Origin: Clostridiales bacterium
Lineage (GTDB): Bacteria; Bacillota; Clostridia; Oscillospirales; Ruminococcaceae
Length of the DNA: 53,719 nt
NCBI GenBank assembly: GCA_012519635.1
Contig: JAAYPV010000041.1
Coordinates: forward strand, 1-53,719
Direction: 5' to 3'
In this document: positions 1 to 53,719 of the stretch, piece by piece
Layout of the letters: each line of letters opens with the position of its first letter
Numbering within the stretch: position 1 is the first letter of the stretch
Translations under genes and position numbers: made by a program
Notes under the pieces: generated by a model
Told to the model about the DNA's origin: nothing
Databases searched by the model: none
What the model saw: only the letters and a program-made list of their open reading frames with translations

Positions 1-1236
1 CCTAAGGACGATTCAAATACGAACAACCCTATAAATAACAATCAAACTAATATGCAGAATAACCAAGAAAATATGAATATTCAACCTCCAATGGAGCCAA
101 TGAGACCACTATGCCCAGGTACGCAGATTATTCCCCCACCAGATATACCTACATTTAATAATATGCAGAATAATTCAAACAACGGGCAGGAAAATAATAA
201 ACCCGAAGGTTTTCAACAAAGTAATATGGATAATGATAAAAACCTTACCTTTAAAGGCTCACGCTGTCCAGGCAGCATAAATCCTCCTCCTGAAATACCT
301 GCAAACTTAAATTTAAATAACCAGGTTAATGATAAAAACACTCTTCCCATAGATGAAGATGAGGACGGATATGTTCCACCCACACGCCCACGCTGTCCAG
401 CTACACAGCCGATCGAACCTGTTATTCCTGCTGCAAATAATATGATAAATAATAACTCTGATTCTAATAATAATTCTAATGCTAAATATGGTCAATGGAA
501 TGTTACTCAATCAAACAATAATACAAAAATAGATAACAGCATACCTTTACCACCACGCCCTTTCAGAGGTGTTATCCCTACACAATTAACTCCCATAGCT
601 CCCGAATTTGTTCCAGTTGAACCTGATGATGATATTATAAAACCAAATATGGAAATCCAAGATACCCAGAACGAAGATCCTAGTTTTATTATTCCTGGAT
701 ATATTCCACCAATATTTCCAGTTGGAGAAACAGGTGGTGAATCTATCTTTATTACTGAAACAGACGATATGTTTCCATCTATGGGTTCTACTGGTGGAGT
801 AACTCAGCAGCAGAAACGCTTTGATACCTCTAGTATGCCAGAAGATATAAACAGTGGCAGAGGCGAGCTTAAAGTCATAACCCGTACTGCAAGCAATGCA
901 TTTCCCGTAAAGGATGCTGTTGTAATAGTTGAGAAAGTGTACCCTGATGGCTCAACAGAAGTTATTAGCTCACTTAGAACAAATTCAAGTGGCGTATCAC
1001 CAACTGTTTCTTTACCAGCACCGCCAAAGAAATACTCTTTGACAAAGCAAGATAAGGTTTTACCATTCGCCTACTATGATATACTTGTATCAGCAACAGG
1101 ATTTTATAAAATGGTATATAAAAATGTCCCAATTTTTGATGGGGTCCAATCAATACAACCAGTTGACATGATACCTATTTCACTTGATATTTCTAATACG
1201 GACCGAATCGTGAGATATGTAGAATCTGGTGAGTAA
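1..1236 (+). CDS. Asn/Pro-rich protein with C-terminal carboxypeptidase-regulatory-like (transthyretin-like) domain; 5' end cut by window edge
   Basis: Frame is open from base 1 through the listed ATG at 52. Low-complexity N/P/Q N-terminus with repeated CPGT..PPPxIP units. C-terminal GELKVITRTASNAFPVKDAVVIVEKV..YYDILVSATGFYKMVYKNVPIFDGVQSIQPVDMIP resembles a CarboxypepD_reg-like fold. Followed 17 nt later by a SleC-like gene. Confidence 0.6.
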   Translation, partial: PKDDSNTNNPINNNQTNMQNNQENMNIQPPMEPMRPLCPGTQIIPPPDIPTFNNMQNNSNNGQENNKPEGFQQSNMDNDKNLTFKGSRCPGSINPPPEIPANLNLNNQVNDKNTLPIDEDEDGYVPPTRPRCPATQPIEPVIPAANNMINNNSDSNNNSNAKYGQWNVTQSNNNTKIDNSIPLPPRPFRGVIPTQLTPIAPEFVPVEPDDDIIKPNMEIQDTQNEDPSFIIPGYIPPIFPVGETGGESIFITETDDMFPSMGSTGGVTQQQKRFDTSSMPEDINSGRGELKVITRTASNAFPVKDAVVIVEKVYPDGSTEVISSLRTNSSGVSPTVSLPAPPKKYSLTKQDKVLPFAYYDILVSATGFYKMVYKNVPIFDGVQSIQPVDMIPISLDISNTDRIVRYVESGE

Positions 1237-1253
1237 AGGAAGGAGATTTTCAA

Positions 1254-2651
1254 ATGCTTTCAGAAGTATATATTCCAGAAACTATTACAGTACATTTAGG
1301 ACCTCCAAATTCAGATGCTGAAAATGTTAGCATACCTTTTACAGACTATTTAAAAAATGTTGCCTCAAGTGAAATTTACCCAACCTGGCCTGATGCTGCC
1401 TTAAGAGCAAATATCTATGCAATAATCTCATTCGCTTTAAACAGAATATTTACCGAATGGTATCCATCAAGAGGATATAATTTTGATATTACAAATAGCA
1501 CTCAGTATGACCAAAAGTATATTCATGGAAGAGATATTTTTGAGAACATTTCAGTTATAGTTGACGAAATATTTAATACATATATTCGTAGACAGGGGTT
1601 TATTGAACCTTTATTTGCAGCATTTTGCGATGGATATAATGTAGTGTGTGATGGTTTATCTCAATGGGGTACTGTTGACCTTGCACAGCAGGGTTTAGGT
1701 GCATTTGATATACTCCAGCATTATTACGGTGATGATATTGAATTAGTGGAGGCTCCCGTAAGAATGCGTACCCCATCATATCCAGGAAAACCTCTTAAGC
1801 TAGGTGATGCTTCAAATGATGTTGCTACAATCCAAATTCAGCTTAATCGAATTTCCCGCAATTATCCTGCTATACCAAAAATACCAGGAATCACAGGAAT
1901 TTATGATGGCTTTACAGAAGCTGCTGTAAAAGAGTTTCAATCAATATTTAATTTAGCTGTAACAGGTATAGTAGATCAAGCAACATGGTACAAAATTGCA
2001 TATATATATACTAGCGTAACACGTCTTGCTGAGTTAATCTCCGAAGGACTCACAATTGAAGAATTGCGTACTCCTTTCTCAAAGACACTACAATTCGGAT
2101 TACAGGCACCAGAGGTTGAGGTTTTACAATATATGCTGTCCGTAATTGGTTCATATTACTCAGCATTAAGTTGTTTAAAAGACCTTCCTGCAACAGGATA
2201 TTTTGGAGAGAAAACTGAAAATGCTGTCAAGGAGTTCCAAAAAGTATTTGGCTTCCCTCAAACAGGAATTGTGGACCTTCCACTATGGAATAAGATTAAT
2301 GAAGCATATATTGGAATAGTTGAGTCAGTTCCATTTGACTTAGTTAACCTCATTCCACTATTTCAAGGCGATATTTTAACTGAGGGAATGAGAGGGGGCG
2401 CTATAAAGCGTTTACAGGAGTATCTCTCATTCATAAGTCAAACATACCCCGACATTCCTCCGGTTGAACCTACGGGCTATTTTGGACCTCAGACGAAGGC
2501 TTCGGTTATAGCATTCCAAAACCATTTCGGAATACCACCAAGAGGTGTTGTCGCATCAATAACTTGGGATAAAGTTGCGTCAGTTTATTCCGACCTAAAA
2601 TATGGAATGGACAGACGAGTTCAACAATTTCCTGGTTTTACAATAACATAG
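1254..2651 (+). CDS. SleC/SpoIID-like N-terminal domain protein with three peptidoglycan-binding (PG_binding_1) repeats
   Basis: YPTWPDAALRANIYAIISFALNRIFTEWYPSRGYNFDITNSTQYDQKYIHGRDIFENI is typical of SleC-like spore cortex proteins; repeated GYFGxxTxxAVxxFQxxFGxPxTGxVxxxTW motifs; RBS ggagg upstream. Confidence 0.8.
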   Translation: MLSEVYIPETITVHLGPPNSDAENVSIPFTDYLKNVASSEIYPTWPDAALRANIYAIISFALNRIFTEWYPSRGYNFDITNSTQYDQKYIHGRDIFENISVIVDEIFNTYIRRQGFIEPLFAAFCDGYNVVCDGLSQWGTVDLAQQGLGAFDILQHYYGDDIELVEAPVRMRTPSYPGKPLKLGDASNDVATIQIQLNRISRNYPAIPKIPGITGIYDGFTEAAVKEFQSIFNLAVTGIVDQATWYKIAYIYTSVTRLAELISEGLTIEELRTPFSKTLQFGLQAPEVEVLQYMLSVIGSYYSALSCLKDLPATGYFGEKTENAVKEFQKVFGFPQTGIVDLPLWNKINEAYIGIVESVPFDLVNLIPLFQGDILTEGMRGGAIKRLQEYLSFISQTYPDIPPVEPTGYFGPQTKASVIAFQNHFGIPPRGVVASITWDKVASVYSDLKYGMDRRVQQFPGFTIT

Positions 2652-2686
2652 TAAACATACCTGATAATAGAAAGGCGGAATAGTTT

Positions 2687-3226
2687 ATGGTTTATACTGA
2701 AGAAGAAAAAAAAAATGTAGTGCTGGAGCTACAAAAATACCTTAATAAAATATTTAAAAATGAGCCCGATGCTCCTAAGCTAGTTGAGGACGGAGTTTAC
2801 GGCCCTGAAACAAAAGAGGCTGTTGTAAAATTTTGTGAAAAAAATGATTTGCCTACAAACGGAGAGGTAAATAAGGAAGTCTGGGATAAAATTATAGAGG
2901 TTTATAATGAATATTCAACTGATGTGGTAAAACCACTGATTGTTTTTCCTTCAGTTGAATATATTATAAAGCCAGGTGATAATAATATGCTTGTATCTAT
3001 ACTGCAGATTATGCTGCAAGCATTAGGTTTAAAGTATCGAAATTGTCCAATGGTTAATGTTACAGGAATCTATGATGATTTGACTGTCAATGCTGTAAAG
3101 AATATTCAAAATATTGTTCAGACTGAGCCAACAGGAACTGTTAATCTTATTACATGGAATCATATTACTACACTCTTCAATGAACTTGAACTGGAGGATT
3201 TACATCTACCTCAGGTTCAATTATAA
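2687..3226 (+). CDS. Peptidoglycan-binding protein (two PG_binding_1-like repeats)
   Basis: VYGPETKEAVVKFCEKNDLPTNGEVNKEVWDKI and GIYDDLTVNAVKNIQNIVQTEPTGTVNLITWNHI repeats; same operon as upstream gene. Confidence 0.75.
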   Translation: MVYTEEEKKNVVLELQKYLNKIFKNEPDAPKLVEDGVYGPETKEAVVKFCEKNDLPTNGEVNKEVWDKIIEVYNEYSTDVVKPLIVFPSVEYIIKPGDNNMLVSILQIMLQALGLKYRNCPMVNVTGIYDDLTVNAVKNIQNIVQTEPTGTVNLITWNHITTLFNELELEDLHLPQVQL

Positions 3227-3233
3227 ACATAAT

Positions 3234-3262
3234 ACGCTGTATGGGTTTTCCATACAGCGTTT
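3234..3262. terminator. Bidirectional hairpin terminator between convergent genes
   Basis: ACGCTGTATGG gtttt CCATACAGCGT, 11-bp perfect stem in the convergent gap before gyrA. Confidence 0.8.
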
Positions 3263-3265
3263 GTT

Positions 3266-5854
3266 CTATTCATCTGTTTCTTTATCAATTTCAATTTCTT
3301 CTTCAATGTCCTCATCATCTATTTCAATGTCTTCTTCAATCTCTTCATTCTGTTCTTCGAGCAATGCATTCTCAGCCTCTGATTTTAATTCCTCCTCAGA
3401 TGGCCCCTCAACAGCTTGTATCTCCTCTTCATCATCATGCTCAGTTCTTGTAAAGGCAACTACCCTGTTATCATCACCATCAATTCTCATCACCCTTACA
3501 CCAGTAGCGTATCTACCCATAACGCTGATATCACAAGCCCTTATCCTGATTACAACTCCATCAGTGGAGATAAGCATTATATCATCTGTTTCGTCAACAA
3601 CCTTGATTCCGCATACATAACCCTTTTCATCAGAAACCTTGTAGTTAAGTAATCCATAGCCACCACGACCCTGTACTCTGTATGAATCAAGTTCTGAACG
3701 CCTACCCTGTCCCTTATCTGTTACAGTAAGCACTGTTGCTCCCTCACGCACTCTTGCCATTGAGACTACATAATCTCCCTCACGAAGTCTAATTGCACGA
3801 ACGCCATGTGCTGAACGGGACATTTCCCTTACAGAATTCTCCTCAATGCGTATTGCCCTACCATTACGGGTTGCAATAATCAACTCTGCATCACCATTTG
3901 TAAGCCTTACACCAGCGATTTCATCACCCTCATCAAGTCCAATAGCAATAAGTCCGTTCTTTCTTACATTTTTGTATGCAGAAAGATTAGTACGCTTAAT
4001 CTTTCCATTCTTTGTAACTATGACTAAATACTTATCCTCATCAAAGTCAGTGGTTTTAATCATAGCCGATATTTTCTCATCTTCAGTAAGAGGTAAAATA
4101 TTAATAATATTTACACCTCTTGAAGCCTTTGAGCCCTCAGGAAGCTCATAACACTTCTTCTTATACATAATACCCTTATTGGTGATAAACAAAACATTAT
4201 CGTGGGTTGAGGATATAAACATTTCATCAACGAAATCCTCCTCACGCTGTTTCATTGCTGAAACTCCACGACCACCCCTCCTTTGAGTCTTATACTCATC
4301 AACGGGCATACGCTTAATATAACCAATATTTGTATAGGTAACAACACAATCCTCAACAGGAATTAAATCCTCAATATCTACTTCTCCGCTTACCGACTCA
4401 ATCTGTGTACGCCTTTCATCATTAAATTTACGCCTTATTTCAGTAAGCTCATTCATTATAATCTCATAAATCTTGTTCTCATCAGCAAGAATTGCCTCAA
4501 GCTCAGCAATTTTCACCTCAATCTCTGCCAACTCATCAAGGATTTTCTGACGCTCCATATTTGATAGCTGATATAGCTGCATTCTAGCAATTGCCTCAGC
4601 CTGTATCTGTGTCAGATTAAATCTCTCACATAATGTATCCTTAATTTCCTGCATATTTTTTGATGAACGACAGATTTTTATAACCTCATCAAGATTATCA
4701 ACTGCAATTGCAAGACCTTGTAAAATATGTTCTCTTTCACGAAGCTTCCTTAAATCAAACTTTGTACGGTTTGTAATAACCTCAACCTGAAACTTCAGAT
4801 ACTCCTCAAGCATCTGCTTTAGAGTCAATACCTTTGGCTCTCCATTTACAAGTGCAAGCATAATAACGCCGACAGTGTCCTGCAATTGAGTATAACTGAA
4901 CAGCTTATTCAGTACAATCTGTGGTATAGCGTCCTTCTTTAGCTCAATTACAATACGCATACCATCCCTGTCGGATTCATCACGAATAAAATGTATTCCA
5001 TCAATTCGTTTTTCCTTTACAAGATTAGCGATATTTTCAATAATCCTCGCCTTATTGACCATATAAGGGATTTCATTAATAATAATACAATTTCTTCCCT
5101 TTATCTCTTCAATAGAGGTCTTAGCCCTTAATGTAATCTTGCCTCTTCCTGTTGCATATGCTGCACGAATTCCGGACCTACCCATAATAATTCCGCCAGT
5201 AGGGAAATCAGGACCCTTTATATGCTTCATAAGCTCATCAAGAGTGCAGTCAGGATTTTGTATGAGCAGATTAAGTCCATCTATAATCTCACCAAGATTA
5301 TGTGGAGGAATATTTGTAGCCATACCTACTGCAATACCAGTAGAGCCATTTACAAGCAGATTAGGGAACCTTGATGGAAGTACAACAGGCTCCTTCAATC
5401 TGTCATCATAGTTAGTTGTAAATGGTATTGTTTCCTTGTTGATATCAGTAAGCATTTCCACGGAAATCTTTGACATCTTTGCTTCAGTATAACGATAAGC
5501 AGCTGGAGGATCCCCGTCAATACTACCAAAATTTCCATGACCATCAACAAGTGGATATCTCAAAGAGAATTTTTGTGCCATTCTTACAAGGGCATCATAA
5601 ACAGAGCTGTCACCATGAGGGTGATATTTACCCAAAACATCACCGACAGTGGCCGCACACTTTAAATATTTTTTATCTGGAGTAAGACCAGCCTCATACA
5701 TAGTGTATAAAATTCTTCTGTGAACAGGTTTTAACCCATCTCTCACATCTGGCAAGGCTCTTGAAACAATAACCGACATGGAATATTCAAGAAATGACTT
5801 CTTCATTTCCTTTTCTATATCCACATTGATAACCTTTGAATTATCGGTGTTCAA
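3266..5854 (-). CDS. gyrA: DNA gyrase subunit A
   Basis: [78 protein letters not shown]; GyrA-box QRRGGRG; long acidic C-terminal tail. Confidence 0.98.
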
Positions 5855-5959
5855 TTAAATCAATCCTTTCGCTAGTGAGTACAATGTACTTCATTTTGCC
5901 ATGCAACTGAATAAAGCATAGCATATCGATAAAATAACATAAAACCATTTAAATGAATT

Positions 5960-6613
5960 TTACGAAAATCTCTTGCCTAATTTATTTTTAAAATTTTCAT
6001 TCATTATTAATAGCTCTTCATCTGAAAAATCCTTTTTAGGAACAACATAAAATATTATCTTCGCCTGATAAAGTATATAAAATTCGTCATATTCAATAAT
6101 TGAAAAATAAGCATTATTAAATTTTAAAATGGTAGCGTCCCTATCAGAATTATCCCTTGACTCTCCCTCAAAAATATCATAATTCCCTTCATTTTCCGAC
6201 TTTTCTATATTATTTTCATCAGTTTCCTCAAAACTAATTATTTCCTCTTTCGATAACGCAAGCAGGGATATATAATCATCAAATAGCTTAAACTTATATA
6301 AATCCGTTTCTATTTCCTTAATCGATTCCAAAAGATTTCTCTTAACCTTCTTAGGATTGTACCATGAAATAAAAATAGCAAGAAAAGCAGTCATTATTAT
6401 AAAGGCTGAAATATTGTTTGCCTTATCTTTTATTATTAAAATTACCTGCCAAACAATAATAAGAAAATAGCATAAAATCATAAGATATGTTTTAGGATAG
6501 ATAAATTTCTTCTGAAAGCATGTAAATGCCTTACTAAAGATTTCTAAAGGAATATGATATTCTTTTTCAATTATCGCGTTTTTATTGTTTTCCAAACTCA
6601 ATTCTCCTGTCAT
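5960..6613 (-). CDS. YcxB-like membrane protein
   Basis: Two hydrophobic segments, C-terminal IIEYDEFYILYQAKIIFYVVPKKDFSDEEL typical of the YcxB-like domain; between gyrB and gyrA. Confidence 0.6.
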   Translation of the reverse strand: MTGELSLENNKNAIIEKEYHIPLEIFSKAFTCFQKKFIYPKTYLMILCYFLIIVWQVILIIKDKANNISAFIIMTAFLAIFISWYNPKKVKRNLLESIKEIETDLYKFKLFDDYISLLALSKEEIISFEETDENNIEKSENEGNYDIFEGESRDNSDRDATILKFNNAYFSIIEYDEFYILYQAKIIFYVVPKKDFSDEELLIMNENFKNKLGKRFS

Positions 6614-6618
6614 TTATT

Positions 6619-8595
<1,977 letters not shown>

Positions 8596-8601
8596 CTAGC
8601 T

Positions 8602-8862
8602 TTATCCATAAAAACCTTTTTGAAGCCTTTTTCTCAATGTAGTAACTGAAATCTGCGAAATATATACAAGCTCAGTATCATTTTCCCTGCAAACAATAAA
8701 GCTTCTTGGCATTTCATCGGAAACATTAATAATATTCCCATTCTTTGTGGATATGTTCAGAAATTCTTTAGTATTTTTGGTTACCGTTGTATTTTCGATA
8801 TCAAAGATGCCTATAATATTTTTTATATTAACAACAGTATCCTGACCTAAATGTAAATACAA
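8602..8862 (-). CDS. remB: DUF370 / extracellular matrix regulator RemB-like
   Basis: MYLHLGQDTVVNIKNIIGIFDIEN..PRSFIVCRENDTELVYISQISVTTLRKR; position between recF and gyrB as in other Firmicutes (yaaB). Confidence 0.85.
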   Translation of the reverse strand: MYLHLGQDTVVNIKNIIGIFDIENTTVTKNTKEFLNISTKNGNIINVSDEMPRSFIVCRENDTELVYISQISVTTLRKRLQKGFYG

Positions 8863-8863
8863 T

Positions 8864-9979
8864 CTAAACTAAACCTCCGTTCCTTACTTGAAAAACCTTA
8901 GCTAATTTACTTGCCTCAACAGCATTTTTGTTACAGGTAGTAATAAATACCTGCATATCCTTAACAATCTCATATACTAAGTTCTGTCTATTTATATCAA
9001 GTTCACCCATAACATCATCAAGCAAAATAATGGGTGAATCCTTTTTGTTCTCATAATAAATTCCAGCCTGTGCAAGCTTTAACACAAGTGCAGTACTCTT
9101 CTGCTGGCCCTGTGAGCCAAATTCCTTAACACTTAATCCATTGATTTTCAAGATAATATCATCTCTGTGAACACCGCTTTGAGTATATCCAAGTCTTACA
9201 TCCTCACTTGCATTTTCACGCAGCTTAATAAAGAATTCTCTTGCCATCTGTTTTGCTCTTTTATTTTTAAAATCCTCTATATCAAAAGCATTTGAGGCAT
9301 ATGATACTGTCAGCTCCTCCTTGCCAGCAGTTATTTTTGAATAGAGTTCTTTGCAATATCTGTTTAATTTCTCTATATAATCATTACGCATTATTGAAAT
9401 ATAAGCACAAGTATTCGCCAGCTGCTCGTCCCATATAAAGAGAATATCCTCACTATATCTGCCAATTAAAATATCCTTTAATGCAGCATTCCTCTGACTT
9501 ATAATGGTATCATATTTTCTTATATGCTTAAGCGAACCATGTGTAATCTGTGAATGACAAAGGTCAATAAACGAGCGACGCTTTTCTGGAGAACCTTTTA
9601 CAAGCTCTGTATCATTAGGAGTAAAAACAACGCATTTAAAGCTCTCAAACAGCTTCTGACTATGCTTTAGCGAAACATCATTAAGTGTGATTTTTTTTTC
9701 CTTGCTATTAATTTTACTCATGCCATAGGTTATTTTCTGTTCACGCCTGCTGTCAGCAAATATTAGTTCAATATTCATAACCTGCTTGTCAAATCCAATA
9801 TAATCCTTTTCCTTTGAGCCTCTAAAGCTCTTACATCCAGTCAAAATCCAAATTGCCTCAAGAATATTTGTTTTACCCTGTGCATTATCGCCAATAATCA
9901 GATTATACTTTTCATCAGGCTTAATATAAATATCCTCAAGATTTCTAAAGCCATTAATCCTTAACTCTTTAATAATCAT
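8864..9979 (-). CDS. recF: DNA replication and repair protein RecF
   Basis: IKELRINGFRNLEDIYIKPDEKYNLIIGDNAQGKTNILEAIWIL; SGVHRDDIILKINGLSVKEFGSQGQQKSTALVLKLAQ; LLDDVMGELD. Confidence 0.97.
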   Translation of the reverse strand: MIIKELRINGFRNLEDIYIKPDEKYNLIIGDNAQGKTNILEAIWILTGCKSFRGSKEKDYIGFDKQVMNIELIFADSRREQKITYGMSKINSKEKKITLNDVSLKHSQKLFESFKCVVFTPNDTELVKGSPEKRRSFIDLCHSQITHGSLKHIRKYDTIISQRNAALKDILIGRYSEDILFIWDEQLANTCAYISIMRNDYIEKLNRYCKELYSKITAGKEELTVSYASNAFDIEDFKNKRAKQMAREFFIKLRENASEDVRLGYTQSGVHRDDIILKINGLSVKEFGSQGQQKSTALVLKLAQAGIYYENKKDSPIILLDDVMGELDINRQNLVYEIVKDMQVFITTCNKNAVEASKLAKVFQVRNGGLV

Positions 9980-9980
9980 A

Positions 9981-10202
9981 TTAACTCACATGTAATTCAT
10001 AATTTTCAAAGAAAACAATATCACCCGGCCTGATTTTCTTACCTCTCATTGTGCAGACTTCGCCATTAACAGTAACCTCTCCATTCTGAACAGCTTCCTT
10101 TGCATGTCCGCCAGTTTCAGCAAGTGCTGAATATTTAAGCAGTGAGTCAAGCTTTATATATTCAGTTTTGATTTTAATATTGAGAACTTCCCTTTTACTC
10201 AT
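9981..10202 (-). CDS. yaaA: S4-domain RNA-binding protein YaaA/RlbA
   Basis: [52 protein letters not shown]; between dnaN and recF. Confidence 0.92.
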
Positions 10203-10240
10203 AAATAACCTCCAATAGTTTATCTGATAACCAGATTAAA

Positions 10241-11344
10241 CTATGATTTTATTGCAACAGGCATTAGCAGAAATGTATAGCTTTCACCCTGTAATGGTAA
10301 TATTTTAATAGGTCTGTTTGAACCGTTCATATGAATTTTTACTTTATCGCTTTCTGAGGCTTTAAGTGCATCTATAAGGAATTTATTGTTAAACGCAATT
10401 AATACGGAATCTCCACTTAAATCAACTGAAATCTCATCGCTTACTTTACCGATAACAGTTTTGCAATCAATCTGAAGCTCACTTGTATTAAATTTACATT
10501 TAACAGCAGCCTTATATTTTTCACTTATAAGCAAAGAACAGCGTTCAAGGCTTTCAAGAAACTCTCTTGTTTTAACAATAGCTTCTGTTTTAAAATCACT
10601 GAAAAGGCTTGTTTTATAGTTATGAAATTCTCCTTCAAGCAGTCTTGAAAAGAAATAATATCCATTTATATCAAACATAATATGTCTTTCACTTACAAAA
10701 ACATTGCATACATTTTCATCATCATCTTTAAGAAGCCTTGCAATCTCATTCAAGGCCTTTGAAGGAACAACAAAATAAAATCTTTCATCACAATTGATTT
10801 TTTCAGTTCTGATAGCAAGCCTATATCCATCAATGGCTACAAGATTAAATACACCATTTTCAATATCAAAAAGCTCACCCGTCAAAACAGGCTTATTATC
10901 AAGTGTTGAAACAGCAAAAATTGTCTGATTTATCATACTTTTTAATATTCCCTGAGAAATACTAAACTGCTTTTCATTCTCCATAACAGGTAAATCCGGG
11001 TATTCCTCAGCCAGATAAGCAGATATATTGTATTCGGTAACTCCACATGAAATTTTTACATTAAGATTATCATCTATAAAGAATAGAAGCTCTCCGTCAG
11101 GCATACGCTTTGTAATTTCGCTAAAGAGTCTTGCATTTATTACATATTCACCTGAATCTTCAGATTTAACCTGTATCTGAGTTCGTATACCCATTTCCAA
11201 ATCATAACCTGTAAGCTCCAATATATTTTCTGAAAGCTTAATTTTAATACCCTCCAAAGCAGGTATAGTTGATTTTACAGCAACTGCTTTTGAAACATGG
11301 TTAATTGCCTCACAAATTTTAGATTTATCACAACTAAATTTCAT
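10241..11344 (-). CDS. dnaN: DNA polymerase III beta subunit (sliding clamp)
   Basis: MKFSCDKSKICEAINHVSKAVAVKSTIPALEGIKIKLSENILELTGYDLEMGI..; C-terminal LLMPVAIKS. Confidence 0.97.
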   Translation of the reverse strand: MKFSCDKSKICEAINHVSKAVAVKSTIPALEGIKIKLSENILELTGYDLEMGIRTQIQVKSEDSGEYVINARLFSEITKRMPDGELLFFIDDNLNVKISCGVTEYNISAYLAEEYPDLPVMENEKQFSISQGILKSMINQTIFAVSTLDNKPVLTGELFDIENGVFNLVAIDGYRLAIRTEKINCDERFYFVVPSKALNEIARLLKDDDENVCNVFVSERHIMFDINGYYFFSRLLEGEFHNYKTSLFSDFKTEAIVKTREFLESLERCSLLISEKYKAAVKCKFNTSELQIDCKTVIGKVSDEISVDLSGDSVLIAFNNKFLIDALKASESDKVKIHMNGSNRPIKILPLQGESYTFLLMPVAIKS

Positions 11345-11439
11345 TTTATTAAATCCTTTCTATTCTTTAAAGTAATCTATTATTATACAATCAGTAGAAC
11401 TTTAAATTATACTGACTGTAATCATTTGTCTTTAATAAA

Positions 11440-11880
11440 AATCAAATTTTTTAACAATCAAAAAGAATTTATAAAATATTTATAATAATAAATAAAATAA
11501 ATATATAATTATAAATAGCAGTAGTAGTAGGGGGTGTTGAAAACTTTAAATCAGCATTAATCCTCGTAAAATATAAAGCAAATTCATCAACATGATTTTT
11601 TGGATAAAATGTGGAATTGTTAAAGGATAAAATTTGTGTTAATTATGTTGAAAAAAATGCTGTTGAAAAGAAAAGTTTGTGGATAATTTAGTGGAAATCC
11701 AAAATACTTCTTTTCAACAATTAACAAACTGTGAAAATAATATTATTAAAAACTGTTTATTTTTTTAAAAAGGTATTCTAAATATGCTATTTTACTTTGT
11801 TTATAGGGTTTAATTAGTTTTCAACAGTTGTTGAAACTAGTGTTGAAAATTATGTTTTTAACAGTACTGTGGAAAGCTGG
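11440..11880. other. oriC: Candidate chromosomal origin (oriC) with AT-rich DUE, TAG-trio array and DnaA-box-like 9-mers
   Basis: Between dnaN and the dnaA operon. AT-rich tract 11440-11515; TAG/CAG trios 11516-11530; TGTTGAAAA/TTTTCAACA 9-mers at 11535, 11646, 11661, 11711(-), 11818(-), 11841 plus TGTTGAAAC at 11829; perfect TGTGGATAA (reverse of TTATCCACA) at 11678-11686. Confidence 0.85.
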
Positions 11881-12011
11881 TGTTGTATTCGGTTAAAAGA
11901 TTTAGAGAATTTTTTTTACATTTATCTGTAATAATTTTAACTCTAACTGTATAATTATATATTATTTACCAATATTATCTTTTTATACTATGTATAAAGA
12001 TATAAAGATAA

Positions 12012-12518
12012 TCAAGATGTTTCTAATACTGTTAAAATCAGCTCTTCAACTGTTTTCATATCGTTTCCATAGGTATGTATAATTGGAATATTGGTAACTG
12101 AATAAACCTTATCAACAAAATTATCCCTTTCAGCTCTATTCTTTTGAATATGGGATTTATCATCAAGCTCAATAAGCACCGCAATTTCCATTGTATCAGG
12201 GTCTGCAAGTGCAAAATCAACATGCTTAGACTTTATTTTATTAAAGTATTTGCTCCATTCCTCACGCCTTAACCCCTTTTTAACTTCAACAATATCTGCC
12301 ATTCTAATCTTACATAAAATGTGCATGCCATATTTTTCAGAAATAGGCTTGAGTTTTTTATAAAATGATAACTCATTTTTACTAAGCAGTGTTTTTTTTA
12401 CATATGGAAAGGGCGTGGGTTTCAGCCATTTGTATATTTTATAAAAAATATAGCAAATAAGAAATATTATTGTAATCGGCAGAAAATATTCTCCAAAATT
12501 ATTAGTAAAACCTTTCAT
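12012..12518 (-). CDS. DUF2726 protein (restriction-endonuclease-like fold family) with N-terminal transmembrane segment
   Basis: LLSKNELSFYKKLKPI..KHVDFALADPDTMEIAVLIELDDKSHIQKNRAERDNFVDKV matches the DUF2726 pattern. Confidence 0.75.
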   Translation of the reverse strand: MKGFTNNFGEYFLPITIIFLICYIFYKIYKWLKPTPFPYVKKTLLSKNELSFYKKLKPISEKYGMHILCKIRMADIVEVKKGLRREEWSKYFNKIKSKHVDFALADPDTMEIAVLIELDDKSHIQKNRAERDNFVDKVYSVTNIPIIHTYGNDMKTVEELILTVLETS

Positions 12519-12535
12519 TAACTATCCTTTTTTAC

Positions 12536-13897
12536 TTATTTTCCTTTATCCCTTATATTTTTAATTATATCCTCAACAAGCTCCTTTAGGTTAGGGTCTT
12601 TTTTTATACCTGCTGTCACATTGTTGATTGCATAAACTATTGTAGAATGGTCACGACCTCCAAATTCAAGTCCAATTGACTGAAGAGGCATCTGTGTAAT
12701 TTCACGAACAACATAAATAGCAACTTTTCTTGCATTAGAAATTTGTGATGAACGCTTGCTTGAGCGAATGTCATCAGGAGAAACTCCATAGACATTTGAA
12801 ACCTCGCCTATAATTTTTTCAACAGTAATAGGAATAGGCTGGTCATCATTTAAAATATCACGAATAACGCTTTGTGCCATAGAAATAGAAGGCTGACTTC
12901 CTGCAAGATGCTTAAGTGCCTTTAGTTTTTTTACAGCTCCCTCAAGCTGTCTTATATTGGTTTTCAGTCTGTTTGCAATAAATTCAGCAACCTCATCAGG
13001 AATATTTAACTCAAGAAGTTCAGCTTTTCTTTTTATTATTGCAATTCTTGTTTCGTAGTCAGGTGTTGAAACATCGGCAATAAGTCCACCCTCAAACCTT
13101 GAACGAATACGCTCAGCAAGGGTTTTTATATCCTTTGGAGGCTTGTCCGAAGTCAGAACAATCTGTCTGCCCTGTTGATGAAGTTTATTGAATGTATGGA
13201 AAAACTCCTCCTGAGTACTTTCCTTTCCGGCAATGAACTGTACATCATCTACAAGAAGGACATCAGCGTTACGGTACTTATCATGGAATTGAGTTGTATC
13301 CTTTCTCATTTTAATTGCATCAATAAGTTCATTTGCAAAGGCCTCACCACTTACATAGATGATATTGAGAGAAGAATTATTTTTTCTCATTTCATTAGCA
13401 ATTGCAGTAATAAGGTGAGTTTTGCCAAGACCTGATGGTCCATGAATAAAAAGAGGATTGTATGTACTTCCTTTAGATGCACCCTTTGCAACAGCAGTAC
13501 AGGCAGCATATGCAAACTCATTTGACCTACCTACAATAAAGGTGTCAAAGGTATAGTCATATTCAGCTGTTTCAAAGCTCTTTTCAAGTTGAAGATGCTT
13601 TTGTTCAATTTCCTCAAAATCAACATGGTGGTTGGAGGGTTCTTCTGTTTTTGTATTAATTACGATATTGACATCGAATCCAAGTATGGTTTTAAAAGCC
13701 TCCTTAAGAAGCTTTTCGTAATTATTTATGATTACACCCTTCTGAAAATCTGATTGCACCTGGAAAATTGCATTGGCACCGTCCAGCTTTTGGGGCTCAA
13801 GAGCATTAATCCAGAGCTTTAAAGCAACTTCACCTATATCCCCGACATCTATGCAATATTTCTTCACAAGTTCAAATACATCCTCAAAGGAATTCAT
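12536..13897 (-). CDS. dnaA: Chromosomal replication initiator DnaA
   Basis: YTFDTFIVGRSNEFAYAACTAVAKGASKGSTYNPLFIHGPSGLGKTHLITAIANE; C-terminal GGRDHSTIVYAINNV. Confidence 0.98.
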   Translation of the reverse strand: MNSFEDVFELVKKYCIDVGDIGEVALKLWINALEPQKLDGANAIFQVQSDFQKGVIINNYEKLLKEAFKTILGFDVNIVINTKTEEPSNHHVDFEEIEQKHLQLEKSFETAEYDYTFDTFIVGRSNEFAYAACTAVAKGASKGSTYNPLFIHGPSGLGKTHLITAIANEMRKNNSSLNIIYVSGEAFANELIDAIKMRKDTTQFHDKYRNADVLLVDDVQFIAGKESTQEEFFHTFNKLHQQGRQIVLTSDKPPKDIKTLAERIRSRFEGGLIADVSTPDYETRIAIIKRKAELLELNIPDEVAEFIANRLKTNIRQLEGAVKKLKALKHLAGSQPSISMAQSVIRDILNDDQPIPITVEKIIGEVSNVYGVSPDDIRSSKRSSQISNARKVAIYVVREITQMPLQSIGLEFGGRDHSTIVYAINNVTAGIKKDPNLKELVEDIIKNIRDKGK

Positions 13898-14056
13898 ACC
13901 TTTGCCTCCTTAAAACCTAAATACAATAATAATCCCATGATAACCGAAAAAAGTAAAGTAGAATATTCAATCAAAAAATAGCTTCAGAAACACATTACTT
14001 ACTTATTATAAAAGCATATTTATTATATCATATAAAGTATAATTTTGCAAGAGGGA

Positions 14057-14087
14057 TTTTCCACATCAAATTAAAAAATGTTGAAAA
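14057..14087. promoter_or_regulatory. Two DnaA-box-like sites upstream of dnaA
   Basis: TTTTCCACA at 14057-14065 (8/9 to TTATCCACA) and TGTTGAAAA at 14079-14087 in the dnaA/rpmH divergent region. Confidence 0.5.
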
Positions 14088-14168
14088 CATTATCATTGAG
14101 TTTAAAATACTTTTATTTTATAAATGGTACAATTATGTCTATTGTTTGAAATTTTTTTTGTAAATTGC

Positions 14169-14197
14169 TTGACATGCGGGATTTATTAGTATATAAT
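14169..14197 (+). promoter_or_regulatory. Consensus sigma-A promoter for rpmH operon
   Basis: TTGACA-17 bp-TATAAT. Confidence 0.9.
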
Positions 14198-14346
14198 CAT
14201 TTTTGTAGGGTTGTACGCATACAGTATTGTATTTGCTTAATTTATAAATACCAAAAGTGTTTATATAATAAAATATAAGTTAATAATGTATTATATACCC
14301 AAAATTTAAGTATAAGTTTTGATTAATGAAAGGGGGCTTTAAGGTC

Positions 14347-14481
14347 ATGAAAAGAACTTATCAGCCAAAAAAATTGCATAGAAAAAAAGAGCATGGCTTC
14401 AGAAAAAGAATGTCAACTAGAAGCGGGCGTAAGGTTTTAGCTCGCAGAAGAGCAAAAGGCAGAGCTAGATTGACTCATTAA
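14347..14481 (+). CDS. rpmH: 50S ribosomal protein L34
   Basis: [44 protein letters not shown]; 44 aa, too short for the supplied ORF track. Confidence 0.98.
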
Positions 14482-14487
14482 TCAAGT

Positions 14488-14508
14488 GACCACTTATGTG
14501 GTCTTTTT
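14488..14508 (+). terminator. Short hairpin plus U-tract between rpmH and rnpA
   Basis: GACCAC TTAT GTGGTC TTTTT. Confidence 0.7.
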
Positions 14509-14615
14509 GTACTTTATTTTTTAGTAAATCCTTTAATTATAAGGATAAAACTTATGCTCAAATCAGGCGTGTCTTTGCACACGCCTACAAAAATATAATT
14601 AGAAAATTAGTGATT

Positions 14616-14960
14616 ATGCTATATACGGAGATGTTGAATGATAATAAGATTTTCCTTTTGCTTTATAAAAAAGGAAAACCTATAATTTCTAAATGGCTTG
14701 TTATCTATGTGAGAAAAAATAATTTACCTTATAATCGGCTCGGTATTACTGCCGGGAAAAAGGTCGGTAATGCCGTTAAAAGAAATCGTGCAAAGCGTGT
14801 TATAAGACAGGTTTATCGTGAAAATGAATTGAAATTACCTATCGGAATTGATATTGTCATTGTCGCAAGAGCTTGCTTACCCGATGTCAAATCAAATGTT
14901 GTAAGTAAATTTTTTTCAGATAGGGTAATTAAAGAGATAATTAAAGCTGTTAAGAATTGA
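14616..14960 (+). CDS. rnpA: Ribonuclease P protein component
   Basis: [68 protein letters not shown]; start trimmed from ORF 14496 (GTG at 14610 is an alternative start). Confidence 0.93.
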
Positions 14961-14964
14961 TTTT

Positions 14965-15207
14965 ATGAAAAAAATATTTATTTTATTTATAAAGTGTTAC
15001 CAGAAATTTATATCACCACTAAAACCACCTTGCTGTCGGTTCTATCCGACCTGTTCTAATTATGCTGTGCAGGCAATTCAAAAATTTGGTGTTTTTAGGG
15101 GTATATGGCTTGCTTTGTGCAGGGTTGTAAGATGCAACCCATGGAATAAAGGTGGCATTGATTATGTGCCTGATAATTTTCACTTTTTTAGGAATAAAAA
15201 TAAATAA
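14965..15207 (+). CDS. yidD: Membrane protein insertion efficiency factor YidD
   Basis: [59 protein letters not shown]. Confidence 0.96.
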
Positions 15208-15245
15208 TTATATATAATTATGGAATGTAACCTTTGGAGGATTTG

Positions 15246-16379
15246 ATGAATACACTATATACAATTATAGGTAAGCCATTTGGTTTAATAATGTGGTTAA
15301 TTTACTCAATTGTAAAAAATTATGGAATCTCAATTATTCTATTTACAATCATTACAAGAATAATAATGTTCCCCATAAGCTTTAAACAGCAAAAAAATAT
15401 TGTAAGAACAAGAGCTTTGGCTCCAAAGATGGAAGCAATAAAAAAGGCGTATGCTAATAATCCCCAGAGAATTCAGGAGGAACAGCTTAAACTCCAGCAG
15501 CAGGAGGGTATAAACCCTATGGCAGGCTGTTTGCCAATGCTTTTACAGTTTTTTTTCTTGTTCGGTATTCTTGATGTAGTTTATAAACCGCTTACTCATA
15601 TTTTGAGAATAAGCAGCAGTACAATAAATAAAGCAAAGGAAATTGTTAGTAATGCGGTTCCGAATACTTTCACAAAGAATGACTTGCGTGAGGAACTTAA
15701 AATTTTATCCTATTTCAGAGAAAATAAGTCCGAATTTAGTTCAATTGACGGCTTTATTGATAAATTATCTGGTTTTAATAGTAGTTTTTTTGGCATAGAT
15801 TTGGGTGCAACACCACAATTTAAGCCTGAGGTGTGGAATAAAACAGCAATATTATTGTTTTTGATACCTGTTATCGCAGGTGTAAGCCAGCTTGTTTTAA
15901 CATTTATTACTCAAAGAATTCAGAAAAAAAATACTCCTGATATGCCTTCTATGGGGGCAATGAATCTTTTATTGTATATAATGCCTGTTTTTTCAGTTTG
16001 GTTTGCTTTTAAGGTTCCATCTGGAGTAGGCTTTTATTGGATAATTTCTACTATTGTGGCAATAATACAGACAATTGCTCTGGACGCATATTTTACTCCC
16101 GAAAGAGTGGATATTATCTCCGAAAAGGAAAAGGAAAAGGCTAAAAATAAAAAACCAAGTGTTTTAATGCAAAAGATGATAGAACAACAAGAACTGCTCA
16201 ATCAGCAAAATGCTGGAAATGGAAGCAAAAATATAGCCTCAAACAGGGTTAGTTATTCTGATGGTGCAGAAAAAATGTCACGCGCAGAGCTAAATGCATA
16301 TAATCGTGAACTATTAAAAGAGGCTCGTAGAAGAATGGCTGAAAAATATGGTGATGAGATAAGCGACGATAAGGATTAG
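15246..16379 (+). CDS. yidC: Membrane protein insertase YidC/OxaA
   Basis: GISIILFTIITRIIMFPISFKQQKN; NPMAGCLPMLLQFFFLFGILDVVYKPLTHIL; ATG after ggagg (ORF track began at an upstream TTG). Confidence 0.95.
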   Translation: MNTLYTIIGKPFGLIMWLIYSIVKNYGISIILFTIITRIIMFPISFKQQKNIVRTRALAPKMEAIKKAYANNPQRIQEEQLKLQQQEGINPMAGCLPMLLQFFFLFGILDVVYKPLTHILRISSSTINKAKEIVSNAVPNTFTKNDLREELKILSYFRENKSEFSSIDGFIDKLSGFNSSFFGIDLGATPQFKPEVWNKTAILLFLIPVIAGVSQLVLTFITQRIQKKNTPDMPSMGAMNLLLYIMPVFSVWFAFKVPSGVGFYWIISTIVAIIQTIALDAYFTPERVDIISEKEKEKAKNKKPSVLMQKMIEQQELLNQQNAGNGSKNIASNRVSYSDGAEKMSRAELNAYNRELLKEARRRMAEKYGDEISDDKD

Positions 16380-16398
16380 CAGATTGGAGGAAAGCTTT

Positions 16399-17166
16399 AT
16401 GGAAGGGATTTTTACAGGTAAAACTATTGAAGAAGCTGTTCAAGCAGCTGCTCAGAGTTTTGGGGTCGAAGAAAATAAGATTTTATATGAGGTTCTTGAA
16501 GAGCCTAAGAAGGGGTTTCTCGGTATTCTAAAAAGTGAGGCTAAAATTAAGGCTGTCTATAACCCTACAAAAATAGAAATTGTCGTTGATTATTTAAAAA
16601 ATATCTTGAAAAATTTGGATTTAACCTGTGAAGTTACGGTTTCAGAACATGATGATTATACATTGATTAATATTGAGGGTGATGATGTTGGTGCAATTAT
16701 TGGAAGAAGAGGCGAAACCCTTGATGCTATTCAGTACCTTGTTTCAATGGTTGCTAACAGAGATAGCCATGATTATCGTAGAATCGTGCTTGACAGTGGG
16801 GGATATAGGGAGAAACGCAAGAATACGCTTATCGAACTTGCTACAAAGATTTCTAATTCAGTATTGAAAAAAGGTCGTTCATCAGCTCTAGAGCCAATGA
16901 ACCCTTATGAGAGAAGAATTATTCACTCAACTGTTTCTGAAATTGAGGGAGTTTATTCGCGCTCAATCGGTGAGGAGCCATATAGAAAAGTTGTAATTTA
17001 TCCAGTTATCAAAAAACCAGAAAGACCTCGTGGTGAAAGAAAAAATTACAGAAACTCTGAGGGGCCTCGTTCGCTTGATTTGAAAACAAGCTTTGAAAGG
17101 GATTACAAAAAGCCAATTCCAGATAAGGATATTGGTTCAGGACTTTATGGAAAAATTGATATCTAA
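16399..17166 (+). CDS. jag: Jag/KhpB RNA-binding protein (Jag_N, KH, R3H)
   Basis: EGIFTGKTIEEAVQAAAQSFGVEENKILYEVLEEPKKGFLGI; KH GDDVGAIIGRRGETLDAIQYLVS; R3H EPMNPYERRIIHSTVSEIEGVYSRSIGEEPYRKVVIYP. Confidence 0.95.
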   Translation: MEGIFTGKTIEEAVQAAAQSFGVEENKILYEVLEEPKKGFLGILKSEAKIKAVYNPTKIEIVVDYLKNILKNLDLTCEVTVSEHDDYTLINIEGDDVGAIIGRRGETLDAIQYLVSMVANRDSHDYRRIVLDSGGYREKRKNTLIELATKISNSVLKKGRSSALEPMNPYERRIIHSTVSEIEGVYSRSIGEEPYRKVVIYPVIKKPERPRGERKNYRNSEGPRSLDLKTSFERDYKKPIPDKDIGSGLYGKIDI

Positions 17167-17191
17167 TTTTCAAAATATTACTGAGTGAGTG

Positions 17192-17228
17192 AAAGCACTT
17201 GTTTTAATCATAAACAAGTGCTTTTATG
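17192..17228. terminator. Hairpin terminator after jag
   Basis: AAAGCACTTGTTT taatcat AAACAAGTGCTTT T. Confidence 0.8.
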
Positions 17229-17258
17229 TGATTTATATGTAAAATTTAGGAGGAAAAA

Positions 17259-18623
17259 ATGTCCACGATTGCTGCTATTTCTACTCCAAATGCTGTTGGA
17301 GGAATTTCGGTTATAAGAATTTCGGGTGAAAATTCAATTGAAATCGCTGAGAAAATTTTTAGGTCCACTAGTGGTAAGAAAGTTGCTGAAATGAACGGTT
17401 ATACCTGTGCTCATGGCATTGTAGTGGATAGGGACGGCTCTCAGATTGATGAGGTGATTTTATCTGTTTTCAAGTCACCAAAAAGCTATACGGGTGAAGA
17501 TGTTGTCGAAATTTCATGTCATGGCGGAATTTATATTACAAAGAAAATTTTAAGGCTTGTGCTGGAAAGTGGTGCATCCCTTGCAGAAGCTGGCGAGTTC
17601 ACAAAAAGAGCATTTCTTAATGGAAAGTTGTCGCTGACACAGGCTGAGGCAGTTATTGACTTAATAAGTGCAAGTGGACAAAATGAGTTTAAATATGCCA
17701 TTGCGTTGAAGGATGGTGCAATTTTCAGACGAATTGATAAGATAAAAAGCAGAATTATTTCTGTTTTGGTTGATTTATCAGCATGGGCTGATTTTCCTGA
17801 GGACGATATTCCAGAGGTTGACCCTGATAATTTATTGAAAACACTTAAAGATATCTATCATGAGTTGGATGAAACTAACAAAACATATGATTATGGTAGG
17901 ATTATTCGGGAGGGCATAAATACTGTGATTGCGGGTAAGCCCAATGTCGGAAAATCAACGCTTATGAACTGTCTGAGCGGATTTGAAAGAAGTATCGTGA
18001 CTGATATTGCTGGCACAACAAGAGATATTGTTGAGGAAACAGTTCAGCTTGGTGATATTAAGCTAAGGCTTTCGGATACAGCAGGAATAAGAAATACAGA
18101 TGATATTGTTGAAAATATTGGAGTAAACCTTGCATTTAAGAGGATTTATGAGGCTGATTTAGTGCTTGCATTATTTGATAATTCTGTAGAATTGACTGAT
18201 GAGGATTTACAGCTGATAAAGAAATTGTCTGATAAAAAGGTGGTTGCAATAATAAATAAATCCGATGAAAAATCAATGATTGACAGGCGTGTGATTGACG
18301 ATAACTTTAAATATGTAGTGGAAATTTCCGCAAAGAATAATGATGGAATAGATAGACTAGTTGACGCTGTAAATAAGATGTTTATTCGTGAGGATATTGA
18401 TGCCGAAAAGGGAATTATTGCTAATGAAAGACAAAAAAACTGCATTGTTAAGGCTCAAAGCCTTGTAGAACAAAGCATAAATGCCCTTGAACAGGGTGAA
18501 CTGCTTGATGCTATAACAGTTTTACTTGATGAGGCAGCAGGATACCTTCTTGAACTAACAGGTGAAAAGGTTTCTGATACTGTTATTGATGAGGTATTTT
18601 CAAAGTTCTGTATTGGGAAATAG
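17259..18623 (+). CDS. mnmE: tRNA modification GTPase MnmE
   Basis: STIAAISTPNAVGGISVIRISGENSIEIA; GKPNVGKSTLMN; C-terminal CIGK. Confidence 0.97.
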   Translation: MSTIAAISTPNAVGGISVIRISGENSIEIAEKIFRSTSGKKVAEMNGYTCAHGIVVDRDGSQIDEVILSVFKSPKSYTGEDVVEISCHGGIYITKKILRLVLESGASLAEAGEFTKRAFLNGKLSLTQAEAVIDLISASGQNEFKYAIALKDGAIFRRIDKIKSRIISVLVDLSAWADFPEDDIPEVDPDNLLKTLKDIYHELDETNKTYDYGRIIREGINTVIAGKPNVGKSTLMNCLSGFERSIVTDIAGTTRDIVEETVQLGDIKLRLSDTAGIRNTDDIVENIGVNLAFKRIYEADLVLALFDNSVELTDEDLQLIKKLSDKKVVAIINKSDEKSMIDRRVIDDNFKYVVEISAKNNDGIDRLVDAVNKMFIREDIDAEKGIIANERQKNCIVKAQSLVEQSINALEQGELLDAITVLLDEAAGYLLELTGEKVSDTVIDEVFSKFCIGK

Positions 18624-18644
18624 TACTCTTTGGAGGTTAAATTT

Positions 18645-20531
18645 ATGAGTTTTGAGATGGGAAAATATGATGTAATTGTTGTAGGTGGCGGACATGCAGG
18701 TGTTGAAGCAAGCCTTGCTGCTGCACGACTTGGCTGTAAAACAGCAATGTTTACCATATCACTTGACCAGATTGCCAATTTACCATGTAATCCGTCGATA
18801 GGTGGAACCGCAAAAGGACATCTTGTTCGTGAAATAGATGCATTGGGTGGAGAAATGGGTAGAGCGGCTGATGCCTGCCTGATTCAAAGCCGTATGCTGA
18901 ACAGGGGCAAAGGACCAGCTGTTCATAGCTTGCGTGCTCAGGCTGACAGAGTTAAATACCATAACTATATGAAAAGAGTTTGTGAATTACAGGAAAATCT
19001 TGATATAAAACAGGCTGAAATAAAGGAGATTATTGTTGAAAATGATGTGGTAAAGGGTGTAATCACATCACTTGGTGCTATCTATTATGCAAAAACTGTA
19101 ATCATTTCAACAGGTACATACTTAAGAAGCACAATTCATATTGGGGAGTCTTCTTACGATAGTGGACCTGATGCCGCACTTCCAGCAAAGGGACTTGATG
19201 AGTGTTTAAAAAAGCATGGAATTGAGTTGAGGAGATTTAAAACAGGTACTCCGTGCAGGGCACACAGACGCAGTATTGATTTCAGTGTTCTTGAGGAGCA
19301 AAAGGGTGATGATGATATTGTCCCATTTTCATTTGAAACAGATAAAAGTACTATAAAGAACTTAGTTTCGTGCTATACTGCATATACGAATGAGGAAACC
19401 CATAGAATTATTAAGGAAAATTTGCATAGGTCGCCGATGTATTCAGGAAGAATTGAGGGCATTGGCCCACGATACTGCCCGTCAATCGAGGACAAGGTTG
19501 TTCGATTTGCAGACAAGGAACGTCATCAGATTTTTGTTGAGCCGATGGGTCTTGATACAGATGAATGTTATTTGCAGGGAATATCCACCTCTCTTCCAGA
19601 GGATGTTCAGATAAAATTTTTGAGAACAGTTAAGGGATTTGAAAACATTGAAATTATGCGTCCTGCATATGCTATTGAGTATGAATGCTGTGACCCCACA
19701 CAATTGCGTTCCACACTTGAATTTAAGACGATTCGTGGACTTTTTGGTGCAGGGCAGTTCAACGGAACCTCTGGCTATGAGGAGGCCGCTGCACAGGGGC
19801 TTGTTGCTGGAATTAATGCTGCTAATCTTGTTTTAGGAAGGGAGATGCTAATTCTTGACAGGGCAAGTTCATATATAGGCACGCTAATTGATGATTTGGT
19901 TATAAAAGGTTGCCAGGACCCTTATAGAATGATGACATCAAGGAGTGAATATAGGCTTATTTTGCGTCAAGATAACGCCGATCAGCGCCTTATGCCGATA
20001 GGATATAAAATAGGATTGGTTAGCGAGGAGAGATATAACAGGCTTCAGCAGAAAATTGAAGAAATTGAACAGGAGTTAAAGCGTGTTAATAGGCTAAATA
20101 TTGCTCCAAGCAAGGAATTAAATAAGTTTTTGATAGAAAAAGGTACTTCGCCACTTTCCACAGGATGTAAATTATCAGATTTAATTCGCCGTCCACAGCT
20201 TGATTATTCAACACTTTCTCAATTTGATGTTGAAAGAGAAGAACATAGTGATGAGGTTTGTGAGCAAATTAATCTGAGAATTAAGTACGATGGGTATATT
20301 AAAAAACAGCTTGACCATATTGAATACATGAGAAAATTTGAATCAAAATTATTGCCACATGACTTGGACTACACACAAATACGAGGTTTGCGACTTGAGG
20401 CAATAGAAAAACTTAATAAGCTGAAGCCCGAAAATATCGGACAGGCATCTAGAATTTCAGGTGTTTCACCAGCTGATATTTCAATTTTAGTTGTATGGCT
20501 TGAGCAGAAAGGTAGGCAGAATGCTAGCTAA
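18645..20531 (+). CDS. mnmG: tRNA uridine-5-carboxymethylaminomethyl modification enzyme MnmG
   Basis: YDVIVVGGGHAGVEASLAAARLGCKTAMFTISLDQIANLPCNPSIGGTAKGHLVREIDALGGEMG. Confidence 0.97.
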   Translation: MSFEMGKYDVIVVGGGHAGVEASLAAARLGCKTAMFTISLDQIANLPCNPSIGGTAKGHLVREIDALGGEMGRAADACLIQSRMLNRGKGPAVHSLRAQADRVKYHNYMKRVCELQENLDIKQAEIKEIIVENDVVKGVITSLGAIYYAKTVIISTGTYLRSTIHIGESSYDSGPDAALPAKGLDECLKKHGIELRRFKTGTPCRAHRRSIDFSVLEEQKGDDDIVPFSFETDKSTIKNLVSCYTAYTNEETHRIIKENLHRSPMYSGRIEGIGPRYCPSIEDKVVRFADKERHQIFVEPMGLDTDECYLQGISTSLPEDVQIKFLRTVKGFENIEIMRPAYAIEYECCDPTQLRSTLEFKTIRGLFGAGQFNGTSGYEEAAAQGLVAGINAANLVLGREMLILDRASSYIGTLIDDLVIKGCQDPYRMMTSRSEYRLILRQDNADQRLMPIGYKIGLVSEERYNRLQQKIEEIEQELKRVNRLNIAPSKELNKFLIEKGTSPLSTGCKLSDLIRRPQLDYSTLSQFDVEREEHSDEVCEQINLRIKYDGYIKKQLDHIEYMRKFESKLLPHDLDYTQIRGLRLEAIEKLNKLKPENIGQASRISGVSPADISILVVWLEQKGRQNAS

Positions 20532-21228
20532 ATTTGAAGTTTGTGAGGAAGTATTCAACAGAAATGGACTTGAGTTTAACAAGAATTTGCATAAAAAACT
20601 TGATAATTATGCAGAGTTTTTGTGTGAATATAATGAAAAGGTGAATTTGACGGCAATAACTGATGCTGAGGGAATCTTTATAAAGCACTTTCTCGATAGC
20701 ATTTTCTTGGACAAGTATTCACAGATACCGAAAAATGCACGCATTATTGATGTCGGCACGGGTGCAGGGTTACCATCTGTACCGCTGAAGCTGTATCGTG
20801 ATGATTTGAAGGTCACTCTTTTAGATAGTTTGAAAAAGCGTGTAGTTTTCCTGCAGGAGTTGATTCAAAGACTTGAAATAGAGGCTGAATGTGTACATAA
20901 TCGTGCCGAAATTCTCGCAAAGGACATGAATTATCGTGAAAGCTATGATATTTCTGTTGCTAGAGCAGTTGCAGCTTTGCCAATTTTATGCGAATATTGT
21001 CTGCCCTTTGTAAAGGTTGGTGGCTGTTTTATAGCAATGAAGGGCCCTAATGAGGATATTTTTACTGCAAAAAATGCAATTAAGAAATTGGGTGGCGAAA
21101 TTCTTGATGATGTGAAGTATAGCCTAGATGGTTTAGAACAAAGACGGATTATTATAATCAAAAAAATATCGCATACTCCGCAAAAATATCCCAGAAATAG
21201 CGGTCAGATTAAAAATAAATCCTTATAA
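20521..21228 (+). CDS. rsmG: 16S rRNA (guanine527-N7)-methyltransferase RsmG
   Basis: YAEFLCEYNEKVNLTAITDAEGIFIKHFLDSI; IDVGTGAGLPSVPLKL; overlaps the 3' end of mnmG by 11 nt. Confidence 0.95.
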   Translation: MLAKFEVCEEVFNRNGLEFNKNLHKKLDNYAEFLCEYNEKVNLTAITDAEGIFIKHFLDSIFLDKYSQIPKNARIIDVGTGAGLPSVPLKLYRDDLKVTLLDSLKKRVVFLQELIQRLEIEAECVHNRAEILAKDMNYRESYDISVARAVAALPILCEYCLPFVKVGGCFIAMKGPNEDIFTAKNAIKKLGGEILDDVKYSLDGLEQRRIIIIKKISHTPQKYPRNSGQIKNKSL

Positions 21229-21328
21229 TTTTGTCGGACAGCTTAAATTTTCGTTGTAAAATCTCCTTTTTGGTAGTAATTTTTTAGTGGAAATTATTTC
21301 CCGATTGATATATAATCAAATACAGAAG

Positions 21329-21358
21329 GAGCTGTGAAAATCCTTCACAGCTCTTTTT
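21329..21358 (+). terminator. Intrinsic terminator-like hairpin in noc leader / after rsmG
   Basis: GAGCTGTGAA aatcc TTCACAGCTC TTTTT. Confidence 0.8.
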
Positions 21359-21384
21359 GTGTAGAAAGGAAAGGAGATAAAAAA

Positions 21385-22197
21385 ATGGCTGCTTTTTTAG
21401 GATTTACAAAGGAAAAACTGATAAATAAGGTGATTCAGATACCTATTGATGACATTGTTCCAAATCCTCATCAGCCGAGAACTGAGTTTGACCATGCTGA
21501 TATTTCATCACTTGCAGAGAGTATAAAGCAAAATGGAATCTTACAGCCTTTGACATTAAGAAAATCAGATACTAAATATGAGTTAATCGCTGGTGAAAGA
21601 AGGCTAAGAGCCGCAAAATTAGTAGGACTTGAATATGTTCCTGGAATTGTTTTGGAAGTTAGTGACAGAGCATCGGCAGTTTTAGCACTTGTTGAAAATA
21701 TTCAAAGACAGGATTTATCGTTTTTTGATGAGGCTAATGCAATTGAGAAACTGATTGAATATTATGGAATGACTCAGGAGGACGCTGCAATTAAGCTTGG
21801 CAAGGCACAGAGTACTATTGCCAACAAACTAAGGTTATTGAGGTTATCAGATGAAGAAAGACAACTAATTATGAAGTATAATTTAACAGAGAGACACGCA
21901 AGGGCGTTATTAAAGCTTGCGAGCAAGGAAGAGAGGTTACAAATTATTGAGAAGATAATAAAATACAATCTTAATGTTGAAAGAACGGAGCAGGCAATTG
22001 AGGATTTTATTGAAAAAAATGCGATTAAGGAGAGTTACAGAAAACGCAGCAGGGTATTTCAGGATGTAAGAATTTTTATTAACACGATAAACAAGGCTGT
22101 TGAAACCATGCAAGCGGCTGGAATTTTAGCTGATGCGAGCAAGACTCAAAACGAGGAATACATAGAATATCGTGTTAGGATACCATTGAGTAAATAG
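21385..22197 (+). CDS. noc: ParB-family nucleoid occlusion protein Noc
   Basis: IQIPIDDIVPNPHQPRTEFDHADISSLAESIKQNGILQPLTLRKS..YELIAGERRLRAAKLVG; second ParB paralogue upstream of parAB, as in Firmicutes. Confidence 0.88.
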   Translation: MAAFLGFTKEKLINKVIQIPIDDIVPNPHQPRTEFDHADISSLAESIKQNGILQPLTLRKSDTKYELIAGERRLRAAKLVGLEYVPGIVLEVSDRASAVLALVENIQRQDLSFFDEANAIEKLIEYYGMTQEDAAIKLGKAQSTIANKLRLLRLSDEERQLIMKYNLTERHARALLKLASKEERLQIIEKIIKYNLNVERTEQAIEDFIEKNAIKESYRKRSRVFQDVRIFINTINKAVETMQAAGILADASKTQNEEYIEYRVRIPLSK

Positions 22198-22213
22198 TGT
22201 TCCACGTGGAACA
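22198..22213. promoter_or_regulatory. parS centromere site 1
   Basis: TGTTCCACGTGGAACA, perfect 16-bp palindrome, matches the Firmicute parS pattern. Confidence 0.92.
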
Positions 22214-22234
22214 ATTTCATAAAACTTAACTTAG

Positions 22235-22260
22235 AATGTTCCATGTGGAACATTCTTTTT
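22235..22260 (+). terminator. Intrinsic terminator overlapping parS site 2
   Basis: GAATGTTCCA tg TGGAACATTC followed by TTTTT. Confidence 0.75.
22237..22252. promoter_or_regulatory. parS centromere site 2 (within terminator hairpin)
   Basis: TGTTCCATGTGGAACA; differs from site 1 at a single central base. Confidence 0.85.
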
Positions 22261-22308
22261 TGTGTTATTATCTTTAAGCAATAATTTTAGTAAAAGATGT
22301 GAAAATAG

Positions 22309-22337
22309 TTTACTTTTTTATTGAAGTATGATATAAT
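22309..22337 (+). promoter_or_regulatory. Candidate promoter for parAB
   Basis: TTTACT-17 bp-TATAAT. Confidence 0.55.
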
Positions 22338-22372
22338 TAATTCTAATATAAAAAATAATAGGGGGAGCTGTC

Positions 22373-23173
22373 ATGGGTAAGGTTATTGCTGTTGCCAATC
22401 AGAAGGGTGGAGTAGGAAAATCAACCACTGTTGTAAATCTTGCAGCATATCTGGGTCTGAAAGATAAAACTGTACTCTGCATCGATATTGACGCACAGGG
22501 CAATACTACTAGTGGCTTCGGTATAAAAAAGAAAAATCTCACCGCATCAGCATATGAAATGCTCATTGGTAAGGAGATAATACAGAATTGTGTGGTTAAA
22601 ACTTCGTTTAGAAATGTAAGCGTCGTTCCGTCTACTCCAGATTTAGCAGGCTGTGAGATTGAAATGATTAACCTTGAAAATAGAGTTAATCGTCTAAAAA
22701 TGCAGCTTTTAACAATAAAATTAGACTATGACTATATTTTTATTGACTGTCCACCATCACTAAGTCTTCTTACATTGAATGGCTTATGTGCTTGCGACAG
22801 CGTAATTGTTCCTTTGCAATGCGAATTTTATTCGCTAGAGGGGCTTTCACAGCTTGTTGAAACCATTAAATTAGTTCGCTCAAATTATAATCCAAATCTT
22901 GATATAGAGGGAATTCTATTTACAATGTATGATTCAAGACTGAATTTGTCAGAACAGGTTGTGGACGAGGTAAAAAAACACTTCCCTGATAAGGTTTTTA
23001 ATACAACAATTCCAAGAAATGTTCGTATTTCTGAGGCTCCAAGTCATGGTAAGCCCGTTGTTTACTACGACAGATATTCAAAGGGTGCCTTAGCATACGA
23101 GAGTCTAGGACTTGAAATTTTGGGTGAATTGCCGGTTAAAAAGGAAAAGAGAAAGTTTTTTTCAAGAAAATAA
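22373..23173 (+). CDS. parA: Chromosome partitioning ATPase ParA/Soj
   Basis: GKVIAVANQKGGVGKSTTVVNLAAYLG; CIDIDAQGNTTSGFG. Confidence 0.96.
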   Translation: MGKVIAVANQKGGVGKSTTVVNLAAYLGLKDKTVLCIDIDAQGNTTSGFGIKKKNLTASAYEMLIGKEIIQNCVVKTSFRNVSVVPSTPDLAGCEIEMINLENRVNRLKMQLLTIKLDYDYIFIDCPPSLSLLTLNGLCACDSVIVPLQCEFYSLEGLSQLVETIKLVRSNYNPNLDIEGILFTMYDSRLNLSEQVVDEVKKHFPDKVFNTTIPRNVRISEAPSHGKPVVYYDRYSKGALAYESLGLEILGELPVKKEKRKFFSRK

Positions 23174-23191
23174 ATGTTAGGAGGTTAAAAT

Positions 23192-24037
23192 ATGGCGAAA
23201 ACAGGTGGTCTTGGATTGGGATTAGATGCTTTATTTAGTGACAATACTACGGATACACAGGTAAAAAGAACCTTGAGAGTTTCACAAATAGAGCCTAATC
23301 GATCACAGCCAAGAAAGAGTTTTAGTGAAGAAACAATTGCTGCGCTTGCAGAATCGATAAGTCAGCATGGAATGATACAGCCGATTCTCGTTCGTCCTCT
23401 TGAAGGTGGCTCCTACCAAATTGTTGCGGGGGAAAGGCGCTGGCGTGCTGCAAGAATGCTTGCTATGGACGAGGTGCCTGTAATCATTAAGGATTTAAGT
23501 GATATTGAGGCTATGCAGATTTCACTTATTGAGAATTTGCAGCGCGAAAACCTTAATCCAATTGAAGAAGCGATGGGTTATAAGGAACTTATTGATATTT
23601 ATAATATGACACAAGATGCGGTCGCAAAAACTGTTGGACGCTCGCGTTCAGCAATTGCAAACTCCTTAAGGCTGCTTAATTTGCCGAAAGAGGTTCAGCA
23701 GATGCTTAAGGACGGCGATATAACCGTTGGACATGCTAAAGCATTGGTTTCTGTTGATGATGAGGACTTGCTTATGGAGTTGGCAGTAAAGGCTGCGTCG
23801 GATAAACTAACTGTTAGAGCGATAGAAAAGATAATTTCTAAACTGGATGAACCAAAAATAGAGGTTGAAAATACAGATAAAATTGATAGTTATTTTAAGG
23901 AAGTGGAGATTAGCCTTAATGAACGCTTGGGTAGGCGGGTTAAGGTTGACTATTCTAAAAACAAGGGTGCACTGATTCTTGAATTTTATAATAAGGAAGA
24001 CTTAGCTGAAATTGCAAAAAAATTAGTAGAAGACTAA
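23192..24037 (+). CDS. parB: Chromosome partitioning protein ParB/Spo0J
   Basis: GLGLGLDALFSDN; IEPNRSQPRKSFSEETIAALAESISQHGMIQPILVRP; AGERRWRAARMLA. Confidence 0.96.
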   Translation: MAKTGGLGLGLDALFSDNTTDTQVKRTLRVSQIEPNRSQPRKSFSEETIAALAESISQHGMIQPILVRPLEGGSYQIVAGERRWRAARMLAMDEVPVIIKDLSDIEAMQISLIENLQRENLNPIEEAMGYKELIDIYNMTQDAVAKTVGRSRSAIANSLRLLNLPKEVQQMLKDGDITVGHAKALVSVDDEDLLMELAVKAASDKLTVRAIEKIISKLDEPKIEVENTDKIDSYFKEVEISLNERLGRRVKVDYSKNKGALILEFYNKEDLAEIAKKLVED

Positions 24038-24052
24038 AGGAGTAATATTACT

Positions 24053-25324
24053 ATGCTTGATATTAAAATTATTAGGGAAAATCCTGATAAAGTAAAGGAA
24101 AGACTTGCTACAAGGAATTCAAATTACGATAGTTATATTGATGAAATATTAGAAATTGATGCTGAGAGGAGAAAAATCTCTACTGAAGCAGATAGATTGA
24201 AGGCCGAACAAAACAGAGTATCAAAACAAATACCTGTTATGAAGAAAAATGGTGAAGACACATCAGAAATAATGAAGGAAATGAAGGCTATTGCTGAAAA
24301 AATAAAGGAAGAGGACGCAAAAATAAGCGAGCTTGAGAAGAAACAGCAGCTATTACTTCTTTCAGTGCCTAATATACCATCGGAGGCAACTCCTGTTGGT
24401 GCTGATGATAGTGAAAATGTTGAAATAAGAAGGTTTGGTGAGCCTACAAAGTTTGATTTTGAGCCCCTTCCACACTGGGATTTGGGCAAGAATTTAGGAA
24501 TTTTAGACCCTGAAACAGCAGCAAAGGTCACAGGTGCAAGATTTCATTTTTATAAAGGTTTGGGAGCAAGGCTTGAAAGAGCAATAATTAATTACTTTTT
24601 GAACACACATACTGAAAATGGTTATACAGAGGTTTTTCCTCCTTTCATGGTTAACAGAGCATCAATGACAGGAACAGGACAGCTTCCAAAGTTTGAGGAG
24701 GACGCATTTAAGCTAGTGAATGAAGATTATTTCTTAATTCCGACTGCAGAAGTGCCTGTTACAAATATGCATAGGGAAGAAATCATATCTGCTGAACAGC
24801 TTCCGATTAAATATTGTGCATATTCAGCTTGTTTTAGAGCAGAGGCAGGTAGTGCTGGACGTGACCAGAGAGGTTTGATACGTCAGCACCAATTTAACAA
24901 GGTCGAACTTGTAAAGTTTACAACTCCCGAAAAATCATATGAGGAGTTAGAAAGCCTTACAAATGATGCTGAAAGGGTTTTACAGGGCTTAGGACTTCCA
25001 TACAGGGTTGTTGCACTTTGCAGTGGTGATATTGGTTTTTCCAGTGCAAAAACATACGATATTGAGGTTTGGATGCCATCATATAATAGATATGTTGAGA
25101 TTTCAAGCTGTTCAAATTTCTTGGATTATCAAGCAAGGCGTGCTGGTATACGCTATAAAGCAAGCTCAAAGGATAAGGCTCAGTTTGTGCATACATTGAA
25201 TGGTTCGGGGGTTGCTGTCGGACGAACTGTTGCAGCAATCTTGGAAAATTATCAGAATGCTGATGGAAGTGTTACAATTCCTAAAGCTTTGGTTCAATTT
25301 ATGGGTGTTGAAATCATAAAGTAA
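24053..25324 (+). CDS. serS: Seryl-tRNA synthetase
   Basis: [49 protein letters not shown]. Confidence 0.98.
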
Positions 25325-25338
25325 TTGCATGGCAGAAG

Positions 25339-25376
25339 CAAAAAGGATACCAATTCATTTGAAAGGTATCCTTTAA
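25339..25376 (+). terminator. Hairpin after serS
   Basis: AAAGGATACC aattcatttgaaa GGTATCCTTT. Confidence 0.55.
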
Positions 25377-25395
25377 CATTTTGGAGGCAGTGAAA

Positions 25396-26139
25396 ATGAG
25401 TGAGATTATAACAAATATAAGTGAAACCTTTGATAGAAAAAGGGTTTATTTTTATGAATGTGACTACAAAAACCGTCTTAAATTATCAGAAATGCTAAAA
25501 ATATCGGCTGAAATTGCAGGGTATGACTATACAAAAAAGGGGCTTTCTCATGAATTTTTATGGGATAATGGCATGGTATTCTTAGTATCTAGGGTTAGCT
25601 TTCATATATTTGAGTATCCAAAAAGTCAAACAGAGCTAGTCAGCAGCACTTGGGAAAAAGGCAAGAAGGGTGCAATGTTTTTAAGAGGATTTGAGATAAG
25701 AGGTGTTGATGGAAAAAAATATGTGGAGGGAACTGCAGGGTGGGTACTTGTAAATCCTGAAACCAGGCATATTATTAAGCCGAAGAATTTCCCTTATAAG
25801 ATGCCACAAATTATGGACAGGGAGTGCAGTGCACTTGATATAGGTAAAATTTTTTGTGATAATCTTAGATTTCTTGGGAAAAGAGAAGTTAGATTAAGCG
25901 ATTTAGATGGAAACGGGCATGTTTATAATGGAAATTATGCTGATATGACTGTTGATGTTATTTCTCAACAGTTATATGAACAAGATGTTGAAAATTTTCG
26001 AATTAACTTTATTAGTGAGGCTGTTCTAGGCGATGTCATTGAAATCTACGGTAATATAGACAACAAAAAGTCAATTGTAATTGGTAAAATATGTGATAAA
26101 ATTTGCTTTGAGTCAGAAATAATATTTAAGAGTAATTGA
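25396..26139 (+). CDS. Acyl-ACP thioesterase family protein
   Basis: RVYFYECDYKNRLKLSEMLKISAEIAGYDYTKKGL; VRLSDLDGNGHVYNGNYADM hotdog-fold motif. Confidence 0.82.
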   Translation: MSEIITNISETFDRKRVYFYECDYKNRLKLSEMLKISAEIAGYDYTKKGLSHEFLWDNGMVFLVSRVSFHIFEYPKSQTELVSSTWEKGKKGAMFLRGFEIRGVDGKKYVEGTAGWVLVNPETRHIIKPKNFPYKMPQIMDRECSALDIGKIFCDNLRFLGKREVRLSDLDGNGHVYNGNYADMTVDVISQQLYEQDVENFRINFISEAVLGDVIEIYGNIDNKKSIVIGKICDKICFESEIIFKSN

Positions 26140-26158
26140 TATTTTTTCGTCAAACTTA

Positions 26159-26187
26159 TTGCATTTTTTTAAAAAATGAGGTATAAT
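26159..26187 (+). promoter_or_regulatory. Candidate promoter for fba
   Basis: TTGCAT-17 bp-TATAAT. Confidence 0.65.
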
Positions 26188-26248
26188 AATTCAAATAAGC
26201 TATGTGCTTTAACGAAAACATATAAAAATAAATCTGGAGGACTAAAAT

Positions 26249-27112
26249 ATGTTAGTATCAGCGAAGGAAATGCTTAATAAGGCAGTAAGTGGTAAATATG
26301 CGGTAGGTCAGTTCAATATAAACAACCTTGAGTGGACAAAGGCTATTTTGCTTACAGCACAGGAAATGAAATCACCTGTTATTTTGGGAGTTTCTGAAGG
26401 TGCTGGCAAGTATATGGGCGGTTATAAAACAGTTGTAGGTATGGTAAATGGAATGCTTGAGGAATTGAACATTACTGTTCCTGTTGCACTTCACCTTGAC
26501 CATGGCTCATTTGATGGTGCAAAGGCTTGTATAGCTGCCGGATTTTCATCAGTAATGTTTGACGGCTCACATTATCCTATTGATGAAAATATCGCAAAAA
26601 CAAAGGAATTAATTGAAATATGCAACGAAAAGGGCTTATCACTTGAGGCAGAGGTTGGCTCTATCGGCGGTGAAGAAGATGGAGTAATCGGAACTGGTGA
26701 ATGTGCGGATCCTGATGAGTGCAAGATGATTGCTGATTTGGGAGTAACAATGCTTGCTGCTGGAATTGGAAATATTCATGGCAAATATCCTGATAATTGG
26801 GAAGGCTTAAGCTTTGAAACTTTAGCTGCAATAAAGGAAAAGGTTGGAGAGCTTCCACTAGTTCTTCATGGAGGTACAGGAATTCCTGAGGATATGATTA
26901 AGAAGGCTATCTCACTTGGAGTTGCAAAGATTAATGTTAATACAGAGTGCCAATGGGCGTTCCAGGCTGCTACAAGAAAATATATTGAGGAAGGCAAGGA
27001 TTTAGAGGGTAAGGGATTTGACCCAAGAAAGTTGCTTGCACCTGGCTTTGAGGCAATCAAGGCTACTGTTAAGGAAAAGATGGAGTTATTCGGTTCTGTT
27101 AACAAGGCATAG
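26249..27112 (+). CDS. fba: Class II fructose-bisphosphate aldolase
   Basis: AVGQFNINNLEWTKAIL; VALHLDHGSFDGAKACIAAGFSSVMFDGSHYP; LVLHGGTGIPEDMIKKAISLGVAKINVNTE. Confidence 0.96.
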   Translation: MLVSAKEMLNKAVSGKYAVGQFNINNLEWTKAILLTAQEMKSPVILGVSEGAGKYMGGYKTVVGMVNGMLEELNITVPVALHLDHGSFDGAKACIAAGFSSVMFDGSHYPIDENIAKTKELIEICNEKGLSLEAEVGSIGGEEDGVIGTGECADPDECKMIADLGVTMLAAGIGNIHGKYPDNWEGLSFETLAAIKEKVGELPLVLHGGTGIPEDMIKKAISLGVAKINVNTECQWAFQAATRKYIEEGKDLEGKGFDPRKLLAPGFEAIKATVKEKMELFGSVNKA

Positions 27113-27120
27113 TTCAAATA

Positions 27121-27157
27121 AAAATGCGAATGTAGGTTTTACATTCGCATTTTTTTA
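27121..27157 (+). terminator. Intrinsic terminator of fba
   Basis: AAAATGCGAATGT aggtttt ACATTCGCATTTT TTT. Confidence 0.9.
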
Positions 27158-27242
27158 TAAATTTAAATTTTTTATGTACTATAAATGGGTATTGCCCAAC
27201 TCATACTAGGGGGAAAGCTCCTTCTAGACTCCTTAATTTTTA

Positions 27243-27979
27243 CTATTCAGTGTAGATTGTTCCGATATAGGACCTATTTGCAATATAATCAAGAACTTCA
27301 ATTAGAACTAAAGTAGCATACTCTGCATTGTCATTAGCGTCTTGAGACGATGAAACTATAACATTTATATTGAATTGATAATTAGTATAGCGTCCTACAG
27401 TATAAGCTTTTTTTACAATATCGCTGACACTGTATTGATTAAATTATTCGTCATAAGGATTTAAAACAAAAATCGAATTATTATATTTAAAATATTTATC
27501 ATATTTTTTAGTAAATCCAGATGGTATAGATTTTAGTAGTTGAGAATTAACTTCACTATAATAAAAATAATTTTTACTATAAGAATTGCTGTGCGATATT
27601 CTCAATCATTACTAGAAGTAATACTCCAGGATATTTCATACTCATGGCTTTCATGAAGATATTATATGTTATCACGAAGAAATTGAATATCGATAAAACC
27701 TTTACCGCCTCTTTCAGCTCCACCTGGATTAATAATAGTAATTTCAGCTGCTACTAAAGAAACATCGTATTAAATTTCAGTAAGCATCATCAACCTGAGT
27801 ATACCAAGGTAAGCTAAGTCCGTCATTAAAATTAGTTACATATTTACCCCAAGATACATTGGGTTGTGAATTTAAAACAGATACTGATTCATCTGCAGAC
27901 ACTCGGTAAATGATAAGACAGAAAACAGGGTTGCTGCTATTGTTAATGGTGCCATTTTATAAAAGACTATCTTTAGCAT
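27243..27979 (-). pseudogene. Decayed exported protein with signal peptide
   Basis: Minus strand: RBS GAAAGGG then MLKIVFYKMAPLTIAATLFSVLS; frameshift; RVSADESVSVLNSQPNVSWGKYVTNFNDGLSLPWYTQVDDAY*; DVSLVAAEITIINPGGAERGGKGFIDIQFLRDNI*YLHESHEYEISWSITSSND*EYRTAIL; frameshift; NSYSKNYFYYSEVNSQLLKSIPSGFTKKYDKYFKYNNSIFVLNPYDE*FNQYSVSDIVKKAYTVGRYTNYQFNINVIVSSSQDANDNAEYATLVLIEVLDYIANRSYIGTIYTE*. Confidence 0.75.
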
Positions 27980-28082
27980 AATTTATATCCCTTTCTGTAA
28001 TAAGATTATGCTTGATAATTTTATAATAATAATATTTTACCATAGAGTAAATGTGGAGGGCAGATTATTTTAAACAATTTTC

Positions 28083-28328
28083 TTATATTTTTAGATTTTT
28101 AGACCAAAATTCAGTTTTGCTGTTATTAAAGGCGATACTGATATTTTTTTTGTTAAAAAAACTTTCGAGTTCTGTGTAGACCTCAAGTGGAATGCTGATA
28201 TTATCAAGGTTTTCAATCCAGAATGCCTGACCTCCACAGGCATCTCTGAGATGAACTTTAACCTTTAAATTCTTTTCTTCAAGCATGCGATTTAGTTCTA
28301 TAAGTTCATCAAAAGTAATAGTTTTCAT
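28083..28328 (-). CDS. Small RDAC-motif protein
   Basis: VKVHLRDACGGQAFWIEN motif in an 81-aa protein; RBS aggagg upstream. Confidence 0.65.
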   Translation of the reverse strand: MKTITFDELIELNRMLEEKNLKVKVHLRDACGGQAFWIENLDNISIPLEVYTELESFFNKKNISIAFNNSKTEFWSKNLKI

Positions 28329-28439
28329 AATTATCCTCCTTTTTTATAATATTATATCAGTTTTGTGATGCTATAATCAACGAAGTATTGAATTTTTGTA
28401 AAATTTATGCTAGAATTATAGCAAAGGATCGGTGATAAA

Positions 28440-29273
28440 ATGATTATAGATTTTCATGTCCATGCCTTTTCTGAGAAAATTGTGGAAAGAGCAATGGAGC
28501 AGCTTGTCAAGACATTGACGAAAGCAACAAAATATTTGCCTGAAACGGCTGAAAATGAGCCTTGCACAGATGGCACTTTGGGTGATTTGATAGCTAAAAT
28601 GGATAAATACTCAATAGATAAGGGAGTACTGTTGCCTATTGCAACAAAGCCATCTCAGCAGAGGGTTGTCAATGATTGGGCTAAGGAGTCGGAATCGGAT
28701 AGGATACTTCCATTTGGAAGTGTTCACCCGGACGCAGAGGATGCACTTAATGAGCTGGAGCGCATAAAGAAAATGGGACTTTATGGTGTAAAGCTACACC
28801 CTGACTATCAGGAGTTTATGGTAGATGAGGAACGGTTATTTCCAATTTATGAAAAGTGCATAGAGCTTAATTTGCCCATACTTTTTCATGCGGGCTTTGA
28901 CCCGATTTCACCTGAAAAAGTACATGCCATGCCGGATGCTTTTGCAAGAATAATGGACAGGTTTCCAGATATAACAATGGTTTTAGCACATTTTGGTGGA
29001 ATGCTTAAATGGGATATGGTTGAGGAATATTTAATTGGAAGAAAGGGTAATTTGTACTTTGACATCTCAACAGTCACCTGCTATTTAAGCGATAAACAGG
29101 CTGAAAGAATGATTAAAAAACATGGCTCCGAGCGAATACTTTTTGCAACCGATATGCCTTGGGATTGTCCACAAAACATAATATCCCTTGTTGAAAGGCT
29201 TAATTTATCTGATGAGGACAGGGAGAATATTTTTTATAGTAATGCTCAAAGACTATTGAAATTAAAAAGATAA
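28440..29273 (+). CDS. Amidohydrolase family (metal-dependent TIM-barrel) protein
   Basis: MIIDFHVHAF; YGVKLHPDYQEF; LPILFHAGFDP; MVLAHFGG; ILFATDMPWD. Confidence 0.85.
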   Translation: MIIDFHVHAFSEKIVERAMEQLVKTLTKATKYLPETAENEPCTDGTLGDLIAKMDKYSIDKGVLLPIATKPSQQRVVNDWAKESESDRILPFGSVHPDAEDALNELERIKKMGLYGVKLHPDYQEFMVDEERLFPIYEKCIELNLPILFHAGFDPISPEKVHAMPDAFARIMDRFPDITMVLAHFGGMLKWDMVEEYLIGRKGNLYFDISTVTCYLSDKQAERMIKKHGSERILFATDMPWDCPQNIISLVERLNLSDEDRENIFYSNAQRLLKLKR

Positions 29274-29380
29274 ATTTTTATTAAATTTTTTCAATATGCT
29301 ATTGATTTTTTGCAAATCTATGTTAGAATAAGTATGGTAGATAAATAATCTATCCTTAAAACATATGGAGGTGTATAAAT

Positions 29381-29551
29381 ATGGCATACAAAATTAATGA
29401 TGATTGCATAAACTGTGGTACTTGCGAAAGCGAATGTCCAGTAAATTGTATTTCAGCTGGTGATGACAAATATGTAATTGACGCTGAAACTTGCATTGAA
29501 TGTGGTGCTTGTGCTGATGTTTGTCCTGTATCAGCTCCAAATCCACAATAA
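29381..29551 (+). CDS. 2[4Fe-4S] ferredoxin
   Basis: MAYKINDDCINCGTCESECPVNCISAGDDKYVIDAETCIECGACADVCPVSAPNPQ; two CxxCxxCxxxCP motifs; 56 aa, absent from the ORF track. Confidence 0.95.
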   Translation: MAYKINDDCINCGTCESECPVNCISAGDDKYVIDAETCIECGACADVCPVSAPNPQ

Positions 29552-29796
29552 TAAAGGTATTTAAAAAGCGCCTTTAAGTCAGTTGAGCTTAAGGGCGTTT
29601 TTGCGTTTTCTTAAAAAATAAGGCTGTTTTATTCCATAAAAAAACCTCTTGCAAAAGGGATAAAAAAATGTTATATTATTAAGGAGATTAATTAGGGCTG
29701 TATTGTTATTACTTAAAAATCAATGATAATTAAAATAATAGATGCAGTGAGAATTTGTTATGCAAATTAATTATGACAGATACATGGAGGTTTAAT

Positions 29797-30432
29797 ATGG
29801 GAAAGATAAAAAGGGTGGTTATTATTACTATTGCTACCGCATTGTTTACATCACAGCTTGCAGGCTGTTCTGATAATAATAAGGAGTCTTTGCAGAAGAT
29901 TGAGACAGCAAGCTCAAAAAGTCAGAACCAACAAAATCAACAAGGTGGAAATAAAGACAAGGACAGTAGCAGTGAGGTTGTAACTACACTTCCTGGAGAG
30001 GATATTGCTGGAGCAATTGGCGAACCCGTTGTATATAAGGATTCGGTAACTGTTAGCCTTGACAGAGTACATGAGGTGGGCAAGGACGGTAAAGGTTCAA
30101 GTTATTATGTCTTTGTGTTTACAATAAAGAATGATACACCTGAACATATAACTGTAAAAACAATTTATAATTTTGAGCTATATAATCAGGATAAGCTACT
30201 AGATGGTGCATTATTAAGCAGTCGTGCTGCTACAAACGCGTTAAGGGCAATTAAGGATATTTCAGTATTTAAGGATATGGTTCTGGCGGGTACTACAATG
30301 ACAGGATATATCTATGCTGAAGCACCTTCGGATTTTACTGAAATGAAAGTTAGTTTTTATCCAAATAAGGAAAAAACAGGGGATACCATATCGTTTTCTT
30401 TTACTAGGGATGATATCTCTCCTATTAACTAA
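29797..30432 (+). CDS. Lipoprotein with DUF4352-like domain
   Basis: MGKIKRVVIITIATALFTSQLAGCSDNN lipobox; VYKDSVTVSLDRVHEV...YYVFVFTIKNDTPEHITV. Confidence 0.65.
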   Translation: MGKIKRVVIITIATALFTSQLAGCSDNNKESLQKIETASSKSQNQQNQQGGNKDKDSSSEVVTTLPGEDIAGAIGEPVVYKDSVTVSLDRVHEVGKDGKGSSYYVFVFTIKNDTPEHITVKTIYNFELYNQDKLLDGALLSSRAATNALRAIKDISVFKDMVLAGTTMTGYIYAEAPSDFTEMKVSFYPNKEKTGDTISFSFTRDDISPIN

Positions 30433-30450
30433 AATTAATGAAATGTTATA

Positions 30451-30482
30451 AGCTGCAGGGAGGAAATTTCTGCAGTTTTTTA
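30451..30482 (+). terminator. Intrinsic terminator
   Basis: AGCTGCAG ggaggaaatt CTGCAGTT TTTT. Confidence 0.75.
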
Positions 30483-30635
30483 ATTACCATATGAGGTTTT
30501 ACAGGTATATATAAAAATAATTGTAAATAATAATTATTATTTGTGATAAATCATCTTGCAAAAAGATATAATTAATGTTATTATTAAAGTATCTTTATTT
30601 TATTCAAAATAAATGTATAATAAAGGAGTCATCAA

Positions 30636-33032
30636 ATGAAATATGGATATTTTGACTTAGAAAATAAACAATATATAATAACAAGACCTGATACCCCTGC
30701 ACCATGGACAAATTATTTAGGCTCACCGGAGTATGGAGCGATTATAACAAATAATGCGTCGGGTTATAGCTTTGTTAAAAGTGGTGCAAATGGAAGAATA
30801 ACTCGTTACAGATTTAATTCAAATATGGCATTACCGGGAAGATATATTTATATAAGGGACAATGATTTAAATGACTACTGGTCAGCATCATGGCAACCAG
30901 TTGGCAAACCTTTGGATAAATATAAAAGCGAATGTATTCATGGTACGGCTTATACAATAATAAAGGCTGAATATGAGAAGATTAAATCTGAAGTAAGCTA
31001 CTATGTACCACTAAATAAGACCTATGAGGTTTGGTGTTCAAGGATTACAAATAATGACTCAAAGCCAAGAAATCTTTCAGTATTTGGTTTTATTGAATTT
31101 ACAAATGATAATAATTACGAGCAGGACCAAGTTAATCTGCAGTATTCATTGTTTATCTCAAGAACCAGCTTTGAGGGAAATAAGATTGTTCAGCACATTA
31201 ATGAGCATAGCAAAAAAGATGAAAACGGCTACAATAATATGGAACGCTTTTTCGGAATGGTTGGTGCTGATATTACAGCTTATAACGGAAGCCTTGATGA
31301 CTTTATCGGCAGGTATAGAACCTATTCAAATCCGATAGCTGTTGAAAGAGGCAGATGCGATAATAAGATGAATTTCAACTTGAATTCATGTGGTGCATTG
31401 CAGTCGGATATTACACTTGAGGCTGGACAAACTGTTGAGCTTATCTATGTTTTAGGGCAGAAGAATCCTGCTGATGCAGATGCAATTTTGAATGAGTATA
31501 AGGCTGCTGGCAAGGTTGATGAGGAAATCGCAGAATTAAAGAATTACTGGCATGCAAGGCTTGACAAATTTAAGGTTAATACACCAAGTGATGAGTTTAA
31601 CAATATGGTTAATGTGTGGAATGCTTACCAGTGTTTTATTACATTCATATGGTCAAGGGCTGCCTCATTGATTTACTGTGGACTTCGTAATGGCTATGGA
31701 TATAGGGACACTGTTCAGGATATACAAGGTATAATTCACCTTGACCCTGAGCTTGCCGCTGATAAGATAAGGTTCATGCTATCAGCACAGGTTAATAATG
31801 GCGGTGGCTTGCCACTTGTTAAATTTAATCACAATGCGGGTCATGAGGATACTCCTGATGATGCCTCATATGTAAAGGAAACAGGACATCCGTCCTATCG
31901 TGCAGATGATGCATTATGGCTATTCCCTACAATAGTTAAATATATGGGCGAAAGTGGGAACAAGGCGTTTTTAGATGAGGTTATTGTATATGCAAATGGT
32001 GGAGAGGATACAGTTTATGGACATTTGAAAAAGGCTATACAATTCTCTATGGAGCGTCTAGGCAATAATAATATGCCAGCTGGACTTCATGCGGACTGGA
32101 ATGACTGCTTGAGATTGGGCAAAAAGGGTGAGAGTACATTCGTTGCATTCCAACTTTACTATGCTATGACTGTATTAAAGGAAATGGCTATTGAAAAAAA
32201 TGATACAGAATATGTTGAATACCTAAGCAGGAGTCAGGAAGGACTTGCAAAGGAATTGGAAAAATGCTGGGATGAAGATAGATTTATTCGTGGTATTCGC
32301 GAGGATGGCGTTGTTGTTGGTGCTAAAAATGACCCAGAGGCATCAATGTGGTTAAATCCTCAAAGCTGGTCCGTTATTTCTGGCTTTGCGTCAGAAGAAC
32401 AGGGCAGAACTGCTATGGATACAGCGAACAAGATTTTGAATACGCCATATGGCTTGAAGCTGCTTGATCCACCATATCAAAATCATTATTTTGATGGAGC
32501 ATTAATGCACATATTTAATTCAGATACAAAGGAAAATGGAGGAATATTCTCACAATCACAGGGTTGGGCTATACTTGCAGAAAGCTTGCTTGGAAATGGT
32601 GACATGGCGTTTGAATATTTCATGGAGACATCTCCTGCGTCAATGAATGACAAGGCAGATATAAGAGTAATTGAGCCATATGTTCATGGGCAGTTTACAG
32701 AAAGTTCAGCATCACCTCACGAGGGCAGGTCTCATGTTCATTGGTTGACTGGAACTGCATCGACTGTAATGGTGGGCTGTGTTGAGGGAATCTGTGGAAT
32801 GAGACCAAGTGTTGACGGACTTGTTATATCTCCATCAATTCCATCAAAATGGGATGGATTTACGATTGAAAAGGAATTCAGGGGCAAGAAGCTTTTTATT
32901 GAGGTAAAGAATCCAAACCATGTTCAAAGCGGAGTTAAGGAGATAATTCTGAATGGTGAAAAGCTTGAGGGCAACTTTGTTCCAGTGGAAAAAATGATTG
33001 AAAAGAATGAAATAGAAGTAATATTGGGATAA
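30636..33032 (+). CDS. GH94 glycoside phosphorylase (cellobiose/chitobiose phosphorylase-like)
   Basis: MKYGYFDLENKQYIITRPDTPAPWTNYLGSPEYGAIITNNASGYSF; GLHADWNDCLRLG; NGGIFSQSQGWAILAE; HWLTGTAST. Confidence 0.88.
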   Translation: MKYGYFDLENKQYIITRPDTPAPWTNYLGSPEYGAIITNNASGYSFVKSGANGRITRYRFNSNMALPGRYIYIRDNDLNDYWSASWQPVGKPLDKYKSECIHGTAYTIIKAEYEKIKSEVSYYVPLNKTYEVWCSRITNNDSKPRNLSVFGFIEFTNDNNYEQDQVNLQYSLFISRTSFEGNKIVQHINEHSKKDENGYNNMERFFGMVGADITAYNGSLDDFIGRYRTYSNPIAVERGRCDNKMNFNLNSCGALQSDITLEAGQTVELIYVLGQKNPADADAILNEYKAAGKVDEEIAELKNYWHARLDKFKVNTPSDEFNNMVNVWNAYQCFITFIWSRAASLIYCGLRNGYGYRDTVQDIQGIIHLDPELAADKIRFMLSAQVNNGGGLPLVKFNHNAGHEDTPDDASYVKETGHPSYRADDALWLFPTIVKYMGESGNKAFLDEVIVYANGGEDTVYGHLKKAIQFSMERLGNNNMPAGLHADWNDCLRLGKKGESTFVAFQLYYAMTVLKEMAIEKNDTEYVEYLSRSQEGLAKELEKCWDEDRFIRGIREDGVVVGAKNDPEASMWLNPQSWSVISGFASEEQGRTAMDTANKILNTPYGLKLLDPPYQNHYFDGALMHIFNSDTKENGGIFSQSQGWAILAESLLGNGDMAFEYFMETSPASMNDKADIRVIEPYVHGQFTESSASPHEGRSHVHWLTGTASTVMVGCVEGICGMRPSVDGLVISPSIPSKWDGFTIEKEFRGKKLFIEVKNPNHVQSGVKEIILNGEKLEGNFVPVEKMIEKNEIEVILG

Positions 33033-33033
33033 T

Positions 33034-33068
33034 AAAAAGCTGACGGCAAAATGTCGTCAGCTTTTTTA
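33034..33068. terminator. Intrinsic terminator
   Basis: AAAAAGCTGACG gcaaaatgt CGTCAGCTTTTT. Confidence 0.9.
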
Positions 33069-33087
33069 TATTTTAGAAGAAGGAATA

Positions 33088-33717
33088 TCAAATCAATACA
33101 TAAATTTTATCGTCCATTTCAAATAAGTAAAGAATATCATCGGATATTATTGTAGATTTTTCACCACTTTGAACAGTAAAACTAACTGTTACAGCATATC
33201 CTTTTTTTATTTTATCTGAAATTCTTGTACCATCAATTTCCTTAGAAACCAAATTCATTTTCTCAAGAACAGTATCGATTCCGGAAATTACCTTTTCAGT
33301 TGTAATCGCAGTAATTTCACATGATTTGATTTTAAAATTTTCACCAATCATTGCGTTTAATGTTGAATGGGCATTTTCAAGTATATATTTTGCATCAGCT
33401 TCACCTGTTGAGCTGTTAGCCTTGATAAATTCAGAAAAAATAGGTATCATAGTAGCCTCATAGAGTGCTAAATCCTTTGCCTGTATTGAGTAGTAGTAAT
33501 CAGTGACTGCTTTAAGCTGATTAGCCTCAAGAAAACGCTTATCATATAAAATTGGGATTTTATAATTCTTATTGTCATTAACCATTGTTGAGCCGTATGG
33601 CAAATCGGACATTTTTACCGATATTCTTGAGCTGCTCTTATTGTCGTTTGAACAGCCTGTAAAAAATATCATGAGCATAAGTACTGTTAAGAAAATTGAA
33701 ATAGCTTTTTTCATCAT
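33088..33717 (-). CDS. Putative lipoprotein of unknown function
   Basis: MMKKAISIFLTVLMLMIFFTGCSND lipobox; single complete ORF with RBS. Confidence 0.7.
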   Translation of the reverse strand: MMKKAISIFLTVLMLMIFFTGCSNDNKSSSRISVKMSDLPYGSTMVNDNKNYKIPILYDKRFLEANQLKAVTDYYYSIQAKDLALYEATMIPIFSEFIKANSSTGEADAKYILENAHSTLNAMIGENFKIKSCEITAITTEKVISGIDTVLEKMNLVSKEIDGTRISDKIKKGYAVTVSFTVQSGEKSTIISDDILYLFEMDDKIYVLI

Positions 33718-33991
33718 TAACTACCTTTCATGTGTGTAATTAGTGTAATTCAACAGTATAAATCTTTTTAAATAATAACATAGAAAAAAAATTAAGTCAA
33801 TTATGATAAAGTATTTTGTGCATATCCACTAAATAAATTGTACAATATTCCAGTATTTATTCTGTAACTTGCTTGTTTTAAAAAATTAATGTATAATGAA
33901 ATAGTAAGGAATTATTAGCGACTTTTTGCGTATAACATACATATAAAATAAATTCATGCGCAAGGGTTAATTTTTTATTTGGAGTAATGTA

Positions 33992-34711
33992 ATGCCTCGT
34001 TTTTTTGCGGATGAAGTTTTAGGTAATGAAGTAATAATAACAGGTGATGATGCAAGGCATATCGGTCGCTCGCTAAGAATGAAGGTCGGAGATGAGATTA
34101 TCATTTGTGCAAAGGGTATGGATTATTCATGTGAGATTATAAGCATTTCTGATGATGAGGTGGTTTTGAAGGCAGATGAGCCACAAAAATGCTTAGCTGA
34201 GCCAAATGTTTTTCTAACACTGTATCAAGCGATGCCGAAAAGCGATAAGCTTGAGAGCATTATTCAGAAATCTGTTGAGCTGGGTGCATCAAGAATTGTT
34301 CCTGTTCTGACAAGAAGATGTGTTTCAAGACCCAGTAAAAAGGATTTTGACAAAAAGCTTGCAAGGTATAATAAGATTTCACTTGAGGCTTCAAAGCAGT
34401 CCGGAAGAGGAATAATCCCTGAAGTTACGTCATTTCTGACGCTTGAGGAGGCGTTTAAGGAGATGGCAAAGGCTGATTGTTCGCTTGTGCTTTATGAAAA
34501 GGGTGGGGTAAGATTTACGGAAAGTAATATCCAAAGGGCAAAAAGCATAGCAATACTTATCGGCAGTGAGGGCGGCTTTGAGGAGTCTGAAATTGAGCTT
34601 GCAAAAAGCTATGGTGTAAAGCCTTTGTGGTTGGGACAAAGGATTTTAAGATGTGAAACAGCACCAATAGCTGCTATATCAATCGCAATGCTTTTAACAG
34701 AAAATTTATAA
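33992..34711 (+). CDS. rsmE: 16S rRNA (uracil1498-N3)-methyltransferase RsmE
   Basis: MPRFFADEV; HIGRSLRMKVGDEI; LIGSEGGFEESEIELAKSYGVKPLWLGQRILRCETAPIAAIS. Confidence 0.95.
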   Translation: MPRFFADEVLGNEVIITGDDARHIGRSLRMKVGDEIIICAKGMDYSCEIISISDDEVVLKADEPQKCLAEPNVFLTLYQAMPKSDKLESIIQKSVELGASRIVPVLTRRCVSRPSKKDFDKKLARYNKISLEASKQSGRGIIPEVTSFLTLEEAFKEMAKADCSLVLYEKGGVRFTESNIQRAKSIAILIGSEGGFEESEIELAKSYGVKPLWLGQRILRCETAPIAAISIAMLLTENL

Positions 34712-34882
34712 ATTACTCATTGAAATCTGGTAGAATAAATGATACAATATATACAAGTTTTTTGGTTATCTTAACAATTATAGTGGAAATTTAATTGCTT
34801 TAGATTTATTAAAAAAGCAATAAACAGTCAATTCCTTTAAATATGTTTTAAATTGGTAGAAAATACTACGGACAAGCTAAAG

Positions 34883-34934
34883 CTACAATCATACCCGCAA
34901 TGGTGATTGTAGACGAAAAAAATAATTTGCGGAG
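34883..34934 (+). promoter_or_regulatory. Candidate H-type pseudoknot covering the RBS of the downstream ORF
   Basis: CTACAATCA (34883-34891) / TGATTGTAG (34904-34912) 9-bp stem; loop CCGCAA (34895-34900) complementary to TTGCGG (34927-34932), which abuts GGAG. Confidence 0.4.
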
Positions 34935-34943
34935 AATGGAGTA

Positions 34944-35261
34944 ATGAGTATGAAGATGAAAACAGTTATTGCTATTGCAGCTGCTGTTGGTGCAGCTACT
35001 GGTCTAGCAGTTACAATTTTAATGAAGAAGCGAAAAGTAATGAGGTTTTGTTGCGACACTGAGGATTATGATGTTTACAACGATGAATTCTGTGACTGCT
35101 GCTGTGATGACGGAAGCGATTTGGACATAGCAATTCCGTCTGAGGAAATTGATGATGCGGATGCTGATTTAGCATCATTTGAAGAGTATGATGGCGTTAC
35201 AGAGGATTTTGAAAAGGAATCTGACGACGAGAGTAACGAGGGCAGAGAAAGCGGCGAATAA
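34944..35261 (+). CDS. Small single-TM acidic protein with Cys cluster
   Basis: MSMKMKTVIAIAAAVGAATGLAVTILMKKRKVMRFCCDTEDYDVYNDEFCDCCCDDGSD then an Asp/Glu-rich tail; RBS ggag. Confidence 0.75.
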   Translation: MSMKMKTVIAIAAAVGAATGLAVTILMKKRKVMRFCCDTEDYDVYNDEFCDCCCDDGSDLDIAIPSEEIDDADADLASFEEYDGVTEDFEKESDDESNEGRESGE

Positions 35262-35273
35262 TAGTGTTATAAC

Positions 35274-35313
35274 TTTATTATAAGGGTATATGTACATATA
35301 CCCTTATAATAAA
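35274..35313. repeat. 40-bp perfect palindrome (possible bidirectional terminator or binding site)
   Basis: TTTATTATAAGGGTATATGT|ACATATACCCTTATAATAAA. Confidence 0.9.
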
Positions 35314-35358
35314 CAATATTTTAAAATGAAAATCTTTAAAATTTTTTTTAAAAAACTC

Positions 35359-35387
35359 TTGACAAACAAAGATTAATGTTGTATAAT
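35359..35387 (+). promoter_or_regulatory. Consensus promoter for tRNA-Pro
   Basis: TTGACA-17 bp-TATAAT. Confidence 0.9.
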
Positions 35388-35458
35388 GATAAAGCTGTTG
35401 AAAAACAAATACAGTTTAAAGCTGTGGGTATTAGTTTACATAACTTATTTGTTGATAA

Positions 35459-35535
35459 CGAGGCGTAGCTCAGTTTGGTAGAGTGCTTGGTTTGGGACCA
35501 AGATGCCGCAGGTTCAAGTCCTGTCGCCTCGACCA
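35459..35535 (+). tRNA. tRNA-Pro(TGG)
   Basis: Acceptor CGAGGCG/CGCCTCG, anticodon arm CTTGG TTTGGGA CCAAG, GGTTCAAGTCC T-arm, encoded CCA. Confidence 0.97.
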
Positions 35536-35590
35536 TCTTTTATAAGCTTTTTTCTTGAACACAGAAAAGCTTATAAAATTACAAAAAAGC

Positions 35591-35619
35591 TTGACAAATT
35601 GTAATCTATATGCTATAAT
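35591..35619 (+). promoter_or_regulatory. Consensus promoter for tRNA-Thr
   Basis: TTGACA-17 bp-TATAAT. Confidence 0.9.
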
Positions 35620-35633
35620 TAATTTGTTGTTGT

Positions 35634-35709
35634 GCTGGTGTAGCTCAGTTGGTAGAGCAGCTGACTTGTAATCAGCAGGTCGGGGGTTCAAGTCCGTCCA
35701 CCAGCTCCA
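35634..35709 (+). tRNA. tRNA-Thr(TGT)
   Basis: Acceptor GCTGGTG/CACCAGC, anticodon arm GCTGA CTTGTAA TCAGC, encoded CCA. Confidence 0.97.
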
Positions 35710-35713
35710 ATTT

Positions 35714-35747
35714 GTGAGGGGAGATATTTCTCCCTCACGATTTTTTT
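35714..35747 (+). terminator. Intrinsic terminator between tRNA-Thr and tRNA-Tyr
   Basis: GTGAGGGGAGA tatt TCTCCCTCAC ga TTTTTTT. Confidence 0.8.
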
Positions 35748-35760
35748 CTAAGCTATATGA

Positions 35761-35845
35761 GGGAGTGTTCCCGAGTGGCCAAAGGGGGCAGACTGTAAAT
35801 CTGTTGCGTTTCGCTTCGATGGTTCAAATCCATCCACTCCCACCA
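35761..35845 (+). tRNA. tRNA-Tyr(GTA), class II with long variable arm
   Basis: Acceptor GGGAGTG/CACTCCC, anticodon arm CAGA CTGTAAA TCTG, encoded CCA. Confidence 0.95.
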
Positions 35846-35922
35846 TAATATGTTTAGATGAGCGTTCTCTGCAATTGTGGAGAGCGTTCTTTTTGATTAA
35901 CCAGGGTTCTTTGGCCGATAAG

Positions 35923-35951
35923 AGCCGTTCCTTTTGGAACGGTTATTTTTT
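35923..35951 (+). terminator. Terminator-like hairpin 18 nt upstream of the typA start codon
   Basis: CCGTTCC TTTT GGAACGG TTATTTTTT. Confidence 0.75.
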
Positions 35952-35969
35952 GATTATGAAGGGGTATGT

Positions 35970-37784
35970 ATGATTAGAAGCGATTTAAGAAATATTGCAA
36001 TTATAGCTCATGTTGATCATGGAAAAACTACATTGGTTGATGAAATGCTAAAACAGGGAGGAATGTTTAGGGAAAATCAGGTTGTTGCTGAAAGAGTCAT
36101 GGATAGTAACGACCTTGAGAGAGAACGAGGCATTACAATTCTTGCTAAAAACACATCAGCTTTTTACAAGGGAATAAAAATTAACCTTATAGATACTCCC
36201 GGGCATGCTGATTTTAGCGGAGAAGTTGAGCGTGTATTGAATATGGTTGATGGCGTATTATTGCTTGTTGATGCTGCTGAAGGTCCTATGCCACAGACAA
36301 GGTTTGTGCTGTCGAGGGCTCTTGAGTTGGGACATAAAATTATAATTGTTGTAAATAAAGTAGACCGTCCTGATGCAAGGCTTGACGAGATAGGTAATGA
36401 GGTTTTGGAGCTGCTGCTTGACCTTGATGCGAATGATGAGCAGCTTGAAAGTCCACTGCTTTTTTGTTCAGGAAGAAGTGGTACTGCGTCTTTGAGTCAG
36501 TATGAGGCTGGAAAGGATTTAACTCCCCTTTTTGAGACAATAGTTAATTACATTGAACCGCCAGAGGGTGAGGAGGGTTTGCCTTTACAGATGCTAGTTT
36601 CATCAATAGATTATAATGATTATGTTGGAAGAGTTGGAATAGGCAGGATTGAAAGAGGTAGTGTAAAGGTTAATCAAAATATTATGATTGGAGACTATCA
36701 TGAAAGCAAAAAGCCATATATGGCAAAAATCACATCTCTTTTTCAGATAGAGGGCTTAAATCGTGTTCCGGTGCAAGAGGCTAAGGTTGGCGATATTGTG
36801 TGGATTAGCGGTATTGAGAATGTAACTATTGGAGATACAATTTGCGATAGTTCAAATTTTGAGCCGATACCCTTTACAAAAATAAGTGAGCCTACGGTTG
36901 AGATGACTTTTTCTGTAAATGATAGTCCTTTTGCAGGTAGGGAGGGCAAATATGTTACCTCAAGGCATTTAAGGGACAGACTTTACAAGGAAACATTGAA
37001 GGATGTATCACTTCGTGTTTCTGATACAGATACAACGGATTCATTCTTGGTTGCGGGCAGAGGAGAAATGCATTTGTCGATACTTATCGAAAATATGCGT
37101 CGTGAGGGCTATGAGTTAGCAGTTTCGACGCCAAGAGTATTGTTTAGGGAGGTAGATGGCAATAGATATGAGCCTATTGAACAGGTTATTATAGATGTAC
37201 CTGAGGAAAGTGTTGGAGTTGTTATGGAAAAGCTGGGGACAAGGAAGGGTGAATTGCAGTCAATGCATCCTCAGGGTTCACGAATGAGGCTTGAATTTCT
37301 TATACCATCGAGAGGGTTATTCGGGTATAAGAGTGAGTTCCTCACTGATACAAAGGGTGAGGGTATAATGAACAGTGTATTCAGTGGTTATCAGGCGTAC
37401 AAGGGTGATATAATGAGAAGGAACACGGGTTCGCTTGTATCGCATGAAACGGGAGAGGCTGTTACTTACGGCTTGTATAATGCACAGGAGAGGGGTAGCT
37501 TATTTATTGAGCCGGGCACACCTGTATATGAGGGTATGGTAGTTGGAGCATCTCCAAAGGCAGAGGATTTGGTTGTAAATGTATGCAAGAAAAAGCATTT
37601 AACTAATATGAGGGCGAGTGGAAGTGATGAGGCGTTGAGGCTGGTTCCACCTAAGAGATTAAGCCTTGAAGAGTGCTTGGAGTTTTTGGCTGATGATGAG
37701 TTATTGGAGGTTACACCTAAGTCATTGCGAATTAGGAAGAGGATATTGAGCAATGTAATGAGGGCGAAAGGGAGAAACAAATAG
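35970..37784 (+). CDS. typA: Ribosome-associated GTPase TypA/BipA
   Basis: MIRSDLRNIAIIAHVDHGKTTLVDEMLKQGGMFRENQVVAERVMDSNDLERERGITILAKNTS. Confidence 0.97.
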   Translation: MIRSDLRNIAIIAHVDHGKTTLVDEMLKQGGMFRENQVVAERVMDSNDLERERGITILAKNTSAFYKGIKINLIDTPGHADFSGEVERVLNMVDGVLLLVDAAEGPMPQTRFVLSRALELGHKIIIVVNKVDRPDARLDEIGNEVLELLLDLDANDEQLESPLLFCSGRSGTASLSQYEAGKDLTPLFETIVNYIEPPEGEEGLPLQMLVSSIDYNDYVGRVGIGRIERGSVKVNQNIMIGDYHESKKPYMAKITSLFQIEGLNRVPVQEAKVGDIVWISGIENVTIGDTICDSSNFEPIPFTKISEPTVEMTFSVNDSPFAGREGKYVTSRHLRDRLYKETLKDVSLRVSDTDTTDSFLVAGRGEMHLSILIENMRREGYELAVSTPRVLFREVDGNRYEPIEQVIIDVPEESVGVVMEKLGTRKGELQSMHPQGSRMRLEFLIPSRGLFGYKSEFLTDTKGEGIMNSVFSGYQAYKGDIMRRNTGSLVSHETGEAVTYGLYNAQERGSLFIEPGTPVYEGMVVGASPKAEDLVVNVCKKKHLTNMRASGSDEALRLVPPKRLSLEECLEFLADDELLEVTPKSLRIRKRILSNVMRAKGRNK

Positions 37785-37815
37785 GGTATTCCATTTTAAT
37801 GGAATACCCTATTTT
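37783..37815. terminator. Bidirectional terminator between typA and the convergent radical SAM operon
   Basis: AGGGTATTCCATT tt AATGGAATACCCT attttatt. Confidence 0.85.
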
Positions 37816-37847
37816 ATTGGTTAAAATTCAGGTTGTAAAATATTTCT

Positions 37848-38891
37848 TTATAGCAACGCTGCCTCAACACCAATAATTTCTCCATTTTCAATATTGAAGG
37901 GATTTGAATCCCATACAACAGAATAAAGCCTGCTCCCATATTTTACAGTTCTCATTGCGTTCATCGCCTTGCATAATGGATTATTTTCAAATCCTCCCCA
38001 GATTAGAAGCGAAAAATCACTTTGTTTTGCTACTGACCGCAGAAAATCTGAGCATAAACGCTTATTATTATTCTTGACATATAAATAGGATATTACACCA
38101 AAATTTATATTGCTGTCGGGTTTTGGAAAGCTTGGATAACCGAGAATATGTGTAGGCATGTTGGATAAAATTTTGTATATACTGCCATAAGAGCACATAT
38201 AATACTGCTTTGTCGCCTGCTGGTTGCCTAAAAAACAACATGCAATTATCTCCTGCCCTTTTCTTACACAGTAAAAATTTTTGTCCCCAAACCCAACATA
38301 ATTATAATTCACAGGTGTAAATGAGAGCCTTCGAAAATATGTGTTGACTATATCCTCAAAGCCAGTAAGATTATTTTTTTCTAGCTCAAGAATATTCTTG
38401 CCGCCATGAAAGCAATAGGTAGTATAATGCCCTAAATAGTGATATTTGGGCATATTTTTGTGTCCTTTTTCAAGCAGAGCAATAGCATTTTTATTATCAT
38501 CAAGAATAGTTGTGTAAAAATAATCGCAGTCAGATATGTTCTCATATAGAAACTGATATGCCTTTGCGATAAACCGAATTTTTTTCTGATAGTCAGAGTG
38601 TATTTTAAGTCCAGTCAGATAGCCACATTTTCGTATTTCGCCATTTACATATTCATCACGAATGACAGCACCACCGACTGCAACTACCTTGTCATATTTA
38701 TTGTCACGGATAACCATGATTTTATGATAATCGCCATCGGCTGAAAAGGAGAACAAGGGGTCAGGATTACGAAGATATTTCACACTCAATCCGCCGCTAA
38801 AATAGCCAGATTCAAACACACTGACAATGCCATCATTATCGTTTTCATCAGCAAGTTTTAATGTATATCTGTTATTTTGGAAATTCATCAA
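37848..38891 (-). CDS. GNAT-like acyltransferase
   Basis: VVAVGGAVIRDEYVNGEIRKCGYLTGLKIHSDYQKKIRFIAKAYQFLYENISDCDYFYTTILDDNKNAIALLEKG; GNAT-type layout; overlaps upstream gene by 20 nt. Confidence 0.6.
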   Translation of the reverse strand: MMNFQNNRYTLKLADENDNDGIVSVFESGYFSGGLSVKYLRNPDPLFSFSADGDYHKIMVIRDNKYDKVVAVGGAVIRDEYVNGEIRKCGYLTGLKIHSDYQKKIRFIAKAYQFLYENISDCDYFYTTILDDNKNAIALLEKGHKNMPKYHYLGHYTTYCFHGGKNILELEKNNLTGFEDIVNTYFRRLSFTPVNYNYVGFGDKNFYCVRKGQEIIACCFLGNQQATKQYYMCSYGSIYKILSNMPTHILGYPSFPKPDSNINFGVISYLYVKNNNKRLCSDFLRSVAKQSDFSLLIWGGFENNPLCKAMNAMRTVKYGSRLYSVVWDSNPFNIENGEIIGVEAALL

Positions 38892-40203
38892 GATTTTCTC
38901 CTATCGGAACATTCATCTTTTGGTCTACCTCATCTCCAATTCTCAAATTCATTGCCCAGAACAACCCCCATAAAAGTGGGCTTGTCCTTCCAAGAGATGC
39001 AACGCCTCTACTTAAAATTGTTTTTGGAGATGCAAATTCTTTTCTTGCGTCACGACAAACCATGCTTAACTTTTCTGCAGAAACAAGTTTTGGATTAAAT
39101 GCAAGCTCACCATAGTTATAGCCATCAGCCAGCCACCACTTATCGTGAATAAGCCTGTTTTCCTCTTTAAGACGGCTGTAAAGTGCTGTACCAGGAAAGG
39201 GTAGGAGGTGATTGAAGGCTGTTGTATAAAACTTATGTTTTTTTGAAAACTCCACTGCCTCCCATATTGTTTTTTCGTCATCATGGTCATAGCCGAAAAC
39301 AAAGGTAGCATATATGCCTATTCCGGCGTCATGTATTCGTTTAACAAGCTCATCACGCTCACCTAAGGCATAATTAAAGGACTTGTTCATCTGGTTGAGG
39401 TTTTCTTTGTTCAAGCTTTCAAATCCTATCAGTATTATCTCACAGCCGCTTTTTTTCATGGCCTTTAGAAGTTCTGTATCCTTTGCCATAGAAAGAGTAC
39501 CCTGTCCTGCCCATTTTAGATTAAGTGGAGTTATTTTTTCAAACAGCCTCATTGCATTTTCCTTGTTTGCGACAAGGTTATCGTCAACTAAAAAAGCATA
39601 TTTGTGCTTTGAGTTTTTAATATCCTGAACAATAAGCTCATGATTTCTTGCATAGTAATGGCTGCAGTAATATTTAGATATTGCACAAAATTCACAGGAA
39701 TGACAACAGCCACGCCCTGTTTCAATCAACGATACAGGGAGATATTTCTTGCCGTCAAAAATGCCTTTATCGGGTAGAACATCATAGCTGCCTACCCCAC
39801 CGTTATAGACCTTTTTCAAGCATCTATTCTTAAAATCATCAAGCACCTGACACCATATTGTTTCAGCATTTCCAATAATTATACTATGACAATGTTCTGC
39901 TGCTTCTTCAGGACAAAGTGTTACGTGGTACCCTCCCATAACAATGGGTATACCTCTTTCACGGAACCTTTTTGCAATAGCATAGCTGCGTTTTGCAGTA
40001 TATGTTTCAACAGTTATGCAGACCAAATCCGTATTGGTATTATAATCAATAAGTTCAATTCGGTCATCAAAAAATTCCGTTTCAATCTCCTTTGGAGTAA
40101 GTGCTTTTAGGACAGCTATTGTAAGAGGCTCCATCTTCCATGTACCTATGTATTTTTCGCCCGGCTTTTTACCAATGGCAGGAAGTATAAAAGTAATTTT
40201 CAT
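38872..40203 (-). CDS. B12-binding-domain radical SAM protein (paralogue 1)
   Basis: N-terminal Rossmann-type domain with VMGGYHVTLCPEEAAEHC; radical SAM RGCCHSCEFC; C-terminal PKLVSAEKL. Confidence 0.88.
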   Translation of the reverse strand: MKITFILPAIGKKPGEKYIGTWKMEPLTIAVLKALTPKEIETEFFDDRIELIDYNTNTDLVCITVETYTAKRSYAIAKRFRERGIPIVMGGYHVTLCPEEAAEHCHSIIIGNAETIWCQVLDDFKNRCLKKVYNGGVGSYDVLPDKGIFDGKKYLPVSLIETGRGCCHSCEFCAISKYYCSHYYARNHELIVQDIKNSKHKYAFLVDDNLVANKENAMRLFEKITPLNLKWAGQGTLSMAKDTELLKAMKKSGCEIILIGFESLNKENLNQMNKSFNYALGERDELVKRIHDAGIGIYATFVFGYDHDDEKTIWEAVEFSKKHKFYTTAFNHLLPFPGTALYSRLKEENRLIHDKWWLADGYNYGELAFNPKLVSAEKLSMVCRDARKEFASPKTILSRGVASLGRTSPLLWGLFWAMNLRIGDEVDQKMNVPIGENLDEFPK

Positions 40204-40211
40204 AGTTCACC

Positions 40212-41552
40212 TCACAAAACAGGTATATCGGAATTATCGCACATAACATCTTTAGTAAACTTATGCCATTTATCCGCATATCCCTTATATCCGAAATTAA
40301 GCATGAATGATAACCAAGGACTATGCTTAAACGGAGCAAGCCTTTTGAGAATATTTAAGTTAGAATAGGTTTCACGCCATGCAAAGTCCGTACCATTTTC
40401 AAGCTGTTCCTTAGTCATTTTTTTAGGCTTGAAAACACAGTGCTGAACATCATACATTGCCCAGTTCCTTTCAATTATCCTGCCCTCTTTTTCAAGCTGG
40501 TTGTAGTAGTCCGTCTTTGGGAAGGGAGTCAGTATTGAGTATCTAGGCAGGTCAATTTTAGCTTTTATAACGGTTTCAACAGTGCGTTCGAAAACACTTT
40601 CGTCCTCCTCATCACTACCGAATGCAAAACAGCCCTGAACAAGTATTCCATTGTCATGCAGATTTTTCATAAGCTCAATATACCCATCAACTCTATTGAC
40701 ACCCTTGTTAATATATTTCTGTGATTCCTGTGTTATTGACTCAAAGCCAATCAGCAAGCCTCTGCAGCCACTTTTTCTAAATACAGTAATAAGCTCATTA
40801 TCTATTCCAACAGAGGATGTTGCCAAGCCTAACCAAATTATTTTTAAAGGAATCAAAGCTGTAAAAAGTTCTATTGCATAATTGCGATCTGCAATAAGGT
40901 TTACATCGGGAAAAAGCACATGTTTTGTATTAAGTGCTTCTATTTCAGCAACAACTTCATTTACAGGACGCTTAAAAATGGTTCGTCCGAATGCGGCAGG
41001 ATATGCACAGAAGGTGCATGGCAAGGAACAGCCTCTTACAGCCTCAACAGTATTCATTGTGATATAGCGTTTTGGATTTAGCAGGCTGCGTTTTGGAGTT
41101 GGTCTACCCTCAATGGTATAATCGCAGTTTTGATGGTATATTTTTTTATAATTACCATTAAGGTAATCGTAAATAAATTGTGGAAAGGTTTGTTCTGAAA
41201 AGCCAGTAAAAACAACATCGGCGTGAAGTGCTGCCTCCTCAGGCATTAGAGTCGGATGAACACCACCCATAAAAACTAGCTTTCCTTTTTTTCTGAAATA
41301 ATCAGCATATGCATAGCATCTTGGGGCAGTTCCTGTGATGCAGGTTATACCAATTAAGTCAGCGTCGATATCAAGAGGAATTTTTTCTGCTGTTTCATCG
41401 TAAATTCTAACCTCTGATTCGATATCATCTGGAATAAGTGCAGCAAGAGTTGTAAGCGTGAGAGGAGCGTAATGAAGGGATTTTCCAAAGCTCCCTGAAT
41501 ACCTATGCATTGCTCCCGCTGGTGCAAGTAATGCTATTTTTATCATAATCAA
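40212..41552 (-). CDS. B12-binding-domain radical SAM protein (paralogue 2)
   Basis: FMGGVHPTLMPEEAALHADVVFTG; RGCSLPCTFC; PKKMTKEQL. Confidence 0.88.
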   Translation of the reverse strand: MIMIKIALLAPAGAMHRYSGSFGKSLHYAPLTLTTLAALIPDDIESEVRIYDETAEKIPLDIDADLIGITCITGTAPRCYAYADYFRKKGKLVFMGGVHPTLMPEEAALHADVVFTGFSEQTFPQFIYDYLNGNYKKIYHQNCDYTIEGRPTPKRSLLNPKRYITMNTVEAVRGCSLPCTFCAYPAAFGRTIFKRPVNEVVAEIEALNTKHVLFPDVNLIADRNYAIELFTALIPLKIIWLGLATSSVGIDNELITVFRKSGCRGLLIGFESITQESQKYINKGVNRVDGYIELMKNLHDNGILVQGCFAFGSDEEDESVFERTVETVIKAKIDLPRYSILTPFPKTDYYNQLEKEGRIIERNWAMYDVQHCVFKPKKMTKEQLENGTDFAWRETYSNLNILKRLAPFKHSPWLSFMLNFGYKGYADKWHKFTKDVMCDNSDIPVL

Positions 41553-43069
41553 TCTGTTCCTTTCCTAAACCATTCTCCCCAGCCATCTCTGTTGCTAAGG
41601 TGGCATGGCTTTATATCCCCTAATCTCATGCCCTCCGATGTCAATCGACTTAAAATTATTTTTTCGGGTTTTCTGTCTACAACAATCACCTTAGCTTTTT
41701 CAAGCTGGCCTAGACTTCTGCAATAGCTGTAATGAAAGCTCTCACAAAGAGCGTTGTCAATAATATCATCGGTTACATTTTTATTTGTGGTATATAGGCA
41801 ATAATAATTTTTTTCTGGTGCAAGAAAATAAAAGCTGTCATTTATTCCGATTGATTTTGCAACCTTATTTACAAACTCCTCTGTCAGCTTTTCACCAAAT
41901 AAATCAGAAGTAATTCCTTTTCGTCGCAAGAATCTTATAAGCGGTGGTCTGTCCTTAAAGGTTTCAAGCACCTCAACAATATCACCTATGCAATACCTGT
42001 AAAAACCGCCCCCTGTTGTAACTATAACCTCATATTCACCCTTTTTAAGCTGATGAGCAAGATAAATTTTATCATTAGCAGTATTCCTGAACTCAAAAAA
42101 ATGTGAGTAAATGCTTAATCTACTGCCCTGTTCATTTACAAGGGGGAATGATATAAAGCATTCCGTTGCAAGAAGTCCCTTTGGCTGGATATACACGCCA
42201 GGAAACAGTTTTTCAATATCAGAAATATAATCCTTAGCGCTACCGTCAGCCCAACAGCTTATAATTTTAAGATTTGGAAAGATTAAGTTAAAATGCTTAT
42301 TTTCAAGTGCATTTAAAATTCTGTCCCTGTCCTTTTTATCAAAATCCTCTGTAAGAATATCTGCATTTTCTTTTATAAAATTGCAGAGTAATGAAAGAAA
42401 GGTCGGATTCCATACCGATATAAGTGAAAGATTTGAGCATTTTAAAAGCTGTTTGGCAGTATGCATATAAAAGCTGTTCATATCGTCTGAAAATTTAACT
42501 GATGAATCAACAGCAAAGACTCTTTCCATTATCCTCTTTTCAATTTTGCCAAAGTATTCAGAGTCCTCCTCAAAGCCTATCGGGATACCGCAACTTGTAT
42601 AGCTTTTTCTTGATGTTACAGGAGTTATGGACCAGTAGCTTTTTCCGTCGCAAACTCCCTCAATATTTGAGTAGACATCATAAAGCCATGCCTTTATTCC
42701 CCTTTGAAACTCCTTTTTAAGCGTATCAGTATAGGGTATCAGCTTTTTTTCATTGGCGGAACCGCTTGTAAGCTCAAAAAGGAGTATTTTCTCGGTGGTG
42801 AGGATTTTTTTCTCACCATCGCAGATTCTGTCGATATAGGGTTTGTAGTCGTTATAGGTAGAAAGTGGAACATTTTCGGCAAAATCATTATAGTTTCTTA
42901 TATTCATAAAGCTGTATTTTTTGCCATATTCAGTATCTAAATTTTTTTGCAGCAGATTTATTAAATAATCAGTCTGTACCTTTTCTATATCACAAGCCAG
43001 TGAAAACCTTTTATACTCATTCTTATACAAGAGTCTGCAGACATTGTTCAGCAACCTAATCATTATCAA
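41549..43069 (-). CDS. GH3-family (auxin-responsive promoter type) acyl-adenylating / amide-forming enzyme
   Basis: LLFELTSGSANEKKLIPYTDTLKKEF (ATP-binding motif); GGGFYRYCIGDIVEVLETFKDRPPLIRFLRRKG (GH3 signature); YGKKYSFMNIRNYNDFAENVPLSTYNDYKPYIDRI. Confidence 0.85.
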   Translation of the reverse strand: MIMIRLLNNVCRLLYKNEYKRFSLACDIEKVQTDYLINLLQKNLDTEYGKKYSFMNIRNYNDFAENVPLSTYNDYKPYIDRICDGEKKILTTEKILLFELTSGSANEKKLIPYTDTLKKEFQRGIKAWLYDVYSNIEGVCDGKSYWSITPVTSRKSYTSCGIPIGFEEDSEYFGKIEKRIMERVFAVDSSVKFSDDMNSFYMHTAKQLLKCSNLSLISVWNPTFLSLLCNFIKENADILTEDFDKKDRDRILNALENKHFNLIFPNLKIISCWADGSAKDYISDIEKLFPGVYIQPKGLLATECFISFPLVNEQGSRLSIYSHFFEFRNTANDKIYLAHQLKKGEYEVIVTTGGGFYRYCIGDIVEVLETFKDRPPLIRFLRRKGITSDLFGEKLTEEFVNKVAKSIGINDSFYFLAPEKNYYCLYTTNKNVTDDIIDNALCESFHYSYCRSLGQLEKAKVIVVDRKPEKIILSRLTSEGMRLGDIKPCHLSNRDGWGEWFRKGTD

Positions 43070-43760
43070 ACATCATTCCCAGTATACGCTTTTTTATAAC
43101 AGCTTTATCTATCTTAGCAAGACAGGCAAGATCGTTGCCCTTATAATGCTCGGGATTTCTCTTACAAAAATATGCAATATCCTTGTTTTTAAGTAAATGC
43201 TCATCTATGTCCGCAACACCTTTTTTAAGCTTATCCTTAACAGTTTTATATTCAATAACGCCGGTGTCCTTATTGTACTCATCAGGATACAACATTTGTG
43301 CATAGGCATCAATTATACTTTGCTCATAGGCAGGAGTCTCTGTTTTGTAATTGGGATAAAATTCAGTCCAGAACAAGGGCATAATGCGGTAGGTTTTATA
43401 TCCCTTGCAAATCAAAAACCAGTAGAACTCCCCGAACCTTTCTGCGTATTCAAACCAGTACTTTGCCCATACACGAAAAAGCTCTGTACTGCCCCAATAA
43501 TCCTTATGTATAATTGTGTCACCTGAAAACATACCAGGCACTATTTTTCCATTAACATTCACATCAAGCAGCTTTTGAGTTGTGAAGCCAACCAAGCCTT
43601 CTGTTTCATGGTAAAGCGTCAGACAATAATCCTTGTCATAAAAATCTCGTTCAAAAACCTTTCTGTCGGTATTATCATAAAATTCAGACATAAGTGAGTA
43701 CATTCTTGTAATATCACTTTCGTTATATTCACTTATAGGTCTTATAATTCCTTTCAGCAT
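43056..43760 (-). CDS. GNAT-like acyltransferase / hypothetical enzyme
   Basis: MLKGIIRPISEYNESDITRMYSLMSEFYDNTDRKVFERDFYDKDYCLTLYHETEGLVGFTTQKLLDVNVNGKIVPGMFSGDTIIHKDYWGSTELFRVW resembles a GNAT N-terminal half; overlaps the GH3 gene by 14 nt. Confidence 0.55.
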   Translation of the reverse strand: MLKGIIRPISEYNESDITRMYSLMSEFYDNTDRKVFERDFYDKDYCLTLYHETEGLVGFTTQKLLDVNVNGKIVPGMFSGDTIIHKDYWGSTELFRVWAKYWFEYAERFGEFYWFLICKGYKTYRIMPLFWTEFYPNYKTETPAYEQSIIDAYAQMLYPDEYNKDTGVIEYKTVKDKLKKGVADIDEHLLKNKDIAYFCKRNPEHYKGNDLACLAKIDKAVIKKRILGMMFDND

Positions 43761-43772
43761 ACTATTCCTCCG

Positions 43773-45107
43773 TTATTTCAAACCAAATTTCATTCCCTGT
43801 TTTTTGAACACCTCTTTCTTGAAAAGAGGATTATATAAAAGATATGTAAAAAACCTATAAGGAGTACGCATGTTTGTTCGTGGCTCAATTGCTCTTTTGA
43901 TAATAGAGGACCAGCTGTTAAAGCGTCGTCTGCAATCAAAGGAAATCCCTGTAAGTTCATCGGGACTCATATTCTTAGGTAAAAAACTGGCATGATTAAA
44001 TCTGTAATCAGTATGCAACCACCACTTTTTATCGTATAAAAGTCGCCCCTCACTTTCCAGCTTGCTATATAAGGGTGTGTTTGGATATGGCATAAGTATA
44101 TTAAACGCTGCAAAGGTAAATTTGTTTTTTATTGCAAAATCACAGGTTGCTTTAATTGATTCAATGGTATCGCCATCATGTCCGACAGTGAATGCTGCCC
44201 AAGTCTGAAGTCCCCATTCTCTTAGTTGTTTTATTTCCGATTTATACATATCGCTTGATGGTGTCGAATTTGTATTCTTATTCATTTCTGCAATACAATT
44301 TGCTGATATAGACTCAAAGCCTATAACAAGTCCAAGACAGCCACTTTTAATCATAAGCTGCATAAGCTCCTTATCGTGGAGCATATCCAGACTGCCCTGA
44401 CTTACCCAGTGTACTTTTAATGGAATCAAGGCACGAAAAAGTTCCTTTGCCTTTTCTTTATTGCATACGATATTGTCGTCCACAAAGAAAAGAAGCTTTC
44501 TTTTTTGGGATTTTATTTCAGTTATAACATCCTCAACAGGCCTGCAGTAATGATTTGCGTTAAAATAAACAGATGAGGCGCAAAAGCTACATTTGTTACT
44601 GCACCCTCTTGAAAACTGAAGAAGGGTTATCGGAAGATAGCCTTTGCCCTCAAAGATATCACGCCTTGTTATGACATTTTTCTGAGGATATTCGGGCTGA
44701 ACTGGCGTATATCTTTTTTTAAGCTCGCCCCTTTTGCAGTCCTCAATTACATTCTCCCAGACAGGCTCTGCATCGCCGATTATAATGCTGTCGCAATGCT
44801 CAGCAACCTCATTAGGTATCAGCTTGACATGCATACCTCCCATAACCACTTTAACTCCCCTGCTGCGAAATTCGGCACTGATTTCATATGCCCGTCTTGC
44901 AGTAAAGGTTTCAACAGTTATTGCAACAAGGTCGGTCGGTTCATCATAGGGGATTTTCTCCATGCGGTCATCATACATAACAACTTCGACATCTTTTGGG
45001 GTAAGTGCGGCAAGTATTCCAAGCTGTAAAGGCTCCATACGCCCCTCATCCACATAGAGGCTATGTTCACGCCGCCCTATATTCGGCTTAATCAACATCA
45101 GTTTCAT
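43773..45107 (-). CDS. B12-binding-domain radical SAM protein (paralogue 3)
   Basis: VVMGGMHVKLIPNEVAEHCDSIIIGDAEPVWE; RGCSNKCSFC; PKNMSPDEL. Confidence 0.88.
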   Translation of the reverse strand: MKLMLIKPNIGRREHSLYVDEGRMEPLQLGILAALTPKDVEVVMYDDRMEKIPYDEPTDLVAITVETFTARRAYEISAEFRSRGVKVVMGGMHVKLIPNEVAEHCDSIIIGDAEPVWENVIEDCKRGELKKRYTPVQPEYPQKNVITRRDIFEGKGYLPITLLQFSRGCSNKCSFCASSVYFNANHYCRPVEDVITEIKSQKRKLLFFVDDNIVCNKEKAKELFRALIPLKVHWVSQGSLDMLHDKELMQLMIKSGCLGLVIGFESISANCIAEMNKNTNSTPSSDMYKSEIKQLREWGLQTWAAFTVGHDGDTIESIKATCDFAIKNKFTFAAFNILMPYPNTPLYSKLESEGRLLYDKKWWLHTDYRFNHASFLPKNMSPDELTGISFDCRRRFNSWSSIIKRAIEPRTNMRTPYRFFTYLLYNPLFKKEVFKKQGMKFGLK

Positions 45108-46407
45108 TTAATATACCTCCAAGAATTTGTCCTTGCTTTGAGCGTATTTCCTTCTGTGAGATAAAGTTTACAAGCATAAATACAAAAAAGTTCCAGGGAA
45201 TAAAGTTAATTGGATTTGAAAAAAGTCTTTTAATTATACAGCCAAATGAATAAAATCTTTTGCGTATAGCAAGACAGTTATCCCGTAGCTGTTCAGGCGT
45301 CATGTTTTTTGGTATATATGCAGTTTCGCCATATCTGTATTTGTCAGACATCCACCACTTTTTGTAAATAAGTCTGTTCTCGCTTTCCAGACGCTTATAT
45401 ACCTTTGTACCGGGCATTGGTATCAGTGGGTTAAAGTTTGTTACAGCAAGACGGTTTCTTACTGCAAAATCAAAGGTCCGATTGAATACCTCCGTATTAT
45501 CATTATCATAGCCGAAAACAAAGGTGCCATAAATGAGCATTCTGTGCTTATATATTCTCTTGATAACCTCATCATAGCTTTCAATAGCCTTGTTTGCCGT
45601 TTTGTTCATCTTATCAAGGTTATACGCATTGAGTGTTTCAAAGCCTAATAAAACTAGAAAGCAGCCAGCTTTTTTCATTTTCCTTAACAAGTCATCATTT
45701 CTCGCAACATCCATACTGATTTGGCACGCCCACTTTTTCTTAAGTGGAGCAATTGCTCTGAACAGTTCAATAGCGGATTTTTCATCGTAGAAAAGATTAT
45801 CATCAGCAAAGAAAATGATTTTCTCTTTAGCTTTTTTCAGTTCCCTTACAACAGCATCAACTGATTTTCTTCGGACACATTTATACATAGTCTTAATTGA
45901 ACAAAAATCGCAATTGAATTTACAACCCCTTGAGGTTTGGTAAACTCCCACTCCATAGTATTTATGCTTATAAATTGAAGTATCCTCCTCGAAATATTTA
46001 ATAGGAAAGCTCTCGTCGGATATGTATTTTTTCTTAATAGCTCCGTTCTTGTAATCTAAAAGGAATTTTCCCCAAGTATCTTCTGCGTCGCCGATAATTA
46101 CTGAATCAGCGTATTTCAAAGCCTCATCGGGCATTACTGTCGGATGAAAACCGCCCATAACAATAATATTATTTTCCTTTTTATATTTTTTTGAAAGTAT
46201 ATATGCTCGTTTAGCCGTATATGTTTCGACTGAAAACGCAATAATATCAGAATCTATTGTATCAGGTAGCTTTTCGACACGCTCATCTATGAAATCTATT
46301 TCAAACTCACTTGGAGTAAGGCTTTTGATTATTCCAAACAGTATTGGCTTCATCGCATCAGTGCTTATGTATTCGAACATATTTAATCGTATAAAGGTTA
46401 TTTTCAC
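45088..46407 (-). CDS. B12-binding-domain radical SAM protein (paralogue 4)
   Basis: VMGGFHPTVMPDEALKYADSVIIGDAEDTWG; RGCKFNCDFC; PKNMTPEQL. Confidence 0.88.
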   Translation of the reverse strand: MKITFIRLNMFEYISTDAMKPILFGIIKSLTPSEFEIDFIDERVEKLPDTIDSDIIAFSVETYTAKRAYILSKKYKKENNIIVMGGFHPTVMPDEALKYADSVIIGDAEDTWGKFLLDYKNGAIKKKYISDESFPIKYFEEDTSIYKHKYYGVGVYQTSRGCKFNCDFCSIKTMYKCVRRKSVDAVVRELKKAKEKIIFFADDNLFYDEKSAIELFRAIAPLKKKWACQISMDVARNDDLLRKMKKAGCFLVLLGFETLNAYNLDKMNKTANKAIESYDEVIKRIYKHRMLIYGTFVFGYDNDNTEVFNRTFDFAVRNRLAVTNFNPLIPMPGTKVYKRLESENRLIYKKWWMSDKYRYGETAYIPKNMTPEQLRDNCLAIRKRFYSFGCIIKRLFSNPINFIPWNFFVFMLVNFISQKEIRSKQGQILGGILNETDVD

Positions 46408-47705
46408 TTTTTATTCCTCTTATCAATTCCTAAAAATTTAAATCCGATATTTGCGCCTAAAAGTACAAAAACATATGGCTTTTTACGCCATACGGAATGG
46501 AATGTTCGCTTAAACACTCTACGCCATTTAAAAGCCTCTTTCCATACTCTCATGTATATCTCCTCAAGTCTCTCGGGAGTCATGTTTTTGGGCTGAAAAA
46601 CAGCATAATTTTGAGTATATCTGCTCCAGTCATCAGTAATAATTCTGCCGGATTTTTTATATTCCTCATAAAATTCAGTACCCGGATAGGGTGTAAGAAT
46701 TGCGAACCTACATAAATCAAGTCCAAGATAGTCGATATATTGTGGAATCTTTATTAATTCCTCCTCTGTATCATGGTCAAATCCAAGCACAAAGCAACCA
46801 TTTACCGCAATTCCATGTGAATGTATATTATCGATAACTCCCTTGTATTTATCAGGCTTATTACTATGCTTTGTAGCTGAGGCAAGCGATTGTGCGCTAA
46901 ACGACTCAAATCCGACAAGAACAGCTCTGCATCCACTTTTATATGCTAGCTGCATTAACTCATCATCATAACCGAAACTCACCGTTGCATCAGCTGCCCA
47001 TAGTATTTTCAAAGGCTTTATGGCGTTCAGAAGTGATATTGCATATTCACGGTCTCCAAAGAAATTTGGGTCATAGAAGACCACCATTTTTGAGTTCAGT
47101 GCTTTAAGTTCGTTGACAACATCTTCAACAGGTCTTGGGTCGCTTTTCCACATTGTTCTCATTGAGCAGTATTTACAGCTGTTATTACAGCCTCTATTTG
47201 CGATTACAGCAGGAATTTTAAGCTTCTTTTTCTCAGTTATTTTATCCCTTGCAGGAATCCTATACATTGCTGAACACACATTATCGTTTCTATAAAATCT
47301 TTTGGGGTTACCATTTATAAAATCATTGATAAACTGGGGTAAAGAGATTTCAGCAGGTCCTGATATAACAGTATCACAGTGCATTGCAACTTCGTCTGGA
47401 AGAGCTGTTGCATGATAGCCGCCACAGGCAGTATAGGTGCCTCTTTTTTTGAATTCTCTGCAGTGCTTGTAAGCGGTTTGGCATGAGGAGGTTTCAAATG
47501 AAAGGAGGACGAGGTCATATTTTTCCTTATCGTAGAGTACCTGCTGGGAGTTTTCGTCGATTGTATCAATTTTGCTGAAAGCGTTTTTGGGGATTAGCGA
47601 GTATATGGTGGGGAGGGTTAGTGATGGGTAGGCGAACAGGCTTGAAAAGCGATTTCGGTAGGATTTTTCGTTTTCGTTCCAGCAGTGAATGAGGAGGAGT
47701 TTCAT
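46404..47705 (-). CDS. B12-binding-domain radical SAM protein (paralogue 5)
   Basis: ACGGYHATALPDEVAMHCDTVISGPAEISLPQF; RGCNNSCKYC; PKNMTPERL. Confidence 0.88.
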   Translation of the reverse strand: MKLLLIHCWNENEKSYRNRFSSLFAYPSLTLPTIYSLIPKNAFSKIDTIDENSQQVLYDKEKYDLVLLSFETSSCQTAYKHCREFKKRGTYTACGGYHATALPDEVAMHCDTVISGPAEISLPQFINDFINGNPKRFYRNDNVCSAMYRIPARDKITEKKKLKIPAVIANRGCNNSCKYCSMRTMWKSDPRPVEDVVNELKALNSKMVVFYDPNFFGDREYAISLLNAIKPLKILWAADATVSFGYDDELMQLAYKSGCRAVLVGFESFSAQSLASATKHSNKPDKYKGVIDNIHSHGIAVNGCFVLGFDHDTEEELIKIPQYIDYLGLDLCRFAILTPYPGTEFYEEYKKSGRIITDDWSRYTQNYAVFQPKNMTPERLEEIYMRVWKEAFKWRRVFKRTFHSVWRKKPYVFVLLGANIGFKFLGIDKRNKK

Positions 47706-47740
47706 AGATTATTGTCACCTTTTTCAGAAAAATTTTTTTT

Positions 47741-47770
47741 ATTATATCATAAGGTGGGGGTGAATGGCAA
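47741..47770 (-). promoter_or_regulatory. Candidate promoter of the radical SAM/GH3 operon
   Basis: On the minus strand TTGCCA-18 bp-TATAAT, about 35 bp upstream of the first start codon. Confidence 0.5.
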
Positions 47771-47799
47771 TTGCTTAGCGGTTTTTATTTTAATTCAAT

Positions 47800-48060
47800 T
47801 GTTTTGGTTTGCTTGTTTCGTTTCTGTTTTTTTGTTATCTTTGAGGTTTTGTGTGCATTTTTTGCTCTATTTTCATTTGTGTATTTGCGTAACCTTTGGT
47901 ACTTATGTTCACTTCTTTGTCTTATTCTCTTTTCGTTTATATTTTTGCTTTATCTTTGGTATATTTATGTTAATTTCTTTGCTCGCAAAAAGAAACGAAA
48001 AAAAGAAATGCGTTGCTCAATCGCCGCGACGGCTTTGCTATTTGTTTTTGTGACTACATA
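47800..48060. repeat. Low-complexity T-rich (plus strand) intergenic element with degenerate direct repeat
   Basis: CTTTGGTACTTATGTTCACTTCTTTGTC and CTTTGGTATATTTATGTTAATTTCTTTGCTC about 70 bp apart, followed by GCAAAAAGAAACGAAAAAAAGAAATGCGTTGCTCAATCGCCGCGACGGC. Confidence 0.4.
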
Positions 48061-48224
48061 ACCAAAATAAACCCACTACCCCGGATAAGTTAACATGAGC
48101 TCCTTTGTCTTTGGGTTGGATAGATTAGCAAAGCAACAATTATTAGCTTTGCTCTTTTATACCAATACCTTTAGTTAACGGTTTTACTACTAGGTGAGTT
48201 GATTAGCTTATTCATTTCTAAATT

Positions 48225-48254
48225 AAAGCCCAAAACTTTTATGTTTCGGGCTTT
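48225..48254. terminator. Hairpin downstream of ppk1
   Basis: AAAGCCC aaaacttttatgtttc GGGCTTT. Confidence 0.6.
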
Positions 48255-48318
48255 GGTTTGATGTGTTTAATAGCTGTTTCCAATTTATAAAATATATTTA
48301 ATTGCTCAGGAAATATTT

Positions 48319-50433
48319 TTATAATGTTTCAGTTTTTTGTATGCGTTTACTGGCAACAGCCCTTCTCTTATTTGCTCTTGCCTCCTTCATTTCGGCTTTT
48401 TTTATAGCCTCCTCAAAGAAATACTCCTGAGAATTAAGTAGCTTGCAAGACTCGTTTACAATCCGACGAATATATTTGCCATCGGGCATCTGCACTCTTG
48501 ATTTGACATTATCCTTAAGCATTATTTTAAACATAGTCCAGATCCTGTTTCTTATTTTGCAGTCAAGAATAGGAACAGCCACCTCAACACGCCTTAATGT
48601 ATTTCTTGTCATAAAATCCGCAGAGCTGATATACAGCTTTTGCCGATTCTCTGTTCCGAAAACATATATACGACTATGCTCAAGAAATCGTCCCACAATG
48701 CTTGTAACTGTAATATTTTCAGTATAATCCTTTACACCAGCAATTAAGCAGCATATTCCTCTTATTAAAAGGTCAACCTTGACGCCAGCCTGAGACGCCG
48801 AAACCAATCTGTCTATTATGATTTTATCTGTCAATGAATTAAGCTTAAGACCGATATAGGCAGGCTTACCTGCTTGTGCATATCTTATTTCTTCATCAAT
48901 CATTTCAAGCACGCGATTTTGCAGACAAAGTGGTGCTACAAGAAGATTTTCCGATTGCTCAACAAGTGTTCCTGTTGAAAGCGCCTCAAAAACCCTGTTT
49001 GCCTCAATTCCAATCTGGGTATTAGCTGTCATAAGTGAAAAATCCGTATAAAGCGCTGCTGTTTTTTCATTATAATTGCCCGTACCTATTTGAGTTATGT
49101 ATTCCACCTTATCGTTCATTTTCCTTGTAATAAGCAATAACTTTGAATGTACTTTCAAGTCTTGCGGACCATATATTACTGTGCATCCAGCACGCTGAAG
49201 GCGCTTTGACCAGCCGATATTATTCTCCTCATCAAATCTTGCTCTTAATTCAACAAGTACAAGCACTTGTTTTCCGTTTTCAGCAGCGTTAACTAAAGCC
49301 TCAATAACCTGACTATTCTTTGCAAGGCGATAAAGAGTAATTTTGATTGATACGACATTTTTATCAGTAGCTGCCTCATTTAGCAGTCTTATAAAAGGCT
49401 TGATACTTTCGTAAGGATAACTAAGCAGCATATCCCTTGCCTTTATCTGCGTTATCATAGGTCTTGTCAACGCAACACAGGTTGGTTTTTGGGGTGTGAG
49501 TTTATTAAATCTTAGCGTTTCGTTATTGCATAGCTCAGCAAACTTATAAGAAAAGGTTATATCGAGTGGTGCATTGGCGTAAAAAATTTGTTCTGGACTA
49601 AGATTTAATTTTTTGCATAAATAATCTAATGAGATTTGACTAAATTTATTTGAAAGCTGTATTCTTACGGGAGCAAGTTTTTTTCTTTTCTTGACAAGCT
49701 CCTCCATAACATCTCTGAAGTCAACCTCCTGGTCAAAAAGGGCCTCCTCAACGGTTATATCGGCATTTCTTGTTACACGGATAAGCACCTTGTCTATTGT
49801 TTTGTAGTTTTTAAAAACGCCTGGTGCAAAATGGAGAATCAAATCCTCAATCAGCATAAATCTTAAACCATTATTGCCAAGAGGTATCATTCTTTCAAAT
49901 GAGCTGTCAACGGGGATTATGCCTAGCTTAGTGCTTGACTTACCCTCAAGGTGAACAACGGCATAAATTTCCTTATTAGCTAAAAAAGGAAAAGGATTTC
50001 TTTTATCCAGCACAAGTGGTACAATGAGCGGACGAATTTCCTTTTTAAAATATTGCTCTAGAAATTCCTTTTCCTTATCCGTTGTATTTTCAAATTTAAC
50101 CTGTTCTATACCGTATTTACAAAGCTTTTGCATAATGTTATTATATGCCTCGTCCTTCTGAGGTTCAATTTCACGAACTCTTTTAAATATTGCATCAAGC
50201 TGCTGCTGGCTTGTCATCTTTGTTTTATTCTCTTTATATTCCTTATCAACTATCATCTGGTCAAATATGGAGCCGACTCTAACCATAAAAAACTCATCAA
50301 GATTAGTTTGGAAAATTGTAGCAAACATTAGTCTTTCAAGTAGGGGGACGGTCTTATCCTCTGCCTCCTCCAGCACCCTTTCATTGAACTTAAGCCATGA
50401 TAATTCTCTATTATCATATATTTTTTTACTCAT
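48319..50433 (-). CDS. ppk1: Polyphosphate kinase 1
   Basis: YDNRELSWLKFNERVLEEAEDKTVPLLERLMFATIFQTNLDEFFMVRVGSI; KVHSKLLLITRK; IGTGNYNEKTAALYTDFSLMT; STGTLVEQSENLLVAPL. Confidence 0.96.
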   Translation of the reverse strand: MSKKIYDNRELSWLKFNERVLEEAEDKTVPLLERLMFATIFQTNLDEFFMVRVGSIFDQMIVDKEYKENKTKMTSQQQLDAIFKRVREIEPQKDEAYNNIMQKLCKYGIEQVKFENTTDKEKEFLEQYFKKEIRPLIVPLVLDKRNPFPFLANKEIYAVVHLEGKSSTKLGIIPVDSSFERMIPLGNNGLRFMLIEDLILHFAPGVFKNYKTIDKVLIRVTRNADITVEEALFDQEVDFRDVMEELVKKRKKLAPVRIQLSNKFSQISLDYLCKKLNLSPEQIFYANAPLDITFSYKFAELCNNETLRFNKLTPQKPTCVALTRPMITQIKARDMLLSYPYESIKPFIRLLNEAATDKNVVSIKITLYRLAKNSQVIEALVNAAENGKQVLVLVELRARFDEENNIGWSKRLQRAGCTVIYGPQDLKVHSKLLLITRKMNDKVEYITQIGTGNYNEKTAALYTDFSLMTANTQIGIEANRVFEALSTGTLVEQSENLLVAPLCLQNRVLEMIDEEIRYAQAGKPAYIGLKLNSLTDKIIIDRLVSASQAGVKVDLLIRGICCLIAGVKDYTENITVTSIVGRFLEHSRIYVFGTENRQKLYISSADFMTRNTLRRVEVAVPILDCKIRNRIWTMFKIMLKDNVKSRVQMPDGKYIRRIVNESCKLLNSQEYFFEEAIKKAEMKEARANKRRAVASKRIQKTETL

Positions 50434-50553
50434 AATAATACCCCTTAATATGTATTAAGCATTATCCTAACTATTTTTATTATAATCTTATATATATAAA
50501 TAGTCAATTAAAACTATGTAAAATTTTACTTAAAACACCTATATCTACGCAAT

Positions 50554-50584
50554 AAAAAAGTCCAAAGGTGAATCCTTTAGACTT
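50554..50584 (-). terminator. Terminator after gpr
   Basis: Minus strand AAGTCtAAAGG attca CCTTTgGACTT TTTT. Confidence 0.75.
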
Positions 50585-50599
50585 ATTATTTTATGGCAC

Positions 50600-51445
50600 T
50601 TATGCAAGGCTTTCAACATCTTCAAAGGTCATCTGTGGGTGCAGAGCAAGATTAATTCCACAGGCAATAAGTCTTGCAGCTCGCTCAATCAGCTTGTCAA
50701 CATCTCTCGGTGTAACCATCATATTTGGCATCTTTTCGTTAACAGCATAGCCTGTAAGCCCTTGAACAATGGTGTGCATATCAACAACGGTTGGCACTCC
50801 TATTGCAATTACAGGAATTCCAAGTGTCTGGTATGAAAGCTCCTTGCGTTTATTTTGAACACCGCTTCCAGGAGATATACCTGCATCTGAAAGTTGTATT
50901 GTTGTTCCAAGACGCTTTATATCGGAGCAGGCAAGAGCATCTATTACAATAATAGCCTTTGGAGTAATTTTCTCGCTCAATGCATGCACTATTTCAGCAG
51001 TTTCAATTCCCGTTTGACCTAAAACTCCTGAAGCCATCACGCTTACCTGTCGCAAGCCTGTCAAAAATTCGTCCTCATCGGACAGCTCTTCACGCAAATG
51101 TCTTGTAGCAAGAATCTGTGAGGATACCTGTGGTCCAAGTGCATCGGGTGTTATATCCTTGTTTCCAAGCCCTACTACAAGAATTTGTCCTTCGGGGATA
51201 AAGTCTTTTAGCTCATTTGCAAACTCTAATGTCATCTCCTTGTAATTATCGGAGTATCGGCTTAAGGCTTCTCCCTCAAGGGTAATGTACCTGCCTTTTC
51301 TCTTACCGATAGGCTCGCCGTACTTATCCTCCTTTATGCATATTTCAGTAATTCTAAATGCTTTTCCTCTTCTTGTCTGTGAAATGCCCTCATGGACTTT
51401 GGCTGACGAAACACCCTCTAAGGCAAGGTCTGTTCTTATATTCAT
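50600..51445 (-). CDS. gpr: GPR spore germination endopeptidase
   Basis: NIRTDLALEGVSSAKVHEGISQ; VVGLGNKDITPDALGPQVSSQILATRHL; GVLGQTGIETAEIVHALSEKITPKAIIVIDALACSDIKRLGTTIQLSDAGISPGSGVQNKR. Confidence 0.96.
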   Translation of the reverse strand: MNIRTDLALEGVSSAKVHEGISQTRRGKAFRITEICIKEDKYGEPIGKRKGRYITLEGEALSRYSDNYKEMTLEFANELKDFIPEGQILVVGLGNKDITPDALGPQVSSQILATRHLREELSDEDEFLTGLRQVSVMASGVLGQTGIETAEIVHALSEKITPKAIIVIDALACSDIKRLGTTIQLSDAGISPGSGVQNKRKELSYQTLGIPVIAIGVPTVVDMHTIVQGLTGYAVNEKMPNMMVTPRDVDKLIERAARLIACGINLALHPQMTFEDVESLA

Positions 51446-51521
51446 AGCAATTCTCCTCTTTTTTCAATCAGTATGCACAAAAAAGAGTGAAAAAATTCGT
51501 GATATTATTTTAAATTTACTA

Positions 51522-51550
51522 TTGCAATTTTGAAGTAAAAATGATAAAAT
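51522..51550 (+). promoter_or_regulatory. Candidate promoter of rpsT
   Basis: TTGCAA-17 bp-TAAAAT. Confidence 0.5.
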
Positions 51551-51746
51551 GTTAAATAGGCTTGTAGCATAGGTTTTCTATGCTTAAAATACAGGTGCTC
51601 ATCTTACCTGTAATAAAAATAAAAGTACCATATTTTTATTGCTTTTATTTTTATTATCCTGTTAAACATGATTATTATTGGCGACGGTGACCATGATATT
51701 TATGTGAAAATTAACCCGCATTTTTTTATAGGGAGGTGTCCGAAAA

Positions 51747-52007
51747 ATGGCTAATATTAAATCTGCTAAGAAAAGAATTAAGGTTAATAAGACTAAGGCT
51801 TTGGCTAATAAGTCAAGAAGAACTAATCTTAAAACTGTTTTGAAAAGAGCTGAACTAGCAATCACTAATAACGATCCTGCTAGGGAAGAGGCTATAAGGC
51901 TTGCTATCAAGAAGGTTGACCAGGCTGCAGCCCATGGAATAATCCACAAAAAATGTGCAGCAAGAAAGAAATCTCAACTTGCAAGAAAATTAAATGTAAC
52001 AGCTTAA
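51747..52007 (+). CDS. rpsT: 30S ribosomal protein S20
   Basis: MANIKSAKKRIKVNKTKALANKSRRTNLKTVLKRAE..VDQAAAHGIIHKKCAARKKSQLARKLN; RBS ggaggtg. Confidence 0.97.
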   Translation: MANIKSAKKRIKVNKTKALANKSRRTNLKTVLKRAELAITNNDPAREEAIRLAIKKVDQAAAHGIIHKKCAARKKSQLARKLNVTA

Positions 52008-52062
52008 TTAATAGTTTTAGGTTTATGATATAGAATGTGCTATTGTGCGTTCTCATTTTAAC

Positions 52063-52100
52063 AAAAATCCATGCCTTTTAATTTTAAGGCATGGATTTTT
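52063..52100 (+). terminator. Intrinsic terminator of rpsT
   Basis: AAAAATCCATGCCTT ttaatttt AAGGCATGGATTTTT. Confidence 0.92.
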
Positions 52101-52112
52101 AGTGTTTACGAT

Positions 52113-52145
52113 AAAACAGGGCTGAAATAAATTCAACCCTGTTTT
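52113..52145 (-). terminator. Intrinsic terminator of the chemotaxis receptor gene
   Basis: AAAACAGGGcTGAA..TTCAaCCCTGTTTT. Confidence 0.8.
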
Positions 52146-52153
52146 CTTTTGCG

Positions 52154-53719
52154 TTAATACTTGTCGTCACCTAAGTCAATTTTCTTTACTCTTGGGGGAG
52201 GAGTTTTTGATAAATCAAAATCATCATCATCTAAATCCAGATTGATTTTTCTTTTGCGTTCTTTTGGAACGGGTTCATCATCAAAAATACCCTTTTGTTC
52301 GGAAATCTTTCTTAACTTAAACTGTGAAATCTCTCGCTGAAGAGTTGCGGCCTGTCCTGAAAGCTCCTGACTTGCAGCGGCACTTTCTTCAGATGTAGCA
52401 GAGTTTGTCTGCACAACAGCAGAAATCTGGTCAATACCCTGTGTAATCTGGTGCAATGCATTAGCTTGCTCTTTGGATGCCTCGTTTATTTTTTCAATAG
52501 TGGAAACAATCATAGTCGTCTGCTTTTCAACTTCTTCCAATGCAAGAGCTGTTTCTTCGGCAATTGTTGTTCCTCGTTTAACAGTTTGAACAGAGTTTTC
52601 AATCAAGGATGTAGTCTGTTTTGCAGCATCGGCACTCTTTGAAGCAAGGTTTCTTACCTCGTCAGCAACTACGGCAAAGCCTTTTCCGGCTGAACCTGCC
52701 CTTGCAGCCTCAACAGCAGCATTTAATGCAAGGATATTTGTCTGGAACGCGATATCATCAATAACCTTAATAATTTTGCCGATTTGTGATGATGATTCGT
52801 TTATTTCACTCATTGCGTTCAGCATTTCCTGCATATGAGTATTACTTACCTTTATGCCATCTTCAGCGTCAGAGATGTATTCATTAGCCTTTTGAACATT
52901 TTTGGCATTTTCACCAACCTGAGCAGAAACCTCAATAATTGATGCGGAAAGCTCTTCGATTGAGCTTGCCTGTTCTGTTGCACCCTGTGAAAGAGTCTGA
53001 GCTCCCAATGCAACCTGTTCTGCACCTGAATTAACCTGCTCTGCAGCTAAGGCAATTGAACCCAAGGAATAATTTAATGATTCTGAAATCTTCACAAGAG
53101 AGTTCTTGATTGGAATAAAATCGCCTATGTAATCCTGAGTAATTTCGTGGCTCATATCTCCTGACGCCATCAGTTCAAGGTTGTTTGAAATATCACTAAC
53201 ATACAGCTTAAGCGTATTTATTGTTGTTCTCAAGGCATCAGCAAGAGCCCCCAATTCATCAGATGATCTGTAATCAATAGAAATATCAAGCATACCTGTT
53301 GAAAGTCTAGTAATTGCTTTTGTAACAGCACCAACAGGCTTTGTAATAATTCTTGAAACCATTCTGATTGCTAAAAAAATGTCGATAATAAATACAACTA
53401 TCAACATAAACAGAATTGTCAACATTGATTTTGCTTGTCCTGCTCTAATATCTTCTATATCTATTCCAGTAAATAAAATTCCGATAGCATTGCCGTTAGA
53501 ATCTAAAATAGGTTCATATTTTGACATATAGGTTTTGCCGAATAATTCAACTTCGCCCTTATGTACTTTCTGTTCCTTTAAAACCTTTTTGGCTACCTCA
53601 GCGTTTAGCTTTGTGCCAATTTGTCTTACTCCGTCTTTAGTGATTGTAGTATTAATTCTTTCGTCTTTAAGGAAAATGGTGTATTCATTTTTTGTAATGT
53701 TTTTAAGTGAATCTAAAAG
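52154..53719 (-). CDS. Methyl-accepting chemotaxis protein with Cache-type sensor, 5' end beyond window
   Basis: Signalling tip [44 protein letters not shown]-like region after a TM; frame stays open upstream of the listed ATG to the window edge ([73 protein letters not shown], sCache-like). Confidence 0.93.

Follow-up and report, generated by a model that had tools for sequence, protein, structure and literature searches.

An operon of B12-type radical SAM proteins, a GH3-family enzyme and an N-myristoyltransferase-like protein recurs across bacterial phyla: a candidate pathway for an acylated small molecule or lipid

The DNA analyzed here (contig JAAYPV010000041.1 of assembly GCA_012519635.1, 53,719 nucleotides; hereinafter, the window) comes from a Clostridiales bacterium of the family Ruminococcaceae and covers the replication origin region, with dnaA at 12536-13897. 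Between positions 37848 and 47705, the minus strand carries eight genes that overlap or are at most 12 nt apart (from 37848 to 47705, the junctions are -20, +8, -4, -14, +12, -20 and -4 nt); the list of open reading frames (ORFs) exactly matches the coordinates of the tight eight-gene operon delineated in the first-pass annotation. Five of the genes encode intact B12-type radical SAM (rSAM) proteins, two encode GNAT-fold proteins and one a GH3 enzyme. The operon is flanked by typA (recognized by a family model) and ppk1 (named from its sequence), and its GC content is that of its surroundings; in a genome of the same genus (G001), ppk1 is located 298 bases away from a contig end. Some of the first possible start codons are TTG, so the true starts may sit a few codons further in. 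A strong sigma70-like match (TTGCCA-18-TATAAT, 11 of 12 positions; 47741..47770, minus strand) lies 36 nt upstream of g8 and is likely, judging from the sequence, to be the single promoter of the operon, with 4 such sites found over the region against 2.4 expected by chance.

The five rSAM proteins are encoded by the minus-strand genes g2 (38872..40203, 443 aa), g3 (40212..41552, 446 aa), g6 (43773..45107, 444 aa; the most conserved member of the operon), g7 (45088..46407, 439 aa) and g8 (46404..47705, 433 aa). All five contain an intact CxxxCxxC motif (CCHSCEFC, CSLPCTFC, CSNKCSFC, CKFNCDFC and CNNSCKYC), match PF04055 above the cut-off and share 30-41% mutual identity, in agreement with the initial description of five rSAM paralogues. 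The B12-binding domain (PF02310) is detected above the cut-off only in g3 and g7 and falls below it in g2, g6 and g8; a GGxH...G pattern is conserved in all five proteins. They are likely to use B12. A search of the operon and 12 related loci found no cobalamin riboswitch; elsewhere, the genome encodes other B12-binding proteins and contains one cobalamin riboswitch.

In a maximum likelihood tree of 97 rSAM proteins (quick method, SH-aLRT support only), the orthology groups g2, g3, g6 and g7 are resolved; each extends over multiple phyla and normally contributes a single copy to a locus. The g2 group splits into two subgroups, and the g3 copies of Bdellovibrionales and Elusimicrobiota are placed with low support. 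The fifth rSAM, g8, is an optional, g3-related addition that is common to Clostridia, some loci of the Butyrivibrio type and a Citrobacter plasmid. The closest solved relative of the set detected by profile search is the apramycin rSAM enzyme AprD4 (6fd2, E-value 2.5e-21), whose NCBI family is named radical SAM diol-dehydratase, although the match is limited to the SAM core; the matches to TsrM, CysS and TokK are distant. The best family models are HpnJ and BchE, which have the same domain order as the operon proteins, but all five rSAMs score far under the equivalog cut-offs (at best, 95 of 577 bits for the hopanoid family HpnJ and 87 of 481 bits for BchE). The ladderane-type family TIGR04072, consisting of B12-type rSAMs whose family name refers to lipid biosynthesis, likewise matches all five (at best, 69 of 360 bits, under the cut-off), but the operon lacks fatty-acid synthase genes. 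Membership in the AprD4 and PhpK families was also rejected (at best, 63 of 500 and 96 of 600 bits, respectively, both under the cut-off). Solo relatives of these rSAMs are found on plasmids of Synechocystis, Paraclostridium, Treponema and Aureibacter, in unrelated neighbourhoods.

The GH3-family adenylating/amide-forming enzyme, already recognized at first reading, is encoded by g4 (41549..43069, minus strand, 506 aa), and its family assignment is unambiguous (PF03321, E-value 8e-49; PF23571, E-value 2e-13): the N-terminal and central domains are present, and the nucleotide-binding motifs are retained. Its sole NCBIfam match is OlsH, and identity with this lyso-ornithine lipid synthetase was rejected (48.4 bits against a cut-off of 620). 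In a tree of 35 sequences built with a careful method, the operon GH3s together with those of Acinetobacter and Burkholderia form a single operon-specific clade (99/98 support) that stands apart from other GH3s in the bacterial family to which the window belongs. The adjacent g5 (43056..43760, minus strand, 234 aa) encodes a single-GNAT acyltransferase-like protein without a Pfam match and with a confidently predicted GNAT fold (AlphaFold pLDDT 95.0).

The other GNAT-fold protein, g1 (37848..38891, minus strand, 347 aa), yields only a sub-threshold match to PF00583, but its AlphaFold model (pLDDT 93.7) has a double-GNAT fold, for which the best Foldseek matches are N-myristoyltransferases (NMTs), aligned over the full chain (E-value 4e-12, TMq ~0.6, ~10% identity); the corresponding sequence-profile match is weak (E-value about 0.7). 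Thus, the description of two GNAT-like proteins stands with respect to the fold but was too general for g1. With a mean identity of 34%, g1 is the least conserved of the eight families, and yet its C-terminus (...EAALL-COOH in the window) is fixed: the orthologues end in the same alignment column in 64 of 64 cases, with Leu last in 62, whereas in the other seven families a common end column is found in 16-74%. A C-terminus of the same kind, E/D-x-x-x-L/I/V, is seen in the g1 relatives from Acinetobacter, from Burkholderia arboris and from four additional Burkholderiales loci. The catalytic base of NMT is the C-terminal carboxylate (PMC7048800), a mode of catalysis described as exclusive to NMT within the GNATs (PMC4964394), and a fixed end column is what would be expected if this carboxylate were catalytic in g1 as well. 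Because human NMT1 cut at the C-terminus retains turnover via another carboxylate (PMC7048800), we can only infer such a role. On the strength of the modelled fold and the C-terminus, g1 is probably an NMT-like N-acyltransferase; it differs from the eukaryotic NMTs, with which it shares the full-length double-GNAT fold and the fixed C-terminus with a free carboxylate, in its low sequence identity, bacterial origin and location within a biosynthetic operon.

A genome-wide profile scan with the g6 alignment identified 80 loci, many of them in Clostridia, with others in Synergistota, Chloroflexota, Bdellovibrionota, Planctomycetota, Elusimicrobiota and the Gamma-, Alpha- and Betaproteobacteria (Pseudomonadota) as well as in one MAG labelled Micrococcales; a related-locus search with the GH3 protein alone as the query produced no loci. 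A recognizable operon is present in at least six bacterial phyla outside Bacillota, so the system is not confined to Clostridia, where the first-pass annotation proposed to look for it. Fifty of 81 loci (including one on a plasmid of Citrobacter portucalensis) have free flanks, that is, at least 1.5 kb of sequence to either side of the member genes. The members share a strand in all 50, and at least four rSAMs are found in 48, the same 48 that encode g1, demonstrating that the genes co-occur elsewhere. This recurrence of the gene set across many phyla implies that the operon is no chance array. A g6 orthologue was detected in only 3 of the 391 genomes of a class-wide sample; hence the system is rare despite its wide distribution. 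On the Citrobacter plasmid, GH3 and five rSAMs are joined by two GNATs, a fatty acid desaturase and PAP2, and the g6 protein is 58% identical to that of the window; this copy shows that a mobilisable plasmid can serve as a carrier of the cluster. No near copy of the Citrobacter cluster was found in E. coli genomes.

Comparison of the loci reveals a modular architecture. Type A, which includes the window, Ruminococcus flavefaciens, Peptoclostridium litorale and others, combines the rSAMs with g1, g5 and GH3. In type B (Butyrivibrio NC2007 and other Lachnospiraceae), the rSAMs and g1 are accompanied by a permease of the Trp_Tyr_perm family (PF03222), without GH3 and g5; the match of this permease to the araaP model is below the cut-off, so that it points only weakly to an aromatic amino acid. 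Among the 50 free-flanked loci, 31 have GH3 only, 14 the permease only and 5 neither, such that the permease occurs in 14 of the 19 GH3-less loci and never together with GH3; GH3 is missing from the entire genome in 8 of 9 permease-type genomes searched. The pairing of g5 with GH3 is nearly obligate (together in 31 of these loci, both absent in 18, g5 alone in 1). Type C, found in several Pseudomonadota, additionally includes a fatty acid desaturase, PAP2 and a transmembrane (TM)-anchored SnoaL-like protein, often along with a membrane protein of 220 aa that has no Pfam match, and the Bdellovibrionales loci have an MMPL protein as a companion. BtaA/BtaB-like genes lie beside the planctomycete copy; they were weighed as a hint to the nature of the head group but, being present at one locus only, were discarded.

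The g1, g5 and GH3 genes also occur without rSAMs in Acinetobacter, next to genes for HlyD, MFS and outer-membrane efflux proteins, and in Burkholderia, and therefore may comprise an independent unit. In Burkholderia arboris, the neighbourhood comprises g5, g1, a fatty acid desaturase, GH3 and a Rieske oxygenase but no rSAM. In the order to which the Rhodocyclales copy belongs, a strong GH3 match was found in 17 of 399 genomes; among the 11 GH3 regions read there, the best nine all encode g5 and a Rieske oxygenase, with g1 also present in four and a fatty acid desaturase in three, but without any rSAM of the operon kind. Oxygen-dependent enzymes thus appear in place of the rSAM cassette, which, as far as gene neighbourhoods can tell, speaks for oxidation in at least part of the rSAM steps. 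There is precedent for such a swap in the anaerobic BchE and the aerobic, di-iron AcsF. Nevertheless, the rSAM and oxygenase versions may yield different products.

Taken together, we are fairly confident that the operon encodes a multi-step pathway for a small molecule or lipid. The more specific proposal that the product is a fatty-acylated, amino-acid-derived, radically functionalized molecule is, in outline, about evenly poised between right and wrong. The genes present, their folds and motifs, the orthology, the linkage of g5 to GH3 and the swapping of modules are observations, and the order of steps, substrates, reaction types and product given below are what we infer. Under this scheme, an amine, for instance an amino acid, would receive a long acyl chain from acyl-CoA or acyl-ACP through the action of g1, in which the enzyme's own C-terminal carboxylate would serve as the base. 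Then, g2, g3, g6, g7 and, when present, g8 would act serially, without oxygen, on unactivated carbons of the chain or the head group, the candidate reactions being hydroxylation-like oxidation, dehydration, C-C bond formation and C-methylation. Afterwards, GH3 would adenylate a carboxylate and couple a second amine, with g5 contributing a paired acyl transfer or capping step. In favour of this scheme, besides the recurrent gene set, the four rSAM groups, the GH3 clade and the fold and C-terminus of g1, are the lipid-type companions, namely, the desaturase, PAP2 and SnoaL-like protein of Pseudomonadota and the MMPL protein of Bdellovibrionales, the bacterial GH3 enzyme OlsH, which joins fatty acids to ornithine (PMC12493201), and, as a weak lead, the permease of the GH3-less loci. 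The original suggestion that an acid is radically modified and then amidated appears to be largely right, except that some versions can do without amidation by GH3 because GH3/g5 is a separable module absent from the Butyrivibrio-type permease loci; the myristoyltransferase fold of g1, the modularity and the oxygenase swap had all been missed.

Several other explanations have to be weighed against this scheme. An acylated amide made by g1, g5 and GH3 and decorated by the rSAMs could be exported as a soluble signal or antibiotic rather than retained as a membrane lipid. We regard this as a possible but minority reading: the patchy presence within the class (with GH3 not found in an 80% complete genome of the same genus), the plasmid-borne copy in Citrobacter and the efflux genes in Acinetobacter are all compatible with it, but the operon itself and most loci lack an exporter, and the recurrent extras are instead the fatty acid desaturase, PAP2 and uncharacterized membrane proteins. 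We are doubtful that the rSAMs are a series of methylcobalamin-dependent methyltransferases whose product would have an acyl chain or head group that is branched or methylated, even if the B12-binding-type N-termini, the distant profile matches to TsrM, CysS and TokK, and the B12-binding proteins and riboswitch elsewhere in the genome fit C-methylation. Neither AprD4, the best match among solved structures, nor HpnJ and BchE, the best family models, are simple methylases, and the Rieske oxygenases that fill the same position in the Burkholderiales relatives oxidise rather than methylate. Given that AprD4 is the nearest solved relative and that Rieske and di-iron oxygenases occupy this position, oxidation or rearrangement by the rSAMs is at least as likely as methylation.

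With the fold and C-terminus of g1, the substrate that it acylates could instead be a peptide or protein, and many B12-type rSAMs act on RiPPs. It is nonetheless quite unlikely that g1 is a true bacterial NMT and that the rSAMs modify the peptide of a hidden RiPP system, considering that the gaps of at most 12 nt leave no space for a precursor gene, that no recurrent conserved small gene was found around the operon loci (ORFs of 90 aa and above) and that the substrates of known GH3 enzymes are small acids. Neither a RiPP precursor peptide nor carrier, condensation or ketosynthase domains of NRPS/PKS were detected among the Pfam matches of the eight proteins, and no transporter or regulator is present inside the operon, which supports its earlier characterization as a coherent biosynthetic operon beyond the standard classes. 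Finally, that five related rSAMs ended up beside unrelated acyltransferases by chance, through tandem duplication, could be imagined from their being paralogues of one subfamily, but this explanation is almost certainly wrong, being refuted by the conservation of four distinct orthology groups across phyla, nearly always together with g1.

Returning to the acylated-amide pathway, the parts belong to known enzyme families, but the system built from them appears to be undescribed: no published description of the gene set or of similar clusters was found in open-access papers. The OlsH/OlsI system for planctomycete ornithine lipids (PMC12493201) also employs a bacterial enzyme of the GH3 family, which makes an N-acyl amino acid after activating an acid, but the operon has no OlsI-type hydrolase and instead includes four or five rSAMs and the NMT-like protein. 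We tentatively suggest, at somewhat less than even confidence, an undescribed, multi-phylum class of pathways in which the NMT-like enzyme and the GH3/GNAT partners form an acyl-amide core that is functionalized by a cassette of four or five rSAMs or else, in the Burkholderiales version, by Rieske oxygenases alone or together with a di-iron desaturase, oxygen-independent and oxygen-dependent routes leading to related products. If this is the case, a single small-molecule route with four near-obligate rSAM steps would be an unusual one, and g1 would be an enzyme of a bacterial biosynthetic operon with the NMT fold and the logic of C-terminal-carboxylate catalysis. The swap could further allow the radical reactions to be deduced from the oxygenase version. 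Cultured carriers (Ruminococcus flavefaciens 007c, Butyrivibrio sp. NC2007 and Peptoclostridium litorale DSM 5388) make the system testable, and the conservation of the rSAMs (~80% identity across related genera of Clostridia) makes it likely that the product is conserved in gut and rumen bacteria.

Multi-pass membrane proteins of a single family, 210–250 aa long, adjoin the cassette of B12-type radical SAM genes at eight loci from several phyla, including L120 (9207–9890), L096 (17009–17665), L110 (8024–8668) and L114 (11245–12000; L-numbers denote related loci in other genomes, each with its own coordinates); neither of the two family members scanned produced a Pfam match. Immediately upstream of the cassette, the Bdellovibrionales copies L107 and L112 carry an additional radical SAM gene (6174–7352 and 4849–6009, respectively; PF04055 and Fer4_12) that differs from the cassette genes; these copies also encode a protein of the MMPL family. 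In a planctomycete MAG (L115, 17854–20917), a desaturase-like gene, a DUF3419 gene and a methyltransferase gene lie downstream of the cassette; the latter two resemble the betaine-lipid pair BtaA/BtaB.

In Acinetobacter baumannii (L037, 4350–12029), efflux genes encoding HlyD, MFS and outer-membrane channel proteins are interspersed among relatives of the single-GNAT gene g5, the GH3-family adenylating enzyme and the double-GNAT gene g1, and radical SAM genes of the cassette kind are absent from this locus. The Burkholderiales locus L161, which encodes GH3 and a Rieske oxygenase, additionally contains consecutive genes for a fatty acid hydroxylase, a 409-aa protein and a 2Fe-2S ferredoxin (12862–15176).

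The replication-origin region occupies 3266–20531 of the window, with gyrA, gyrB, recF, dnaN and dnaA on the minus strand, an rnpA-like gene, yidC, mnmE and mnmG on the plus strand, and a flip in the sign of the skew at about 12.5–15 kb. A 168-aa ORF (12012–12518, minus strand), which by eye we take to be DUF2726-like, is flanked by dnaA and dnaN, an unusual site for an inserted ORF.
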